Position numbers and translations under genes: made by a program. DNA of 64,000 nucleotides, taken from Nostocoides sp. F2B08. Its GTDB lineage: Bacteria; Actinomycetota; Actinomycetes; Actinomycetales; Dermatophilaceae. Below are positions 1 through 64,000 of this stretch, one piece after another. Each line of letters begins with the position of its first letter. Position 1 is the first letter of the stretch. The stretch is taken from positions 149,167-213,166 of the forward strand of contig NZ_WESE01000007.1 in NCBI RefSeq assembly GCF_009184895.1. Reading direction: 5' to 3'. Below the pieces are notes generated by a model that was not told the DNA's origin, did not search any database, and saw nothing but the letters and a program-made list of their open reading frames with translations.

Positions 1-958
1 GGGACGCGTAGAAGTCGGCTCCCCGGGTCTGGTGCACCCGGCGTCGGATGCCGGCCGTGTCGACGAAGCGCCACGTCCGACCTCCCAGTTCGATGAGCTC
101 GTCGACCGGGTCCCGGGTGGTGCCGGCGACCTCGTCGACGACGACCCGATTCTCACCGGCGAGCTTGTTGAGAAGGGAGGACTTGCCGACATTGGGCCGT
201 CCGATGAGCGCGACCCGCCGCGGTCCCCCCTCGAGATCCACACCGCCGTGTGCCGCCACCTCCGGGAGCACCTCGAGCACCGCGTCGAGCATGTCACCGC
301 TCCCCCGCCCGTGGAGGGCCGACACCGGCCACGGTTGGCCGAGACCGAGGTTCCACAGCGCAGCTGCATCCGCCTCGAACCGCTGGTCGTCCACCTTGTT
401 GGCGACGAGGACGACCGGCTTGCCGGAGCGTCGCAGCAGGCGCACGACGGCTTCGTCGTCGCCGGTGGCTCCCACGACGGCGTCGACGACGAACATCACG
501 ACGTCGGCCATCTCGATCGCCACCTCGGCCTGCTCGGCCACACGCAGGTGGATCCCGCTGGCATCGACGGCCCAGCCGCCGGTGTCGAGGAGCGTGAACC
601 GTCGTCCCGCCCAGTCCGCTGCGTAGGCGACCCGGTCCCGGGTCACTCCCGGGACATCCTCGACCACGGCCTCCCGCCTGCCCAGGATCCGGTTCACCAG
701 CGTGGACTTGCCGACGTTGGGGCGACCGACGACCGCGACCACGGGCAGCGGTCCGGCGTCCGATTCCGCATCCGGCACGTACTCGCCGGCCAGCAGGGCG
801 CGGTCCTCGTCGGTGAGGTCGAAGTCCTCCAGACCTGCGCGCAGCGCACGCTCGACCTCGATGCCCTCGGCGGGCATCTCGCTCTCGTGCCCGGACGCGA
901 TCCCCTCGGATGCCGCTGCGCGGGCGGCCTGCGTCGTGGTCTCCTCCGAAGAACTCAT
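1..958 (-). CDS. der: Ribosome-assembly GTPase Der (EngA), partial
   Basis: Der is a double-GTPase needed for maturation of the 50S ribosomal subunit. The reading frame starts at ATG 958 and runs off the window start, so the C-terminal part (end of the second G domain and the KH-like domain) is missing. Two P-loops of the form GRPNVGKS are visible, the first after a roughly 70-residue acidic N-terminal extension typical of actinobacteria, the second near 180-210, followed by the switch region VAGTTRDPV and DTAGIRRR. It is the last visible gene of the minus-strand block that includes cmk, and the cmk-der order is conserved in actinobacteria. Identification is secure; only the end is unknown. 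Confidence 0.96.
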
Positions 959-1004
959 CCGGCCATTCTCCCCTACCCGGGAGGAACCGTCCGCCACGCG
1001 GTGG

Positions 1005-1703
1005 TCAGGGTAGGTCGGGGAGGAGATCGGGAGGGATGTCGGTCGGCAGCGGGATGCCGTGTCGCTCGGACGCCCCCGTCACGTGGGTCGCGAGACGAGT
1101 GCGGATCTCCTCACTCGCCCGTTCGAGTCGCACCCGACCCGGCACCCCCGCCAGCGGCTCGACGGTCAGCGGCTCACCGAGGTCGAGGACGAGCCGGGAG
1201 CGGGGTCGTGGCCACGAGTTGGCGAGGTCCCCCGTGCGTCTCGTGCCGAGGCAGGCCACCGGCATCACTGTCGCCCGGGACTGCAGGGCGAGCCAAGCCG
1301 CGCCCTTGCCGGCCTCCGCGAGGTCGCCGCGCCCACGTCCGCCCTCTGGAAACACGCCGAGCACCCCTCCTCGACGCAGCACCTCGAGCGCCTGGCCCAG
1401 GGCACGACGGTCGCCGTGACGCTGGTCGAGCGGGATCTGCCCCGACCACCTGAGCAACCGACCCGTTCCGCCGACGAACGTGCGGTCGAGCACGAGGAAG
1501 TGCGCCGGTCGCGGCAGGAACCCGAAGGCGAACGGTCCGTCGAGGAACCCCGTGTGGTTGAGGACCGCGACGACCGGACCGCCCGCGGGCATCCGCTCAC
1601 GATGGTGGACCTGGGTGTCGTACAGAGCGGCGAGGATCGGTCGCGCCCCGCGTCTGAACCACGTGGACCGCCACTCGGGCGGTGGAGGGTGGTCGGGGGT
1701 CAT
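1005..1703 (-). CDS. 1-acyl-sn-glycerol-3-phosphate acyltransferase family protein
   Basis: PlsC-family acyltransferase of 232 residues. The family transfers acyl groups to lysophosphatidate or related acceptors at the membrane. The catalytic motif NHTGFLD (H-x4-D, residues 49-55) and the substrate-binding motif FPEG (118-121) are intact. There is no obvious transmembrane segment, as in many actinobacterial homologues. The start at 1703 overlaps the end of cmk by 4 nt, so the two are translationally coupled, and der follows 46 nt later. The exact acceptor cannot be told from sequence; several PlsC paralogues usually exist in one genome. Confidence 0.9.
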
Positions 1704-2395
1704 GTCGGTTCGGCCCTGGCGACCACCTCGAGGACGGCGGCGACGCTCTGGTCGAAGTCGAGGTCGGACGTGTCGACGAGTACGACGCCGTCCGCGGCGA
1801 CATGGAACGTGGACACTGTGGCGTCATCGCGGTCCCTGCGCAGCACCTGGTCGCGGGTGGCCTCCATCGTGGTGTCCGAGGCCTCGCCGTGCAGCTCGGC
1901 GGACCGTCGCCGCAGTCGGGCCTCCTCCGAGGCGGTCAGCAGGATGCGGACGTCGGCGTCGGGGGCCACGACGGTCGTGATGTCGCGTCCCTCGGCCACC
2001 ACTCCCCCGGACTCGCGGGCGATGTCGGCCATGAGCACGCGCTGCCGTTTGCGCATCTCTGCGCGCACCTCGAGGTTGGTCGCGACCACCGACACGACCG
2101 ACGAGATGTCGGTCGTGCGGATCTCCACACCGACATCCTTACCGTCGACGGCAACGGTGGGGGCCGCGGGATCGGTGCCCATGAGCAGGGGTACCCGACG
2201 TGCTGCATCCGCCACGGCAGCGGTGTCGGCGAGCTCGATGCCCTGGTCCAGACACCACCAGGTCAGAGCGCGGTACATCGCACCGGTGTCGAGATAACCC
2301 AGACCGAGCGAGCGTGCCACGGCCCGGGACACGCTCGACTTGCCCGAACCGGACGGTCCGTCGATCGCGATCTTGACGGGACGACGCGTCGTCAT
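1700..2395 (-). CDS. cmk: (d)CMP kinase
   Basis: Cytidylate kinase phosphorylates CMP and dCMP with ATP. The 231-residue length fits the bacterial family. The P-loop GPSGSGKS is at residues 13-20, followed by DTGAMYRALTW and the motif EGRDITTVVAPDAD typical of CMP kinases. ATG 2395 is chosen because it sits directly before the first beta strand; an open frame continues upstream to 2827 but would overlap tyrA completely. The gene overlaps tyrA by 4 nt and the PlsC-like gene by 4 nt, so it is an internal operon gene. Confidence 0.96.
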   Translation of the reverse strand: MTTRRPVKIAIDGPSGSGKSSVSRAVARSLGLGYLDTGAMYRALTWWCLDQGIELADTAAVADAARRVPLLMGTDPAAPTVAVDGKDVGVEIRTTDISSVVSVVATNLEVRAEMRKRQRVLMADIARESGGVVAEGRDITTVVAPDADVRILLTASEEARLRRRSAELHGEASDTTMEATRDQVLRRDRDDATVSTFHVAADGVVLVDTSDLDFDQSVAAVLEVVARAEPT

Positions 2396-3498
2396 CCGTG
2401 CAACCTCCATCCGCGCTCGGTGAGCGCCTCGGTGAGGTGCCCGACGGCACCGGGGACGACGAAGATCTCGGCCAGGCCGAAGGGTTGTCCCTGCGCGTGG
2501 TCCAGGCGCAGGTCCTCGAGGTTGACGCCGGCCGCGCCGACATCGTTGAACAGCCGGCCGAGCTGTCCCGGCTCGTCTGGGACGAAGACGGTCACCGAGC
2601 CGTATGCGGTGGGCGCCGAGCCGTGCTTGCCCGGGATCCGCGCATGGCCGGCGTTGCCCGCCGCGAGGCGGCCGGCGATCACGGCGCGCGAGCCGGGGGC
2701 TCCGAGGTCGTGCGATCCGTCGCGCGCGATCGCACCGAGCGCCTCCTGAAGGTCCTGCAGGTCGGCGATGACCTCCATGAGCACCCGGCGCACCGCCGGG
2801 GCGTTCCCGACGAGGATCTGGGTCCACAGCCCTGGGTCGCTGGCAGCGATCCGGGTGACGTCCCGGACGCCCTGACCGGCCAGAGCAGCGGAGGTGTCCG
2901 ACAGGTGCTCGAGGCGTGCGGCAACGACCGAGGCCGCGATCTGAGGGACGTGACTGACCGAGGCCACCGCCTCGTCGTGCTCGTCCGCTCCGAGGACGAC
3001 GACGGCGGCACCGGCGGACTCGGCCAGCCTCCGGATCGCTGTCAGGGCCGTCGAGGTCGTCTCGCTGGTCGGGGTGAGCACCCAGGCCCGTCCCTCGAAG
3101 AGGTCCCCCCTGGCGGAGATGGCGCCGCTCCGCTCCCGCCCCGCCATCGGGTGACCGCCGACGAAACGCGCGAGGTCACCACCTCGGACGCCGACCTCGT
3201 CCACGATGATCCCCTTGACCGAGGCGACATCCGTGACAATGGCCGCCGGGAAACGCCGTTGGGCCGCGACGACGACGTCGGAGGTGACGTCGGGCGGGGT
3301 GGCGACGACGACGATGTCGACGGACCCGGCTGCCTCGGCGGCCGGAGCGGGCAGGGAGCCGGCACCGAGATCGCGGGCCAGGGCAGCGGTCGTCGGTGAG
3401 AGGTCCTCCAGGGTCACCCGGACCCCCTGTGCCTGCAGCGCCATCCCGATGCTGGCGCCGATGAGACCGGCTCCGATCACGTGGACCGAGCCGGTCAT
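2392..3498 (-). CDS. tyrA: Prephenate dehydrogenase with C-terminal ACT domain
   Basis: Converts prephenate to 4-hydroxyphenylpyruvate in tyrosine synthesis. The N-terminal Rossmann motif GAGLIG is at residues 9-14, the family motif GGHPMAGRERSG lies in the middle, and an ACT regulatory domain begins with the stretch SVTVFVPDEPGQLG, consistent with feedback control by tyrosine. The start is uncertain: ATG codons at 3498, 3516 and 3534 are all in frame; the last begins 1 nt after the rluB stop. I chose 3498 because it leaves the usual few residues before the nucleotide-binding strand. It is embedded between rluB and cmk in the operon. Confidence 0.93.
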   Translation of the reverse strand: MTGSVHVIGAGLIGASIGMALQAQGVRVTLEDLSPTTAALARDLGAGSLPAPAAEAAGSVDIVVVATPPDVTSDVVVAAQRRFPAAIVTDVASVKGIIVDEVGVRGGDLARFVGGHPMAGRERSGAISARGDLFEGRAWVLTPTSETTSTALTAIRRLAESAGAAVVVLGADEHDEAVASVSHVPQIAASVVAARLEHLSDTSAALAGQGVRDVTRIAASDPGLWTQILVGNAPAVRRVLMEVIADLQDLQEALGAIARDGSHDLGAPGSRAVIAGRLAAGNAGHARIPGKHGSAPTAYGSVTVFVPDEPGQLGRLFNDVGAAGVNLEDLRLDHAQGQPFGLAEIFVVPGAVGHLTEALTERGWRLHG

Positions 3499-3535
3499 CC
3501 GCGGACGACTCGGCATGTCGCGGGATCCTGGCATG

Positions 3536-4399
3536 TCACATCCCCGCGGCCGAGTACAGCGCGCTGACCTCCGCCGACGACAGAGCCCGCCACTTGCCGG
3601 GCTTGGTGTCGCCGAGCCGGATCGGCCCGACCTGGGTGCGAACGAGGCTGATGACCGGGTGTCCGACCTCCGCCAGCATCCGACGGACGATGTGCTTGCG
3701 CCCCTCGTGGAGCGCGACCTCGACAAGGGCCTTGCCGGGCTGGGAGTCCACCACCTTGAAGGAGTCCACGGCGACCGGTCCGTCCTCGAGCTCGATGCCG
3801 GCCCGCAGCCGCTTACCGAGGTCACGGGGCAGGGGACCCGGCACCTGGGCGAGATACGTCTTGAGCACGCCGTACCGGGGATGCTGCAGCCGATGGGCCA
3901 GGTCACCGTCGTTGGTGAGCAGGAGGAGTCCCTCGGTGTCGGCATCCAGTCGGCCGACGTGGAACAGCCGTTCGCTGCGGCCGCTGAGGTAGTCGCCGAT
4001 GTCGACGCGACCGAGCTCGTCGTTCATCGACGTGACGACTCCGAGAGGTTTGTTGAAGGCCAGGTAGACCCGGGACTCGTCGAGCTGGATCCGGTCCCCG
4101 TCGACGTGGACCACCTGGCGCAACGGGTCGATCCGCACCCCGAGTTCGGTGACCGTGACGCCGTCGACCTGGACCCGCCCCTCGCTGATCAACGTCTCGC
4201 ACTGACGTCTCGAGCCGACGCCGGCGGCGGCGAGCAGCTTCTGCAGCCGCACACCGTCCGGGTCGTGGACGTCCACTTCGGGCCCTGCGTCCGGGCCGAC
4301 CGTGCGCGTCGGCTGGGACCTCTTGGTCGATCCCGAGGCGGACTTGCTGCTGCGCGACTGGGAGCCGCCACGGCGGGGGCGCTGCCGAGGGGGTGTCAT
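3536..4399 (-). CDS. rluB: 23S rRNA pseudouridine synthase, RluB type
   Basis: RsuA/RluB-family pseudouridine synthase of 287 residues that modifies ribosomal RNA. A basic, serine-rich N-terminal tail of about 45 residues precedes an S4 RNA-binding domain (about 50-95), then the catalytic domain with the signature GRLDADTEGLLLLTNDGD; D152 is the expected catalytic aspartate. The start ATG 4399 overlaps the scpB stop by 4 nt. The scpA-scpB-rluB order is widely conserved in Gram-positive bacteria, which supports the RluB subfamily rather than RsuA. Confidence 0.94.
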   Translation of the reverse strand: MTPPRQRPRRGGSQSRSSKSASGSTKRSQPTRTVGPDAGPEVDVHDPDGVRLQKLLAAAGVGSRRQCETLISEGRVQVDGVTVTELGVRIDPLRQVVHVDGDRIQLDESRVYLAFNKPLGVVTSMNDELGRVDIGDYLSGRSERLFHVGRLDADTEGLLLLTNDGDLAHRLQHPRYGVLKTYLAQVPGPLPRDLGKRLRAGIELEDGPVAVDSFKVVDSQPGKALVEVALHEGRKHIVRRMLAEVGHPVISLVRTQVGPIRLGDTKPGKWRALSSAEVSALYSAAGM

Positions 4400-5055
4400 C
4401 CTCGACCCGCCTCTGCGATCTCGTCGAGCACGTCGACCTCCGGAAGATAGGGAGCCAGGGCGGGTAGGTCGTCGAGCGAGCGTAGACCGAGCCGTTCGAG
4501 GAAGTAGGTCGTCGTGCCGTAGAGGACGGCACCGGACTCGTGCTCGGAGCCGACCTCCTCGATGAGCCCGCGACTGAGCAGGGTGCGTACGACACCGTCG
4601 ACGTTGACGCCGCGGACCGCGCTCACCCGCGACCTCGAGATGGGCTGCCGGTAGGCGATGACGGCCAGTGTCTCCAGCGACGCCTGCGTGAGGCGAGCCT
4701 GCTGTCCGTCGAGCACGAACTTCTCGACCACGGGGGCGTAGTCGGCGCGACTGTACATCCGCCAACCTCCACCGACCTGGCGCAGCGTGAAGCCGCGCCC
4801 GGCCCCGGCATACTCGTCCTCGAGGGCGACCAAGGCCGACGAGACATCCTCGAGCGGCACCTCGAGGGCGGCGGCGAGCGTCAGCTCCGGAACCGGCTCG
4901 TCGACGACCATGAGCACCGCCTCCAGAGCCCCGCGAAGACCGCCGGGAAAGGCCGCTACGTCGAGCCCCATCTGTGCCGGGATCCCCTCGGGGGGCCCAG
5001 CCTGGTTCTCGGCCGCAGTCGGCTCGGTTCGGGATCCGTCGTCGGTGTGGGTCAT
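4396..5055 (-). CDS. scpB: Segregation and condensation protein B
   Basis: ScpB is the winged-helix kite subunit of the SMC-ScpAB condensin complex. The 219-residue protein carries the typical start of its first winged helix (GALEAVLMVVDEPV) and the conserved stretch TQASLETLAVIAYRQPISR followed by VRGVNVDGVVRTL. It overlaps scpA by 4 nt and rluB by 4 nt, so expression is coupled within the parA-scpA-scpB chromosome-segregation operon. Identification is secure. Confidence 0.96.
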   Translation of the reverse strand: MTHTDDGSRTEPTAAENQAGPPEGIPAQMGLDVAAFPGGLRGALEAVLMVVDEPVPELTLAAALEVPLEDVSSALVALEDEYAGAGRGFTLRQVGGGWRMYSRADYAPVVEKFVLDGQQARLTQASLETLAVIAYRQPISRSRVSAVRGVNVDGVVRTLLSRGLIEEVGSEHESGAVLYGTTTYFLERLGLRSLDDLPALAPYLPEVDVLDEIAEAGRG

Positions 5056-5951
5056 GTGTCGTCCTGTGATCGGTCGGTGTCCGTCCGCTGGTCGGCGCCC
5101 GCGGGGGTCAGGTCCTCGTCGAACTCGTCACCCACGTCGATCTCGCCCTCGTCGGCGCCGGTCCAGCGGACGGTCAGGTCCCCGAGGGCCTCGACCTGGT
5201 CGAAGGCGATCTGGGCATCCCGGAAGAGCTCCAGGAGGGCGAGGAACCGCGCCACGATGACGGGGGTGCTGTCGGCATCGGCGACGAGGCTGCGGAACGA
5301 GCACACCCGGTCCCGGCGGAGCCGCGCGCCGATGAGGCCGGCCTGCTCACGAACACTGACCGCCGGAGCGTGGAGATGGTCGAGACCCACGGTCGGAACC
5401 GGCTGAGGAGTCAGTGCGCGCGCCGCGATCATCGCCAGCTGCTCAGGGGTCACGGTCATGACGAGCTCGGGCAGGAGCGCCGCCAGCCGCGGCTCGAGGC
5501 CGGCCTGGCGTGGGGACATCCGGCCCGCCGAGCCCAACCGCTCGCCGAAGGTGCGGGCGATGTCCTTGAACGCGCGGTACTGCAGGAGGCGGGCGAACAG
5601 CAGGTCACGTGCCTCGATGAGGGCCAGGTCCTCGTCGTCCTCGGGTCCGCGCTGGGGCAGCAGCCGTGAGGCTTTGAGGTCGAGAAGCGTGGAGGCCACG
5701 AGGAGGAACTCGGTCGTCTGGTCGAGGTCCCACCCGTTGTCCGAGGCCTGTTGAGCCCGGATGTGGGCGATGAACTCGTCGGTCACCGTCGCAAGGGCGA
5801 CCTCGGTGATGTCGAGGCGGTGCTTGGCGATCAGGCCGAGGAGCAGGTCGAACGGACCGGAGAAGACGTCGAGGTGGACCTCGAAGACCTGCTCCGGTGA
5901 TCGACGGGTGATCACCCCTCCCGGGGTGACCGGATCAGGCTGCTCCGCCAC
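5052..5951 (-). CDS. scpA: Segregation and condensation protein A
   Basis: ScpA is the kleisin subunit bridging the SMC head domains. The conserved N-terminal block FEVHLDVFSGPFDLLLGLI and the following KHRLDITEVALATVTDEF are present, and the acidic C-terminal tail is usual. An open frame extends to an ATG at 6044, but that would overlap parA by over 100 nt. I prefer GTG 5951, which overlaps the parA stop by 17 nt and gives 299 residues; a GTG still closer to the kleisin motif is also possible. It is coupled to scpB by a 4-nt overlap. Confidence 0.93.
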   Translation of the reverse strand: MAEQPDPVTPGGVITRRSPEQVFEVHLDVFSGPFDLLLGLIAKHRLDITEVALATVTDEFIAHIRAQQASDNGWDLDQTTEFLLVASTLLDLKASRLLPQRGPEDDEDLALIEARDLLFARLLQYRAFKDIARTFGERLGSAGRMSPRQAGLEPRLAALLPELVMTVTPEQLAMIAARALTPQPVPTVGLDHLHAPAVSVREQAGLIGARLRRDRVCSFRSLVADADSTPVIVARFLALLELFRDAQIAFDQVEALGDLTVRWTGADEGEIDVGDEFDEDLTPAGADQRTDTDRSQDDT

Positions 5952-6882
5952 GGGCAATGAGCTCGCGGGCGAGCTGCCGGTAGGCGTCCGCTCCGCTGTG
6001 GGTCGAGGCGTAGGTCGTGATCGGCTCCGCGGCCAGGGTGGCATCGGGGAACTTCACCGTCCGGCTGATGACCGTGTGGAACACCTGGTCGCCGAAGTGG
6101 TCGACGACCGAGCGGACGACCTCCTTGGAGTGGAGGGTGCGGCCGTCGTACATCGTCGCGAGGATGCCGTCGATCTGCAGGCGCGGGTTGAGCCGGTCGG
6201 TGATCTTCTCGATCGTTTCCACGAGGAGGGCGACCCCGCGCATGGCGAAGAACTCGCACTCCAGCGGAATGATCACACCGTGGGCGGCCGTCAAGGCATT
6301 GACGGTGAGGAGTCCGAGCGAGGGCTGGCAGTCGATGAGGACGACGTCGTAGTCGTCGAGGACGGGCCGCAGCACTCTCGCGAGGATCTGCTCCCGGGCA
6401 ACCTCGCCGACGAGCTGGACCTCGGCGGCCGACAGGTCGATGTTGGCGGGAATGAGGTCGACGCCGGGTGTGCCCGTGGCCTGGATGACGTCGGTGACGT
6501 CGTGGCCGCGCTCGATGAGCAGGTTGTAGATGGTGACGTCGAGCTCATGGGTGCGGATGCCGAGGCCGACCGAGAGCGCGCCCTGCGGGTCGAAGTCGAC
6601 GAGCAGGACGCGGCGGTCGTACTCGGCGAGCGCGGCGCCGAGGTTGATCGTCGACGTCGTCTTGCCGACGCCGCCCTTCTGGTTGCACATCGCGATGATC
6701 CGGGCCGGACCGTGCGCAGCGAGTGGCGGCGGGACGGGGAAGTCGGGAAGCGGTCGACCGGTCGGTCCGATGGTGCCGTGGCCGGCGTCGTCCGTGCCTG
6801 GAAGTATGTCGTGTGTGCCCGGGGGTGCGCCGGGCGCCTGCTCAGCGGTCTCCTCGAAAGCCACGTAGTCCTCTCCCACCAT
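5935..6882 (-). CDS. parA: ParA/Soj family chromosome-partitioning ATPase
   Basis: Deviant Walker-type ATPase of 315 residues. The motif KGGVGKTT is at 69-76, followed by the A' region VLLVDFDPQGALSVGLG and the B motif VVLIDCQPSLGLLTVNAL. A roughly 60-residue low-complexity N-terminus precedes the ATPase fold, as in the mycobacterial ParA-like protein upstream of scpA. No parB is adjacent, so this is probably the scpAB-linked ParA paralogue and not the origin-proximal soj/parB pair. It lies 35 nt from xerD on the same strand. Confidence 0.93.
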   Translation of the reverse strand: MVGEDYVAFEETAEQAPGAPPGTHDILPGTDDAGHGTIGPTGRPLPDFPVPPPLAAHGPARIIAMCNQKGGVGKTTSTINLGAALAEYDRRVLLVDFDPQGALSVGLGIRTHELDVTIYNLLIERGHDVTDVIQATGTPGVDLIPANIDLSAAEVQLVGEVAREQILARVLRPVLDDYDVVLIDCQPSLGLLTVNALTAAHGVIIPLECEFFAMRGVALLVETIEKITDRLNPRLQIDGILATMYDGRTLHSKEVVRSVVDHFGDQVFHTVISRTVKFPDATLAAEPITTYASTHSGADAYRQLARELIARGGAA

Positions 6883-6917
6883 CGCCGGTCAGCGTCGCGC
6901 TGATCGCCCCGACCTTA

Positions 6918-7904
6918 TCAGCGCGCCCGAGGGTGCGCCTGCGCGTAGACCTCCCTCAGGCGCTGCGCCGTCACGAGCGTGTAGATCTGGGTCGTCGTCA
7001 CCGATGCGTGCCCCAGGAGCTCCTGGACGACGCGCACGTCGGCGCCCCCGTCCAGCAGATGCGTGGCGAAGGAGTGCCGGAGGGTATGCGGTGAGACCTT
7101 TTCCAGTCCGGCCCGCTCCGCGGCGGTCCGGATCACCGCCCACGCCGACTGCCGCGAGAGCCGGCGGCCGCGGCGCCCGAGGAAGACCGCCGGCGTGCCC
7201 GGACCCTGGGCGGCCAACCCGGGCCGCGCACGCACGAGGTACTCGCCCAGGGCGCGCACCGCATACGAACCCAGGGGGACGACCCGCTGCTTGGAGCCCT
7301 TGCCGAAGAGCCGCACGACGCCCTCGTCGAGGTCGATGTCGTCGAGGTCGAGGCCCACGGCCTCGGAGATCCGCGCTCCGGCGCCGTACAGCACCTCCAG
7401 CAGGGCCCGGTCACGCAGCGACATCGGCGGGTCGCCGAGCGAAGCCGCGTCCAGCAGCCGCTCGACCTCGTCGAGGGGGATCGCCTTGGGGAGCCGGCTG
7501 GGGGGCGTGGGCGGCGCGACGGCGCGTGCCGGATCCTGATCCGTCAACCCCTCCGCCGCGAGATAGCGGTGGAAGCCGCGGACGGCGACCATCGTGCGGG
7601 CCGCGGACGAGGCGGCGAGCGGCCGGCGATCCGGACCGCCGGTGCGCAGCGCGCGCAGGAAGTCCGAGACGGTGGCCTCGGTGATCTCCTCGGGTCGTCC
7701 CAGACCGAGCGCACGCGTGTGCTCGAGGTAGCGGTCGAGGTCGCGACGGTACGCCGTGAGGGTGTGCGCGGCCAGGCCGCGTTCCACGTCGAGATGGGTC
7801 AGCCAGCCGGCGACAGCCCGCTCCAGCGGGGTGGCGCCGCTCAGGTGAGCACCTGCTCCAGCGGGATCGAGTCCAGCCCGAACGCCTCCGCCACGGGCGC
7901 GCAC
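6918..7904 (-). CDS. xerD: Tyrosine recombinase XerD
   Basis: Site-specific recombinase that resolves chromosome dimers at dif with XerC. The N-terminal SAM-like core-binding domain is followed by the catalytic domain with [18 protein letters not shown] (first Arg), [17 protein letters not shown] (His-x-x-Arg), [16 protein letters not shown] (Gly-His and the nucleophile Tyr). The start is unclear because the family homology begins close to the ald stop, where no ATG exists; GTG 7904 gives 328 residues and overlaps ald by 64 nt, while an ATG at 8027 would make an implausibly long overlap. The placement of xerD beside parA-scpAB matches other actinobacteria. Confidence 0.93.
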
Positions 7905-8956
7905 GTGATGTGACCGCCGTGGGTGTTCAGCCCCTGGGCCAGCGCGGGGTCCGCGCGCATCGCCTCCAGCCACCCCACGTCGGCGAGGCGCACGGCGTAG
8001 GCGACGGTGGCGTTGGTCAGACCCCAAGTCGAGGTGTGAGGCACGGCGCCGGGCATGTTCGCGACGCAGTAGTAGATCGAGTTGTGGACCGGGAAGGTGG
8101 GGTCGGCGTGGGTCGTGGGGCGCGAACCCTCGAAGCAGCCGCCCTGGTCGATCGCGACGTCGACGAGGACCGAGCCTGGTTTCATCTGGGCCACCATGTC
8201 GTCGGTGACGAGCTTGGGGGCCTTGGCGCCGGGAACGAGGACCGTGCCGATGACCATGTCCGCCTCCAGCACCTCCTTGCGGACCGAGAGCTCCGAGGAC
8301 GCGATCTGGCGCACGCGGTTGTCGTAGCGCCAGAAGCTCATCCGCAGCTTGTCGAGGTCGGTGTCGAGGAGCGTCACCTCCGCGCCCATGCCGAGCGCGA
8401 TGTTCGCGGCGTTCTGGCCCGCCACCCCCGCCCCGAGCACCACGACCTTGGCGTTGGCCACTCCCCCGATGCCCCCCATGAGGACGCCCCGGCCACCCTG
8501 CGGCCTCATCATGGAGTGCGCGCCGACCTGAGGCGCGAGGCAGCCGGCCACCTCCGACATCGGGTAGAGCAGCGGCAGCATCCCGCTCTGCAGGCGCACC
8601 GTCTCGTAGGCGATCGCCGTGGTGCCGGACTCGATGAGTCGGTGGGTGAGGGCCTCGTCGGCGGCGAGGTGGAGGTAGGTGAACAGCACGAGCCCCTCTC
8701 GCAGCCGGTGGTACTCCTCGGCCACGGGCTCCTTGACCTTCATGACCATGTCCGCCTCACCCCACACATCGTCGGCCACCCCGATGATCCGGGCGCCGAC
8801 GGCGGTGAAGTCCTCGTCGCTGATGCCGGAGCCGACGCCGGCGTCCTTCTCGATCAGCACCTCGTGACCGTGCCGGACCAGCTCGTGGACGCCGACCGGG
8901 GTGATGCCCACCCGGAACTCGTTGTTCTTGACCTCGCGGGGTACTCCGACCTTCAT
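7841..8956 (-). CDS. ald: Alanine dehydrogenase
   Basis: NAD-dependent alanine dehydrogenase, interconverting alanine and pyruvate plus ammonia. The 371-residue length equals the family norm. The start [16 protein letters not shown], the motif MKVKEP with the pyruvate-binding lysine, and the dinucleotide-binding stretch [14 protein letters not shown] are all present. ATG 8956 is therefore firm although an open frame extends upstream. The 3' end overlaps xerD. A possible -10 TAGACT lies on the minus strand at 9041-9036, in the region shared with the plus-strand gene at 9048. Confidence 0.96.
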
Positions 8957-9047
8957 GGGCCCGACCTGCTCCTTCGTGGCGGTCCGAACCGACCGGCGAA
9001 GCCGATCGCTGCGTGCGGCGGTGCGCGCAGGTGCGAGTCTAGTCAGC

Positions 9048-9668
9048 GTGGTGACTCTGTATGCGGACCTTCCGCAACGTCGTTCCCGGCAGCTTCTCGC
9101 CGACCTGCTCATGCTCTTGTGGGTGGTGACGTGGATCCTCGTCGCGCGGTGGGTCCACGCCACGACCATGGAGCTCGCCGAGCCCGGACGACGCCTCGAG
9201 GAGGCGGGTGGTGCCTTCAGCGACCGGATGCTCGGCGCCGGCGACCGCGTCGACGGTCTCCCGCTCGTCGAGGACCGGTTGGCAGAGCCGCTGCGCGACG
9301 TCGCAGGAGTCGGGACCGAGATCGCGACGGCCGGCTCAGACCTCGTCACCGCGGTCGAGCGGGTGGCGCTCGTCTCGGCGGTGGTCACTGCGGCGGTGCC
9401 GATCGTCCTCGTCGGGGCGCTGTGGCTCACCCTCCGCCTTCGGTGGATCCGTGAGGCCACGGCGGCCGCGAGGTTCATCGACTCCACGGCCGACCTCGAC
9501 CTCTTCGCCCTCCGGGCTCTGTCCCGTCAGCCGATGACGGTGCTGGCCCGGATCAGCGACGACCCAGCCGGGGCGTGGCGGCGCGGTGAGGTCGACGTGA
9601 TCGACGCGCTCGCCTACCTCGAGCTGGCGGACACCGGCCTCAGTCCCGGTCGCCGTCTCCGTCGCTGA
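9048..9668 (+). CDS. Two-pass membrane protein of unknown function
   Basis: I do not recognise the family. The 206-residue product has two clear hydrophobic segments (about 17-34 and 106-129) enclosing a mostly acidic 70-residue loop that resembles the extracytoplasmic loop of small actinobacterial membrane proteins, and a cytoplasmic C-terminal tail of about 75 residues. GTG codons at 9048 and 9051 are both possible starts; I give the first. It is divergent from ald and convergent with hisS (4 nt between the stops). It sits exactly where the der-xerD block ends and the hisS block begins. Confidence 0.75.
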   Translation: MVTLYADLPQRRSRQLLADLLMLLWVVTWILVARWVHATTMELAEPGRRLEEAGGAFSDRMLGAGDRVDGLPLVEDRLAEPLRDVAGVGTEIATAGSDLVTAVERVALVSAVVTAAVPIVLVGALWLTLRLRWIREATAAARFIDSTADLDLFALRALSRQPMTVLARISDDPAGAWRRGEVDVIDALAYLELADTGLSPGRRLRR

Positions 9669-9672
9669 GACG
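9654..9672. terminator. Small hairpin between convergent genes
   Basis: CGTCTC and GAGACG form a 6-bp stem with a 7-nt loop, spanning the stop codon of the plus-strand membrane protein and ending just before the hisS stop. There is no U-tract. It is the only candidate for terminating either gene, but the stem is short. Confidence 0.3.
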
Positions 9673-11007
9673 TCACCCGCCGACGACGGTCGGGTGCAGG
9701 TCGGCCGCCGGACACTCCCACGTCGCCGGGTCGGCCGGGACCTGCTCACCGGAGCGGATGTCCTTGACCTCGTCGCCTGGCCCGTCCGCGCCCGGGAACC
9801 AGACGTACGGGATGCCCCGGCGGTCCGCATACCGGATCTGCTTGCCGAACCGGTCGGCCCGGGGAGCGACCTCGCACGCGATGCCCCGGGCGCGCAGCGC
9901 GGTAGCGACTGCGGTCGAGGCCGGTCGGGAGTCCTCGTGGGTGACGGCCACGAGGACGGCCGACGGCGTGCTGCGGTTCGCTGTCAGGCCGCGCTTGGTC
10001 ACCATGAGGTGCACGAGCCGAGAGACCCCGATCGAGATCCCGACACCCGGGTAGGTGGTCCGCCCGTCGCTCGCGAGGGCGTCGTAGCGGCCACCGGAGC
10101 ACACCGATCCCCACTCCTCGTCGCCGACCAGCTGGGTCTCGTAGACGGTGCCGGTGTAGTAGTCCAGTCCCCGGGCGATCCGCAGGTCGGCGACGACGAC
10201 GCCCGGGGCGACCGCGGCGGCCGTGTCGATGACCGCGGCGAGCGCCCGCAGGCCGTCCTCGAGGACGTCGTTGGTCACCCCGAGGGCACGGACTCGGTCG
10301 ACGAAGCCGGCGTCCTCGGTGCGGATCGCGGCCAGCGCGAGGCACTGCTCTGCCTGCTCCGCGGTCGCGCCCGCCTCCAGGAGCAGCCGGGTGACGCCCG
10401 CGGGCCCGATCTTGTCGAGCTTGTCGACGATCCGGAGCGTGCCGGCGACGTCGGTCAGACCGATGCCCTGGTAGAAGCCCTCCGGGATCCTGCGGTTGTT
10501 GACCTGGATGCGGAACTCGCCGATCGGCAGTCTGGCGAAGGCCTCGGCGATGACGAGCGGCATCTCCGCCTCGAAGTGCGGAGCGAGCGTGTCCACGTCG
10601 ACGACGTCGATGTCGGCCTGGGTGAACTCGCGGAAGCGTCCCTCCTGCGGGCGCTCTCCCCGCCAGACCTTCTGGATCTGGTAGCGGCGGAAGGGGAACG
10701 ACAGCCGGCCGGCGTGCTCGAGCACGTACCGGGCGAACGGGACGGTGAGGTCGAAGTGCAGACCCAGATCGGACTCGCCGGACTCCTCCCCGCGGGCAGC
10801 GAGTCGGCCGACGGCGTAGATCTCCTTGTCCGTGTCACCGCCCTTGCCGACCAGTCGCTCGACGGGCTCGACGGCACGGGTCTCGATGGGCGCGAACCCG
10901 TGCAGCTCGAACACCTCGCGGATCGTGTCGAGGAAGGCCAGCTCGAGCAGTCGCTCGGCGGGCAGGAGCTCCGGGAAGCCCGAGAGCGGGGTCACCTTGG
11001 TCGCCAT
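9673..11007 (-). CDS. hisS: Histidine--tRNA ligase
   Basis: Class II aminoacyl-tRNA synthetase charging tRNA-His. The 444 residues include motif 2 (RYQIQKVWRGERPQEGRFRE), the HisA signature ARGLDYYTGTVYE, motif 3 (GVGISIGVSRL) and a C-terminal anticodon-binding domain beginning near SAVLVAVTHE. The N-terminus MATKVTPLSGFPELLPAERL matches the actinobacterial subtype. It lies downstream of the MBL-fold hydrolase on the same strand, an arrangement also known in mycobacteria. Confidence 0.97.
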   Translation of the reverse strand: MATKVTPLSGFPELLPAERLLELAFLDTIREVFELHGFAPIETRAVEPVERLVGKGGDTDKEIYAVGRLAARGEESGESDLGLHFDLTVPFARYVLEHAGRLSFPFRRYQIQKVWRGERPQEGRFREFTQADIDVVDVDTLAPHFEAEMPLVIAEAFARLPIGEFRIQVNNRRIPEGFYQGIGLTDVAGTLRIVDKLDKIGPAGVTRLLLEAGATAEQAEQCLALAAIRTEDAGFVDRVRALGVTNDVLEDGLRALAAVIDTAAAVAPGVVVADLRIARGLDYYTGTVYETQLVGDEEWGSVCSGGRYDALASDGRTTYPGVGISIGVSRLVHLMVTKRGLTANRSTPSAVLVAVTHEDSRPASTAVATALRARGIACEVAPRADRFGKQIRYADRRGIPYVWFPGADGPGDEVKDIRSGEQVPADPATWECPAADLHPTVVGG

Positions 11008-11081
11008 GGGGTATGCGTGGGTCCTCGTCGTAGGGAAGCAGCGGTCGAGATCGTGGTCGGGTCACGTCCGATGCCGGACGG

Positions 11082-11122
11082 TCTGGGACGGTCAGAGATT
11101 CTGGGACGGTCGGAGATTCTGG
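11082..11122. repeat. 18-bp tandem repeat at the 3' end of the MBL-fold gene
   Basis: Two adjacent 18-nt units (11082-11099 and 11100-11117) differ at one position and are followed by 5 nt of a third copy. The hydrolase stop codon lies inside the repeat, so unit number would change only the last few residues of the protein. Confidence 0.75.
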
Positions 11123-11805
11123 AGGAAGGGGTTGGTCCCCCGTTCGCGGCCGATGGTCGTCGCCGGCCCGTGCCCGGTGAGCACGAGAGTGGGATCCGGC
11201 AGGGGCAGCACGACGTCCCGCAGCGAGCGCTCCATGGCCGAATGATCGCCGCCGGGAAGGTCCGTGCGGCCGATCGAGCCGGCGAAGAGGACGTCGCCGG
11301 AGAGCAGGGTGGACGTCAGGTCGTGGTCCGACCCGAGCCCGTCCGGAACGGTGGGGAGTCTGAACATCACCGATCCCTCGGTGTGGCCGGGGGCGTGGAG
11401 GATCTCCAGGTCGAGACCGGCCAGGCCCAGGCGCTCCCCGTCGGAGACCTCGACGACGTTCGACGGCTCGCTCCAGGCGGCGGCGCGCCCGAACTGCTGT
11501 TCGAGCATGGCGACGAGGCCGGGTTCCAGCGTCCTGACCGGGTCCACGAGGCGGTAGCGGTCGGCGTGATGGATGTAGGCCGCCGTTTCGCCGCCGCATA
11601 CCGGCGTCACCGAGTAGACGTGGTCGAGGTGACCGTGGGTCAGGAGGACCGCCGCCGGCCGCAGGCGATGCTGGCGGAGGATCTCGGCGATCCGGTCCTC
11701 GACGCCGATCCCCGGGTCGACGATGACGCATTCCTCGCCGGCCGAGGTTGCGAGCACGTAGCAGTTCGTCGCGAACGCGGCGGCGGGGAAGGCGACGGTG
11801 AGCAC
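11092..11805 (-). CDS. MBL-fold metallo-hydrolase (glyoxalase II-like)
   Basis: Metallo-beta-lactamase fold hydrolase of 237 residues. The metal-binding motif THGHLDH is at 56-62, with further ligands in HAPGHTEGSV and SGDVLFAGSIGRTDL. The closest functional family is hydroxyacylglutathione hydrolase, though actinobacteria usually lack glutathione, so the true thioester substrate is unknown. A homologue precedes hisS in mycobacteria. The GTG start at 11805 lies 6 nt after a TAGGCT -10 box, suggesting a leaderless message. It is divergent from the cyclophilin gene. Confidence 0.88.
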   Translation of the reverse strand: MLTVAFPAAAFATNCYVLATSAGEECVIVDPGIGVEDRIAEILRQHRLRPAAVLLTHGHLDHVYSVTPVCGGETAAYIHHADRYRLVDPVRTLEPGLVAMLEQQFGRAAAWSEPSNVVEVSDGERLGLAGLDLEILHAPGHTEGSVMFRLPTVPDGLGSDHDLTSTLLSGDVLFAGSIGRTDLPGGDHSAMERSLRDVVLPLPDPTLVLTGHGPATTIGRERGTNPFLQNLRPSQNL

Positions 11806-11811
11806 CCGGTC

Positions 11812-11830
11812 AGCCTAGTCGTCCTAGGAT
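11812..11830. promoter_or_regulatory. Back-to-back leaderless promoters
   Basis: On the minus strand TAGGCT (11817-11812) lies 6 nt before GTG 11805; on the plus strand TAGGAT (11825-11830) lies 8 nt before GTG 11839. Both fit a TAnnnT -10 box with transcription starting at or next to the start codon. The two -10 boxes are 7 bp apart, so polymerases could not bind both at once. Confidence 0.55.
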
Positions 11831-11838
11831 GTGCGCTT

Positions 11839-12690
11839 GTGTCGACCAGGAACCGCAGGCCGGCGAGAGCGCACAAGGCCACCCAGCAACAACAACGCGA
11901 CCGTGCGCGTCGCCGCGCCGCGCGTCGGGAGAAGGCCGCTGCGACCCGTCGAACGCGGAGGCGACGCACCCTCTATGCCGTCCTGGCCGCCCTCGCCGTG
12001 CTCGCACTGGTGCTGGTCGTCGTGGTCCTCGTCGATGCGCTCGGATCGGACCCGCCCGACGAGACCACACCCGCGGCCGTGGTGACGACCACCCCGACGG
12101 TTTCAGTACCCGACAACTGCACGCCGGCGCCCCCGGCCCCCGGGACGGAAGCGAGGCTGGAGCTGCCGCCGCCCGAGGACGCGGCGGGCCGGACCTTCGA
12201 GGCCGTCGTGACGACCAACTGCGGGGACATCGTGATCGAGCTCGACGGCACCGGGGCCCCGCAGACGGTGGCGTCGTTCCTGCAGCTGTCCCGACTGGAC
12301 TTCTACCGCGACTCCCCGTGCCACCGGCTGCTCGACGCCGACAACATCGTTCTGCAGTGCGGCGACCCGACCGGGACCGGTCAGGGCGGTCCCGGATACG
12401 GCTTCGGCGTAGAGTCCGTGCCGGACGACGGGCGCTATCCCCGCGGAACCGTCGCCATGGCTCGCACCTCGGACGTCGAGCGGGGCACAGGCAGCCAGTT
12501 CTTCATCGTGGCCGCGGACTCGTCCTGGCCTCCCGAGGACGGCGGATACACGATCTTCGGTAACGTCACATCCGGTATGGAGATCATCGACCAGGTCGTC
12601 GCCGCCGGAGTCGACGGCGGCGGAGTCGACGGTGCCCCTGCCCTGCCCCTCAGCATCCTGCGGATCGCTGTCACCGAGAAGAAGGTCTGA
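11839..12690 (+). CDS. Membrane-anchored peptidyl-prolyl cis-trans isomerase (cyclophilin)
   Basis: Cyclophilin of 283 residues accelerating proline isomerisation. A very basic N-terminal tail (1-44) precedes one transmembrane helix (45-66) and a Thr/Pro linker; the cyclophilin domain begins near 105, so it faces the cell exterior. Recognisable signatures are TVASFLQLSRLDFYRDSPCHRL, GGPGYGFGVE, GTVAMARTSDVERGTGSQFFI and YTIFGNVTSGMEIID. Homologues lie at the same place, between rel and hisS, in mycobacteria (PpiB). GTG 11839 is the start, 8 nt after a -10 box. The next gene begins after 1 nt. Confidence 0.92.
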   Translation: MSTRNRRPARAHKATQQQQRDRARRRAARREKAAATRRTRRRRTLYAVLAALAVLALVLVVVVLVDALGSDPPDETTPAAVVTTTPTVSVPDNCTPAPPAPGTEARLELPPPEDAAGRTFEAVVTTNCGDIVIELDGTGAPQTVASFLQLSRLDFYRDSPCHRLLDADNIVLQCGDPTGTGQGGPGYGFGVESVPDDGRYPRGTVAMARTSDVERGTGSQFFIVAADSSWPPEDGGYTIFGNVTSGMEIIDQVVAAGVDGGGVDGAPALPLSILRIAVTEKKV

Positions 12691-12691
12691 C

Positions 12692-14392
12692 GTGAGCACC
12701 GACACCCCGAACGAGCCGACCCCCGCGATCCCGGACGAGGTGGTCGAGGAGCAGTCGGCGCCCGATCAGGCGACGAACACAGCAGCGACGACCACACCGG
12801 CGGCGGCCGACGAGACAACTCCCGACGTGACTGTGGAGGCGGCCGCGCAGGACTCGCCCGCCCCGGAGTCGGCTGCGGAAAGACCGACAACAGAGACGGC
12901 CGCTCCGGACTCGACCGCAGACGAAGAAGCCGGTGCCGAGCAGGCCGGTGACGAGCCCACACACGTCGAGCCGGCGGCCGCGGACCAGCAGCTCTCCGGT
13001 GGATCGGCTCCAGCACTCGAGGAGGCGGTCATCCCGGCCCGGCCCGCTCCCCCGCGGCCTCCCGTTCCCAGCCCCGCTGCCCTGGCAGCGCGGATCGGGA
13101 CAGCGCGTCCCGCCCCACCGGCTACCACCGCGGACCACTCCGAGTCCGCCCGCTTCGGCCGGGTGGCCGAGGACGGGACGGTGTTCGTGCGCAGGGGCAC
13201 CGACGAGATCGCCGTCGGGTCCTACCCCGGCGCCGGGCCGGACGAGGCGCTGCAGTACTTCGCCCGCAAGTACGACGAGCTGTACGGCATGACCGAACTC
13301 CTCGAGCAGCGGCTCACCGGCTCGAGCGAGCTCACCGCCAAGGACGCGGCCGAGCAGTTGACGCATCTGTCCGAGCAGGCCGCAGAGCCGACCTTCGTCG
13401 GCGACCTGGAGGCGCTGCACGCCCGGCTGGAGAGCATCGGCATCCTCATCGACCGCCGGCGCGAGGAGGAGTCGGCCCAGCGCGCGGCGGCCAAGGCCAC
13501 CGCGCTCGCCGAACGTGAGGCCCTCGTCGTCCGAGCCGAGAACATCGCCGCCCAGGACCCGCAACGAACCCAGTGGAAGCGCAGCGGCGAGGAACTGCGA
13601 ACCCTGTTCGAGGAGTGGAAGGCGCACCAGCGTTCGGGTGCCCGCCTCGACAAGCCGGTCGAGGCAGAGCTGTGGCACCGCTTCAGCGCCGCGCGCGGCG
13701 CCTTCGACAAGGCCCGCCGAGCCCACTTCTCCGAGCTGGAAGCCAGCCAGTCGGAGGCCAAGGCCGCCAAGGAGAGCCTGGTCCGCGAGGCCGAGCAGCT
13801 GTCCGGAAGTCGGGACTGGGGTCCGACGGCGCGTGAGTTCAAGCGGCTCATGGACCGCTGGCGGGCGGCAGGACGGGCGGGACGTGCGGACGATGACGCA
13901 TTGTGGGCGCGGTTCAAGGCCGCCCAGGACGCGTTCTTCGCCGCCAAGGACGAGGTCGCGGCCGCCGAGGACCAGGAGTTCCGCGCCAACCTGGCCGTCA
14001 AGGAACAGCTGCTGGCCGAGGCCGAAGGTCTGCTCCCGATTCGCGACCTCGAGGCGACCAAGTCGGCCCTCCGATCCATCCAGGACAGGTGGGACAGGGC
14101 CGGCAAGGTGCCCCGCGCCGACATCGACCGGACCGAGAAGGGGATCCGTCGGGTGGAGCAGGCGGTCCGCGACGCAGAGCAACGCCAGTGGTCCTCGTCG
14201 AACCCCGAGGCTCGCGCCCGGGCGCAGAGCCTCGTCGAGCAGCTCGAGCGCGCAGTCGCAGACCTCGAACGTGATCTGGCCAACGCCGAGGCCAAGGGCA
14301 ACGACAAGAAGGCGGCCGAGGCCCGGTCAGCGATCCAGGGCCGTCAGGCACTGCTGGACCAGGCTCGCTCGGCATTGACCGAGTTCAGCTGA
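12692..14392 (+). CDS. DUF349 domain protein
   Basis: Protein of 566 residues with repeated DUF349 helical units. The first 150 residues are acidic, rich in Ala, Glu, Pro and Thr, and probably disordered. The rest is charged and helical with repeated WKRSGEELRTLFEEWK / W-G-x-x-REFKRLMDRW / LRSIQDRWDRAGKVPRAD patterns, typical of DUF349 and suggesting coiled-coil structure. No enzymatic role is known to me; a nucleic acid or ribosome association has been proposed for some homologues. GTG 12692 lies 1 nt after the cyclophilin stop, so the two form an operon. Confidence 0.85.
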   Translation: MSTDTPNEPTPAIPDEVVEEQSAPDQATNTAATTTPAAADETTPDVTVEAAAQDSPAPESAAERPTTETAAPDSTADEEAGAEQAGDEPTHVEPAAADQQLSGGSAPALEEAVIPARPAPPRPPVPSPAALAARIGTARPAPPATTADHSESARFGRVAEDGTVFVRRGTDEIAVGSYPGAGPDEALQYFARKYDELYGMTELLEQRLTGSSELTAKDAAEQLTHLSEQAAEPTFVGDLEALHARLESIGILIDRRREEESAQRAAAKATALAEREALVVRAENIAAQDPQRTQWKRSGEELRTLFEEWKAHQRSGARLDKPVEAELWHRFSAARGAFDKARRAHFSELEASQSEAKAAKESLVREAEQLSGSRDWGPTAREFKRLMDRWRAAGRAGRADDDALWARFKAAQDAFFAAKDEVAAAEDQEFRANLAVKEQLLAEAEGLLPIRDLEATKSALRSIQDRWDRAGKVPRADIDRTEKGIRRVEQAVRDAEQRQWSSSNPEARARAQSLVEQLERAVADLERDLANAEAKGNDKKAAEARSAIQGRQALLDQARSALTEFS

Positions 14393-14409
14393 GCTCCGGC
14401 GAGGTCACG

Positions 14410-16743
<2,334 letters not shown>

Positions 16744-16749
16744 AGCGAG

Positions 16750-16755
16750 ATGGTA
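16750..16755 (-). promoter_or_regulatory. Leaderless promoter of rel
   Basis: TACCAT reads on the minus strand 6 nt before the ATG at 16743. The distance places the transcription start at or within 1-2 nt of the start codon and there is no Shine-Dalgarno sequence in between. Confidence 0.45.
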
Positions 16756-16839
16756 GTCCAGCGACCTGGACGGGCCGTTCGCCGTGTCCGGCGTGGTGTC
16801 CCGGGGCGTCTTAAGTGGGGTCGGGTCGGGAGACGGAGG

Positions 16840-17400
16840 TCAGACGGTGTGCAGTGCCCAGACCGACCGTCCGGGCAGAGCGGCTCGGCCGTCGAGGAAA
16901 CCGAGCTCGACGATCACCGCGATGTCGGCGACCACACCCCCGGCCGTCTCGACGAGGTCGGCCGCGGCTGCGGCAGTGCCGCCCGTGGCGAGGACGTCGT
17001 CGACGAGGAGGACCCGGTCGGCGTGGGTGAAGGCATCCTGGTGCACCTCGACGGTCGCGCTGCCGTACTCGAGCTCGTAGGAGATGCTGTGGCGGTCCCG
17101 CGGGAGCTTGCCCGCCTTGCGGATGAGGACGAGCCCCACGCCCAGCTCGTACGCCAGCGCCGCACCGAAGACGAAGCCACGGGACTCGATCCCGGCGACT
17201 GCGTCGACCCGGCCACGGTAGCGCTCGGCCATGGCGCGCACGACGGTCCGGAAGGCGGGGCCGTCCTGGAGAAGTGGCGTGATGTCCTTGAACACCACGC
17301 CCGGAGTCGGGAAGTCGGGGACGTCGACGAGGTGCTCGGCGACCACCGTCCCGGCGTCGGCTCGGTCCGTCCCCGGCGACGCCGTCTCCTCCTGTGTCAT
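16840..17400 (-). CDS. apt: Adenine phosphoribosyltransferase
   Basis: Salvage enzyme converting adenine and PRPP to AMP. The 186-residue protein has the APT start (VDVPDFPTPGVVFKDITPLL), the motif AGIESRGFVFGAALA and the PRPP-binding loop VLLVDDVLATGGTA (130-142). ATG 17400 is chosen because upstream frame reads into secF. It is in the conserved order secD-secF-apt-rel, 43 nt after secF. Confidence 0.95.
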   Translation of the reverse strand: MTQEETASPGTDRADAGTVVAEHLVDVPDFPTPGVVFKDITPLLQDGPAFRTVVRAMAERYRGRVDAVAGIESRGFVFGAALAYELGVGLVLIRKAGKLPRDRHSISYELEYGSATVEVHQDAFTHADRVLLVDDVLATGGTAAAAADLVETAGGVVADIAVIVELGFLDGRAALPGRSVWALHTV

Positions 17401-17443
17401 CCGTCCCACCTTCGCCAGTCCCGATCCACCGCTGTGTCCGTGC

Positions 17444-18634
17444 TCAGCGCTTCGACTTGGGCGCCCTCTTCGGCTGGTTCCGTGGCCCGGTCTGAGCGTA
17501 CTTGTGCACGGCGCGGCCGGTGAGCGTCGCAGCCGCCGCGGGCTCGTCGTCCATGGACCGTTGACCGCCGGTCGGCTCCGAACCCACCAGCGCCCCATCG
17601 TCGAGCTCGTCGTGGTGGCCCGGCTCGTGCGATCGCGCCGCGGCAGCCTCCTTGGCGCGGGCGTTCTGGTGGCGCAGTGCCTTCTTCTCCAACGCCTTGA
17701 CGTCGTCGTCCTTCGAGCGGAGCCAGACCAGGAGCGGGGTCGCGACGATGATCGAGGAGTAGGCGCCGACGGCGATACCGATGAACAGCGCCAGTGCAAG
17801 GTCGAGCAGGGTCCCCGGGCCGATGAAGAAGAACCCGACGATGAGAAGGGCGCTGATCGGCAGCAGGGTCGTCACGGTGGTGTTGAGGGACCGGATCAGG
17901 GTCTGGTTGACCGCTCGGTTCGCCGCCTGCGAGAAGGTCACCCGGCCGGTCTCGAAGGCCATCGTCGTGTTCTCACGGACCTTGTCGAAGACGACGACGT
18001 TGTCGTACAGCGAGTACCCGAGGATCGTGAGGAAGCCGATGACTGACGCCGGTGAGACCTCGAACCCGCTCAAGGCGTAGATCCCCACGGTGATGAACAC
18101 GTCGTGCGCCAGGGCGACCAGCGCGGCCAGGGACATCTTCCAGTTGCGGAAGTAGACCGCCATGAGGATCGCGACGAGGACGACGAACCAGGCCAGTGCC
18201 TGCAGGGCGTTGCTCGAGACGCTCTGGCCCCATGAGGGGCCGACGAAGGACGCCGAGACGGCTTCGTCGGAGACGTCGAACTCCTGGGCGAGCGCTGACC
18301 GGACCTCACTACTCTGGGTATCCTCAAGCCGCTCGGTCTGCACCCGCACCGTCCCGCCGCCGACGAGGGTCACGTTGACGGCCTGGTTCGGCACGACGCT
18401 GCGAACGGCCTCGCGCGCGCGGCTCTCGAAGCCGTCGGTCGCGCTGGCGCTGACGCGGAACTCGGAGCCGCCGCGGAACTCCAGGCCGAGGTTGAGTCCG
18501 CGGACGAAGAATCCGATGGCCGCGAGCAGCAGCAGGATCAGGGAGATGACGAGGAACTTCTTGCTGTTCTCGACGAACCGGATGGTCCGCTTGCCGGTGT
18601 AGAGGTCGTTGCCGAGCTGAGCGAGCTGTCCCAT
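17444..18634 (-). CDS. secF: Protein translocase subunit SecF
   Basis: SecF, with SecD, uses the proton motive force to help Sec export. The 396-residue protein has a first transmembrane segment at about 27-47, the family motif GLEFRGGSEF, a periplasmic domain, and five further membrane segments, with VIGFLTILGYSLYDNVVVFDKVREN between. The C-terminal 100 residues are charged and extend beyond the usual end, common in actinobacteria. The ATG overlaps the secD stop by 1 nt (TGATG), indicating translational coupling. Confidence 0.96.
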   Translation of the reverse strand: MGQLAQLGNDLYTGKRTIRFVENSKKFLVISLILLLLAAIGFFVRGLNLGLEFRGGSEFRVSASATDGFESRAREAVRSVVPNQAVNVTLVGGGTVRVQTERLEDTQSSEVRSALAQEFDVSDEAVSASFVGPSWGQSVSSNALQALAWFVVLVAILMAVYFRNWKMSLAALVALAHDVFITVGIYALSGFEVSPASVIGFLTILGYSLYDNVVVFDKVRENTTMAFETGRVTFSQAANRAVNQTLIRSLNTTVTTLLPISALLIVGFFFIGPGTLLDLALALFIGIAVGAYSSIIVATPLLVWLRSKDDDVKALEKKALRHQNARAKEAAAARSHEPGHHDELDDGALVGSEPTGGQRSMDDEPAAAATLTGRAVHKYAQTGPRNQPKRAPKSKR

Positions 18635-20400
18635 CAGCGGGCCCCCTCCAGGATCGGGCCGCGGACGCGTCCTCGGCCGGCGTACTTGGGATTGCGGGCC
18701 TCGAGCAGCTGGGGATTGAGTCCCGACCACGGGTGCCCCTCGCCGAAGAAGGGCTTGCGGACGAGCCACTGCATCATCGGCTTGGTGAAGAAGAAGACGA
18801 TGATGAGGTCGATGATCGTCGTCAGGCCGAGCGTGAACGCGAATCCGCGGACATTGGAGCTGGCGAGCGCGTAGAGCGTGCCCGCGGCGAGGAGGGTGAC
18901 GGCATCTCCCGCGAGAATCGTGCGGGATGCTCGCTCCCAGCCGGCATCGACCGCACTACGCACCGTCCGACCGTCACGCACCTCGTCGCGGATCCGCTCG
19001 AAGAAGACGATGAAGGAGTCGGCGGTGATACCGACGGCGACGATCAGACCGGTGATGCCGGCCAGATCGAGCCGGTAGTTGTACCGCCACCCGAGGATCG
19101 TCACGACGAGGTAGACGATGATCCCGGCCAGGATGAGCGACGCGATCGTCACGAAACCGAGGACGCGGTACTGGAAGAGCGAGTAGACGAAGACGAGGAG
19201 CATCCCGATCATTCCGGCCACCAGACCCAACCTCAGCTGCTCGCCTCCGAGCAGAGGGCTGATCTGGTCGCGGGTCTCGAGCTCGAACGAGATCGGCAAG
19301 GCGCCGAACTTCAGCTGCTGGGCCAGCGTCTGCGCCTCCTCGAGCGTGAAGGCGCCGGTGATCGAGGCGCGCCCGTCGAGAATGGCGGACTGGAAGAACG
19401 GGGCCACGATGACCTGCTGGTCCAGGACCGCCGCCAGCTGGTTGCGGGGGGCCGGCAGCTGGACCATCTCCGTGCTGATCTGACCGTAGGCCTCACGGGC
19501 GTCGCCGGTGAGCTCCAGGGCGATCTCGACGGTGTTGGTCGGCTGACCGGTCGGGCCGGCCTGGTACCCGGCACTCGCGTCAGCGATCCCGCTTCCGTCG
19601 ACGACGACGGGGCCGAGGATGTACTTCTCCGTCCCTGTGTCACGGCAGGCGACGACCGCGGTGTCGGGGTCCTGCTCCGTGGTCGTGTCGTCGCCGCCGG
19701 TGCAGGTCAGGGACTCGAACTCAGCGATGAGCTCGTCCGTGATCCACGCCGGGTCCGTGGCGCTGGTCGGCTCACCGGTCGGCGCCGGGGCGACCGGCTC
19801 CGTCGCGGTCGGCTCGGGCGTAGGCTCCGCGGTTTCGGTCGCCTCGGCCGCGAATCCCTCGGGTACGGGTCCGCTGTTCGTCGTCGGGCTCGCGGCCGGA
19901 GTGGCGGCCTCGGTCGGACTCGCGGTGGACCCGTCGGTGGGCGTGGCGCCCCCGGTCGGAGTACCTGTCGGGGTCTCCGTGGGTGCCGGTGTCAGACCGC
20001 CGACCGGCTGAACGACCAGGACCGGCCTGAACTGCAGCTGCGAGGAACGCCGGATGGCGTCTTCGACCTCCTGCGGCGGCACGCCCGGCATGCTGACGAC
20101 GATGTTGCGCCCACCCTGCGTGGTGACCTCGGCGCCGGTGATGCCTCCGGCATCGGCCCGCTGGGAGATGATGTCGCGGGCCTGGTCGAGCTGCTCCTCC
20201 TGGATCTCGGTCTCCTGCCCCGACAGAACCGGGGTGAGGACGAGCTGCGTGCCACCCTCGAGGTCGAGTCCGAGCTTCGGGGTGAGCTGGGCGCTGCCCC
20301 ACTGACTGCCCGCGAAGAGGAGCACGACGAGGGCGACGATGAAGGCCGCGAATCCGGCGAGAACCCGACCGGGGCGGGCATGAGTGGTCTGCGAAGGCAT
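18634..20400 (-). CDS. secD: Protein translocase subunit SecD
   Basis: SecD, partner of SecF. The 588-residue protein has an N-terminal membrane segment (13-30), the motif LGLDLEGGTQLVLTP, a large periplasmic region, then five membrane segments with DQISPLLGGEQLRLG and GITADSFIVFFERIRDE. Within the periplasmic region (about 140-225) is a long Thr/Pro/Ala-rich insert not needed for the fold. secD is coupled to secF by a 1-nt overlap and follows yajC by 54 nt, completing the accessory translocase operon. Confidence 0.97.
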   Translation of the reverse strand: MPSQTTHARPGRVLAGFAAFIVALVVLLFAGSQWGSAQLTPKLGLDLEGGTQLVLTPVLSGQETEIQEEQLDQARDIISQRADAGGITGAEVTTQGGRNIVVSMPGVPPQEVEDAIRRSSQLQFRPVLVVQPVGGLTPAPTETPTGTPTGGATPTDGSTASPTEAATPAASPTTNSGPVPEGFAAEATETAEPTPEPTATEPVAPAPTGEPTSATDPAWITDELIAEFESLTCTGGDDTTTEQDPDTAVVACRDTGTEKYILGPVVVDGSGIADASAGYQAGPTGQPTNTVEIALELTGDAREAYGQISTEMVQLPAPRNQLAAVLDQQVIVAPFFQSAILDGRASITGAFTLEEAQTLAQQLKFGALPISFELETRDQISPLLGGEQLRLGLVAGMIGMLLVFVYSLFQYRVLGFVTIASLILAGIIVYLVVTILGWRYNYRLDLAGITGLIVAVGITADSFIVFFERIRDEVRDGRTVRSAVDAGWERASRTILAGDAVTLLAAGTLYALASSNVRGFAFTLGLTTIIDLIIVFFFTKPMMQWLVRKPFFGEGHPWSGLNPQLLEARNPKYAGRGRVRGPILEGAR

Positions 20401-20454
20401 GCTGTCTCTAGTGGTCTGTCTGTGGTCGGGAACTCTGGTGGTCGGCGATGAGGA

Positions 20455-20739
20455 TCACGTGTTCGTCGGTCCGTCTGTCGCACCGGCCCGCATGCCGACG
20501 GCGCGGCGGTCGAACCGCATGACCACGCCCGGGGCGACCTCGAGCTGCACGACGCGCTCATCGGTGGAGACGATGCGGCCGTAGAGGCCGGAGGTCATGA
20601 GCACCTCGTCCCCCACCGACACCGATGCCTGGAACTCCTGCATGGCACGGGCCCGTCGCCGCTGGCTGAGCACGAGAGCGGCGAGGAGAAGCAGCGGGAG
20701 CAGCAGGATGAGCAACGATGCGGCATTGCCGGAGTTCAT
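20455..20739 (-). CDS. yajC: Preprotein translocase subunit YajC
   Basis: Small single-pass membrane protein (94 residues) associated with SecDF. One hydrophobic helix occupies about 8-25, followed by a basic stretch (QRRRARAMQEF) and the YajC core VSVGDEVLMTSGLYGRIVS. The gene heads the yajC-secD-secF operon. A likely -10 TAGACT lies at 20782-20777 on the minus strand, about 38 nt before the ATG, inside the hairpin that follows ruvB. Confidence 0.93.
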   Translation of the reverse strand: MNSGNAASLLILLLPLLLLAALVLSQRRRARAMQEFQASVSVGDEVLMTSGLYGRIVSTDERVVQLEVAPGVVMRFDRRAVGMRAGATDGPTNT

Positions 20740-20779
20740 GCGGGTCTCTCTGACGAGGTGGGGTGGCCAAGGTGGGAGT

Positions 20780-20798
20780 CTAGGCCACCCGGGCCTAG
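20780..20798 (-). terminator. Hairpin at the end of the ruvCAB operon
   Basis: CTAGGCC and GGCCTAG form a perfect 7-bp stem with a 5-nt loop, overlapping the ruvB stop codon at 20795-20797. There is no U-run. The same bases contain the predicted -10 of yajC, so termination and the next initiation may be linked. Confidence 0.45.
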
Positions 20799-21997
20799 GA
20801 TCCGAGTCGGCCGACCGACGACGAGGGTGTCTCCTCGTCGAACGGCAGGGTCGAGGCAGTGGTTCCGGCTGCTGCGAGCGGCGGACTCAGGCCGAGATGG
20901 GCGAAGGCGGTCGCGGTCGCGAGACGACCTCGTGGGCTGCGCACCATGAAGCCCTCGCGGACCAGGAACGGCTCGGCGACAGTCTCCACGGTCTCGGTCT
21001 CCTCGCCGACGGCGATGGCCAAGGTGGAGAGCCCCACGGGCCCGCCCCCGAAGCGGGTGCACAGGGCCGACAGGACCGCGCGGTCGAGACGATCCAGGCC
21101 GGCCTGGTCGACGTCGAAGAGGGCGAGTGCGGCCCGCGCGTCCTCCCGAGTCACCCGGTGACCCGGACTGCCATGCACCTCGGCGTAGTCGCGGACACGC
21201 CGGAGCAGACGGTTCGCGATGCGAGGCGTCCCCCGAGAGCGACCGGCGATCTCGACGATGGCCTCGTCGTGCGTCCGGACGTCGAGCAGACCGGCCGAGC
21301 GCCGGAGGATCGTCGCCAGGTCGGCGACGTCGTAGTAGTCGAGATGCCCAGTGAAACCGAAACGGTCACGAAGCGGCGCCGGCAGCAGGCCCGCCCTCGT
21401 CGTCGCACCGACGACGGTGAATGCGGGGAGCTCGAGTGGGATGGCCGTCGCTCCGGGACCCTTGCCGACGATGACATCGACGCGGAAGTCCTCCATGGCG
21501 AGGTAGAGCATCTCCTCGGCAGCGCGGCTCATCCGGTGGATCTCGTCGAGGAAGAGCACCTCTCCCTCGTCCAGCGAGGACAGGATCGACGCCAGGTCGC
21601 CCGCGTGCTGGATCGCCGGGCCGCTCGTCACCCGGATCGGACGCTCCAGCTCGGCGGCGACGATCATCGCGAGCGTGGTCTTGCCGAGGCCGGGTGGTCC
21701 CGAGAGAAGGACGTGGTCGGGCGCGGCGCCTCGCTGTTTCGCCGCGGCCAGGACGAGCCCGAGCTGGTCGCGCACTCGAGGCTGCCCGGGGAACTCGCTG
21801 AGCCTGCGGGGCCGCAGGGCGGCCTCGACCGTTCGCTCGTCCTCCCCGCCCGGCACCGGGTTGGCGTCGACGACTCGGGGGGTGCCAGCCGTGTCGAGAC
21901 TTTCCGCCCGGCTCAGGTCACCGTCCGGCACGTCCGCCTTCCGCGCCGGGTCTTCGTGGGCCGAACCCTCGTGAATGTCGTTCGTGTAGCCGGTCAT
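20795..21997 (-). CDS. ruvB: Holliday junction branch migration helicase RuvB
   Basis: AAA+ motor of the RuvAB complex. The 400-residue protein shows the Walker A motif [13 protein letters not shown], Walker [11 protein letters not shown], sensor [19 protein letters not shown] and the C-terminal winged helix with [14 protein letters not shown]. About 55 extra N-terminal residues precede the usual start near [16 protein letters not shown], so a shorter start is possible. It overlaps ruvA by 4 nt. Confidence 0.96.
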
Positions 21998-22599
21998 GTT
22001 CGCAGCCCTCGAAGCGCCAACCGCAACAGCGTGGAGACGTCCCGCTCATCCGGATGCTCCCGCGCCACGGCGGACACTGTGTCGCCGGCCTGCTTCGCCG
22101 AGTAGCCCAGTCCGGTCAACGCCTCCGTCACCTGTGCGCGCCAGTCGTCGCCGCCGCCGCGAGCGGCATCCGTGGGTGCGCTCCCCGTGCCCGGGGCGGC
22201 GTGGCCGACCTTGTCGCGCAGTTCGAGGACGAGGCGCTCGGCCGACTTCGCACCGATGCCCGGCACGCGAGTCAGAGCCTTCGTATCCCCCTCGGACAGC
22301 GCCTTGCGCAGATCATCCGGACCCATGACGGAGAGCATGGCAAGGGCGATGCGCGGTCCCACACCGGAGACGCTCTGCACCGTCTCGAACATGTCGCGCT
22401 CGTCGACAGATCCGAAACCGTAGAGGGTGAGGGCGTCCTCGCGGACCACGAGGGTGGTCGCCAAGAGCAGCTGCGACCCGGTCCGGGACGCCGCGGCGGT
22501 CGCCGGCGTGGTGTGCACGAGAAGACCCACCCCGCCCACTCCGAGTACCACGCGGTCGAGCGCCGCATGCTCGACGACACCTGCGAGTGAGGCGATCAT
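21994..22599 (-). CDS. ruvA: Holliday junction binding protein RuvA
   Basis: RuvA tetramers clamp the four-way junction and load RuvB. The 201-residue protein begins [19 protein letters not shown] (OB fold), has the two helix-hairpin-helix motifs around [16 protein letters not shown] and [17 protein letters not shown], and ends in the RuvB-binding domain ([12 protein letters not shown]). It overlaps ruvC by 4 nt and ruvB by 4 nt. Confidence 0.97.
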
Positions 22600-23102
22600 C
22601 GCCCGGCTGCCAGACGCTCTAGCCGCTCGCTCGCCCCACCGCGCCAGGCGTGGCACACCGCGAGCGCGAGAGCGTCCGCAGCGTCGGCCGGCCGGGGCGG
22701 CTCCTCGAGGCCGAGGATGCGCTGCACCATCGCCGTGACCTGACGTTTGTCGGCCCGACCCGAGCCGGTGACGGCCGCCTTGACCTCGGTCGGGGTGTGG
22801 AACGCGACCGGAAGCCCGGCGCGAGCCGCGACGAGGATGGCGATGGCGCTCGCGTGCGCAGTCGTCATCACCGACGCGACGTTCACGTCGGCGAACACCC
22901 GCTCGACGGCGACCCGGTCGGGTGTGAACCGCTCGAGCCAGACCTGGAGCTGCTCCTCGAGGTAGAGGAGCCGCTCCCCTGGCTCGGCGTCGCGTGGTGT
23001 GCGCACCACACCGACGGCCACCATGGTGGCTCGGCCGGGCCGGGCGTCGACGACCCCGAGACCACATCGGGTCAGTCCGGGGTCGACACCGAGGACGCGC
23101 AT
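22596..23102 (-). CDS. ruvC: Crossover junction endodeoxyribonuclease RuvC
   Basis: Resolvase cutting Holliday junctions. In the 168-residue protein the acidic catalytic residues are visible: D7 (GVDPGL), E67 (VAVERVF), and D140/D143 (PADAADALA). It is slightly shorter than many RuvC proteins but complete. It is the first gene of ruvC-ruvA-ruvB, and an SOS box lies 46-62 nt upstream, so the operon is probably DNA-damage inducible. Confidence 0.97.
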
Positions 23103-23148
23103 ACGGGCGACACCACCTTGGTCGAGGAGACGGACTGCACGGACGGGC

Positions 23149-23164
23149 TAGAACACCTGTTCGG
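23149..23164 (-). promoter_or_regulatory. LexA-binding SOS box upstream of ruvC
   Basis: TAGAACACCTGTTCGG contains a perfect GAAC-N4-GTTC core (23151-23162), matching the actinobacterial SOS box consensus TCGAAC-N4-GTTCGA at all core positions. It is about 46 nt upstream of the ruvC start, the right place to block its promoter. ruvCAB is a known LexA regulon member in mycobacteria. Confidence 0.8.
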
Positions 23165-23263
23165 ACGACACGCTAGCCCGACACGACGGTTGCGCAGCGC
23201 CCAACACGCCGGGTCGATCGGATCGGTCGGCTCGCGGCTTCGTCTGCCGACCGCCGCCGCAGG

Positions 23264-24025
23264 TCAGTCCTCGTCGTCCAGCTGGGCGAGGACCTCGTCG
23301 GGGATGTCGCCGTTGGCGAACACGTTCTGGACGTCATCGGAGTCTTCGAGGGCGTCGATGACCCTGATCATCCTGCGGGCACCCTCGAGATCGAGCGGAA
23401 CCTGCAGGCTCGGAACCCAGGAGGCCTCGGCTGAGTCGTACTCGACTCCGGCGTCCTGGAGGGCGGTCCGCACGGCGACGACGTCGCTGGCCTCCGAGAC
23501 CACCTCCCACGTCTCCCCATTGTCTCCGATCTCCTCGGCACCGGCCTCGAGGACGACCTCGAGCAGCCCGTCCTCGTCAGGCGCTGCCTCCTTCGGGACG
23601 ATCACGACACCCTTGCGGTTGAAGAGGTAGGAGACGGAACCGGGATCGGCGAGTGTGCCGCCGTTGCGGGTGAGCGCGGTACGCACCTCGGCGGCCGCGC
23701 GGTTGCGGTTGTCCGTGAGGCACTCGATGAGGATGGCCACACCTCCGGGGGCGTAGCCCTCGTACGTGATGGTCTCCCAGTCCGACCCTCCGGCTTCGGC
23801 ACCGGAGCCACGCTTGACCGCGCGGTCGATGTTGTCGTTGGGGACCGAGGACTTCTTGGCCTTCTGGATGGCGTCGTAGAGAGTGGGGTTGCCCGCCGGG
23901 TCGCCACCACCCGTTCTGGCAGCCACCTCGATGTTCTTGATGAGCTTGGCGAACAGCTTGCCTCGCTTGGCGTCGATCGCAGCCTTCTTGTGCTTGGTCG
24001 TCGCCCACTTGGAGTGGCCGCTCAT
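23264..24025 (-). CDS. YebC/PmpR family transcriptional regulatory protein
   Basis: Conserved YebC protein of 253 residues; members act as transcription regulators or translation factors for difficult stretches. It begins [25 protein letters not shown], the family hallmark, and carries [22 protein letters not shown] in the middle. A second ATG directly upstream (24028) is possible. The gene has its own -10 TAGGAT at 24104-24099 (minus) and a GAAGGTAGG ribosome-binding region. Its position between pdxT and ruvC is standard for actinobacteria. Confidence 0.95.
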
Positions 24026-24092
24026 CACTACCTACCTTCGCGCGTCGTCGTGCGTGCGCCGGGCCCGTGCGTTCCGTCCCGGCCAGAGCCGA

Positions 24093-24111
24093 CTGCCGAT
24101 CCTACCGGCAG
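24093..24111 (-). terminator. Hairpin after pdxT overlapping the yebC promoter
   Basis: CTGCCG and CGGCAG form a 6-bp stem with a 7-nt loop, 35 nt downstream... in sequence order it lies between the yebC start and the pdxT stop on the minus strand, where yebC is downstream of pdxT only in coordinate terms. On the minus strand the loop holds TAGGAT, a good -10 for yebC. Because pdxT ends at 24146 and transcription continues toward 24093, the hairpin can also act as the pdxST terminator. Confidence 0.4.
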
Positions 24112-24145
24112 GCCCGACACGGTCCCACCACCGTCGCCCCTGTGG

Positions 24146-24754
24146 TCAGCGGCTGCCGACGAGGTCGTCGACGAACATCCGGTGGACCCGGAGGTCGCCG
24201 GTGACCTCCGGGTGGAACGACGTCGCAAGGAGCCGACCCGCGCGGACGGCGACCGGATGGGAGACACCGTCGCGCTCGACGCTCGCGAGAACCTCGACCG
24301 AGTCACCGTGGTGCTCGACCCAGGGTGCGCGGATGAAGACCGCCCGCACGGGGTCGGACCCGAGACAGTCGATGACCAGGTCGGCCTCGAAGGAGTCGAC
24401 CTGCCGTCCGAACGCGTTGCGTCGGACCGTGATGTCGAGTCCACCGAGGGTCCTCTGGTCCGCGCGCCCCCCGACGAGCCGGTCGGCGAGCATGATCATT
24501 CCCGCGCAGCTCCCGAAAACCGGCAGACCGGAGCGGATCGCCGAGGTGAGCGGCGCATACAGCCCGAATGCTCGCACGAGCTTGTCCATGACGGTCGACT
24601 CCCCCCCAGGGATGACCAGTCCGGCAATTCCCTCGAGGTCGCCGGGCCGGCGAACCGCGCGGGGCTCGGCCCCGACCGCGACGAGCGCGGCGGAGTGCTC
24701 GCGAACGTCGCCCTGAACCGCGAGGACGCCGATCTGCGGCCTGCCGGCTACCAC
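24146..24754 (-). CDS. pdxT: Pyridoxal 5'-phosphate synthase glutaminase subunit PdxT
   Basis: Glutaminase that feeds ammonia to PdxS for de novo vitamin B6 synthesis. The 202-residue class I amidotransferase has [14 protein letters not shown], the nucleophile Cys in [10 protein letters not shown] and the His-Glu pair in SFHPEVTGD. Its start overlaps the pdxS end by 7 nt, so the two subunits are coupled. Confidence 0.96.
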
Positions 24755-25737
24755 CCGCGCTCGGCGAGGCGGTGGGGCACGGGGATCGAGTCCACGCTGA
24801 TCCCGACCATGGCCTCGCCCAGCCCACGGGAGACCGCGGCGATCACGTCGGGGTCGTCGTAGAAGGTCGTGGCCCGCACGATCGCCTCTGCCCGTTGGGC
24901 CGGGTTGCCCGACTTGAAGATTCCGGACCCGACGAAGACGCCCTCGGCTCCGAGCTGCATCATCATCGCGGCGTCGGCCGGCGTCGCGATCCCGCCTGCC
25001 GTGAACAGGACGACCGGCAGACGGCCGGCCTGCGCGACCTCACTGACCAGGTCGTACGGCGCCTGCAGCTCCTTGGCCGCGACGTAGAGCTCGTCCTCCG
25101 GCAGCGACTGGAGCCGACGGATCTCCTGCCGGATCCGGCGCATGTGGGTCGTCGCGTTGGAGACGTCGCCGGTCCCGGCCTCGCCCTTCGAGCGGATCAT
25201 CGCTGCGCCCTCGGTGATACGGCGCAGCGCCTCACCGAGGTTGGTGGCGCCGCAGACGAAGGGGACCGTGAAGGCCCACTTGTCGATGTGGTGCTCGTAG
25301 TCCGCCGGCGTGAGCACCTCGGACTCGTCGATGTAGTCCACGCCGAGGCTCTGTAGGACCTGGGCCTCGACGAAGTGACCGATCCGAGCCTTCGCCATGA
25401 CGGGGATCGAGACCGCCTCGATGATCCCGTCGATCATGTCGGGGTCGCTCATCCGCGAGACTCCCCCCTCGGCCCGGATGTCAGCGGGGACGCGTTCGAG
25501 AGCCATCACGGCGACGGCGCCAGCATCCTCGGCGATCTTCGCCTGCTCGGGCGTGACGACATCCATGATGACGCCACCCTTGAGCATGTCGGCCATCCCG
25601 CGCTTGACGCGGTTCGTGCCCGTGCCGGTGGTGGCGGAGCCGGGAGTGCCGGAACCGGGCGCCGCCGGGTCGGTGGTCGCGAAGCCGGGCGAGGATGGTC
25701 CCGCGGAGGCGGTCTGCGGGTCGGTGTGGGTGCTCAT
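24748..25737 (-). CDS. pdxS: Pyridoxal 5'-phosphate synthase lyase subunit PdxS
   Basis: Synthase subunit forming PLP from ribose 5-phosphate, glyceraldehyde 3-phosphate and ammonia. The 329-residue protein has a roughly 45-residue Ser/Pro/Gly-rich N-terminal extension, then [40 protein letters not shown], and [13 protein letters not shown] with the lysines that carry substrate intermediates. A TACACT -10 box ends 7 nt before ATG 25737, so the message may be leaderless. Confidence 0.97.
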
Positions 25738-25744
25738 GCGATGA

Positions 25745-25750
25745 AGTGTA
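25745..25750 (-). promoter_or_regulatory. Leaderless promoter of pdxS
   Basis: TACACT on the minus strand lies 7 nt before ATG 25737 with no Shine-Dalgarno sequence between, the spacing expected when the start codon is the first transcribed codon. Confidence 0.45.
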
Positions 25751-25763
25751 GGTCTGAGCAGAC

Positions 25764-26357
25764 TCAGGCCTGGTAGCGCACCTCGTCGTCGAACTCGACG
25801 GTCTCGGGAAGGGGTGCCCGGCCCGCGAGCCGGAAGAGCCGGACGGTTCCCTTTCGACGCACGCGCTGGACCTCGGTGACGGCCTGGTTGTGGAACCTGC
25901 GGGCCAGCTGGACCCGAAGTGCCGTCGCCTCGATCCGTCCGAGCACCTCCTCCGCCGCCACCCCGCCGCGCACCCGCACGTCCGCGAGGGTCTCCGCGGT
26001 CAGGGCGACCGAGAAGGCCTCGGTCAGGTTGGACTCCGCCGCCTCCCGGCCGCTGAAGGTCTGGCCGTGCAGGAGGTCGGACCCGTGCCGCTCACCAGCA
26101 CGCTCCGCACCGGCCCGCTCCAGCGAGTGGGACGCGGCGTCGACGAGGAGGAGGGACGTGGCCGGGTCCAGCAGACCGGACGTGCCGAGCTCGAGGGCGG
26201 ACTCCGCGCGACGGATGACCTGCGCATCGAGCGCCGCCAGAGATCCCTCGACCTTGGCGTGAAGCCTGTCGAGCCTGGCCGCGGAGTAGGTGAGGTACCA
26301 CGCCAGGAGGACGAACCCGACGAGGGCGAGCGCGACCCACGTGATCGTCTCCATCAT
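25764..26357 (-). CDS. Single-pass membrane protein of the pimA locus
   Basis: Protein of 197 residues with one N-terminal membrane helix (about 5-24) and a helical cytoplasmic part starting [23 protein letters not shown], resembling the N-terminal half of the mycobacterial membrane protein next to pimA (which adds a Nudix domain absent here) and LemA-like proteins. Function is not established. Two start codons (26354, 26357) are adjacent; the gene overlaps the pimA stop, which implies coupling to phosphatidylinositol mannoside synthesis. Confidence 0.75.
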
Positions 26358-27547
26358 CCGCGACCACCCTCGGAACGGCGGCGGGGCCGAACGATCCGGG
26401 ACCACAGCCCGGTCTCCTCGACATCGGCGGCGGCGTCCGCGGTCTGCGTCACCGTCTCGTAGACGGCCAGGATCTGGGCCGCGACGACCGGCCAGTCGTA
26501 CCTCCGGGCCCGCTGCTGCCCGGCGGAGCGGAGTCGGGCTCGCTCCGCGTCGTCGCCGAGCAGCCCGAGCACGGCGGCGGCGCACGAGTCGGGGTCCCCG
26601 GTCGTGAACAGGCGGCCGTTGGCCTGGCCGTCGAGGACGGCGGTGAAGGCGGCGAGGTCGCTCGCCACGACGGGGGCGCCGGCAGCCATCGCCTCGACGA
26701 GCACGATGCCGAAGCTCTCACCTCCGGTGTGCGGTGCCACGTAGGCGTCGACCGAGGCGAACAGAGCGGCTTTGTCCTCGTCGCTGATCAGACCGAGGAA
26801 CGTGCAGGCCGCGCCGACCTGCGGGCTCATACGCTCCCGGGCAGCGGCCACGTCTCCGGGACCGGCGATGAGCAGGCGCGCCCTGGGCCGGTCGCGGAGG
26901 ATGCGCTCCATGGCCGCGCTGATGACGGGTAGACCCTTGCGCGGTTCGTCGATCCGACCGAGGAACGCCAGGGTGGGCGCGCTGGGTGTCCCGCGCCACT
27001 CGTCCCGGGCCTCGGCCCGGGCGAAGTCGTCGACGCACACGCCATTGGGGATCACCACCGCGTCCCCACCCAAGTGCGAGGTGACGGTCCGGCGGGCCGC
27101 CTCGGAGACGGCGATGCGTCCGACGATCTTCTCGAGCGAGGGACGCAGGAGGGGGTAGGCCGCCTGCATCGCTCTCGAACGCAGGTTGGACGTGTGGAAG
27201 GTCGCGACCACGGGGGCGTCCGTGGCCCAGAGGGTGAGAACCGAGACGCTCGGGGTCACCGGCTCGTGGATGTGCACGACGTCGAAGTCCCCCTGCTCCA
27301 GCCACCGCGTGGTGCGCGCCGAGGTCACGGGCCCGAAGGTCAGCCGGGCTACCGACCCGTTGTATCGCACCGGCACCGCCCGTCCCGACGAGGTGAGATA
27401 GGCCGGCAGGTCCAGATCGTCGTCCGCAGGTGCGAGCACCTCGACCTCGTGACCGAGTCCGAGGAGGTACTCGGTGAGGTCCCGGACGTGGAACTGCACC
27501 CCGCCCGGGACGTCGAACGAGTAGGGGCAGACCATCCCGACCTTCAT
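26354..27547 (-). CDS. pimA: Phosphatidylinositol alpha-mannosyltransferase PimA
   Basis: GT4 glycosyltransferase adding the first mannose from GDP-mannose to phosphatidylinositol at the cytoplasmic membrane face. The 397-residue protein has the PimA start VGMVCPYSFDVPGGVQFHVR, the acceptor loop, and the C-terminal nucleotide-sugar motif GESFGIVLVEAMAAGAPVV. Order pgsA-patA-pimA is the diagnostic PIM cluster, supporting PimA over a generic GT4 enzyme. Confidence 0.93.
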   Translation of the reverse strand: MKVGMVCPYSFDVPGGVQFHVRDLTEYLLGLGHEVEVLAPADDDLDLPAYLTSSGRAVPVRYNGSVARLTFGPVTSARTTRWLEQGDFDVVHIHEPVTPSVSVLTLWATDAPVVATFHTSNLRSRAMQAAYPLLRPSLEKIVGRIAVSEAARRTVTSHLGGDAVVIPNGVCVDDFARAEARDEWRGTPSAPTLAFLGRIDEPRKGLPVISAAMERILRDRPRARLLIAGPGDVAAARERMSPQVGAACTFLGLISDEDKAALFASVDAYVAPHTGGESFGIVLVEAMAAGAPVVASDLAAFTAVLDGQANGRLFTTGDPDSCAAAVLGLLGDDAERARLRSAGQQRARRYDWPVVAAQILAVYETVTQTADAAADVEETGLWSRIVRPRRRSEGGRG

Positions 27548-27572
27548 CGGGCCGGTCTCACGTGCGGGCCGC

Positions 27573-28514
27573 TCACGATGCGACCCTCGCAGGGTCGAGG
27601 TGGCGAACGAACACCCGCTGCATCATGTGCCAGTCGACCGTGTGCATCCGCACCTCGTCGCCCAGGACGGCGGCGCACGACGCCGTCATCGCCTGCACCG
27701 CGCGGTGCCTGGACTCCCCCGCCGGCGCCGGAACACGGTCGTGGAACGTGATGACACTGCGCCACCCGCCGGGGCCGTCCGGGGCCGGCTCGTAGTGGAT
27801 CGAGACCGGGTGCAAGCTGCTCCCGGTGTCGTAGGCGAGGGCGGCCGGACCGATCGCGACCCGGCTGCGATCACCGGCGAAGTCGACCTCGAGACCGCGC
27901 CGCGTGAGGTCCCTGTCCGCGAGCAACGGGATGACGACGGGTTCGGCGGCCGCCTCCCGGAGGAGCTCGTAGACGTCGCCACCCCCGGTCAGGGGGATGA
28001 TGCGCATCCCGAGCCGTTGGCGGAAGTCCAGGAACTCCTCGAAGACCGGTTCAGGTCGCAGCCGCTCGGCGACGGTGACGACCGGCCCGAGGTGCCGTGT
28101 GGCCCAGGCGCCCGCCATGTCCCAGTTGCCGAGGTGCCCGAGGAAGCACACGACGGCGCGGCCCTCGTCCAGCGCGCCGCGAACCGGTCCGTCGCCGACG
28201 ACCCGGACCGCCCGGGTGAGCGCGTCCGGCTCGAGCTCGGGCAGCCGGAAGGCCTCGCACCAGTACCTCAAGTAGGACCGGGCACCCGCGCGAACGAGCC
28301 GGTCGAGCTCCTCGTCGCCGAGATCCGGATGAACCGTGCGGTAGTTGTCGCGTAGCCGACGCACGGATCCTCCGTCCTGACGCACCATGGCATCGGCGAT
28401 CCGGTCGAATACCGCGTATGCGGTGCGCTCCGGGAGCAGTCGGACCGCCTTCCACCCGAGCCGGTACCCAGCGACGACGATCGCGTCCTGGGCCCGGTGG
28501 CGCGCGCCGGTCAT
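27573..28514 (-). CDS. patA: Phosphatidylinositol mannoside acyltransferase
   Basis: LpxL/HtrB-like acyltransferase of 313 residues; in mycobacteria PatA acylates the 6-position of the first mannose of PIM. The catalytic H-x4-D type motif is visible as FLGHLGNWDMAGAW. There is no membrane anchor beyond an amphipathic N-terminus. The gene overlaps pgsA by 4 nt and precedes pimA by 25 nt. Confidence 0.9.
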   Translation of the reverse strand: MTGARHRAQDAIVVAGYRLGWKAVRLLPERTAYAVFDRIADAMVRQDGGSVRRLRDNYRTVHPDLGDEELDRLVRAGARSYLRYWCEAFRLPELEPDALTRAVRVVGDGPVRGALDEGRAVVCFLGHLGNWDMAGAWATRHLGPVVTVAERLRPEPVFEEFLDFRQRLGMRIIPLTGGGDVYELLREAAAEPVVIPLLADRDLTRRGLEVDFAGDRSRVAIGPAALAYDTGSSLHPVSIHYEPAPDGPGGWRSVITFHDRVPAPAGESRHRAVQAMTASCAAVLGDEVRMHTVDWHMMQRVFVRHLDPARVAS

Positions 28515-29125
28515 ACCCGCTCGGAGAGCGTCTGCCGTCGCACCTCGAGCATGCGCTGGACGATCGTGACCAGACTGGCCAGGGCGAGCAGCGCGAGCAC
28601 GACCGTCAGCAGGATCTCGGGGGCGCCGAGGCCGACGAACCCGGTGGCCGCGAGGACGAGCACGAGTCGCTCGGCCCGCTCCGCGATGCCGACGTTGGCC
28701 GTCAGGCCCAACCCTTCAGCGCGTGCCCGGGCGTACGACACGACCATGCCCAGGATGAGGCAGGCCAGCGCGAGACCGGCCATGATCGCGTTGTCGCCCG
28801 ACCCGGCGTACCACAGCACCAGACCGCCGAAGATCGCGGCGTCGGCGATCCTGTCGAGGGTGCTGTCGAGGAACGCGCCCCAGCGCGTGGAGCGGTCGTT
28901 CATCCGCGCCATGATTCCGTCGAGCGTGTCGAAGAACACGAACGCCGTGATGACGAGTGTGCCCGTCAGGAACTCCCGGCGCGGGTAGAACGCAAGGGAG
29001 CCGAAGCAGACACCGAGGGTGCCGACGATCGTCACGACGTCGGGGCTCACCCCGAGTTTGATGAGGAGCCTCGCGACCGGCGTCAGGAGCCGGGTGACGA
29101 AGGCGCGCGCGTACTTGTTCAGCAT
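28511..29125 (-). CDS. pgsA: CDP-alcohol phosphatidyltransferase, phosphatidylinositol phosphate synthase type
   Basis: Makes phosphatidylinositol phosphate from CDP-diacylglycerol and inositol phosphate, the first step of PIM synthesis. The complete catalytic signature is seen: DTLDGIMARMNDRSTRWG followed by AFLDSTLDRIAD. Several membrane segments follow. I chose ATG 29125 (MLNKYARAFVTRLL), the family start, over ATG 29167, which would overlap the divergent HIT gene. A TAGGCT -10 box lies 10 nt upstream. Confidence 0.93.
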   Translation of the reverse strand: MLNKYARAFVTRLLTPVARLLIKLGVSPDVVTIVGTLGVCFGSLAFYPRREFLTGTLVITAFVFFDTLDGIMARMNDRSTRWGAFLDSTLDRIADAAIFGGLVLWYAGSGDNAIMAGLALACLILGMVVSYARARAEGLGLTANVGIAERAERLVLVLAATGFVGLGAPEILLTVVLALLALASLVTIVQRMLEVRRQTLSERV

Positions 29126-29135
29126 GACGCTGGTC

Positions 29136-29158
29136 AGCCTAGCGGCCACCCGTAGGAT
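29136..29158. promoter_or_regulatory. Back-to-back promoters of pgsA and the HIT gene
   Basis: Minus-strand TAGGCT (29141-29136) is 10 nt before the pgsA ATG; plus-strand TAGGAT (29153-29158) is 7 nt before the HIT ATG. The two starts are only 40 bp apart, and the arrangement copies that at 11812-11830 almost base for base. Confidence 0.55.
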
Positions 29159-29165
29159 CGACGCC

Positions 29166-29738
29166 ATGACGACCCCTGAGCGGGACGCGCCCTCCGCCCC
29201 GCCGGAGTCCGTCGACGCCAGGGATCTGGCCGGTGTGGCGGACGGCTTCGAGCGGCTGTGGACGCCACACCGGATCGCCTATATCCGCGCGGAGCGTCCG
29301 ACGTCGGATCCGGGGGACGGCTGCCCCTTCTGCGTGGCGCCGACCCGCGCGGACGGGGACGGGCTCATCGTGCACCGCGGTGAGTGGTGCTACGTCGTGA
29401 TGAACCTCTTCCCCTACAACCCCGGTCACATCCTCGTGTGTCCCTACCGACACGTCTCGCTCTATGTCGACCTGACCGACGAGGAGACGCGCGAGTTCAC
29501 CGCTCTGACCAAGGCCGGACTCGTGGCCCTGCAGAGCTCCTCACAGCCGGCCGGCTTCAACATCGGGATGAACCAGGGCGAGATCGCCGGCGCCGGCGTG
29601 GCGGCTCATCTGCACCAGCACATCGTCCCCCGGTGGGGCGGGGATGCGAACTTCCTCCCGATCATCGCGCGGACCAAGGCGGTCCCCATGCTCATCGAGG
29701 ACGTTCGACGTCAGCTCATCGAGGCCTGGCCGACGTAG
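29166..29738 (+). CDS. HIT-domain hydrolase/phosphorylase
   Basis: Histidine-triad protein of 190 residues. The motif HLHQHIVPRW is present, as is the N-terminal zinc-type Cys pair GCPFC and the substrate stretch NLFPYNPGHILVCPYRH. Mycobacterial homologues in this locus act as diadenosine tetraphosphate phosphorylases, so a role in clearing Ap4A is likely. The gene is divergent from pgsA here, whereas it is co-directional in mycobacteria. It is convergent with thrS. Confidence 0.9.
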   Translation: MTTPERDAPSAPPESVDARDLAGVADGFERLWTPHRIAYIRAERPTSDPGDGCPFCVAPTRADGDGLIVHRGEWCYVVMNLFPYNPGHILVCPYRHVSLYVDLTDEETREFTALTKAGLVALQSSSQPAGFNIGMNQGEIAGAGVAAHLHQHIVPRWGGDANFLPIIARTKAVPMLIEDVRRQLIEAWPT

Positions 29739-29775
29739 GCCGACGTGGGACGCCCTCAGGGGTTCGCTGACCGGT

Positions 29776-31761
29776 CTACACCTGGGCCTTGGCGTCGATG
29801 GCCTCGCTCACCTTGGCCACAGCGGCGTCGACGGCGACGCCGTTCTCCTGGGAACCATCCCGGTAGCGGAAGGACACCGTCCCGGCCGCCTGGTCCTCAC
29901 CACCCGCGATGAGGATGAAGGGCACCTTGGACCGGCTCGCGTTGCGGATCTTCTTGGGGAACCGGTCGTCGGAGGCGTCGAGCTCGACGCGGATGCCATG
30001 CGCCGACATCCGGTCCAGCACGTCCTGCAGGTAGGGCTCGTACTCCTCCGCCACGGGAACACCCAGGACCTGCACCGGCGAGAGCCAGGGCGGGAACGCC
30101 CCCGCGTAGTGCTCGACGAGCACCCCCATGAAGCGCTCTATCGACCCGAACTTCGCGGAGTGGATCATGACCGGTTGCTTCCGCGCACCGTCGGAGTCCT
30201 GGTACTCGAGGCCGAAGCGCTCCGGTTGGTTGAAGTCGTACTGGATCGTGGACATCTGCCAGGTTCGGCCGATCGCGTCGCGAGCCTGGACCGACACCTT
30301 GGGGCCGTAGAAGGCGGCCCCGCCCGGGTCCGGGACGAGCTCGAGCCCGGACCCGACGCACACGTCCTCGAGGACCCTGGTCGCCACGGCCCACTGCTCG
30401 TCGGTGCCGATGAACTTGTCCTTCTTCTCACCGGTCTCGTCGCGGGTCGACAATTCGAGGTAGAAGTCGTCGAGGCCGAAGTCGCGAAGCAGCGAGAGGA
30501 CGAAGTCCAGCAGGTGCTTGATCTCGGCCGGCGCCTGCTCGGGGGTGACGTACGAGTGCGAGTCGTCCATCTCGAGACCGCGCACGCGGGTCAGCCCGTG
30601 GACCACCCCGGACTTCTCGTAGCGATAGACCGACCCGAACTCGAACAACCGCATCGGCAGGTCGCGGTAGCTGCGCCCGCGCGACCGGAAGATGAGGTTG
30701 TGCATGGGGCAGTTCATCGCCTTGAGGTAGTAGTCGCTGCCCTCGAGCTCCATCGGCGGGAACATCGTGTCCGCGTAGTACGGCAGGTGTCCGGAGGTGT
30801 GGAACAGCCCCTCCTTGGTGATGTGCGGCGTCCCGACGTACTCGAACCCCTCGTCGATGTGCCGCTGGCGCGCGTAGTCCTCCATCTCGCGCTTGATCAC
30901 GCCACCCCGAGGGTGGAAGACGGGCAGACCCGAGCCGAGCTCGTCGGGGAAGGAGTACAGGTCGAGCTCGGCACCGATCCGACGGTGGTCCCGACGCTCG
31001 GCCTCGGCGAGTCGCGCGAGGTAGGCCGTCAGGTCCGCCTTGCTCGGCCACGCCGTGCCGTAGATGCGCTGCAGCTGCGGGTTCTTCTCGGAGCCGCGCC
31101 AGTATGCGGCTGCCGAGCGCATCACCTTGAAAGCGTTGCCGATGAGCTTGGTCGACGGGATGTGCGGGCCGCGGCACAGGTCTCCCCAGGCGACGGTACC
31201 GTCCTTGCGCACGTTGTCGTAGATCGTCAGCTGGGCTCCGCCCACTTCGACGGACGCACCTTCTGCGGCATCCTCCGATGCCCCGCCCTTGAGGCCGATG
31301 AGCTCGCACTTGTACGGCTCGTGGGTCAGCTCGGCGAGGGCCTCCGAATCGCTGACCTCGCGCCGGACGAACGTCTGACCCTCGTTGATGATGCGCTGCA
31401 TCGCCTTCTCGATGGCCTTGAGGTCCTCGGGATGGAATGGGACCTCGACGTCGAAGTCGTAGTAGAAGCCGTCGCGGACCGGGGGTCCGATGCCCAACCG
31501 GGCGTTCGGGTGCAGCTGCTGGACCGCCTGGGCGAGCACGTGGGCGCAGGAGTGCCGCAGGACGTTGAGTCCGTCCTCGCTGTCGATGGCGACCGGCTCG
31601 ACCTCGTCACCGTCTGCGAGCGCGTGGGCCAGGTCGACGAGCTCGCCCCCCACGCGCGCCACCACGATCTCCCGGCGTCCCTCGAAGAGCTCGGCCGCGG
31701 TCGTCCCGGCCGGCACCGATCGCGCGCTGTCGGCGACGTGGACGGTGATCTCGGCGGACAT
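29776..31761 (-). CDS. thrS: Threonine--tRNA ligase
   Basis: Class II synthetase of 661 residues charging tRNA-Thr. The N-terminal TGS domain, the editing domain with [14 protein letters not shown], the motif 2 region ([15 protein letters not shown], here [19 protein letters not shown]) and the anticodon-binding domain are in order. The start ATG 31761 has an AGGAGA ribosome-binding site 8 nt upstream. A -10 box TACGCT at 31823-31818 gives a leader of about 50 nt; I see no T-box structure in it. Confidence 0.97.
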
Positions 31762-31851
31762 GGTGCGGTTCTCCTCGCGTCGGGCGACATGACGGTATGC
31801 GGCGCACACCGGCCCCCAGCGTAGTCACCCGGGGCCGGGGTGCCGAACCCG

Positions 31852-32892
31852 TTATCGGCCGCGGTCGGTCCCGGGGGTCAGGCTGAAGTGCCCTGTCTCC
31901 CGCCAGTGCCCAAGCCGGTCGACCGTGCGGTCGAGATAGCCGCGCGCCTGCGCCCGGAGGTGCTCGGTGGTGCTTAGGAGGAGGTCGTTGGCGAGGAGGA
32001 GCTGACGCGAGGCGACCAGTGCCTCGAACACTGCAGGGGCGACGTCTGGGAGCGACCGGACGTCGCCGTACCCCCCTCGAAGCCGCTCCTCCACCCGAGG
32101 AGCGGAACCGCGCAGGTAGAAGGTCGCGATGGCCAGGTCGAGGGCCGGGCTGGCGATGCCGCAGTCGTCGAAGTCGAAGACGGCCAGCTCATCCCGGTGC
32201 CACTTGAGGTTGCCACCGTGCAGGTCGCCGTGGACGACGACGGGTGGGCAGTCCCGCTCGGCGGTCAGGATCGCGTCTCGGCACCGGCGCAGGGACCACC
32301 GGACCAGGTCGGCCTCCCTGGAGTCCGCAGGAAACGCGTGGCTGAGCCGGTCGTCGTCCCCGAAGAACGGGTCCGTGAAGCTCGACAACCGGCCTCCTGG
32401 GGGAAGAGCCCAGCGTTCGGCATGGGCGTGCATGGCCGCCATCGCCCGTCCCATCGCGCGAGCCTGGATCGGGTCGCACTCCCCTACGTCCTCGCCGTCG
32501 AGCCAGCTCGCCGCCACGACCACGAACTCCCCGTGTCGGGTCGGCACCATCGTGTGGTCCGCTCCTGCGACCGTTCGCAGCGGAACCGGAAGTCGCAGTG
32601 AGGTCTCGGCCGCCAGCGCCCGCATCCAGGCGTGCTGTGCGCGGATGTGCTCCGGCGAGCTGAACGAGTTCGTGTTGACCCGGACCGCGAACCGGTGACC
32701 GTCCGAGCCGTCCACCCGGAACGTGGTGTTGAACTCGTGCCGGACCAGTTCGATCCCGCGGACCTCGAGCCCGAAGTGGCCCGCGCCCGTTCGGGCCACC
32801 TCACGCAAGAGGTCGACCTGCTCGCCCGAGGCGAGCGACGCATACCCCTCCTCCGGGGTGCGCCTCACCCGTCGCGGCCCTGCCAGGTGCAC
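31852..32892 (-). CDS. Phosphotransferase (APH/homoserine kinase II-like)
   Basis: Aminoglycoside-phosphotransferase fold kinase of 346 residues. The catalytic loop VVHGDLHGGNLKWH and the metal-binding motif AVFDFDDCGIASPALDLA are clear; substrate is unknown, possibly a metabolite such as homoserine or choline. It overlaps the PCD-VOC gene by 28 nt, so they share an operon. Confidence 0.85.
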   Translation of the reverse strand: MHLAGPRRVRRTPEEGYASLASGEQVDLLREVARTGAGHFGLEVRGIELVRHEFNTTFRVDGSDGHRFAVRVNTNSFSSPEHIRAQHAWMRALAAETSLRLPVPLRTVAGADHTMVPTRHGEFVVVAASWLDGEDVGECDPIQARAMGRAMAAMHAHAERWALPPGGRLSSFTDPFFGDDDRLSHAFPADSREADLVRWSLRRCRDAILTAERDCPPVVVHGDLHGGNLKWHRDELAVFDFDDCGIASPALDLAIATFYLRGSAPRVEERLRGGYGDVRSLPDVAPAVFEALVASRQLLLANDLLLSTTEHLRAQARGYLDRTVDRLGHWRETGHFSLTPGTDRGR

Positions 32893-33512
32893 ACGCAGGC
32901 CTCGTTGCCGTCGGCGTCAGCGAGCACCCAGAACCGTGGCGCGTCAGCGTCCGAGACAAGGGTGCCCCCTCCCGCGAGCGCGGCCTCGACCCGCGCCTCC
33001 GCCTCGTCGTGCGACACGGTGACGTCCAGGTGGATCCGGTTGCGCTGCTCGCGCGGCTCGTCGAGCCGCTGGAACCACAGTGACGGGAGCCGGCCCTCGG
33101 GGTCCGAGGCCGCATCCTCCCCGTCGGGGACGAACCCGAGGACGGCAGCCCAGAACGGGATGATCCGGGCAGCGTCCATGGTGTCGACCGCGATCTCGAG
33201 CTCGGTGAGCCGCGGGTGCTCGACCGTGCCCCCGTGGTCGGCGACGAGTGGTGTCACCGCGGCCGCGAAGCGAAGGTCGCGGTCGGTGAGGCCCCCCACG
33301 TCGTGGCTCGCGACCGCAAGGACGACTCGTCCCCAGCGCAGGTCGATGTCGGGATGGTGCTGCTGCTCCTCGGCGACCGCGCCGACGGCGTCGACGAAGC
33401 GCAGCGCCGAGGCGAAGTCGGGGAAGGCCACCGAGAGCATCAGGCGCCCGAGGAGGAGCCGCCACTGGGGCGCGCCCTCCTGGGCCTGTGCGCGGGTCAG
33501 GCTCTGGCTCAT
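32865..33512 (-). CDS. Pterin-4a-carbinolamine dehydratase-like/VOC fusion protein
   Basis: Fusion of 215 residues. The first 100 residues resemble pterin-4a-carbinolamine dehydratase (pattern EEQQHHPDIDLRWGRVVLA with the two active-site histidines, and SHDVGGLTDRDLRFAAAV). The rest is a VOC domain of the glyoxalase/bleomycin-resistance fold (LTELEIAVDTMDAARIIPFW to VLADADGNEACVCTW). No activity can be assigned to the fusion. A TACAGT -10 lies 6 nt before ATG 33512. Confidence 0.85.
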   Translation of the reverse strand: MSQSLTRAQAQEGAPQWRLLLGRLMLSVAFPDFASALRFVDAVGAVAEEQQHHPDIDLRWGRVVLAVASHDVGGLTDRDLRFAAAVTPLVADHGGTVEHPRLTELEIAVDTMDAARIIPFWAAVLGFVPDGEDAASDPEGRLPSLWFQRLDEPREQRNRIHLDVTVSHDEAEARVEAALAGGGTLVSDADAPRFWVLADADGNEACVCTWQGRDG

Positions 33513-33518
33513 CTCGCC

Positions 33519-33524
33519 ACTGTA
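33519..33524 (-). promoter_or_regulatory. Leaderless promoter of the PCD-VOC gene
   Basis: TACAGT on the minus strand lies 6 nt before ATG 33512, with no ribosome-binding site in between. It would drive the PCD-VOC gene and the overlapping phosphotransferase. Confidence 0.45.
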
Positions 33525-33571
33525 GAACCGGTGGGCCGGTCCGGTCTTCGGAGCGGTCCTCGAACGTGGGA

Positions 33572-33607
33572 GGGGCGGCGCCGACGGTCTCCCGTCGACG
33601 CCGCCCC
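33572..33607 (-). terminator. Strong GC-rich hairpin terminator of the M14 peptidase gene
   Basis: GGGGCGGCG pairs with CGCCGCCCC (9 bp) and, inside it, CGACGG pairs with CCGTCG around a TCTC loop, with one unpaired base on each side. It starts 21 nt past the peptidase stop. A U-tract is absent, as is common in high-GC actinobacteria. Confidence 0.75.
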
Positions 33608-33628
33608 GTCAGGTGGCTGCCGTCCGGC

Positions 33629-36310
33629 CTACGGCGTCGCCTCCGCGAGCTCCGAGCTCGTGGACGCGGATCCCGCGGCGGCATCCGGGGCTGCCCAGAA
33701 GATGGCGGTGGCCGCCTGGCTCAGGCCGCCCTTCGGGTGCGTCCGGAAGAACACCGAGGTGCCGAAGACCAGCGCCCTGGCCCCGTTGGCGGATTCCGCG
33801 GAGATGACCGACGCGTTCCCACCGGCCTCAAGCGGACCGTTGGTCGAGTTGGTCGCCCGCCAGTGCCCGGCGAGCAGCGGGTTGCCGGCAGCGTAGGACT
33901 GCTCGACCTTCGTCCCCTCGCCGAGGTCGACGAACGAGACCGCCGGGTAGACGAACGCCGAGTCCTGCGGGTGCGCCGCGAAGACCGAGTCGGCCGGGGT
34001 GTCGACAGCCACGATGCCGTTGCCGTCGCCGTTCCCGGATCTGGCGGTCGCCGTGAGCAGCCCGAAAGACCTGGCAGCGGTCAGGGCGCTGGAGCCGCGC
34101 CCGATGATCGAGTTGCCTTCGCCGACCCATTCCTCGACCGCATCGCGACCGGCGGACTGGGAGGAGCCGAAGCTCAATCCGCCGCCGAGCCACAGGACGT
34201 CGAGGTCGTCCAGGACGCTCGGGTCCGCCGTGATGATCGAGGTCGAGAGCGGAGTCGCATCCGTGAACCCCAGTTGGGCGAGGGACTCGCGATCGTCCTG
34301 GTTGCCGGTGTATCCGAGGCGGATGTCCTCGAGAAGCTTCGCTTCCCCGCCCTGGACCGCCGCGGCCTGCGCGGTCGACGAGCTGCGGAAGGCGATGTCG
34401 AGGTCGAGCGCGACATCGATCGCGAGCCTGTGCGACTGCGGCGCGACGACCGCTTCCCCGCTGTCCAGGAGCCACACCATGGCGTCCTCGTCGAGCAGGC
34501 GGTTCAGGGCCCGGAAGTCCTCGACTCCGGCGACATCGAAGGTGACGTACTGGGCGCGGGCCGGGATGGCCGCCTGCCGCGTCGGCGCGCTGACCAGCTT
34601 GGTGCCGTTGATCGGCGCGTCCGTCGTCAGGCCCACCTTGTCCACCGTCGCTCCCCACAGGTAGGAGTACGACCAGGCCGAGATGTCGTACATCAGGGGA
34701 ACCTTGTCCGAGATGTCCGTGCCGAGATCGAGCAGGGTGTTCGCCAGCGCCCGCTTGGCCTGGTGCATGTCGACGACGTAGGAGCCGCGCGGGTATGTCG
34801 TGTCCCCGACTCGGGTGTCGCGGTTGAGCGTGCGCACCTCGATGTCATGGAACAGCAGCTGCTCGACGAGCCGGGTGGCGTCGCTGACCGACCGCTGACC
34901 GTCACCCACCGGGATGACATACGCACGCGGCAGGGTGACCGGGTCCTGGTTGTCGGCGACGTCCCACAGCGGCTTCCACTGCTCCGGGCCCGGCACCGAG
35001 GCGATGGTCTCGAGCGTCAGCGAGGACTTGGGCTTGCCCTCGACCCCGCGACGGAAGAACTCGATCTGGTTCGCGAGGATGTCGTCGCTGTTCTCCGAGA
35101 CGTAGTCGACGATGCTCCGGATCGTCTGCTCGGCGACGGCCGTGTTGACGGCGGCACGCTCCGGTGTCTGGACGCTGCCGACGCCCTGGACGTTGACCCG
35201 CCGCAGCGGCAGCTCGACGGTGTTGGCGAGGGCGCCGTAGTACGCGGCGTACTGCGCCGTGAAGATCGGCGGGTAGTCGTCCCACCCGGTGGGGGTGTCG
35301 CGGTACGGGATGCGGATGCCCCCGGCCGACGACAGCGGGTTGTCCGGGATGGCGGCCGCCACGACGTCCTCCTCGACCTGCAGGGCGGCTGCGTAGGCGT
35401 GCGGGATGAAGAGGTCGTACTCGTAGTTCTCACCGTGCGGAGGACCGCAGGGCTCCACCTGGAGGATTCCCGTGTACCCGTGGAGGTCCGCCTGGTACAG
35501 CGGCAGGATCGACTGCGTGCTGCGGACGAAGGACGCCGCCTCGGGGTTGACGTTGGTGATCATGTCGCGGTTCGCGTCGAACCCGAGCGAGGTGGCCCGG
35601 GTGCCAAGGACACGACCGTCGGGGTTGAGGCTGACGGAGAAGTACAGGCGGTGTGTGGTCAGCAGGTCGCTCACCTCGGACCAGGGTGCCGAGACGAGGT
35701 CCTCGATGTAGTTCAGCGAGGCGTCGGTCCCCTCCCACTCATTGCCGTGGATGTTCGCGGAGAACCAGATCGGCTTCTTGTACCCCGCCTTCAGGCGGGC
35801 ATCGCGGGAGGCCTTGGCCGGCTCGGTCTGGATCATCTCGCGCCAGGCGGTCTGGCGTCGCGTCTCGGCTGCCGTCTCCGGGGCGGTGACGGTGATGAGG
35901 TAGAGGTCCTTGCCGAGGGTCGACTCGCCGACCAGCTGGACCGAGACCCGGTCGCTCTCGGCCATCAGCTCGTTGAGCCGGGGAGCGATGTCGGCATACC
36001 CGATGAGGTCCGCGACGTAGGACCGGTCGGTCTCGTCCTCGGGAAAGACCTCGAGCGTCGGCTGGAACGGATACGACGAGGGCATGTCGAGCCCCGAGAC
36101 GAGTGGGACCTCGGGGCGTGGGCCGCGGGCCTCCCGGCGCTCGGCGGCGTTGATGTTGAGCTCCGGCCCGCGGCCCTGGCTGGTCTCGGGCGGTCCGCCC
36201 GGTGGTTCGCCTGGCGCCGGTTCGGAGACCGCTGTCGGCGACATGATGAGCGCCGCCGCGAGGGCGGCGGCGGTCGTCGCGAACCAGCGGGAGGCATGAC
36301 GTGACTGCAT
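33629..36310 (-). CDS. Secreted M14-family zinc carboxypeptidase-like protein
   Basis: Large exported peptidase of 893 residues. A Sec-type signal peptide (about 1-30: basic start, Ala/Leu-rich core) leads to a low-complexity linker and an M14 fold at about 75-480. The zinc-binding HxxE motif is H188 and E191 in NIHGNEWEG, and a later LYQADLHGYTG offers the third histidine. The C-terminal 400 residues have no family I recognise, with a glutamine-amidotransferase-like feel around LDVLWLGGGLSFGSSQ. ATG 36310 follows an AGGAGGTCC ribosome-binding site. It probably degrades peptides outside the cell. Confidence 0.88.
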   Translation of the reverse strand: MQSRHASRWFATTAAALAAALIMSPTAVSEPAPGEPPGGPPETSQGRGPELNINAAERREARGPRPEVPLVSGLDMPSSYPFQPTLEVFPEDETDRSYVADLIGYADIAPRLNELMAESDRVSVQLVGESTLGKDLYLITVTAPETAAETRRQTAWREMIQTEPAKASRDARLKAGYKKPIWFSANIHGNEWEGTDASLNYIEDLVSAPWSEVSDLLTTHRLYFSVSLNPDGRVLGTRATSLGFDANRDMITNVNPEAASFVRSTQSILPLYQADLHGYTGILQVEPCGPPHGENYEYDLFIPHAYAAALQVEEDVVAAAIPDNPLSSAGGIRIPYRDTPTGWDDYPPIFTAQYAAYYGALANTVELPLRRVNVQGVGSVQTPERAAVNTAVAEQTIRSIVDYVSENSDDILANQIEFFRRGVEGKPKSSLTLETIASVPGPEQWKPLWDVADNQDPVTLPRAYVIPVGDGQRSVSDATRLVEQLLFHDIEVRTLNRDTRVGDTTYPRGSYVVDMHQAKRALANTLLDLGTDISDKVPLMYDISAWSYSYLWGATVDKVGLTTDAPINGTKLVSAPTRQAAIPARAQYVTFDVAGVEDFRALNRLLDEDAMVWLLDSGEAVVAPQSHRLAIDVALDLDIAFRSSSTAQAAAVQGGEAKLLEDIRLGYTGNQDDRESLAQLGFTDATPLSTSIITADPSVLDDLDVLWLGGGLSFGSSQSAGRDAVEEWVGEGNSIIGRGSSALTAARSFGLLTATARSGNGDGNGIVAVDTPADSVFAAHPQDSAFVYPAVSFVDLGEGTKVEQSYAAGNPLLAGHWRATNSTNGPLEAGGNASVISAESANGARALVFGTSVFFRTHPKGGLSQAATAIFWAAPDAAAGSASTSSELAEATP

Positions 36311-36506
36311 GGGACCTCCTGATGTGGAGCCGGGATGAGAGTCCGACCCGACTCCGCCTGATGATGGTGGCCGAAACCTAGCAGCCATCACCCCATGGCG
36401 GGGCGGATCCCGACCGAGATAGTTCCGGACACTGAACGATCCGCGTCCTCCCCTGAGCTGCCTTGTCCCGCACACTTTCGGCGGACCGACATGCGAAGGT
36501 GATGCC

Positions 36507-38426
36507 ATGCGCACCGCTTCCTACGGAACCTGGCCCTCGCCGATCACCCCGGCCTCCCTCACCGAGGGACAGGTTCGGATCGACGAGGTGCGGATCGACG
36601 GGCCCCACACGTGGTGGCTCGAGTCGCGACCGTGGGAGGGAGGGCGTTCGGCGCTGGTCCGGCATGACTCACGCACCGGCGAGCGCCACGACGTCCTCGC
36701 ACCCCCGTGGAACGTGCGCTCTCGGGTCCACGAGTACGGCGGCGGCGCCTACGCGGTCGGCGACGGCGTGCTGGTCTTCTCCGACTTCTCCTCCGGCAGG
36801 CTGTTCCGCGTCAGCACGCACGAGCGCGCCACACCCCTCGAGCCGAGCCCGATCACCCCGGATGTCGCTGTGCGGTACGGAGGGCTCGTGCTGCACGACC
36901 ACCATGTCTACGGAGTGAGAGAGGACCATCGCAGGGAGGGCGAACCGGTCAACGAGCTCGTCCGGCTCACCGTCGACGGGCCGAACGACGACTGCGGGCA
37001 GGTCCTCGCCAGCGGCACCGACTTCGTCTCGCGGCCGGCGGTCTCCCCCGACGGCACCGAGATCGCCTGGATCGCCTGGGACCACCCGAACATGCCCTGG
37101 GACTCGACGACTCTCATGGTCGCCGAGGTCACCCATGACGGCCTCGAGCACGTCAGAGCACTGGCGGGCGGCGAGGGGATCTCAGTCGCGCAGCCGCAGT
37201 TCGCCGGCGATGGCACCCTCTTCTTCGTCTCCGACGAGGGCGGGTACTGGAACCTCCACCGCCGCGACGGCACCATGACACGGCCGCTCCACAGCCTGGA
37301 GGCGGACATCGCCCAGCCCCAGTGGGTGCTCGGCATGGTCGACTACGCGCTGCGGCCCGATGGTTGCGTCCTCGTCAGGCACTGGGTCGACGAGATCGCC
37401 CGACTCGGGCTACTCGATCCCGCGACGGGGCGGCTGACCGCGATCGAGGACGAGGGCTCTATGTTCGAACACCTCCAGGCGGCGGGTGACGACCTCGCCT
37501 ACCGACGGCTGCTCCCCGACCGCCTTCCGGAGGTGGTGCGCGGGCCTATCGACGGTCCCCGCACGGTCATCGGCCGGTCGGCCGAGGACGAGCCTGACCC
37601 CGAGCTGGTCTCCGTTCCGGAGCCGTGGACCTGGACCAACTCCTCCGGTGAGGAGGCGCACGGCCTGCTCTACCGACCCCGCACCCCGGATTACCGCGCA
37701 CCGGACGGCGAGCTGCCGCCGCTCCTGGTCAGCGTGCACGGCGGTCCCACGAGCAGGGCCGAGGCGGCCTACTCCTCGCAGACCCAGTTCTGGACGACCC
37801 GAGGGTTCGCGGTCCTCGACGTCAACCACGGCGGCAGCACCGGGTATGGCCGGGCCTACCGGGAGCGGCTGCGCGGTCAGTGGGGTGTCGTCGACATCGA
37901 CGACTGCATCACCGGGGCGGCCTCACTGGCCGAGGCCGGGATCGTCGACGGCGACCGGCTCGCCATCCACGGCGGCTCAGCGGGCGGCTACACGGTCCTG
38001 CGCGCCCTCACGACCTGCACCCTGTTCAGCGCCGGCACGAGCTACTTCGGCATCAGCGACCTCACCGGCCTGCTCGTCGACGACCACAAGTTCGAGTCCC
38101 GATACACGTTCGGCCTGGTCGCACCGTGGCCGGAGGGTCGGGAGGTGTATGCGGAGCGCTCGCCCCTGCACCACGTCGAGTCCCTGCACGGTGAGCTCCT
38201 CCTGCTCCAGGGAGCCGACGACATCGTGGTCCCGTTGAGCCAGGCGCAGCAGATGGCCGATGCGATGACGGCGGCCGGCAAGGACGTCGAGCTCGTCGTC
38301 TACCCGGGCGAGGGGCACGGCTTCCGCTCCGCCGAGGCGATGGTCGACTGCCTCGAGCGTGAGCTCGCGCACTACCTGCACGCTTTCGGGCTCACTGCCG
38401 ACGCGCCGGGGTCCGACCAAGGGTGA
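36507..38426 (+). CDS. S9 family prolyl oligopeptidase-like peptidase
   Basis: Cytoplasmic serine peptidase of 639 residues with an N-terminal beta-propeller (about 1-360) and a C-terminal alpha/beta hydrolase. The nucleophile is S491 in IHGGSAGGYTVL, the acid D571 or D572 in QGADDIVVP, and the histidine H604 in GEGHGF. No signal peptide is seen. Together with the amidase that overlaps its stop by 4 nt it forms a plus-strand pair, divergent from the M14 peptidase. Confidence 0.92.
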   Translation: MRTASYGTWPSPITPASLTEGQVRIDEVRIDGPHTWWLESRPWEGGRSALVRHDSRTGERHDVLAPPWNVRSRVHEYGGGAYAVGDGVLVFSDFSSGRLFRVSTHERATPLEPSPITPDVAVRYGGLVLHDHHVYGVREDHRREGEPVNELVRLTVDGPNDDCGQVLASGTDFVSRPAVSPDGTEIAWIAWDHPNMPWDSTTLMVAEVTHDGLEHVRALAGGEGISVAQPQFAGDGTLFFVSDEGGYWNLHRRDGTMTRPLHSLEADIAQPQWVLGMVDYALRPDGCVLVRHWVDEIARLGLLDPATGRLTAIEDEGSMFEHLQAAGDDLAYRRLLPDRLPEVVRGPIDGPRTVIGRSAEDEPDPELVSVPEPWTWTNSSGEEAHGLLYRPRTPDYRAPDGELPPLLVSVHGGPTSRAEAAYSSQTQFWTTRGFAVLDVNHGGSTGYGRAYRERLRGQWGVVDIDDCITGAASLAEAGIVDGDRLAIHGGSAGGYTVLRALTTCTLFSAGTSYFGISDLTGLLVDDHKFESRYTFGLVAPWPEGREVYAERSPLHHVESLHGELLLLQGADDIVVPLSQAQQMADAMTAAGKDVELVVYPGEGHGFRSAEAMVDCLERELAHYLHAFGLTADAPGSDQG

Positions 38427-40138
38427 TCGACGTCGTCGAAGCGACCATCGCCGGGCTGCGCAGTGCCTTGGAGTCGGGCCGCGCGACGTGCGTGGAGATC
38501 GTGCGGGCGCACCTGGCCAGGATCGAGGCCTACGACCGGCCGGGGACGCCGACGGCACTGAACGCCGTGGTGGTCGACAACCCGGACGCGATCGAGGAGG
38601 CTCGGGCGGCGGACGAGCGCCGCGGCGCCGGCCACGTGCGTGGCCCGCTCGACGGCATACCCTTCACGGCCAAGGACAGCTTCCTCATGCGGGGCCTGAC
38701 GGCGGCTGCGGGCAGCCCGGCCTTCGCAGGTCTGGTCGCCCAGCGTGATGCGTTCGCCGTCGGGCGACTCCGGGCGGCCGGCGCCATCTGCCTCGGCCTG
38801 ACGAACATGCCGCCGATGGCCAACGGCGGCATGCAGCGAGGCCTGTACGGACGGGCCGAGAGTCCATACACCCCCGCCTACCTCACCGCTCCGTTCGTCT
38901 CGGGGTCGTCCAACGGTTCGGGCACGGCGACGGCTGCGTCCTTCGCGGTGTTCGGCCTCGGCGAGGAGACCTGGTCCAGCGGTCGGGGGCCGGCCTCGCA
39001 CAACGCGCTCTGTGCATACACCCCCTCCCGTGGCCTGATCTCGGTGCGGGGCAACTGGCCGCTCGTGCCCACCATGGACGTCGTCGTCCCCCACACCCGC
39101 ACGATGACGGACCTCCTCGAGGTGCTCGACGTCGTCGTCGCCGACGACCCAGACACCCGCGGCGACCTGTGGCGGACCCAGCAGTGGGTGCCGCTCCCCC
39201 GCGCCTCGCGGATCCGCCCCGAGTCGTATGCGGTGCTCGCCTGCCCCGACCGGCCCACCGCGGTGCGTCGGCTGGCCGGGCGCCGCCTCGGCGTGCCCCG
39301 GATGTACATCGGCGCGGACCCGGACGCCGGCACCGGCGTGGGGATCGGCGGACCGACCGGCCGGCGCATCGAGACCCGGCCGTCCGTGCTGGAGCTGTGG
39401 CAGGCCATGCGGCGTGACCTCGAGGAGGCGGGAGCGCGGGTCGTCGAGGTCGACTTCCCGGCGGTCAGCAACTACGAGGGCGACCGGGCCGGTGCACCCA
39501 CGATCCGGTCCCGCGGCCTGGTGCCGCCGGCTTTCCTCGACGAGGAGCTCCTCTCGCTGTCCGCCTGGGCCTGGGAGGACTTCCTGGCCGCCAACGGTGA
39601 CCCTGCACTCAGCACGCTCGCCGGCGTCGACGGGAGTCTCATCTGCCCTGTGCCGAACGGGGCAGTCACCGGCTTCGCCAGCGGCGCCGGCGACGACATC
39701 TCGAGCTATCCGGGGTGGGTTCGCGACCATCCGGGCTGGAGCTGGGACGACCTGCCCGAGCTCGCCGACGGCCTGCGCGGCCTCGAGCGGACTCGCACGG
39801 TCGACGTCGAGGGGTGGATGGACGGGCTGGGGCTCGATGCCGTCGTCTTCCCCGCCGTCGCCGACGTGGCGCCCGCCGACGCCGACGTCGAGATGGACTC
39901 GGCTCGGCTCGCCTGGCGCAACGGAGTGTGGGTGGCCAACGGCAACCTCGCGATCCGACACCTCGGCATCCCCACGGTGACGGTGCCGATGGGCACGATG
40001 GCCGACACCGGAATGCCGGCCGGCCTCACCGTCGCAGGGCGGGCCTACGACGACGCGGCCCTGCTACGCCTGGCCGCGGCCGTCGAGGCGCTGCGGCCCC
40101 GTCGCACTGCGCCTCCGAGGACCCCACCTCTGCGCTGA
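38423..40138 (+). CDS. Amidase-signature hydrolase with atypical serine motif
   Basis: Amidase-signature family protein of 571 residues, GTG start overlapping the upstream peptidase stop. The catalytic lysine is K84 (PFTAKDS) and the glycine-serine loop SGSSNGSGTA lies at 160-169. The nucleophile segment reads GEETWSSGRGPA where relatives have a D-T-G-G-S-I-R-x-P-A pattern; S186 takes the nucleophile position. Family membership is certain; the substrate, and whether the changed oxyanion segment alters activity, are unknown. Confidence 0.85.
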   Translation: MIDVVEATIAGLRSALESGRATCVEIVRAHLARIEAYDRPGTPTALNAVVVDNPDAIEEARAADERRGAGHVRGPLDGIPFTAKDSFLMRGLTAAAGSPAFAGLVAQRDAFAVGRLRAAGAICLGLTNMPPMANGGMQRGLYGRAESPYTPAYLTAPFVSGSSNGSGTATAASFAVFGLGEETWSSGRGPASHNALCAYTPSRGLISVRGNWPLVPTMDVVVPHTRTMTDLLEVLDVVVADDPDTRGDLWRTQQWVPLPRASRIRPESYAVLACPDRPTAVRRLAGRRLGVPRMYIGADPDAGTGVGIGGPTGRRIETRPSVLELWQAMRRDLEEAGARVVEVDFPAVSNYEGDRAGAPTIRSRGLVPPAFLDEELLSLSAWAWEDFLAANGDPALSTLAGVDGSLICPVPNGAVTGFASGAGDDISSYPGWVRDHPGWSWDDLPELADGLRGLERTRTVDVEGWMDGLGLDAVVFPAVADVAPADADVEMDSARLAWRNGVWVANGNLAIRHLGIPTVTVPMGTMADTGMPAGLTVAGRAYDDAALLRLAAAVEALRPRRTAPPRTPPLR

Positions 40139-40144
40139 GGCGCC

Positions 40145-41023
40145 TCAGCCGACCTCGAGGGTGAGGACGAGGTGCTCGGTCTCGGGGTTGCGCGCCGATC
40201 GGAGCCCTGCGGTGCGCGACCCGTCGTCGCCCCTGTCGACGACGAGCTCGACGGAGCCCGGCAGGAGCACGGGCTTGCGGAACCACACGTGCGAGGTCGA
40301 CGGGCCGTCCGCAGCGGGCCCCAGGGCGGCCATCGTGCGCGCGTAGGTCCACATGCCGTGCGCGATCGCACGGGGGAACCCCATGGCTTTGGCGGTGAGC
40401 GGGTACAGGTGGATGGGATTGACGTCGCCGCTCACACCGGCGTACGTGCGGCCGAGGTCACCCGGCAGACGCCATCGGGAAGCGGGCGGCCCCTGTGGCA
40501 TGGCCGGAGCAGCAGTGCCCGGCTCGGCGTCCGGTGTCGAGCGGCCGCGGGAGAGGTAGGTCGAGCGCCCGTGCCAGACCGGCTCACCGTCGCAGTGCGC
40601 CTCCGTGACCAGGTCGACGACGGTGCCCTTCGGGTGCGGTCGGAGGTCCTCGGCGTGGACCGCGATCGTCAGCGGGTCGTCGGCGGTGAGCCGCTGGCGG
40701 ACGGTGATGACGTTCTCGAGGTGGACCAGGCCGGCGAGGGGCAGCGGGAACCCGCGCCGGGCCATCAGCTCCGCCTGGAGCGGGAAGCCGAGGACGTGCG
40801 GATAGGTGTGCGGCAATGTGTCGCCCACCGGCATGCCGCAGACCCCCTGGTAGTCGGCGAGGTCGTCCCGGTCGACAGCCAGGTCCGAGAGCTCGAGGAC
40901 GGTCTCGGGCAGGGGACCCTCTCCGGAGCGGCCGCGAGCGGTGAGCACGGCCTTGAGGAAGGTAGCCGCCAGCGAGGGTGGCGCGGCGAGGGTCTCGACC
41001 GCCTGCGCGGAGGTGGCGCTCAT
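40145..41023 (-). CDS. MaoC-like 3-hydroxyacyl-thioester dehydratase
   Basis: Hot-dog-fold hydratase of 292 residues. The hydratase motif is seen in YAGVSGDVNPIHLYPLTAKA with the Asp and His needed for catalysis, followed by FPRAIAHGMW. The first half resembles a degenerate hot-dog domain. It overlaps the ketoreductase by 4 nt; the order htdX-fabG4-fadA2 is the same as in mycobacteria, where HtdX dehydrates 3-hydroxyacyl thioesters. ATG 41023 is used since the frame from 41035 overlaps further. Confidence 0.88.
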   Translation of the reverse strand: MSATSAQAVETLAAPPSLAATFLKAVLTARGRSGEGPLPETVLELSDLAVDRDDLADYQGVCGMPVGDTLPHTYPHVLGFPLQAELMARRGFPLPLAGLVHLENVITVRQRLTADDPLTIAVHAEDLRPHPKGTVVDLVTEAHCDGEPVWHGRSTYLSRGRSTPDAEPGTAAPAMPQGPPASRWRLPGDLGRTYAGVSGDVNPIHLYPLTAKAMGFPRAIAHGMWTYARTMAALGPAADGPSTSHVWFRKPVLLPGSVELVVDRGDDGSRTAGLRSARNPETEHLVLTLEVG

Positions 41024-42369
41024 GCTCCGAGCCACCCCTGGCCGCAGACCCGGACCACGTTGCCGTTCACCGCGGCGCTGGCGTCCTGGGCGAAGTAGGC
41101 GATCGTCTCGGCCACGTCGATGGGCAGCCCGCCCTGGGACAGCGAGTTGACCCTGCGTCCCAGCTCGCGGGTCGCCACCGGCATCCGGGCCGTCATCTCC
41201 GTCTCGATGAACCCCGGCGCGACCGCGTTGACGGTGATCCTCCGCGCGGCGAGGTCCTCCTCGTGCGCCATCGTCTCGACGACGCCGATGATGCCGGCCT
41301 TGGACGCGGCATAGTTCGCCTGACCACGGTTGCCGGCGATCCCGGAGGTGGAGGAGACGAGGACGATGTGCCCGCCGTCGCGCACGCCGCCCTCCCCGAG
41401 CAGGGCCTCGTTCATCCGCAGGATGGAGAGGAGGTTGACGTCGAGGACCGAGCGCCAGCGGTCCTCGTCGGTGTTGACGAGGAGCTTGTCGCGGGTGATG
41501 CCGGCGTTGTGGACGACGATGTCGATGCCGCCGAAGCGTGCGCAGTGCTCGACGATCCGGGCGCCGGCGTCCTCGGCCGTCACATCGAGCTGCAGGGCCG
41601 TGCCGCCGATCCGGTTGGCGACCTTCGCGAGTGCGTCGCCGGCCGACGGGACGTCGACGCAGACGACCTTGGCGCCGTCCCGCGCCATGACGTCCGCGAT
41701 CGCGGCGCCGATACCCCGGGCCGCTCCGGTGACGACCGCGACCTTGCCCTCCAGGGGCCGGTCCCAGGAGTCGGGGACGGGTGCAGCCGTGGCGCCGGTG
41801 GCGCCGACGGTGAAGACCTGCCCGGAGACGTATGCGCTGCGTCCCGAGAGCAGAAAGCGGATCGTCGACTCGATGGCGCCGTCCGCACCGTCGGAGACGA
41901 GGACGAGGTTGGCGGTGCCGCCGCCGCGCAGCTCCTTGCCCACCGAGCGCGTGATGCCCTCGAGGGCGCGGCGGACCGCGCCCAGAGCGGGGTCCTTGTG
42001 CCCGTCGAACGGCGGGCGGCCGAGCACGATGACCCGGCCATGCTTGCCGAGCGCCTTCAGGCCCGGCGCGAGGACGGCCCGCGCGGACTCGAGGTCGGCG
42101 GGTGTGCGCACCTCGGACAGGTCGAGGATGACGGCGCCGAGCCGGTGCTGACCGGGGTCGGAGAGGACCTGCACGTTGTGCGTCGAGAGGACGGCGCCGA
42201 TCTTGACGGCGAGCGGCGCGGCGCCGTGGCCGCCCAGCAGAACCGGCCCGGGAACGATCGGCGCGCCGGGCTCGTAGCGCCGCAGCTCGGTGGGCTTGGG
42301 CAGTCCGAGGGCGCCGGCGATACGGGCGCCGATCGGCGAGTTGACGAGGGAGCTGTAGGTGTCGGACAT
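41020..42369 (-). CDS. fabG4: 3-oxoacyl-thioester reductase, high-molecular-weight FabG4 type
   Basis: Short-chain dehydrogenase of 449 residues. The extra N-terminal domain of about 200 residues, with a vestigial flavodoxin-like fold, is typical of FabG4. The NAD(P) motif VTGAARGIGAAIADVM and the catalytic Ser-Tyr-Lys set (LVSSTSGIAGNRGQANYAASKAG) are intact. It works with the MaoC dehydratase and the thiolase in fatty-acyl chain reduction or oxidation. Confidence 0.9.
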   Translation of the reverse strand: MSDTYSSLVNSPIGARIAGALGLPKPTELRRYEPGAPIVPGPVLLGGHGAAPLAVKIGAVLSTHNVQVLSDPGQHRLGAVILDLSEVRTPADLESARAVLAPGLKALGKHGRVIVLGRPPFDGHKDPALGAVRRALEGITRSVGKELRGGGTANLVLVSDGADGAIESTIRFLLSGRSAYVSGQVFTVGATGATAAPVPDSWDRPLEGKVAVVTGAARGIGAAIADVMARDGAKVVCVDVPSAGDALAKVANRIGGTALQLDVTAEDAGARIVEHCARFGGIDIVVHNAGITRDKLLVNTDEDRWRSVLDVNLLSILRMNEALLGEGGVRDGGHIVLVSSTSGIAGNRGQANYAASKAGIIGVVETMAHEEDLAARRITVNAVAPGFIETEMTARMPVATRELGRRVNSLSQGGLPIDVAETIAYFAQDASAAVNGNVVRVCGQGWLGA

Positions 42370-42448
42370 CAGGTTCTCTTCCGTTGGTGTGCTGTGCGTG
42401 AAGACCCGGCGGTTCCGCTCACGCAGGTCTGGCTCAGGTAGGTCTGGC

Positions 42449-43735
42449 TCAGGCGCCTTCGAGGATGGCGACGACGCCTTGACCACCGGCAGCGCAGATT
42501 GACACGAGTCCTCGGCTCCCAGGCCCCTGGGCGTGGAGTGTCTTGGCGAGCGTCGCGACGATGCGGCCGCCGGTCGCGGCGAACGGGTGGCCAGCCGCCA
42601 GCGATGAGCCGTGTACGTTGAGCCGGCTGCGGTCGATGGAGCCCAGCGGGGCGTCGAGACCGAGGCGGTCGCGGCAGAAGTCCGGGTCCTCCCAGGCCTT
42701 GAGGGTCGAGAGGACCGTCGCGGCAAAGGCCTCGTGGATCTCGTAGTAGTCGAAGTCCTGAAGGGTCAGCCCGTTGCGAGCGAGCAGGCGGGGCACCGCG
42801 TAGGCGGGCGCCATGAGCAGTCCCTCGTCTCCGTGGACGTAGTCGACCGCCGCCGTCTCGCCGTCGACGAACCAGGCCTGGGGGGCGAGGCCGCGCTCGG
42901 CCGCCCACTCCTCGGTGCCGAGGAGCACCGTGGAGGCGCCGTCCGTCAGAGGCGTCGAGTTGCCGGCGGTCAGCGTGGCGCCCTCACCCTTGCCGAACAC
43001 CGGCTTGAGCGCGCCGAGCTTGTCGATGGAGGACTCGGGGCGCAGGTTCTGGTCCTTGCCGAGGCCGAGGAAGCCGGTCATGAGGTCGTCGAAGAAGCCC
43101 TCGTCGTAGGCGCGAGCGAGGTTCTGGTGGCTCGCGAGGGCCAGCTCGTCCTGCTCCTCGCGGCTGATGCCCCAGGTCTGCGCGGTGATGGCCATGTGCT
43201 CACCCATCGACAGCCCCGTCCGCGGCTCGCTGTTCTGCGGCTGCGCCGGCACGAGGTCGGACGGGCGGATGCCGGCCAGGGCCTTGGCCCGGGTCGCGGG
43301 GGTCTTGGCGAAGCTCGCGGCGAGGATCGACTTGCGCAGCCGTTCGCTCAGCACGAGGGGCGCGTCGGAGGAGGTGTCCACTCCCCCGGCGACGCCGACG
43401 TCGATCTGGCCGAGGGCGACCTTGTTGGCGATGTAGATCGCCGCTTGAAGCCCGGTCCCGCACGCCTGCTGCAGGTCGCAGGCCGGGGTCGCGTGGTCGA
43501 GCGAGGAGCCGAGCACGGTCTCGCGGGTGAGGTTGAAATCGCGGCTGTGCTTGACGACCGCACCGGCGGCCACCTCCCCGAGCCGCTCACCCGCCAGGCC
43601 GTACCGAGCGATCAGGCCCTCGAGGGCAGCGGTGAGCATGTCCTGGTTGGACGCCTTGGCATAGGCCCCTCCCTGTCGTGCAAACGGTATGCGGTTGCCG
43701 CCGATGACGGCGACCTTGCGGACGGTGGTGGTCAC
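42449..43735 (-). CDS. fadA: Acetyl-CoA C-acyltransferase (thiolase), FadA2-like
   Basis: Thiolase of 428 residues. The active-site Cys is in DLQQACGTGLQAAIY, and the C-terminal His and Cys lie in ATGGRIVATLAK and SICAAGGQGV. GTG 43735 follows an AAGGAG ribosome-binding site. It is first in the minus-strand cluster fadA-fabG4-htdX and faces the TetR gene. Confidence 0.92.
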   Translation of the reverse strand: MTTTVRKVAVIGGNRIPFARQGGAYAKASNQDMLTAALEGLIARYGLAGERLGEVAAGAVVKHSRDFNLTRETVLGSSLDHATPACDLQQACGTGLQAAIYIANKVALGQIDVGVAGGVDTSSDAPLVLSERLRKSILAASFAKTPATRAKALAGIRPSDLVPAQPQNSEPRTGLSMGEHMAITAQTWGISREEQDELALASHQNLARAYDEGFFDDLMTGFLGLGKDQNLRPESSIDKLGALKPVFGKGEGATLTAGNSTPLTDGASTVLLGTEEWAAERGLAPQAWFVDGETAAVDYVHGDEGLLMAPAYAVPRLLARNGLTLQDFDYYEIHEAFAATVLSTLKAWEDPDFCRDRLGLDAPLGSIDRSRLNVHGSSLAAGHPFAATGGRIVATLAKTLHAQGPGSRGLVSICAAGGQGVVAILEGA

Positions 43736-43853
43736 GTCGGTCTCCTTAGGTCACGTGCACAATCGGTGCGTCGGCGCGAGAAGGCGACCGCGGCCGCGTG
43801 AGGGCACGGAGCAGCGACGTCGTGCGCGCGAGGGATGGTGGTTGCTCCGAAGG

Positions 43854-43878
43854 TATCAGGTACCGGCAGTACCTGCTA
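43854..43878. promoter_or_regulatory. Palindromic operator between fadA and tetR
   Basis: CAGGTAC (43857-43863) and GTACCTG (43869-43875) are perfect inverted arms with a 5-nt spacer, extended to 43854-43878 with one mismatch. It lies 12-36 nt upstream of the TetR start codon and overlaps its -10 (TAACGT, 43877-43882, 7 nt before GTG 43890). A TetR dimer bound here would shut its own leaderless promoter and could also repress the divergent fadA cluster. Confidence 0.6.
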
Positions 43879-43889
43879 ACGTCGTCGAC

Positions 43890-44570
43890 GTGAGCGCGAC
43901 CACACCCGCCGCGGGTGCCGACGAGGCCCAGGTGACCACGGTCGACGGGCGCAGCCGGCGCTGGGACGAGCACCGCGCAGCCCGGCGGCAGGAGCTCGTC
44001 GACGCCACGCTCCGCGCGATCCGCGTCCACGGTGCCAAGGTGGGGATGGACGACATCGCCGCCGTTGCCGGCACGTCCAAGACGGTCTTCTACAGACACT
44101 TCACCGACCGGTCCGGACTGTACGCCGCGGTCTCCGCGCGCGTGGACGCGAACATCATGCGCGATGTCACCTCGGCTGCGGGTGACCGCAGCGGGTCCCA
44201 CCACGGAGGGCGCGCCGTCATCGCGGCGGCGATCGACGCATACCTGCGAATGGTCGAGGAGGAGCCCGAGATCTACCGGTTCGTCGTCACCGCTCCCCTG
44301 CTCGAGCGGGGCGCCGTCGGTGACCCCAGCGCACCCGTCAGCGCTCACATCGCCGAGCAGATCAGCGCGCTTCTCGACGCCACCCTGGCTGCGGGCGTCA
44401 GCGAGCCGGTGCGCTCGCGCGTCTGGGCGCACGGAGTGGTCGGCATGGTCCGGGCCGCAGCGGACGACTGGCTCACCCGTGGCGGTGCGCACTCAGGGCT
44501 GGACCGGACCGAGCTCGCCGATCTCCTCACCGACCTCGCCTGGTCGGGCCTGTCCGGCGCCTGGTCCTGA
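43890..44570 (+). CDS. TetR-family transcriptional regulator
   Basis: Regulator of 226 residues. The helix-turn-helix lies at about 33-77 (VDATLRAIRVHGAKVGMDDIA, then AGTSKTVFYRHFTDRSGLY). The C-terminal ligand domain is of the usual length. GTG 43890 is the start, right after the palindrome, and lies 7 nt from a TAACGT -10 box. It probably controls the divergent fadA-fabG4-htdX cluster in response to an acyl-CoA or related ligand. Confidence 0.9.
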   Translation: MSATTPAAGADEAQVTTVDGRSRRWDEHRAARRQELVDATLRAIRVHGAKVGMDDIAAVAGTSKTVFYRHFTDRSGLYAAVSARVDANIMRDVTSAAGDRSGSHHGGRAVIAAAIDAYLRMVEEEPEIYRFVVTAPLLERGAVGDPSAPVSAHIAEQISALLDATLAAGVSEPVRSRVWAHGVVGMVRAAADDWLTRGGAHSGLDRTELADLLTDLAWSGLSGAWS

Positions 44571-44695
44571 TGCGAGAGGTGGAGGGCGTCAGCCGGCGGT
44601 GACCGAGGGCGACGCTGGCGTATCAGCCGAGCCCGGCGGCACTCTTATGTGATGAGAGCTCCGCTGGTGCGGGGTCGACCACAGAGGAGGACACC

Positions 44696-45538
44696 ATGAA
44701 CACGAAGCCATGGAAGACGGCCGGATCGGGAACGGTCTCGCCGGCCGTGGCGGGGATCCAGTACCTCCTGCGAGCCCGCGGCCACCTCGTGACGCCGGAC
44801 GGTTCCTACGGGCCGGCGACGATGGCTGCGGTCACGGCCTTCCAGTCCGCCGCAGGTCTGTCGGCCGACGGTGTGGTCGGACCCCAGACCTGGCCGGCGC
44901 TCGTCATCACGACGCGCGACGGATCGACCGGTGACGCCGTCCGTGCCGTCCAGCAGTTCGGGCTCATCCCCTCCCCCGGCCTGGAGCCGTTGGTCGTGGA
45001 CGGTTCCTACGGGCCGGCCACCACGGACCGGGTTAGGCAGTTCCAGCGGTCGTGGGGGCTGGGGCTCGACGGCATCACCGGCCCGGAGACGTGGTCGTTT
45101 CTCAGCACCCTCGCACCCGGCCCGCGGCCGTGGCCGTTGGTCAAGCAAGGAGCCACCCAGGCCACGAACTGGCGGGTGCTCGCCGCCCAGCGCCTCCTGC
45201 GCGCGAGAGGCGCGACGATCGTTGCAGACGGCGACTTCGGAGCGGCCAGCGGCGCGGCGGTCCAGGCGTTCCAGCACACCTTGCGAACCACGGAGATCGG
45301 CTCCACCCTGGGCCAGTTGGACTGGCCTTCCCTGATTCTCACCGTTCGCACCGGTGACCATGGCGAGGCGGTCAAGGCCCTCCAGACCCTGCTCCCGGGA
45401 GGCCTCACCGTCGACGGCTCCTTCGGCCCCGCGACCGAGGCGGCCGTCCGTGAGTTCCAGTCGATGTTCGCTCCACCTGTCGACGGAGTCGTCGGACCGG
45501 TCACCTGGCACGCTCTCACCCAGCCCATCTTCGACTGA
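44696..45538 (+). CDS. Protein made of four peptidoglycan-binding repeats
   Basis: Product of 280 residues consisting almost only of PG_binding_1 repeats, at about 15-68, 75-128, 148-205 and 215-275, each with the pattern VDGSYGPATxxxVxxFQ (third copy more divergent) and ending TW..L. There is no catalytic domain, signal peptide or membrane segment, so export is unclear. The start is firm because of an AGAGGAGG ribosome-binding site 6-12 nt upstream. A wall-binding or endolysin-like role is plausible. Confidence 0.85.
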   Translation: MNTKPWKTAGSGTVSPAVAGIQYLLRARGHLVTPDGSYGPATMAAVTAFQSAAGLSADGVVGPQTWPALVITTRDGSTGDAVRAVQQFGLIPSPGLEPLVVDGSYGPATTDRVRQFQRSWGLGLDGITGPETWSFLSTLAPGPRPWPLVKQGATQATNWRVLAAQRLLRARGATIVADGDFGAASGAAVQAFQHTLRTTEIGSTLGQLDWPSLILTVRTGDHGEAVKALQTLLPGGLTVDGSFGPATEAAVREFQSMFAPPVDGVVGPVTWHALTQPIFD

Positions 45539-45795
45539 CCGGCTGCCGTGTGAAACGCCGGCCTGCCGCCCTGAGGAGGCTCGAGGAGGACGGGAGACCA
45601 CTCCACACGCCGCCGCTGCGTTCCGCGACGGCAATCGCTGGAGACCCGAGACCCGCATACCCGGGAGGGGCCACCCTGATGACCTGAGGGGCACATCGCC
45701 TGCGGACGGTCTCGCTGCGCCCTCCGAACGGAGAGCGCCGGAGAGGCTTCAGGAGTAATGTCCGAAGCTACGGTTCACGATGTGGGGAGGTCGGA

Positions 45796-46314
45796 ATGGG
45801 TGTGGTGTCCTCAGTGGCAGGGCGGCTGGCCGCCGGCGCCGCGGGTGGTGCGGCAGGGACGTTGGCGATGGACCTGGTCTGGTACGCCCGCTACCGCCGC
45901 GGTGGCGGCACCCAGGGATTCGCAGACTGGGAGACCGCCGCGGGAACGACCTCGTACGACGACGCCCCGGCTCCCGGTCAGGTCGCTCGAAAGCTGAGTG
46001 TCGCTGTGCTCGGGCGGGAACCGTCTCCGTCGTCGGCCCGCGCGATGACGAACGTCATGCACTGGGCGACCGGAGTGCAGTGGGGGGTGGCCGGGGGCTT
46101 GGCGGCGCCCCTTGTACGCCGCGTCGGCCCGATACCGGGAGGTGTTGGACTTGCCTCCGTCGCCTTCGGTACCGCGTACGTCGTCCTTCCCCTGCTCGGG
46201 GTCTATAAGCCGATCTGGGAGTACGACCGCAAGGTGATCCTGCAGGACGCGACCGCCCATCTGGTGTACGGCATCACCGGGGCGATAGTGATCTCCGCGG
46301 TCGCTCCCCGCTGA
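45796..46314 (+). CDS. Hypothetical multi-pass membrane protein
   Basis: I do not recognise it by name. The 172-residue protein has a Gly/Ala-rich first membrane helix (about 8-28), a polar central loop of about 50 residues, and three hydrophobic segments (about 85-100, 118-138, 150-168). ATG 45796 follows a GGGGAGG site. It is flanked by 257 bp without genes upstream and 426 bp downstream. Confidence 0.7.
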   Translation: MGVVSSVAGRLAAGAAGGAAGTLAMDLVWYARYRRGGGTQGFADWETAAGTTSYDDAPAPGQVARKLSVAVLGREPSPSSARAMTNVMHWATGVQWGVAGGLAAPLVRRVGPIPGGVGLASVAFGTAYVVLPLLGVYKPIWEYDRKVILQDATAHLVYGITGAIVISAVAPR

Positions 46315-46740
46315 ACGCGGCGGAGGGCCGGCGTCCATGGGGCCGGATCTGCAGGTGCGAGCTCGACGACCCAGAGCGAGTCACTTGGCCGGCCGCGGCT
46401 CCACGGCGCGAGGAGCGCCGCCCCACAGAGCACCAAGACACGGAGGCAGCGTCTGACCCGCACGTGACACCGCATCCGATCAGCGGCGGTTCCCCGCGAC
46501 CTGACCACACATCAAGAAACGGAGATCAGGGCTCGCGGTTCGAGATCGACGCGTTGCACTGTCGCCCCTGGCCTTTGGAGTCAAGGGAGGATCCGACGTC
46601 TTCCTCATCCTTGAGCGCGGCACGCGGCGACGAGCGGACTAGGAGATCAGGATCTTCGACGGGTCATTGGTTCACTAGACCCTTCGTACTCCCCCACTGC
46701 TCTCGGCTACTCCGGTGAGCGTCACAGCGCCCACAAAGGG
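46315..46740. other. Gene-free stretch
   Basis: 426 bp in which I find no convincing coding region, RNA gene or repeat. Its end near 46630-46735 is slightly less GC-rich than the surroundings. Short minus-strand frames here have no familiar motifs. Confidence 0.5.
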
Positions 46741-47160
46741 CTACTGCTGGAATGGGTTGATGAGGGCAAGCCCGGAGACGATGGCGAAGTCATCGATATT
46801 GCGGGTGGCCAGTTCATGGCCGCCGGACCGGCAGATGCCGGCGATCTGAGCGTCGGCCAGAGACATGGGCCGCCCGGCGGCCTGGGCGGCTACCAGGATC
46901 GCGGCGGTCTCTTGAGCTGCAGGCAGGTCGTAGACCACAACGGCGTCGGCGAAGGTGTCCACCAGGTCGTGCCACTGGCCCTCGAGTTCTCGTCGCCGCC
47001 GCCCGGCCGGGAGGAGCCCGAGGCCTCGTTCGATCTCCTCCACGGTCACAACACAGATGCTCAGGTCAGCCGGCGCGACGGTGCGCGCCCAGGCTATGAC
47101 CACCGGATCGGGGTCGTCCCGCATGAACTCGGACACCACGTTGGTGTCAGCGATGATCAC
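46741..47160 (-). CDS. vapC: PIN-domain toxin (VapC/FitB type)
   Basis: Ribonuclease toxin of 139 residues. The PIN-domain acidic residues are D5 (ADTNVVSEF), E41 or E42 (TVEEIERGLG), D103 (LADAQIAGI) and D123 or D124 (RNIDDF). The FitB-like start and the motif TRNIDDFAIVSGLALINPF set it apart from the second PIN toxin here. The start overlaps the antitoxin gene stop by 4 nt, the usual arrangement. Confidence 0.92.
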   Translation of the reverse strand: MIIADTNVVSEFMRDDPDPVVIAWARTVAPADLSICVVTVEEIERGLGLLPAGRRRRELEGQWHDLVDTFADAVVVYDLPAAQETAAILVAAQAAGRPMSLADAQIAGICRSGGHELATRNIDDFAIVSGLALINPFQQ

Positions 47161-47393
47161 GACAGGTCCACCGGCCGGGGCTGGTCGGTCCGAGCCGGAA
47201 CCTCGAGCTCGACGCCCCCTGCCTTCGCCATTGACGCGTGCAGCGAGAGGAGGAAGTTGTGCTCGGGGACGTTGACCGCAGCGTCGAGGATCGCGCGGAC
47301 CTCGGCCTCGACCGAGCGGCCGTGTTCCGCCGCTCGCCCCCGGAGCCGGGCATGCGTGCGTTCATCGAGTTGCCTGATCGTCAAGGTACTCAT
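47157..47393 (-). CDS. vapB: Ribbon-helix-helix antitoxin (FitA type)
   Basis: Antitoxin of 78 residues. The N-terminal ribbon-helix-helix (STLTIRQLDERTHARLRGRAAEHG) binds DNA; the C-terminal tail, with PVDLS at the end, should fold onto the toxin. ATG 47393 is used; a GTG directly before it is also possible. A TAGCAT -10 and palindrome TGCTAGCA lie upstream, with an AGGAGGTG ribosome site. Confidence 0.88.
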   Translation of the reverse strand: MSTLTIRQLDERTHARLRGRAAEHGRSVEAEVRAILDAAVNVPEHNFLLSLHASMAKAGGVELEVPARTDQPRPVDLS

Positions 47394-47414
47394 CACTCAC
47401 CTCCTAGTGACAGC

Positions 47415-47426
47415 AATGCTAGCACT
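47415..47426 (-). promoter_or_regulatory. Promoter and likely autoregulatory palindrome of the first TA module
   Basis: TGCTAGCA (47417-47424) is a perfect 8-bp palindrome, extending to 12 bp with one mismatched pair. It overlaps the minus-strand -10 TAGCAT (47421-47416). An RHH antitoxin binding here would block transcription, as known for FitAB and VapBC modules. Confidence 0.45.
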
Positions 47427-47468
47427 CCGTGGTCCACGAGTCACAGCCCCGCAAGTCGGCGTGGTGGG

Positions 47469-48134
47469 TTAGGTCGTGATGTTGACGGCGTGCGTTGTTG
47501 TGGTGTGGGCGCGTTGCTGTCGGGCCATGAGGATTGATGCGGCGATGAGCCAGAGGGGCAGGAGGAGGTAGGTGACGAAGCCGCCGGGTGGGATGCCGGC
47601 GGTGCCGAGGGCGCCGAGGGCGCCGAAAATGATGGTGGGGATGGTGAACCACTTCGGCAGCAGGGCCCCGCGGTGTCCGCCGAGCCCGGTCGCGATGAAT
47701 GCGGTGGCCAGGCCGATGCCCATTCCGGCCCAGCCGAAGAAGTGCACGTAGCTCAGGGCCTTTAGTGCCGCGTCGTCCGCGGCGACCGCGGCGCCGTTGA
47801 TCAGGCCCCAGTTCCAGGTGACCATCTGCGAGATGCCGGCCACGACCACGAGCCAGCCGCCATAGGCGATGTGCGAGAAGGTCGCCTCGCCGGGTTCGCC
47901 CGAGCGCAGCAGGTTGCGCACGGCCGTGGCGAAGATCAGCAGGCTCATGCCCATCAGGACCAGGCATGCCACGCTTGCGTAGTTGGTCGCGAGGTTGTCG
48001 CGGACGACGCTGGTGGTGGCTGCTCCTGGCGCGTCACGGGTTGTGGTCCTCTGCAGCGCTGACTGGCCGATCCAGCACAGGCCGGCGACCGCGCCGCTGT
48101 ATGGCAGGAGGCTCTCGAATGTGTTGCGCGGCAT
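47469..48134 (-). CDS. Multi-pass membrane protein divergent from TCS 1
   Basis: Product of 221 residues with about six hydrophobic segments and only short loops; the family is not one I can name. The sequence is rich in aromatic and Gly residues. It is transcribed divergently from the first histidine kinase gene, sharing a 156-bp promoter region with the palindrome at 48235-48249, so it is the best candidate target of that two-component system. ATG 48134 leaves a plausible N-terminus; the frame continues far upstream without evidence of use. Confidence 0.7.
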   Translation of the reverse strand: MPRNTFESLLPYSGAVAGLCWIGQSALQRTTTRDAPGAATTSVVRDNLATNYASVACLVLMGMSLLIFATAVRNLLRSGEPGEATFSHIAYGGWLVVVAGISQMVTWNWGLINGAAVAADDAALKALSYVHFFGWAGMGIGLATAFIATGLGGHRGALLPKWFTIPTIIFGALGALGTAGIPPGGFVTYLLLPLWLIAASILMARQQRAHTTTTHAVNITT

Positions 48135-48234
48135 GGTCTGTTCCCTCGCGTTCGTGTACCGGCGTCTCTCACCGGCGGGACAACCTTCGACCGTGACCAG
48201 ACCCAGCCGCATGATGCAGCCGTCCCGCTCGGGT

Positions 48235-48249
48235 CGGGAACAGTTCCCG
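48235..48249. promoter_or_regulatory. Palindrome shared with TCS 3, copy 1
   Basis: CGGGAAC-A-GTTCCCG is a perfect palindrome with 7-bp arms, in the flank TCGGGAACAGTTCCCGGGA. It is 42 bp before the histidine kinase start and 101 bp before the divergent membrane-protein start. Its right half joins a second palindrome TTCCCGGGAA (48244-48253). See the matching copy at 59852-59866. Confidence 0.65.
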
Positions 48250-48290
48250 GGAAGGCTGACGGCTGCGGGCACTGCCGCCACAATGGCGAC

Positions 48291-50159
48291 ATGGTCTATG
48301 GAGCCGTCGCGGTGGGCGCTGGGGTCCCGCTCGCCTTGGGGATTCTCCTGGCGTTGCGCAGTGCCCAGCGTCGGATCGCGTGGCTGCTGCTCGCACATGG
48401 CGTATCGGTCGGGTTGCTGCTGGGTGCCTCTCGGACCACGGGCACAGGCACGAGCGCGCAAGCGCTCGATCAGCTGGCGCAAGGCGGCTGGATTCTCCTC
48501 TTCCTGTGGCTGGTGCTGTTGGCCTACCTGGTGCCAGATGGCCACCTTCTTTCCGCGGGCTGGCGGTCGTGGGTGGGCGCCGGTGTGGTCGGGGCGGTGC
48601 TGTTCGTGGTCGGGGCCGCCGGTGACGCGGACAGCTTCCGAGAGGAGCACCCCGGCCAGGATCCTCCCCTGGGCGCGCTTCCTCAGCCGCTCGCCGACGT
48701 TCTCGGTGTGGTCGGTCTCGCTCTGGTGGTGCTGCTGTTCATCGGCTCCGCGATCGCAGTGGGCGCCAGGTTGAAGAGCGCTGTCGGCGTCGTGCGGACG
48801 CAGCTGCTGTGGCTGGTCTGGGGTGCTGTGGCTGTTCCGCTCGGACTGATGGTGGGCTGGACCAACCACTTCCTCCTCGGTGACCACGACTGGCTGACTT
48901 ATGCCGCGTTGACCGTTGTGGCCGTCGCGTTGCCGAGCGTCATCGCCATCGCCGTCCTGCGGCATCAGCTCTTCGACATCCAGGTTGTGTTGAGCCGAAC
49001 GCTGACTTATGCAGCCCTGATGGTGGGCCTGGTCGTGGTGTACGCCCTGGTGCTCTTCGCCGCCGAGAGGGTCGGCGGCACGAGCACCCTTGGCGGCCTG
49101 CTGGCGGTCGGTGTCGTCGCGGTCGCGGTCTCCCCGGCCCACTCCTGGCTGCGTCGGCGAATCGAACGTGCCGTCTACGGCTACCGATCCGATCCACACC
49201 GGGCACTGCGGCTGCTGGCCGACCGCGCCGAGGCCGCTCACGCCGAGACGCTCTCCGCGTCCATCACCGACGCCGTGGCGGAGGCGCTGCGCGTGGAGAA
49301 GGTGTGGGTCGACACCGGCAACGCCATCCACGAGGAGCACGTCGTCCGGGTCCCACTGCGACACCGCGGTCAGGAACTGGGCGACCTGGCGCTCGAAGTG
49401 CCACCCGGTCGGCGACTCTCGTTAGCCGACATGTCGCTGCTCGATGACCTAGCGAGATACGCCGCGGTCCTGGTCAAGGCAAGCCAGGCGGGCGACCAGC
49501 TTCGCGTGTCCAGGTCCCGGATCGTCGCCGGCCGCGAGGAGGAACGTCGCCGGCTTCGCCGCGACCTGCACGACGGAATCGGCCCGTCGTTGGCGGCCAT
49601 CGTGCTGATGCTCAACGCGGCCGGATCCCGCACCGACAGCACCGAACGCAGCGCGCTGCTGGACGAGGCCCGCGCAGAGGCCAAAGACGCCATCGCCGAG
49701 GTTCGGCGGCTCGTCGACGACCTGCGCCCGGCCGCGATCGACGAGGTCGGCCTCCTCGGCGCGATCCGCCAGCGCGCCATGGGCCTGTCCGGCGAGCTTG
49801 CCATCGAGGTGACCGGACCCACAGCTCTGCCCGCCCTGCCCGCGGCGGTCGAGGTCGCAGCGTACCGGATCGCATCCGAGGCCATGACCAACGTCGCCCG
49901 GCACTCCGGGGCGTCCCGCTGCCGAGTCACCATCGCCGTCAACGGCTCGTTGGAGCTCACCATCGCCGACAACGGGCACGGCGTCGAGCAGCCCATACAC
50001 GGCGGTCTCGGATGGACCTCCATGCGGGAACGTGCCGCCGAGCTCGGCGGCACGTGCACCATCTCCTCTCGCACCCCCAACGAAGGCCTCATCGTGCACG
50101 CCATCCTCCCGCTCCACGACACACCGCACCAACCAGCCGACATCAAGGCCGAGCGATGA
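48291..50159 (+). CDS. Sensor histidine kinase, NarL/DesK type (TCS 1)
   Basis: Membrane kinase of 622 residues. About eight hydrophobic segments occupy 1-290, then a GAF-like region (about 310-400), and a HisKA_3 dimerisation domain with H427 in RRRLRRDLHDGIGPSL. The ATP-binding domain shows IASEAMTNVARHSGASRC, ADNGHGVEQ and GGLGWTSMRERAAELGG. The stop overlaps the response regulator start by 4 nt. The stimulus is unknown; similar kinases in actinobacteria sense membrane or envelope stress. Confidence 0.93.
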   Translation: MVYGAVAVGAGVPLALGILLALRSAQRRIAWLLLAHGVSVGLLLGASRTTGTGTSAQALDQLAQGGWILLFLWLVLLAYLVPDGHLLSAGWRSWVGAGVVGAVLFVVGAAGDADSFREEHPGQDPPLGALPQPLADVLGVVGLALVVLLFIGSAIAVGARLKSAVGVVRTQLLWLVWGAVAVPLGLMVGWTNHFLLGDHDWLTYAALTVVAVALPSVIAIAVLRHQLFDIQVVLSRTLTYAALMVGLVVVYALVLFAAERVGGTSTLGGLLAVGVVAVAVSPAHSWLRRRIERAVYGYRSDPHRALRLLADRAEAAHAETLSASITDAVAEALRVEKVWVDTGNAIHEEHVVRVPLRHRGQELGDLALEVPPGRRLSLADMSLLDDLARYAAVLVKASQAGDQLRVSRSRIVAGREEERRRLRRDLHDGIGPSLAAIVLMLNAAGSRTDSTERSALLDEARAEAKDAIAEVRRLVDDLRPAAIDEVGLLGAIRQRAMGLSGELAIEVTGPTALPALPAAVEVAAYRIASEAMTNVARHSGASRCRVTIAVNGSLELTIADNGHGVEQPIHGGLGWTSMRERAAELGGTCTISSRTPNEGLIVHAILPLHDTPHQPADIKAER

Positions 50160-50797
50160 TCCGCCTCCTCGTCGCCGACGACCACCCCGCCTTCCGGCGC
50201 GGACTCCAATTCATGCTCGCCGACACCGACGACATCAGCATCGAGGGTGAAGCAGCCACCGGCGCTCAAGCCGTCGAGCTCGCCAACCAGCTCGCTCCCG
50301 ACGTCATTCTCATGGACCTTCGCATGCCCGACCTGGACGGCATCGAGGCAACCCGTCGGCTCAGCCGCAACAACCCCGCTCCAGCGATCGTCGTCCTGAC
50401 CATGTTCGAGGACGACGACTCGGTCCTCGCCGCGATGCGAGCCGGCGCCCGCGGCTATCTCCTCAAAGGCGCCGAGCAAGACGAGATCGTGCGGGCGATC
50501 CGCGCAGCCGCTGCAGGCGAGGCGATCTTCGGCCCACAAATCGCCCAGCGCGTCATCGACCACTTCACCCACAGCGCCCGCTCGACAACCACGGCGTTCC
50601 CCGCTCTGACCGAACGCGAACGGCAGGTCCTCGAACTCATCGCCGCCGGAAAGGGCAACGCCAGCATCGCCCACGAACTGATGATCAACCTCAAGACCGT
50701 ACGCAACCACGTCTCGAACATCTTCACCAAGCTCCAGGTCTCCGACAGGTCGGCCGCCATCGTCAGAGCACGACAGTCAGGACTGGGCGGCACCTAA
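50156..50797 (+). CDS. LuxR/NarL-type response regulator (TCS 1)
   Basis: Regulator of 213 residues. The receiver domain has the acidic pair D8/D9, the phosphorylation site D54 (VILMDLRMP) and a conserved Lys (GYLLKG); the C-terminal LuxR helix-turn-helix is TERERQVLELIAAGKGNASI. Its stop codon ends the operon. It probably binds the palindrome 48235-48249. Confidence 0.95.
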   Translation: MIRLLVADDHPAFRRGLQFMLADTDDISIEGEAATGAQAVELANQLAPDVILMDLRMPDLDGIEATRRLSRNNPAPAIVVLTMFEDDDSVLAAMRAGARGYLLKGAEQDEIVRAIRAAAAGEAIFGPQIAQRVIDHFTHSARSTTTAFPALTERERQVLELIAAGKGNASIAHELMINLKTVRNHVSNIFTKLQVSDRSAAIVRARQSGLGGT

Positions 50798-50819
50798 TCT
50801 GGGCGACGGAGGGCACGAG

Positions 50820-51050
50820 ATCAGGTCCGAGCGATTCAAGGAAGCCGCCCATCCGAGCGGCGATGTGTGGATGCACCACCCCGAGCTGCGCAAGGTCGCC
50901 GAAGTCGATGACGAGGTCCGTCAGTGGCTAGCCGAGACCTATGCCAACGCGAGAACGTCATCGCCCCACATGCTGCGCGACGCCAACCACAGTGCTGCAC
51001 TTCGCCGGAAGTCGCGGGGCAAAGCAGCGTTCAGCACCCGGGACGGATGA
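50820..51050 (+). pseudogene. Possible C-terminal fragment of a DUF5655-like protein
   Basis: A frame from about 50820 reads SERFKEAAHPSGDVWM, then PELRKVAEVDDEVRQWLAETYANA, which resembles the end of DUF5655 proteins where a hydrophobic strand precedes DDEVRxWLxEAY. No start codon or upstream part of such a protein is present, so it looks like a remnant; the frame continues 26 residues past the match. A GTG at 50865 could serve as a start for a 61-residue product. The 370-bp gap to the next gene holds nothing else I can identify. Confidence 0.35.
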
Positions 51051-51171
51051 GCGCTTTGTGTGCCGGTTTTGGTGCGTAGAGATGGTGCAGGTGACCCATG
51101 CGTCGGCCTATCTGATCGGGCGACGATGAGTCAGCCCGGGCAGACGGCCCGGCCGATAGGAGGACACCCGC

Positions 51172-51909
51172 ATGACCGCACAGCACCTTGCCGCCCCCGC
51201 GGAGCTGAACGAGATCCAAGCCCTGGACACCCGGCCGCCGCTTTCCCGCGCCGCCCAACTGGCCGTCGCAGCGAGCCTGATCGCGGCCGGCCTCCTCAAC
51301 GGAGGTACCCAGTTCGTCGGCCATCTCGTCATCGATGACGGCAGCGGCGACTTCAGCGACCAGATCCGCTGGGGCGTCGAGCACCCCGTCTTCCACGGCG
51401 TGGAGCAGTTCGCGCTCTTGGCGAGCATGGTGTTCCTGCCGGTCGCCGTCCTCGGTCTGGCCCAGGTGACGCGGCACCGGGCGCCGCGGCTGACCGCCGC
51501 CGGGATCGTGCTCACCTTGTGGGGCTTCTGGGGTTTTCACAACATCCTCGCGCTGGGCTACACCGCCGGGACGATCGCACCGTCCGCGCTCGGGGTGGAT
51601 GCCGCGGTCCGGCTCAATGACGCCTTTATGGAGGACCCCGGTTCGGTGTTCGGAGCGTTGGTGCCGCATCTGCTCGGCTCGTTCCTGGGCCTGATCCTGT
51701 TGGCGGCGGCGGGCTGGCGTGGCAGGAGTCTGCCGCGCATCCCGCTGGTCCTGCTGGTCGCGTTCCTGCTCTGGGACTTCCTCCTGCCGCCGGCCGGGCC
51801 GCTGGAGGCACACCTGCTGCTGCTGATCTGCTTCGGTTGGCTCGGAGTGCACGTGGCGCGGATGTCGTGGCAGGAGTGGAGCGGGACGGCGGAGGTCGGA
51901 ACATACTGA
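51172..51909 (+). CDS. Multi-pass membrane protein upstream of TCS 2
   Basis: Product of 245 residues with about six membrane segments and a short soluble N-terminus; I cannot name the family. It resembles the other kinase-linked membrane proteins in size and spacing of helices. The stop is only 4 nt from the start of the second kinase, so all three genes form one operon. ATG 51172 follows an AGGAGG ribosome site. Confidence 0.7.
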   Translation: MTAQHLAAPAELNEIQALDTRPPLSRAAQLAVAASLIAAGLLNGGTQFVGHLVIDDGSGDFSDQIRWGVEHPVFHGVEQFALLASMVFLPVAVLGLAQVTRHRAPRLTAAGIVLTLWGFWGFHNILALGYTAGTIAPSALGVDAAVRLNDAFMEDPGSVFGALVPHLLGSFLGLILLAAAGWRGRSLPRIPLVLLVAFLLWDFLLPPAGPLEAHLLLLICFGWLGVHVARMSWQEWSGTAEVGTY

Positions 51910-51913
51910 TCCC

Positions 51914-53605
51914 GTGAGCGGGAGCACTCCGGCGAGGGTGGGGCCATGGTCGGCGGCGGCGGCTACCATCGCCCTCTCCCTCGGCGCCGCGTGGGTTGCC
52001 GGGACCGGGTCCGGCGGGGCGGCGGGGCTGGACGGGGTCGGTCTGAAGCTTCTGGTGATGCCGCTGCTGTGGGCCATCCCCGGGGCGCTCATCGCAACCG
52101 TCGGCCCGCGGCTGCTCGGCTGGTCGATGATCGCGGTGGCGGCACTGTTCGCCCTCTCCGCCCTGGCAGGTGCGAGCCTGCAGGCCGGCGTCACCTCGGG
52201 TGCACCCTGGTGGATCTGGTATGCCGACCGGGCCTCGGCACTGATCGTGCCGCTGACGCTGGTGGTGCTGCTCTTGCTGCCGGACGGACGGCTGCCATCG
52301 CGGCGCTGGCGACCCTGGGCTACGGCTGCGGTCGGGCTCCAGGTTCTGGCCGTGGCCGCCTGGGCATCCCTGCAGGGTCCGGCGGCGGCCTCGGACTCCT
52401 CGCTGCCGGCCTGGACGGGTGAGCTCGCGAACCCGGTCGGACTCCTCCCCGGCGGTTGGGGCGAGCCCTTACAGAGCTGGGCCGAGGTCGCGATCCAGGT
52501 GCCGTTCCTGCTCGTGCCGGTCGCGGTATACGGGAAGCTGCGCGGCGCCCACGGAGATACCCGCCGGCGGGTGGTGAGCGTCCTACTCGCCGTCGTGACC
52601 TTCACGCTCCTCATCGTCGTAGGACGCTGGCTCTGGCCGGCCGGCGGCGATCTGCTCGACATCGTCGCAGGCGGGCTGCTGGCTCTGACCGTGACGGCGA
52701 GCGTGCTCCGCTTCCGCCTGGGCTGGGTGGACCGGGTCGTGGGCCGGCTGACCGTCTTCCTCGTGCTCGCCACGGTGCTCGCGCTCGGGTATGCCCTAGT
52801 CGTCTCCCTCGCGTCCACTGCTGGGTCGCAGCTCTCACCGGTCGCGGTCGGCCTCATCGCCGCCGCGGTCACCCTCGCCCTAGCCCCGGCCCGGGCCCGC
52901 CTCCAGGACGCGGTCGACTGGGCCCTCTACGGCGACTCGCGCGAGAGCGCCCGGGTGCGGCGCCTGACCGAAGAGCTGGCCTCCAGCCGGCACCAGCTCG
53001 TCACCGCCCGGGAGGAGGAGCGGGTGCTGCTGCGACGTCAGCTCCACGACGGCCTCGGGCCGACGCTTGCAGGAGTCGCGATGCAGCTGCGCGACCTGGA
53101 CCAGATCGTCCAAGAGGATCCCGACCTGGCGCGGAGCAGACTGGACCGCCTGGCGCAGGCGACCCATCAGGCCCTGGACGAGGTGAGACAGATGAGCCGG
53201 CAGCTGCGCCCGCCGGCACTGGACGAGCTCGGGCTGGTCGGTGCCCTCGAAGAGGTCGCCGAGAGCCTGGGCCTCGACTGCGTGGTGGTCAGCGAGAACC
53301 TCGGCGTGCTCCCGCCTGGACCCGAGGCCGCCGCATACCGGATCGGGCGCGAAGCGTTAACCAACGTCGCCCGCCACTCCGGATGCACGTCGGCGCAGCT
53401 AACGATCGCCCGACACCGCGACGGCGTGCAGCTCGAGGTGCGTGACCATGGTGCCGGGCGCAGCGGCCCAACCGGAGTGGGGACGCTGTCCATGCGGGAG
53501 CGGGCACACGAGCTCGGCGGGTCGCTCTCGATCGAGGACACCGACGGCGGAGGGACCACCGTCCGCGCCTGGCTTCCCCTCCCCGCGCAGGGAGGGATCC
53601 GATGA
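51914..53605 (+). CDS. Sensor histidine kinase, NarL/DesK type (TCS 2)
   Basis: Membrane kinase of 563 residues; no GAF-like insert, which distinguishes it from kinases 1 and 3. The N-terminal eight-helix region includes the sequence LLLPDGRLPSRRW, also found in kinase 3. The phosphorylated residue is H378 in LLRRQLHDGLGPTLAGV, and the ATP domain has IGREALTNVARHSGCTS and VGTLSMRERAHELGG. GTG 51914 is the start. The response regulator overlaps the stop by 4 nt. Confidence 0.93.
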   Translation: MSGSTPARVGPWSAAAATIALSLGAAWVAGTGSGGAAGLDGVGLKLLVMPLLWAIPGALIATVGPRLLGWSMIAVAALFALSALAGASLQAGVTSGAPWWIWYADRASALIVPLTLVVLLLLPDGRLPSRRWRPWATAAVGLQVLAVAAWASLQGPAAASDSSLPAWTGELANPVGLLPGGWGEPLQSWAEVAIQVPFLLVPVAVYGKLRGAHGDTRRRVVSVLLAVVTFTLLIVVGRWLWPAGGDLLDIVAGGLLALTVTASVLRFRLGWVDRVVGRLTVFLVLATVLALGYALVVSLASTAGSQLSPVAVGLIAAAVTLALAPARARLQDAVDWALYGDSRESARVRRLTEELASSRHQLVTAREEERVLLRRQLHDGLGPTLAGVAMQLRDLDQIVQEDPDLARSRLDRLAQATHQALDEVRQMSRQLRPPALDELGLVGALEEVAESLGLDCVVVSENLGVLPPGPEAAAYRIGREALTNVARHSGCTSAQLTIARHRDGVQLEVRDHGAGRSGPTGVGTLSMRERAHELGGSLSIEDTDGGGTTVRAWLPLPAQGGIR

Positions 53606-54252
53606 GCCCAATCCGGGTCGTTCTCGTCGACGACCACCCCATGTTCCGAGAGGGCGTGCGCTTCACGCTCCACCGAGCCGACGACATCAAAGTGGTCGCC
53701 GAGGCCGCAGACGGAGCCGCCGCGATCGCCGCCGTCGCCGACACCGCTCCGGACGTCGTTCTCATGGATCTCGCGATGCCGGGGATCGGCGGCCTCGAAG
53801 CGATCACGAGGATCCTCCACGACCACCCGAGCGTCGCCGTCCTGGTACTGACCATGTCCGAACACGACACAGCCCTCTTCGCTGCGCTGCGGGCCGGTGC
53901 ACGCGGATACCTCGTCAAAGGTGCACCCGGTCAGGAGATCGTCTCGGCGATCCGCTCGGTCGCCGCAGGTCACGTCCTGATCGGCGCGCCCGTCGCGGCC
54001 CGCACCCTCGAGGTTCTCACCGACCCCGGCCCGCCGGGGTCCGCGGACTTGGGCATCGACTACGGACTGACCGAGCGCGAGCATGAGGTGCTCGGACTCC
54101 TCGCCCGCGGCCTGACGAACCAACAGATCGCAGACCGACTCGTCATTTCACCAATAACCGCCCGAAATCACGTGAGCAACATCTTGACGAAACTCCAGCT
54201 ACGCAGCCGCCGCGACGTCATCCGCCGTTTCGGACGCCACGAAAGATCCTGA
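53602..54252 (+). CDS. LuxR/NarL-type response regulator (TCS 2)
   Basis: Regulator of 216 residues with D56 (VVLMDLAMP) as the phosphorylation site and an ending LuxR domain LTEREHEVLGLLARGLTNQQI. It closes the membrane protein-kinase-regulator operon. No copy of the TTCCCG palindrome lies near its genes, so its DNA target differs from the other two systems or is elsewhere. Confidence 0.94.
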   Translation: MSPIRVVLVDDHPMFREGVRFTLHRADDIKVVAEAADGAAAIAAVADTAPDVVLMDLAMPGIGGLEAITRILHDHPSVAVLVLTMSEHDTALFAALRAGARGYLVKGAPGQEIVSAIRSVAAGHVLIGAPVAARTLEVLTDPGPPGSADLGIDYGLTEREHEVLGLLARGLTNQQIADRLVISPITARNHVSNILTKLQLRSRRDVIRRFGRHERS

Positions 54253-54271
54253 GCACAGGCCCCACGTCTGC

Positions 54272-54297
54272 AGCGCGGGCATGGATCGGCCTGCGCT
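54272..54297. terminator. Hairpin between TCS 2 and the convergent glycosyltransferase
   Basis: AGCGCGGGC pairs with GCCTGCGCT-type sequence (9 bp including one G-U pair) around an 8-nt loop. It lies 20 nt after the regulator stop and 74 nt before the glycosyltransferase stop, so it may end transcription from both sides. Confidence 0.45.
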
Positions 54298-54370
54298 CCT
54301 GCGCGATACGTGAGTCACTTCGCCGGGTGCCGGGCTGGGTGCCGGCCGCGTGGGACTGCGACGGACCGGG

Positions 54371-55561
54371 TCAGTTGGGGGCGGCGGTGTCGGTGATGCG
54401 GCCGATTTGGTCGACGACATCGGCCGCCTCTGGTAGTGCCGCGATCTGCTCGGCGATCTCGCGGGAGCGGATGCTGAATGATGACTCCGCGAGCACTCGC
54501 GAGACAGCCGCTGCCATGGCCGGTGTCGCCTCGGGCCCGCCGTGGATGGTGACTCCGGCACCCATGGCCGAGACCGCCTCGGCGTTCAGGTACTGGTCGG
54601 TGCTGAACAGGGGTATAACGACTTGGGGTAGACCGGCCGAGAGCGCGGACATAGTCGTGCCGAACCCGCCGTGGCTGACAACGGCAGCGGCGAGCGGCAT
54701 GAGATCGTCCTGGGGCCAGAACTGCTCGACACGGGCATTGCCGGGAACGTCGGCGAGGGCGACTTCTCCGCTGGCGCCTGTAGTCAACAGCACGCGCACG
54801 GGTAGGGCGGACAGTGCGTGCAATGTCGAAGTGAACACCTCCCGCAAGTGGTCCAGACCCCCCGCGACGGTTCCGAAGGTGACGTACACCAGTGGGGCCT
54901 CCGGGTTACCCCACGAACCCGGGAGGCGGCCCGGCCCTGTCTCACGCCGGGCCCGGAAGCGAACCACGTCACGCACCGCCGACGCGGCGCCGGTCGAGTG
55001 GCCAGCGGCTCGATCCATGGCTTCGGGAACCAGCGTGAACACCGGCGACGCTGCGGCCGCCTGCAACAGAGTCCCGTGGGTGAGCCCCGCCACCTCGTCC
55101 AGCTCCGCCAGAGGGTCAGTCAGGTGCACCAATCCCCACTCCATCAGGGCCGCCACCGCAATGGCCACCTCGATGTGGGCGATCCCAGCCGCTTCTGCGG
55201 CAGCCAGCGAGGCGAGCTCGGCCGGATCTCGCAGTACGACATCCGGACGCCACGCCCTCACCATTCTCTTGACGTCGGGGAACGCTGCCTGAGCGTCCAG
55301 CCGCCCGAACACCTCGGCCATCACGGTGCCGTTCGCCTCCTCTGTGCTCATCCGCGCCAGCGAGGCAAAGACAGCGTGCATAGCCTCGGGGGACGGTTCA
55401 GCAAAGGGAACATGCTCCAGGCCGGCCCGCTGCACCGCACCGGCAAACGAGGCGGGGGCGGCGACCCGCACCTCGTGCCCGGCAGCCCGGCAAGCTTGCG
55501 CGAGCACCCGGAGCGGCCCGAAATGGCCCTCGCCGGCGGTCGTCGAGCAGAGCACCCGCAT
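54371..55561 (-). CDS. Glycosyltransferase, MGT/UGT family
   Basis: GT1-type glycosyltransferase of 396 residues; such enzymes transfer a sugar from a nucleotide donor to macrolides, lipids or other small molecules. The donor-binding segment SHGGFGTTMSALSAGLPQV followed by PLFSTDQYLNAEAV is clear, and the N-terminus has STTAGEGHFGPLR. It stands alone between the TCS 2 operon and a TA module. Substrate unknown. Confidence 0.9.
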   Translation of the reverse strand: MRVLCSTTAGEGHFGPLRVLAQACRAAGHEVRVAAPASFAGAVQRAGLEHVPFAEPSPEAMHAVFASLARMSTEEANGTVMAEVFGRLDAQAAFPDVKRMVRAWRPDVVLRDPAELASLAAAEAAGIAHIEVAIAVAALMEWGLVHLTDPLAELDEVAGLTHGTLLQAAAASPVFTLVPEAMDRAAGHSTGAASAVRDVVRFRARRETGPGRLPGSWGNPEAPLVYVTFGTVAGGLDHLREVFTSTLHALSALPVRVLLTTGASGEVALADVPGNARVEQFWPQDDLMPLAAAVVSHGGFGTTMSALSAGLPQVVIPLFSTDQYLNAEAVSAMGAGVTIHGGPEATPAMAAAVSRVLAESSFSIRSREIAEQIAALPEAADVVDQIGRITDTAAPN

Positions 55562-55646
55562 CTCCGCAGTCTCCCACCGCCCGCGCCCAATAGGCAGCCC
55601 CCTTCCGCCGGGTATCGCTCGTCAAGCACACGGCCTGATCCCAGAT

Positions 55647-55662
55647 GGTATCGTTTGATATC
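55647..55662 (+). promoter_or_regulatory. Promoter/operator of the second TA module
   Basis: GGTATC (55647-55652) and GATATC (55657-55662) are inverted arms with one mismatch and a 4-nt spacer, followed by a GGAGGT ribosome site (55663-55668) and the antitoxin ATG. The position suits an antitoxin-bound autoregulatory operator. Confidence 0.4.
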
Positions 55663-55675
55663 GGAGGTGGTTTCG

Positions 55676-55897
55676 ATGGCCGATGTGCTAATCCGCGATA
55701 TCCCGGAATCGGTGCTCGCGGCGGTGGATGCCCACGCGTCCCGGTTGGGGCTGTCGCGGGTGGAGTACATCCGGCGACGACTGGCCGCGGACGCGGCGAC
55801 CTCGGGAGCCTCGGTCTCCGCCGCTGATCTGCGTTCCTTCGCCGACAAAGTCACGGACCTGGCCGATCCGCAGGTGATGAGCGCGGCGTGGCAGTAA
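55676..55897 (+). CDS. vapB: Ribbon-helix-helix antitoxin (VapB type)
   Basis: Antitoxin of 73 residues. The N-terminal RHH motif is [21 protein letters not shown]; the C-terminal part is a toxin-binding tail. Its stop codon (TAA) overlaps the toxin GTG start, so they are coupled. Start codon is supported by the GGAGG site. Confidence 0.9.
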
Positions 55898-56298
55898 CCG
55901 AATGGCTGATCGACAAATCGGCCCTGGTGCGCCTGGCGGACAGCCCCGACACCGAGCTGTGGGCAGAGCGCATCGAGCGAGGCCTGGTCCGGATCACGAC
56001 CGTGACGCGTCTCGAAGTTGGCTACTCCGCCCGCAGCGGCCACGACGCTCGCTCGATGTTTACCAGCCCACCCGTCTCGGCGATGCCGGTGGAGTACCTC
56101 ACCCCGAGCATCGAGGACCGCGCCGTACAAGTGCAGCTGCTGCTAGCCGGACAGGGTCAACACCGCGCGCCCTCCATCCCCGACATCATCATCGCCACAA
56201 CAGCCGAACTGGCCGGGCTGACCGTCCTACACATGGACAAAGACTTCGAGCTCATCGCCACCATCACCGGCCAGCCCACCGAGCGACTCCGGACATAG
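55888..56298 (+). CDS. vapC: PIN-domain toxin (VapC type)
   Basis: Toxin RNase of 136 residues starting with GTG. PIN acidic residues: D9 (LIDKSAL), E43 (RLEVGYSAR), D99 (PDIIIAT) and D117/D119 (MDKDFELIA). The subtype (IDKSAL start) differs from the first PIN toxin here, so the two modules were probably acquired separately. Confidence 0.92.
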
Positions 56299-56391
56299 GG
56301 CACTGCGCCGGAAGCCGACCGCTGCTTAAGAAGGATTCGAACTCGCTGGGTTCTTCGCTACGGGCCGACCACATAGCGGGTGGTGGGTCGC

Positions 56392-56754
56392 CTAGGGGTT
56401 CTGGATCAGTCTCAGGAGGGTGCAGTCGGGGTCAACGAGTGCGCCGATGCGTAGGCCGGAGTCCTCGAGCACGGGCCGGTGTACGCGTGGCCAGCCCGTC
56501 GTCGATTCGGGTATGCCCGCCGCCAGACAGGTCTCGAAGAACCCGTCCACGTCGTCGAGGCGAAGGCAGCAGGAGAACGCGCTCGACTTGGGATCGAGCT
56601 CGGCGTGGGGGAAGAACTCAAGGGCGACATCGCCTCGGGCGAGGATCATCCACCCCGGGTCGCGGTAGGCCGTGGTGAAGCCCACCGCGGCGAAGAACGC
56701 CGCCGTCGTCTCGAAATCTCGCGACGGCAGGTTCGGCGTGGCCCTATCCACCAT
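56392..56754 (-). CDS. VOC-family protein, bleomycin-resistance-like
   Basis: Single-domain VOC protein of 120 residues (glyoxalase/bleomycin-resistance fold), with the stretch LPSRDFETTAAFFAAVGFTT at the start, ALEFFPHAEL and a C-terminal VDPDCTLLRLIQNP. Such small proteins either bind glycopeptide drugs or act as metal enzymes; metal ligands are not decisive here. It stands alone. Confidence 0.85.
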   Translation of the reverse strand: MVDRATPNLPSRDFETTAAFFAAVGFTTAYRDPGWMILARGDVALEFFPHAELDPKSSAFSCCLRLDDVDGFFETCLAAGIPESTTGWPRVHRPVLEDSGLRIGALVDPDCTLLRLIQNP

Positions 56755-56895
56755 GACCCGAGGCTAGTGCTTGACCCCGGCGGTCCGCTCGGGCGAAACA
56801 GACCCGGCGTAGAGCTGGCGAAAGGCGCTGCACTCCGCCGGCTGTTGCATGACCATTGCCCTGCCAAGATCCGTACCTCGGGCGGTGGAGCCCCG

Positions 56896-57198
56896 TCACA
56901 ACCGCTCTCTCGGAGCTCCGAGTTCCCACCAGTCCTGGAGTGGCTGGTCCTTGATCATCGCCGCTGCGACCTCCACGTGAAGGTGGTTGCAGAACTTCCA
57001 CAGCTCCTTCGCCGCTCGCGAGTACTGGAAGAGGACACGATCGATCTCGAAGGCATCCATTTCACCGACACGGTAGCGATCGACAGCCTCCCCGACGCGA
57101 GCAACAAGCGCGCCCAGCTGCGCGGCGTGATAGTCCGCGACCACCGCACGCGCAGCTTGCCGCTCCGACTTGCTGGACACGGAAACGAGGCTACTCAC
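56896..57198 (-). CDS. Hypothetical conserved actinobacterial protein
   Basis: Product of about 100 residues. The C-terminal 80 residues form a conserved helical unit (SERQAARAVVADYHAAQL ... FQYSRAAKELWKFC) that I recall as a common actinobacterial hypothetical protein, often near mobile DNA; I cannot name a function. GTG 57198 or 57180 are the possible starts. The upstream 250 bp hold no gene on this strand. Confidence 0.6.
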   Translation of the reverse strand: MSSLVSVSSKSERQAARAVVADYHAAQLGALVARVGEAVDRYRVGEMDAFEIDRVLFQYSRAAKELWKFCNHLHVEVAAAMIKDQPLQDWWELGAPRERL

Positions 57199-57450
57199 GA
57201 CCGGCCCACAAGGGTCGCCTTCCCGTAGCCACACTCGCTCGACTGCGAGACCATCGACCTGACCCACTTCGCCGGCTGCTGGGCGCCACTCGGAGGCCGT
57301 CCCGATACCAGTGGCACTACGTCGCGATACGGGTTGACCAGGTACGTCGGGGCTGGCGGGGTGGGGATCGGTCGAACCAAACCGATCGGGGGTCGCTCGG
57401 AGTCGCCTCCGCACCCCCTGCGTGAACAGTCAGGCCATAGGGTTCCGGAT

Positions 57451-57843
57451 GTGGGACGCACCTACGCCGACGCCGAGCAGCTCCGAGCGGTCTTCTCCGA
57501 GATGTTCGACGACGTCGCCGACGCCGATGGGATGGACGGACTCGTCGCACAGCAGATGGTGATCAACTTCCGCTTGCACGATCCCTCCGTCGACATTTGG
57601 GTCGACGGCAGGACCCGGCCTGTCGCCACGACCTTCGAACCCATCGGTGTCGATGCGACGCTCACCGCCGAACTGAGCGCCGACTCGATGCACAACCTGC
57701 TGCTGGGCACGCTGCCGTTGGGCAAGGCGGTGCTCTTCCGCAAGCTGAAGGTATCGGGTTCCAGGTCAGGAGCACTCAGGCTCGAGCCACTCCTGCACGC
57801 TTGCCAGGCCGTCTACCCCGGGATCGTCGACAGGCGCCTGTGA
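57451..57843 (+). CDS. SCP2 sterol-binding domain protein
   Basis: Small protein of 130 residues resembling the SCP-2 sterol carrier family: a lipid-binding pocket protein with VINFRLHDPSVDIWVDGR and a C-terminal helix bundle (SADSMHNLLLGTLPLGKAVLF). GTG 57451 is the start. A GATCGGT-N8-ACCGATC inverted repeat lies 64 bp upstream. It precedes the methyltransferase gene by 80 bp. Confidence 0.8.
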   Translation: MGRTYADAEQLRAVFSEMFDDVADADGMDGLVAQQMVINFRLHDPSVDIWVDGRTRPVATTFEPIGVDATLTAELSADSMHNLLLGTLPLGKAVLFRKLKVSGSRSGALRLEPLLHACQAVYPGIVDRRL

Positions 57844-57923
57844 GGTGCCCTTAGGGTGAAAGCGACCTCATCGGTTGGGGCCCCAGGCCCGGGCCCGGAG
57901 ATCTCGAGGCTAAGGTCGAGCGC

Positions 57924-58547
57924 ATGCACGAGCACAAGGGATTTGACACCGAGGCCGCGACCTGGGACGACGATCCCAGCCACGAGGAGCGGCAGGTGGC
58001 GGTGGCCCGGGCCATCGTGGAGGCACTGGACCTCAACCCCCGGATGAGCGCGCTGGACATCGGCGGCGGCACGGGTCGGTTGACCATCCTGCTTGCCCAC
58101 CGGATCGGCTCGGCGGTCGTGACCGACCCGTCCGCCGGAATGGTGCAGGTCGCACGGCAGCGGATCGAGGAGGCCGGACTCGGCGACCGGCTGCGCGCTG
58201 TCCAAGCCGACCTAGCAACAGACCGGCTCAGTGGGTCCTACGACGTGGCGTGGAGCTCCATGGCTTTGCACCACGTGCAGGACCTGGATGAGCTGCTGCG
58301 GTCTGTCGCCGAGCTTCTCGTCGACGGTGGCCGGCTGGCCATCGCGGACCTTGACGAGGATCCCGACGGCGCCTTCCACGCCGACAAGGTCGACTTCGAC
58401 GGACACCACGGATTCGACAGGGAACGCCTCACCGAGCAGCTGACCCGCGCCGGCTTCGCCAACGTCAGCTTCGTTGACGCCACGACCATCCTCAAGGACG
58501 ACCGGGACTTCGGCGTCTTTCTGTGCACCGCCACCAAGGATGCATGA
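57924..58547 (+). CDS. SAM-dependent methyltransferase, class I
   Basis: Methyltransferase of 207 residues. The SAM-binding glycine-rich motif is LDIGGGTGRLT (44-54), followed by the acidic post-I strand (VTDPSAGMVQVARQRI) and the motif IV stretch YDVAWSSMALHHV. Substrate cannot be told. It is similar to MerR-locus or UbiE-like small methyltransferases. Confidence 0.9.
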   Translation: MHEHKGFDTEAATWDDDPSHEERQVAVARAIVEALDLNPRMSALDIGGGTGRLTILLAHRIGSAVVTDPSAGMVQVARQRIEEAGLGDRLRAVQADLATDRLSGSYDVAWSSMALHHVQDLDELLRSVAELLVDGGRLAIADLDEDPDGAFHADKVDFDGHHGFDRERLTEQLTRAGFANVSFVDATTILKDDRDFGVFLCTATKDA

Positions 58548-58685
58548 ACCCCGGGGAGATCAGTGCGTCGGACGGCAGGCTCGAGCGGGGTATGGCATAC
58601 CGGGTGCGTCATAGCGCCGGGTGACGCGCGCGGTGTTTCAGCACGCGCTCGGGGCACTCGTCGTGACCTGACCCTCCCATCGCGA

Positions 58686-58698
58686 GGGCGCAGCGCCC
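58686..58698. terminator. Short hairpin between convergent genes
   Basis: GGGCGCAGCGCCC folds into a 5-bp stem with a 3-nt loop between the methyltransferase and the convergent membrane-protein gene. A second weak stem (GGTAT-GGC-ATACC) lies near 58590-58602. Both are marginal. Confidence 0.3.
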
Positions 58699-58728
58699 CT
58701 GACGCTGCGGCCGTGCCGGTGCCACCGA

Positions 58729-59388
58729 TCATCCGTCCTTGAGCACCTCGCGGGCGACGACGGCCATACCGACAGCGGTCAGGCTCCAGGCGAAGAAGTC
58801 TAGCTGTGGGCTGCCGAAGACAACGAGGGCGACGAAGTGCAGTGGCTGGGAGACGGCGATGGCCCACGCGGCCCAGGCGGGGATGCGTCCTGAGCGCAGC
58901 AGCGCGAGGCCGAGCAGGACGGTGCCGATCACGTGTCCGAGGACGAAGACGCCGAGTGCGACGTCGATGACGGGGTGTCCCGCCTCGACTACTGCGACGG
59001 CCTGGTCGGCGGTAAGCCCGGCGGTGGTGGCTCCCCAGAGCAGGTGGTCCGCGCCGACGAACATCCCGAGGGAGAGGTAGCCGGGCACGGCCAGTGCGAC
59101 TGCCCACGTGGTCAGTCTGGGCGCCCCGGCCCTGGCGATCCCGGCGGCTGCGATCAGACCTGGGACGAGGGTGAGGACGCCGATGTAGGCAAGCCACAAC
59201 ACAGCGCTCTGCTGTCCGGGCTGGGCCTGGACGGCGTCGACCATCCCGGGGGTGTCGCTGGCCTTGAAGTACGGCAGGACGAGCCGGAGCACCGCGATCG
59301 CGGCCGGGCCGACCGGCATCAGTAGGGCCACGCCCCAGGTGGTCAGGGGTATGCGTTCGGTGCGGGGTGGCGCGAGCGTCGCGGTCAT
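58729..59388 (-). CDS. Multi-pass membrane protein of TCS 3 (distal gene)
   Basis: Product of 219 residues with about six hydrophobic segments, of unknown family. It resembles the membrane protein at 51172 in length and helix pattern. Adjacent ATGs at 59388 and 59391 are both possible starts; either overlaps the stop of the smaller membrane-protein gene. It is probably a target of the TCS 3 regulator. Confidence 0.7.
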   Translation of the reverse strand: MTATLAPPRTERIPLTTWGVALLMPVGPAAIAVLRLVLPYFKASDTPGMVDAVQAQPGQQSAVLWLAYIGVLTLVPGLIAAAGIARAGAPRLTTWAVALAVPGYLSLGMFVGADHLLWGATTAGLTADQAVAVVEAGHPVIDVALGVFVLGHVIGTVLLGLALLRSGRIPAWAAWAIAVSQPLHFVALVVFGSPQLDFFAWSLTAVGMAVVAREVLKDG

Positions 59389-59744
59389 CATGCCACCGCC
59401 GGCTGGCTGGCGCGGGCCGTGAGGAGCACGGCCGCTGCGGTGAGGACGACGATGGCGCCGGCAGCCGCCTGGGCGCCGCCCGGAGCGTCAACGAAGAAGG
59501 CCGGCAGTGCGGTGACCGCCGCCAACACGCGCAGCCCGATCAGGAGACGCAAGGATCTGGCGGGGTCGCGGTAGCCCTGGACCACCAGCGCGAGCGAGGC
59601 GGCACCGAGCAGAGCCGCCAGGGCGGCTACGGCATACGGGGGCGACTCTCCGTCGGTGAGGGCGAGGGTGGCGATGTCCCCGAACGAGAGAAGCGCGAAG
59701 ATCGCCAACCCGAGGTTGCGAGTGGTCAGAGCGGAGTGATTCAT
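59388..59744 (-). CDS. Small membrane protein divergent from TCS 3
   Basis: Product of 118 residues with about four hydrophobic segments and no clear family. It heads a two-gene operon with the 58729 gene and is divergent from the third histidine kinase, with the palindromes at 59797-59866 in the 176-bp gap between. Confidence 0.7.
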   Translation of the reverse strand: MNHSALTTRNLGLAIFALLSFGDIATLALTDGESPPYAVAALAALLGAASLALVVQGYRDPARSLRLLIGLRVLAAVTALPAFFVDAPGGAQAAAGAIVVLTAAAVLLTARASQPAVA

Positions 59745-59851
59745 GGCAGCGGTCCCTTCATGCGGTGGTTGTCGTCCACAACGATGCAGTCGCTCGGTTC
59801 CCGCAGAGGAGAGGAGAGTTCCCGACCTGCCCCGGACTTCCCCGGGTCGGT

Positions 59852-59866
59852 CGGGAAGACTTCCCG
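59852..59866. promoter_or_regulatory. Palindrome shared with TCS 1, copy 2
   Basis: CGGGAAG-A-CTTCCCG, in the flank TCGGGAAGACTTCCCGGGC, differs from copy 1 at 3 of 19 positions and keeps the palindrome by compensating changes. It is 55 bp before the kinase start and 108 bp before the divergent membrane-protein start, close to the geometry of copy 1. Extra TTCCC half-sites lie at 59797-59803, 59818-59824 and 59837-59844. Confidence 0.65.
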
Positions 59867-59920
59867 GGCCGGGGGCCGGTAGCCGGCGGTAGTCTCGGCC
59901 CAGGCCGCAGGAGGTGTCCA

Positions 59921-61840
59921 GTGCGTAGTAGGTTCATCGCCGGAACGCTCGGTTGCGTCACGGTCCTGGCCGCCGTGGGGGCGGTCGTCTGCGTCGTAGC
60001 GCTCGGCTGGACCTTCACAGTCGCCCTTGAGTCGTTCGTGATCAGCAACATCGTCATCGGCGTCAGCTTCGGGCTGTGCGGAGCGCTGATCGCGTGGCAC
60101 CGGCCACGCTCTCCGCTCGGCTGGATGTATGCCGTGGGCGGCACCCTGCAGACTCTGAGCGCGCTGGCACTCCCGTTGGCGGAGGTGCTCGCCGAGCGCG
60201 GCGTCGCCGAGTGGAGCATCCGACTGTCCGTGACCGTGTTCCAGTGGGCATGGCCGATCAACATCACCATGATCCCCATCTCGCTCCTGCTCCTGCCCGA
60301 CGGGCGCCTGCCCTCTCGGCGATGGCGACCGGTGGCCGTCGCCCTGGCCATGCTCACCCCGCTCTTCGTGCTCGGAAGCGGACTATGGCCGGAGCGACCG
60401 CCCGGCCTGCCGTCGGCCTACCTGACCGTGAGCGAGAGCACCTATACCTCGATGTCGTGGCTGTGGACCGCCAGTGAATACTGGTGGTCCCTCTCCGTAG
60501 TGATCGGGGTGGTGTGTCTTGGCCTGAGGTATCGACGCGGCGACGAGGTCGTTCGCCGTCAGCTCATGTGGCTGGTCGCCGCGATGGCGGTGATCGTCGT
60601 CGCGGTCATCCCGTGGTCCCTCGTCGCGGGCACGCCGTTGGCCGTGCTCTTCACGATCCCGCTCCTTCCCGCGGCCATCGCCGCAGGGGTGCTTCGCCAC
60701 CAGCTCCTCGACATCCGGCTCGTCGTGGCACGAGGGCTGACCTATGCCCTGCTCTCAGGACTGGTGCTGGCCGCATACGTCGCTCTGGTCGCGGTGCTCT
60801 CGGGCGTGGTGTCCGCGTTGGTCGTGGCGCTCCTGGCGCTCCCGCTGCGATCGCGGCTCCAGACGGCGGTCGACCGGCTGCTCTACGGCGAGCGCGGCGA
60901 CCCGCTTGAGGTGGCCACGCGTGTCGGCCGCTCTCTGAGCGCTGGCCTGCCGGAGACTCTGGAGGAGATCAGGAGGACGCTGCGCCTGCCCTATGTGGGC
61001 GTCGTCAGCGACGGTGTAGAGCTCGCGGCCGGGGGCGAGCTGACGGGGCCATCTGCCGAGCTGCCGCTGGCAGAAGGCACGCTGGTCGTCGGCCTGCGCA
61101 GCGGCGAGAGCCGTCTCGACCCGGCCGACCGTCGCGTGCTGGTGCTACTGTCCGGACCGCTGTCGACGGCGGTGCACGCGACCACGTTGCTCGAGCAGCT
61201 GCGCGTGTCTCGCGAACGGCTCGTCGTCGCCCGCGAGGAAGAGCGGCGTCGGCTCCGACGCGAGCTGCACGACGGTCTCGGACCGCTCTTGACCGGGGTG
61301 GCACTCTCGGCCGACACCGCCGCCAACCTCGCCGGCCCGGCAGCCAACCCTGCGCTCACGGCGCGGCTCTCAGCGGTACGCTCCGACACCCGCTCCGCGA
61401 TCCAGGAGGTGCGCCGGATCGTCGACAACCTCGGCTCGCCTGCCCTGGACGAGCTGGGCCTCGTCGAGGCGCTACGCATCCGGGCCGACCAGCTCAAGCG
61501 GCGCTCCGATGGTGCGGCACTGCGCGCCGCTGTCGAGGCAGACCCGCTCCCTCCGCTGCCGCCCGCCGTCGAACAAGCCGCCTATCGGATCGCCACCGAG
61601 GCCCTCACCAACGTCATTAGACACTCCCGCGCATCCTCGGTCCTGGTACGCCTCCACGCCGACGACACCGGCCTGCACTGCGAGATCCTCGACGACGGCG
61701 TCGGCACATCGGTCTGGCGCCCCGGCGTCGGCATCGCCGGGATGCGCGAGCGGGTCGCCCAGCTCGGCGGCAGCTGCGCGGTTGGTCCCAGTGCCCGTGG
61801 TGGGGAGGTGAGGGTGTGCCTGCCGATGGCTCTGGTGTGA
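59921..61840 (+). CDS. Sensor histidine kinase, NarL/DesK type (TCS 3)
   Basis: Membrane kinase of 639 residues starting at GTG 59921, 5 nt after an AGGAGGT site. About eight hydrophobic segments fill 1-300 with LLLPDGRLPSRRW in a loop; a weak GAF-like region (about 330-420) precedes the HisKA_3 domain with H450 (RRELHDGLGPLLTGV). The ATP domain has IATEALTNVIRHSRASS and GIAGMRERVAQLGG. It is most similar to kinase 1. Confidence 0.93.
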   Translation: MRSRFIAGTLGCVTVLAAVGAVVCVVALGWTFTVALESFVISNIVIGVSFGLCGALIAWHRPRSPLGWMYAVGGTLQTLSALALPLAEVLAERGVAEWSIRLSVTVFQWAWPINITMIPISLLLLPDGRLPSRRWRPVAVALAMLTPLFVLGSGLWPERPPGLPSAYLTVSESTYTSMSWLWTASEYWWSLSVVIGVVCLGLRYRRGDEVVRRQLMWLVAAMAVIVVAVIPWSLVAGTPLAVLFTIPLLPAAIAAGVLRHQLLDIRLVVARGLTYALLSGLVLAAYVALVAVLSGVVSALVVALLALPLRSRLQTAVDRLLYGERGDPLEVATRVGRSLSAGLPETLEEIRRTLRLPYVGVVSDGVELAAGGELTGPSAELPLAEGTLVVGLRSGESRLDPADRRVLVLLSGPLSTAVHATTLLEQLRVSRERLVVAREEERRRLRRELHDGLGPLLTGVALSADTAANLAGPAANPALTARLSAVRSDTRSAIQEVRRIVDNLGSPALDELGLVEALRIRADQLKRRSDGAALRAAVEADPLPPLPPAVEQAAYRIATEALTNVIRHSRASSVLVRLHADDTGLHCEILDDGVGTSVWRPGVGIAGMRERVAQLGGSCAVGPSARGGEVRVCLPMALV

Positions 61841-62487
61841 TCCGAGTCCTCGTGGCCGACGACCATCCGGTCGTCCGCTCCGGCCTCGTCGGAGTCCTCA
61901 CATCCCTGGGCGGGTTCGAGGTCGTCGCCGTGGCCGTCGACGGCCGCGAAGCGGTGCGCGAGGCCGTGCTGCACCGACCGGACGTGGTCCTGATGGACCT
62001 GAACATGCCGGAGACCGACGGATTCACCGCAATCCACCAACTGGCCCGAGCCGCACCGTCGGTGCGGGTCTGCGTACTCACCATGTACGACGATGACGAC
62101 TCCCTCTTCGCCGCCGTCCGCGCCGGCGCACACGGCTACCTCCTCAAGGGCGCCGAGCAAGAAGAGATCGCCCGCGCCGTCCGCGCGATCGCAGCCGGCG
62201 AAGCCATCTTCGGTCCAGGCATAGCCGTCCGGGTACTCCACCAGCTGACCGCACCCACAGCCGCGCCAGCCCCGAACCCCTTCCCCGACCTGACCGGCCG
62301 CGAGCTCGAGATCCTCGACCTACTGGCCAGCGCGACACCCACTGTCGTCATCGCACAACGGCTCAACGTCACCCCCAAGACAATCAGCAACCACGTCTCC
62401 AACATCCTCACCAAGCTCCACGCCAACGACCGCACCCACGCCGCGATGCTCGCGCGCGACGCGGGACTAGGACAGACCGACACCTAA
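61837..62487 (+). CDS. LuxR/NarL-type response regulator (TCS 3)
   Basis: Regulator of 216 residues with D54 (VVLMDLNMP) as the phosphorylation site, HGYLLKGAEQEEIARAV near the end of the receiver (close to RR 1) and the LuxR helix-turn-helix LTGRELEILDLLASATPTVVI. The GTG at 61837 overlaps the kinase stop by 4 nt; a GTG at 61816 is possible. Confidence 0.94.
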   Translation: MIRVLVADDHPVVRSGLVGVLTSLGGFEVVAVAVDGREAVREAVLHRPDVVLMDLNMPETDGFTAIHQLARAAPSVRVCVLTMYDDDDSLFAAVRAGAHGYLLKGAEQEEIARAVRAIAAGEAIFGPGIAVRVLHQLTAPTAAPAPNPFPDLTGRELEILDLLASATPTVVIAQRLNVTPKTISNHVSNILTKLHANDRTHAAMLARDAGLGQTDT

Positions 62488-62637
62488 CCCAGCGGCGGGC
62501 TTGGAAACGCCAGCCAGGTCACGCCCAGTAGGGATGGGCGACAGGTCCGGAAGCGACGATGTAGTTGAGTCACACCGCCGGGAGCCGACCGATCAAGCCG
62601 ATGGGGGGTGGAGCATAAGGGCTGGCACGCTGGTTGT

Positions 62638-63147
62638 GTGATCCTTTCCGAACACCGCGACCCGCGGATGGTGACGATTCGTCGTGGGGGGCTGCTCACC
62701 GATGCCGAGCACCATCTGCTGGCACTGTGGGCCGCCGAGTGTGCGGAGCACGTGTTGCCTCTGTTCGAGGCCGAGCAGCCGATGGACACCCGTCCGCGCG
62801 ACGCCATTTCTGCGGCACGCGCGTGGGCCGACGGCGAGATGAGGATGATGGAAGCACGAGCGGCGGGTGGTCACGCGATGGGTGCCGCTCGACCTCTGCG
62901 AGGAGCTTCCCGATTAGCTGCATACTCAGCCGGTCAGGCAGCCTGCGTGGCGCACGTGGCTGAGCACGACCTGGGTGCCGCCGCGTACGCCATCAAGGCG
63001 GCACAGGCCGCCGAACCGGACAACCCCGGCGCTGGTCGGCTGGAACGTGACTGGCAGCGCGCTCACCTCCCAGAACGAATCAGAGCTCTCGTTCTGGAGG
63101 ATCAGACCCGCCGCAACCCGATCTGCTGGTACGCCTTCAAAGACTGA
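62638..63147 (+). CDS. Putative immunity protein (Imm-5-like)
   Basis: Helical protein of 169 residues resembling the Imm-5 family: VTIRRGGLLTDAEHHLLALW, the Asp/Pro-rich segment EAEQPMDTRPRDAISAARAW, and repeated Ala-rich helices ending QRAHLPERIRALVLED. Such proteins are found with polymorphic toxins, but none is adjacent here. GTG 62638 is preferred; GTG 62608 adds ten residues. Confidence 0.6.
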   Translation: MILSEHRDPRMVTIRRGGLLTDAEHHLLALWAAECAEHVLPLFEAEQPMDTRPRDAISAARAWADGEMRMMEARAAGGHAMGAARPLRGASRLAAYSAGQAACVAHVAEHDLGAAAYAIKAAQAAEPDNPGAGRLERDWQRAHLPERIRALVLEDQTRRNPICWYAFKD

Positions 63148-63228
63148 CCGTGACCCAACTTGCCAGCTGCCCCCCTACCGCCGGCTGCTGGCCGGAGGCT
63201 GCGGTGGCCGTCAGTGCGACACTTGGGC

Positions 63229-63562
63229 ATGAGCGCAGGCACACGGGGAGAGCCTGGACCGGTCGTGCTCGCCTATCCATTCTCTGGTCGCTGGCTGACG
63301 CGAAACAGCCCCGCCCGCCGGGTGCCCAGCCACGGAACACACCTGATGGGCACCACGTACGCCATCGACTTCATCCCCGTTAATGAACATGGGCGCTCGG
63401 CGCCGTGGAACTGGCGGGCGGCCGTGGCAACGGAGGCGCCAGAGACCTTCGTCGGCTTCGGTGCACCCATCCTGGCACCATGCAGAGGCGTGGTGGTGAT
63501 CGCCCACGACGGCGAACCGGACCATCGGGCCAGACGCTCGCAACTGACCCTGCTGCCGTACA
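63229..63562 (+). pseudogene. M23-type peptidase gene truncated by an IS element
   Basis: The frame begins MSAGTRGEPGPVVLAYPF and shows the LysM-less M23 peptidase start, with THLMGTTYAIDFIPVNEHGRS and PCRGVVVIAHDGEPDHRARRS. It stops matching the family at LLPY, exactly where the IS3-family left end begins (about 63563). Translation would continue into the element, giving a fusion of about 140 residues without the catalytic domain. Confidence 0.75.
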
Positions 63563-63595
63563 TGAGGTTCCCCCCGAAGTGTGGAGGCATCGACA

Positions 63596-63898
63596 ATGAG
63601 GATTGCGATGTCAAGGAAGAGAACGAAGTACGACCGGGAGTTCCGTGAAGGGGCTGTGCGGATCGTCGAGGAGACGAAGAAGCCGATCGCTCAGGTCGCC
63701 CGTGACCTCGGGATCAACGAGGGCACGTTGGGCAACTGGGTCCAACGCGCCCGCGCCGAGCGTGAGGGCCGCGGTGAGCTGTCCGAGGCCGACTTCGTTG
63801 AGCTGAAGGCGCTGCGGGCTGAGGTCGCTGAGCTGCGGATGGAGCGTGATGTGCTCAAGCGATCCGTGGTCCTGTGGGTGAAGGAGGCGACGAGGTGA
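63596..63898 (+). CDS. IS3-family transposase OrfA
   Basis: Transposase N-terminal protein of 100 residues with a helix-turn-helix (RKRTKYDREFREGAVRIV, then AQVARDLGINEGTLGNWV) and a leucine-zipper-like C-terminus (ELKALRAEVAELRMERDVL). ATG 63596 follows a GTGGAGG site. The 3' end overlaps orfB by 4 nt; a frameshift normally joins the two in IS3 elements. Confidence 0.9.
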   Translation: MRIAMSRKRTKYDREFREGAVRIVEETKKPIAQVARDLGINEGTLGNWVQRARAEREGRGELSEADFVELKALRAEVAELRMERDVLKRSVVLWVKEATR

Positions 63899-64000
63899 GC
63901 GTGGCACGCTTCATCGCCGACCAGAGGACCAGCTACGCCGTGCCCGTCGCGTTCACGTGTGCCCTGCTGGGGATCTCGCTGTCGTGGTTCTACAAGTGGA
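63895..64000 (+). CDS. IS3-family transposase OrfB, partial
   Basis: Start of the catalytic transposase. The 35 visible residues read ARFIADQRTSYAVPVAFTC then ALLGISLSWFYKW, typical of IS3 OrfB. GTG 63895 overlaps the OrfA stop; GTG 63901 is an alternative. The DDE domain is beyond the window. Confidence 0.88.
   Translation, partial: MSVARFIADQRTSYAVPVAFTCALLGISLSWFYKW

Follow-up and report, generated by a model that had tools for sequence, protein, structure and literature searches.

A DevR-box-like palindrome as a candidate operator of two paralogous two-component systems in Nostocoides sp. F2B08

In a 64,000-nucleotide stretch of the Nostocoides sp. F2B08 genome (contig NZ_WESE01000007.1, positions 149,167 to 213,166; hereafter the window), nearly the same palindrome lies between a histidine kinase gene and a divergent membrane protein gene at two different two-component systems, TCS1 and TCS3 (Table 1), which raises the question of whether it is a chance repeat or an operator and, if the latter, which protein reads it. 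HK1, HK2 and HK3 all match HisKA_3 and HATPase_c above the Pfam cut-offs and possess 7–9 hydrophobic segments, and no GAF domain was found in them by Pfam. RR1, RR2 and RR3 match PF00072 and PF00196 above cut-off, i.e., the NarL/FixJ (LuxR-type) architecture of a receiver followed by a C-terminal GerE helix–turn–helix. An NCBIfam scan covering HK1, HK3, RR1 and RR3 reached none of the equivalog cut-offs shown, neither those of NarL, MadR and MctR for RR1 and RR3 (the best 25 of 115 and 103 regulator scores) nor those of MctS, MadS, LiaS and NarX for HK1 and HK3; by these cut-offs the two systems fall outside NarL, MadRS, LiaS, NarX and MctRS. TCS2 served as an internal comparison, and GGGA-N4-7-TCCC is absent from 50700–51960.

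Table 1. Features of the window at the three two-component systems (window positions)
Feature	Position	Strand	Description
mem1	47469..48134	-	Divergent membrane protein, 221 aa; no Pfam match
TCS1 possible third half-site ACCC	48201..48204	+	Offset -44; 3/4 letters match
TCS1 second TCCC half-site	48223..48226	+	22 bp upstream of last TCCC (48245)
TCS1 palindrome CGGGAACAGTTCCCG	48235..48249	.	Core GGGA-N5-TCCC, 48236-48248
-10-like hexamer CACAAT	48279..48284	+	Predicted HK1 promoter; +31 from dyad
HK1	48291..50159	+	Multi-pass histidine kinase, HisKA_3 + HATPase_c
RR1	50156..50797	+	NarL/LuxR-type response regulator, recognition helix LKTVRNHV
TCS2	51914..54252	+	HK2 51914-53605, RR2 53602-54252; RR2 recognition helix PITARNHV
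mem3b	58729..59391	-	Membrane protein, 220 aa; start overlaps mem3 end
mem3	59388..59744	-	Divergent membrane protein, 118 aa; four predicted transmembrane segments; no Pfam match
TCS3 extra TTCCC half-sites	59798..59842	+	At 59798, 59819, 59838; steps 21, 19, 23 bp to dyad's own
TCS3 palindrome CGGGAAGACTTCCCG	59852..59866	.	Core 59853-59865
-10-like hexamer TAGTCT	59890..59895	+	Predicted HK3 promoter; +25 from dyad
GGAGG	59910..59914	+	Ribosome-binding-like site of HK3
HK3	59921..61840	+	Multi-pass histidine kinase, HisKA_3 + HATPase_c; GTG start 59921
RR3	61816..62487	+	NarL/LuxR-type response regulator, recognition helix PKTISNHV

The 19-mers at 48234–48252 and 59851–59869 are identical at 16 of 19 positions and lie 42 bp (TCS1) and 55 bp (TCS3) from the kinase starts and about 100 bp and 107 bp, respectively, from the divergent-gene starts. 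The match and coordinates given in a preliminary description of this DNA were thereby borne out, and its distances were correct to within one base. Its further claim that the inner differences compensate each other did not survive, since several orthologous sites are unpaired there (GGGAACTCGTCCC, GGGAAGATTTCCC, GGGAAAGATTCCC); GGGA and TCCC are conserved across the orthologous sites instead, and the inner bases vary.

The exact form CGGGAANNNTTCCCG occurs three times in the genome (4,509,588 bases), where about 0.5 copies are expected if the base composition of the window is assumed throughout and where the reversed control pattern gave none. These copies are the TCS1 site, the TCS3 site and one within a long coding frame, presumably that of a cell-wall-binding-repeat protein, while GGAANNNTTCC is found within the window at the TCS1 and TCS3 sites only. 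When three mismatches are tolerated, the window has about as many matches as chance predicts (4 observed vs. 3.33 expected), so the rarity is confined to the exact form; the looser CGGGA-N5-TCCCG gave 25 genome copies vs. 29 for its reversed control. Two of the three genomic copies thus lie in promoters of such kinases and the third in a coding frame. In 9 other genomes there are 11 exact CGGGAANNNTTCCCG sites, and none of the eight query proteins has a homologue in their flanks of up to 1.5 kb on each side. The exact 15-mer was for that reason dropped as a diagnostic across relatives.

Conservation of the dyad itself is broader. Of 26 promoters belonging to orthologous or related systems, 22 contain a dyad that departs from GGGAA-N2-4-TTCCC at one position at most, a count that includes the two sites of the window and near-duplicates, and at most 4 of 100 shuffles equalled each of the 22 dyads. 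The misses were L145, L147, L071 and L072, of which L147 has a K-T-V-S-N regulator yet no clear dyad; L155, which does not adjoin a two-component system, and L092 were excluded from the set. The TCS1 dyad core is present in its own promoter and in all five orthologous ones (L065–L069), and the TCS3 dyad in its own and in five of five orthologues at at least 46% identity, with an N5 spacer in L087–L089 and N6 in L090 and L091; the dyad is absent from L092, a TCS3 relative at 43%. Seven mem1-like loci from other families (L110–L116) were first inspected after the patterns had been framed on other loci. Two of these, L110 and L111, whose kinases are the closest to HK1 among the seven (60% and 46%), possess the exact dyad together with TCCC at −22 and, at +31, CAGACT or CACACT, i.e., the whole TCS1 form, which raised our probability for the operator reading from 0.77 to 0.80; the remaining five have no dyad within one mismatch. 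Thirteen additional mem3-like loci, 12 of them from outside the family, all lack a one-mismatch dyad, though seven face a regulator; exact GGGA-N6-TCCC is confined to a single genus among them. Three of 44 other kinase loci, one already counted, carry a one-mismatch dyad near the estimated kinase start, in regions that did not always cover the true promoter. These comparisons support the palindrome as a conserved operator-like element of two-component systems rather than a chance repeat.

The architecture around the dyad was then compared at 16 loci, all of them chosen because a dyad is present. TCCC (at least 3 of 4 letters) stands at −22 in 14 of the 16 and in at most 4 at offsets outside −21 to −23 and −42 to −44, whereas in 5000 rotations no single offset was filled in more than 9. 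A −10-like hexamer, a pattern framed, like K-T-V/I-x-N below, only after the loci had been viewed, lies at +24/+25 in 11 of the 16 and at +31/+32 in the three TCS1-type loci; its distance to the dyad, 31 bp in TCS1 vs. 25 bp in TCS3, is kept within 1–2 bases by most members of each orthologue group. On the membrane-gene side, no hexamer offset is common to more than 3 of the 16. The comparison repeats an earlier one on 23 loci but omits four GGGAC loci (L131, L132, L133 and L036), which had been chosen by eye among the 44 kinase loci, together with the near-duplicates L066, L142 and L152. The near-duplicates L065 and L069 belonged to neither set, and neither did L145, L147, L071 and L072, which show no clear dyad, or L070, which has no divergent two-component system. 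For L153, L154 and L156 the register of the dyad was chosen manually, and L156 has two one-mismatch dyads. Genome-wide, the ladder pattern is not enriched (7 matches vs. 6 in the reversed control), and five of the seven matches have no homologue of the query proteins nearby. An RNA hairpin was ruled out by position, the dyad being upstream of both the predicted kinase promoter and the divergent gene. The TCS3 copy is richer than first noted, with four TTCCC (59798, 59819, 59838 and 59861).

Which protein could bind the dyad was approached through the 33 GerE matches of the genome. GGGA[AC]-N3/4-[GT]TCCC lies within 4 kb of every GerE regulator whose recognition helix reads K-T-V/I-x-N (5 of 5) but of none of the other 28, among them RR2. 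One dyad is shared by two of the five, and a third regulator (C45) has its site within a coding frame, probably by chance; without RR1 and RR3 and with the shared site counted once, the correlation is 2 of 2 vs. 0 of 28 (p = 0.0023), and dropping C45 as well leaves one independent helix–dyad site. The looser GGGA-N5/6-TCCC lies within 1.5 kb of two other GerE regulators (L169 and L189). Both RR1 and RR3 read K-T-V/I-x-N-H-V-S-N-I, and K-T-I-S-N of RR3 aligns to K-T-V-K-N of DevR, where RR1 reads K-T-V-R-N. According to PMC4082495, Lys179, Lys182 and Asn183 of DevR contact bases; Lys179 and Asn183 have equivalents in RR1 and RR3, and Lys182 is replaced by Arg (RR1) or Ser (RR3). The helices thus support RR1 and RR3 as the best candidate binders of the dyads, as judged from sequence. 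The idea that the base following GGGA is tied to the residue following the helix Asn was dropped, since regulators that have N or T at that position likewise face GGGAA.

The DosR/DevR box of Mycobacterium, for which PMC2275270 gives the consensus TTSGGGACTWWAGTCCCSAA with N6 between GGGA and TCCC, is the closest known counterpart discussed here. Its likeness to the present element extends to the inverted GGGA/TCCC half-sites, the N6 spacer in the dyads of many related systems, several sites per promoter, the use in divergent promoters, a regulator with a K-T-x-x-N recognition helix and an overlap with −35, predicted here from the hexamers (+24/+25 in 11 of 16 loci including TCS3, +31 in TCS1); PMC3029386 describes DevR sites that overlap −35 and work cooperatively at a divergent promoter. 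However, TCS1 and TCS3 have N5 and GGGAA vs. GGGAC, do not match the full consensus, and have extra single TCCC half-sites 22 bp apart. RR1 and RR3 also score higher to VraR, the closest solved structure to both (168 and 140 bits) and similar, like NarL, in its receiver and GerE architecture; DevR is not their best match among solved NarL-type regulators. Furthermore, DevS has haem-GAF domains, whereas the present kinases are multi-pass membrane proteins. The genome also encodes a DevR-like regulator (C40:3911; DevR best match, 202 bits) with GGGACGGTTGTCCC (N6) upstream and TAGCAT at +25, and the −22 half-site is absent from that locus.

We therefore favour, with a probability of about 0.8, a DevR-box-like operator at which each system's own regulator likely activates its kinase–regulator genes. 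Both palindromes would be copies of one promoter element, bound by the neighbouring NarL-type response regulator: phosphorylated regulator dimers would dock on the GGGA/TCCC dyad and cooperatively occupy the upstream half-sites as well, along one helix face (22 bp being two helical turns). In TCS3-type promoters the dyad centre would lie near −42, where contact between the regulator and RNA polymerase, as for a class II activator, would give positive autoregulation; for TCS1-type promoters a centre near −49 is predicted.

The preliminary description had proposed a common operator for RR1 and RR3 with possible cross-talk. The conserved operator-like element is supported; a single operator read by both regulators is less secure, as the two sites have their half-sites in common but differ in inner bases and hexamer distance. 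A shared regulon, in which RR1 and RR3 each bind both sites and the kinases cross-regulate both sets of membrane proteins, would account for the identical outer half-sites and spacer length, the similar helices, the presence of just two such promoter sites in the genome, and the genome G206, in which mem1 and mem3 homologues flank a single two-component system. We nevertheless consider it unlikely, given that the hexamer distance differs by orthologue group, with the TCS1 distance kept even in other families, and that the residues beside the contact residues differ (L-KTVR-N vs. P-KTIS-N).

A repressing operator, at which the regulator would block RNA polymerase at one or both divergent promoters, appears decidedly improbable. 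The dyad is indeed flanked by divergent genes, with both starts no more than about 110 bp away, and the TCS1-type +31 spacing is unlike the +24/+25 class; however, a hexamer lying constantly about 24 bp away and a centre near −42 suit an activator better, and DevR sites overlapping −35 activate (PMC3029386). Binding by another transcription factor, e.g., a global regulator of several two-component systems, is more improbable still: while the half-site is short and GC-rich and the link of RR1 and RR3 to it is predicted, a NarL-type two-component system is the gene class common to the loci (15 of 16 mem3 loci), the recognition helix correlates with the dyad in the genome, and the site is similar to the DosR box. 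A chance or mobile repeat, with which the chance-level count at three mismatches would agree, is contradicted by the three exact copies vs. none for the reversed control and by conservation at orthologous promoters across other genera and families, and is scarcely credible.

Beyond autoregulation by each system's own regulator, a more elaborate reading, to which we give limited credence, is an undescribed operator code of actinobacterial NarL-type systems. In it, K-T-V/I-x-N regulators would read a ladder of TCCC half-sites that recur at two-turn intervals and terminate at a GGGA-N5/6-TCCC dyad near −42 (or −49); two paralogous systems in one gene cluster would use this code in common, with the result that their two sensors would together determine the dose of kinases and small membrane proteins. 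Searches of open-licence papers brought up no evident account of this operator. Such a rule (half-site, 22-bp phasing, −10 distance and helix signature) would allow targets to be predicted from sequence, in a genome with 33 GerE matches and for two systems that reach none of the NCBIfam cut-offs shown. In addition, two sites and two regulators make insulation vs. cross-talk of paralogous systems directly testable.

The membrane proteins had initially been regarded as the outputs of the two systems. Consistent with this, the divergent arrangement is retained: a two-component system gene lies opposite 15 of the 16 mem3-like genes from 186 family genomes, an HK1-like kinase lies opposite six of the seven mem1-like genes of other families, and in G206 a mem1 homologue that faces no two-component system gene still has a dyad. 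However, a similar locus in G191, with a partial mem1 match, has no dyad, and the membrane side has no hexamer at constant spacing. The divergent gene, mem1 or mem3–mem3b (probably an operon), may be controlled from the same operator. EsrISR of Corynebacterium glutamicum, a three-component envelope-stress system mentioned in PMC9960051, is alike in joining an additional component to a two-component system, and differs in that mem1 and mem3 have no Pfam match. Treating mem1 and mem3b as one family was rejected, as BLAST and a profile comparison of hand-picked homologues were both negative. DUF4386 (PF14329) stays below the Pfam gathering cut-off in both (none for mem1; 14.3 bits vs. 27.6 for mem3b), and among the homologues listed it is carried by 2 of 120 for mem1 and about a quarter of 120 for mem3b.

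The two 19-nt palindromes that the preliminary description had placed in the divergent promoters of TCS1 and TCS3, two of the two-component systems in the window, are correctly positioned and identical at 16/19 positions; the inner bases that it had called compensating do not keep their pairing across the compared loci. The inner 15-mer, CGGGAANNNTTCCCG, occurs three times in the 4,509,588-base genome (about 0.5 copies expected per genome from the base composition of the window), and its reversed control pattern does not occur. The third copy lies within a coding frame, leaving two copies in promoters, which are 11.6 kb apart and each flanked by a HisKA_3 kinase gene (HK1 or HK3) and a divergent membrane-protein gene (mem1, or mem3 of the probable mem3-mem3b operon). 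No GGGA-N4-7-TCCC dyad was found in 50700-51960 at TCS2, which lies between the two systems. Directly upstream of TCS2 and co-directional with it, a 245-aa membrane protein is encoded (window 51172-51909), for which no Pfam or NCBIfam match was found.

The dyad is conserved in related loci. A mem1 search of 186 same-family genomes returned nine loci, including the window's own. The dyad reads GGGAACAGTTCCC or GGGAACTCGTCCC in L064-L069 and GGGAAAGACTCCC in L070, whose mem1 faces no two-component gene; the partial mem1 matches L071 and L072 were without it. A search with HK3 showed the dyad in orthologues with identity down to 46% (L087-L091) and none in L092, a relative at 43%. Among 16 loci from a mem3 search, the sequence shows a kinase or regulator gene of a two-component system on the divergent side in 15; ten have an exact GGGA-N4-7-TCCC, three more a one-mismatch form, and L145, L147 and L155 neither. 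In L145 (genome G104), the mem3 homologue lies opposite a kinase gene that by eye appears shortened; the degenerate dyad at this locus would be consistent with an operator decaying along with its system. In a combined set of 26 loci (15 mem3, nine mem1 and two HK3, counting near-duplicates and the window's own pair), GGGAA-N2-4-TTCCC with no more than one mismatch is present in 22, each matched by at most 4/100 dinucleotide shuffles. The spacer is N5 in TCS1 and the close TCS3 orthologues and most commonly N6 elsewhere, with N4 in two loci.

When the promoters of 16 loci were aligned at the dyad's final TCCC, an extra TCCC (at least 3/4 letters) was found exactly 22 bp upstream in 14 (exceptions L091 and L149), as initially seen in 16/19 loci of a 19-locus set. 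A further TCCC is often present 42-44 bp upstream of the anchor, and offsets outside -21..-23 and -42..-44 reach at most four loci; in 5000 random rotations no offset exceeded nine loci. In most loci the gap from the upstream TCCC to GGGA is 9 bp with N5 dyads and 8 bp with N6 dyads, so the TCCC-to-TCCC period is constant at 22 bp. Downstream, a -10-like hexamer ([TC]A[TC]NNT or TANNNT, a pattern framed after inspecting the loci) begins at +24 or +25 from the dyad in 11/16 loci and, in the three of TCS1 type, at +31 or +32; it occurs elsewhere between +10 and +45 only twice (L154 at +13, L064 at +42). Taken as real -10 elements, these hexamers would place the dyad centre near -42 in TCS3-type and near -49 in TCS1-type promoters. 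On the membrane-gene side, no hexamer was found at a constant distance.

Positions of the promoter elements (window coordinates unless a contig is named; G000, the window's own genome)
Feature	Position	Remark
TCS1 TCCC half-sites	48223, 48245	sequence
TCS1 -10-like hexamer CACAAT	48279	
TCS3 TTCCC half-sites	59798, 59819, 59838, 59861	sequence
TCS3 -10-like hexamer TAGTCT	59890	
DevR-like regulator site GGGACGGTTGTCCC	G000:C40, locus L197:3387-3400	just upstream of gene

Of the sites described so far, the DosR/DevR box, TTSGGGACTWWAGTCCCSAA (PMC2275270), comes closest; it shares the GGGA/TCCC half-sites and has an N6 spacer. DevR contacts bases through Lys179, Lys182 and Asn183 (PMC4082495; PMC5861037), and its sites overlap -35, with cooperative binding in a divergent promoter (PMC3029386). 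The regulators RR3 (by alignment) and RR1 (by helix pattern) retain the first Lys and the Asn, with Ser (RR3) or Arg (RR1) at the Lys182 position. Regulators readable beside a dyad have a K-T-V/I-x-N helix; that of L147 has it too, yet no clear dyad is seen there. Among the 33 GerE matches listed for the own genome, GGGA[AC]-N3/4-[GT]TCCC lies within 4 kb of 5/5 regulators with this helix versus 0/28 others (p = 4.2e-6), in a test prompted by RR1 and RR3, which count among the five, of which two share one site and one, on contig C45, has its site within a coding frame. Without RR1 and RR3, and with the shared site counted once, the comparison is 2/2 versus 0/28 (p = 0.0023); a looser GGGA-N5/6-TCCC lies near two of the 28. 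The shared site, GGGACGGTTGTCCC, precedes the gene for this genome's DevR-like regulator, which scores 202 bits to DevR; the site has TAGCAT at +25, the same distance as in TCS3, and is without a -22 half-site. About 0.8 kb downstream of the DevR-like gene lies another gene for a LuxR-type regulator, also with a K-T-V-x-N helix.

Autoregulation is the best reading of this element: the phosphorylated regulator would bind the ladder of its own system and thereby activate its own kinase-regulator operon. Synteny and genome G206, in which a mem1 homologue adjoins the same two-component system as a mem3 homologue, is not divergent from it and has its own dyad, suggest that mem1 and mem3-mem3b are likely controlled from the same putative operator; in G191, with the same gene order and a partial mem1, the dyad was not found. 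The G206 locus (G206:C1:3126325-3129974; L150, L100, L070) has a mem3 homologue, regulator, kinase and mem1 homologue in a row, uniting at one locus the membrane proteins that accompany TCS3 and TCS1 in the window, as does the same order in G191. Cross-talk between TCS1 and TCS3, which the preliminary description had raised, is possible because the outer half-sites are identical; against it, the two orthologue groups differ in promoter spacing. A NarL-type regulator with a palindromic operator and autoregulation is of a kind already known; the open-licence listings searched showed no conspicuous account of a GGGAA variant with an N5 spacer, of single half-sites laddered at 22 bp, or of an association with kinases and membrane proteins of these families.

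Beyond the family, a class-wide mem1 search (394 genomes) gave seven loci from other families, inspected only at the end, six of them with a divergent HK1-like kinase. L110 (60%) and L111 (46%), which belong to different families and have the kinases closest to HK1, show the full TCS1 form: an exact dyad (GGGAAAGGTTCCC, GGGAAGCGTTCCC), TCCC at precisely -22, and at precisely +31 a hexamer, CAGACT or CACACT, the former fitting only a slightly widened pattern; the other five (kinases about 42% or less, or undetected) have no dyad within one mismatch. An order-wide search with a mem3 alignment (396 genomes) added 13 loci, all but one from outside the family. A regulator gene faces mem3 in seven of these 13; none matches GGGAA/TTCCC with one mismatch or fewer. 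A single genus (L225, L226) has an exact GGGA-N6-TCCC, and the hexamer lies at +25 in L226 and L227. Among 44 other kinase loci, a dyad with no more than one mismatch is present in three, including the G010 locus already counted. The TCS3-type element was thus seen only within this bacterial family, whereas that of TCS1 type extends to two more families; neither is general among NarL-type systems. A kinase-promoter clade (L131, L132, L133, L036) has a GGGAC...ATCCC ladder; its regulators read KTVRNNV, and three of these four promoters carry CACACT at about +25.

Near the systems, the window also encodes an Imm5-like putative immunity protein just after TCS3 (62608-63147; PF21805, 134 bits) and a PIN-domain protein (55888-56298; 39.8 bits) that may be the toxin of a toxin-antitoxin pair.
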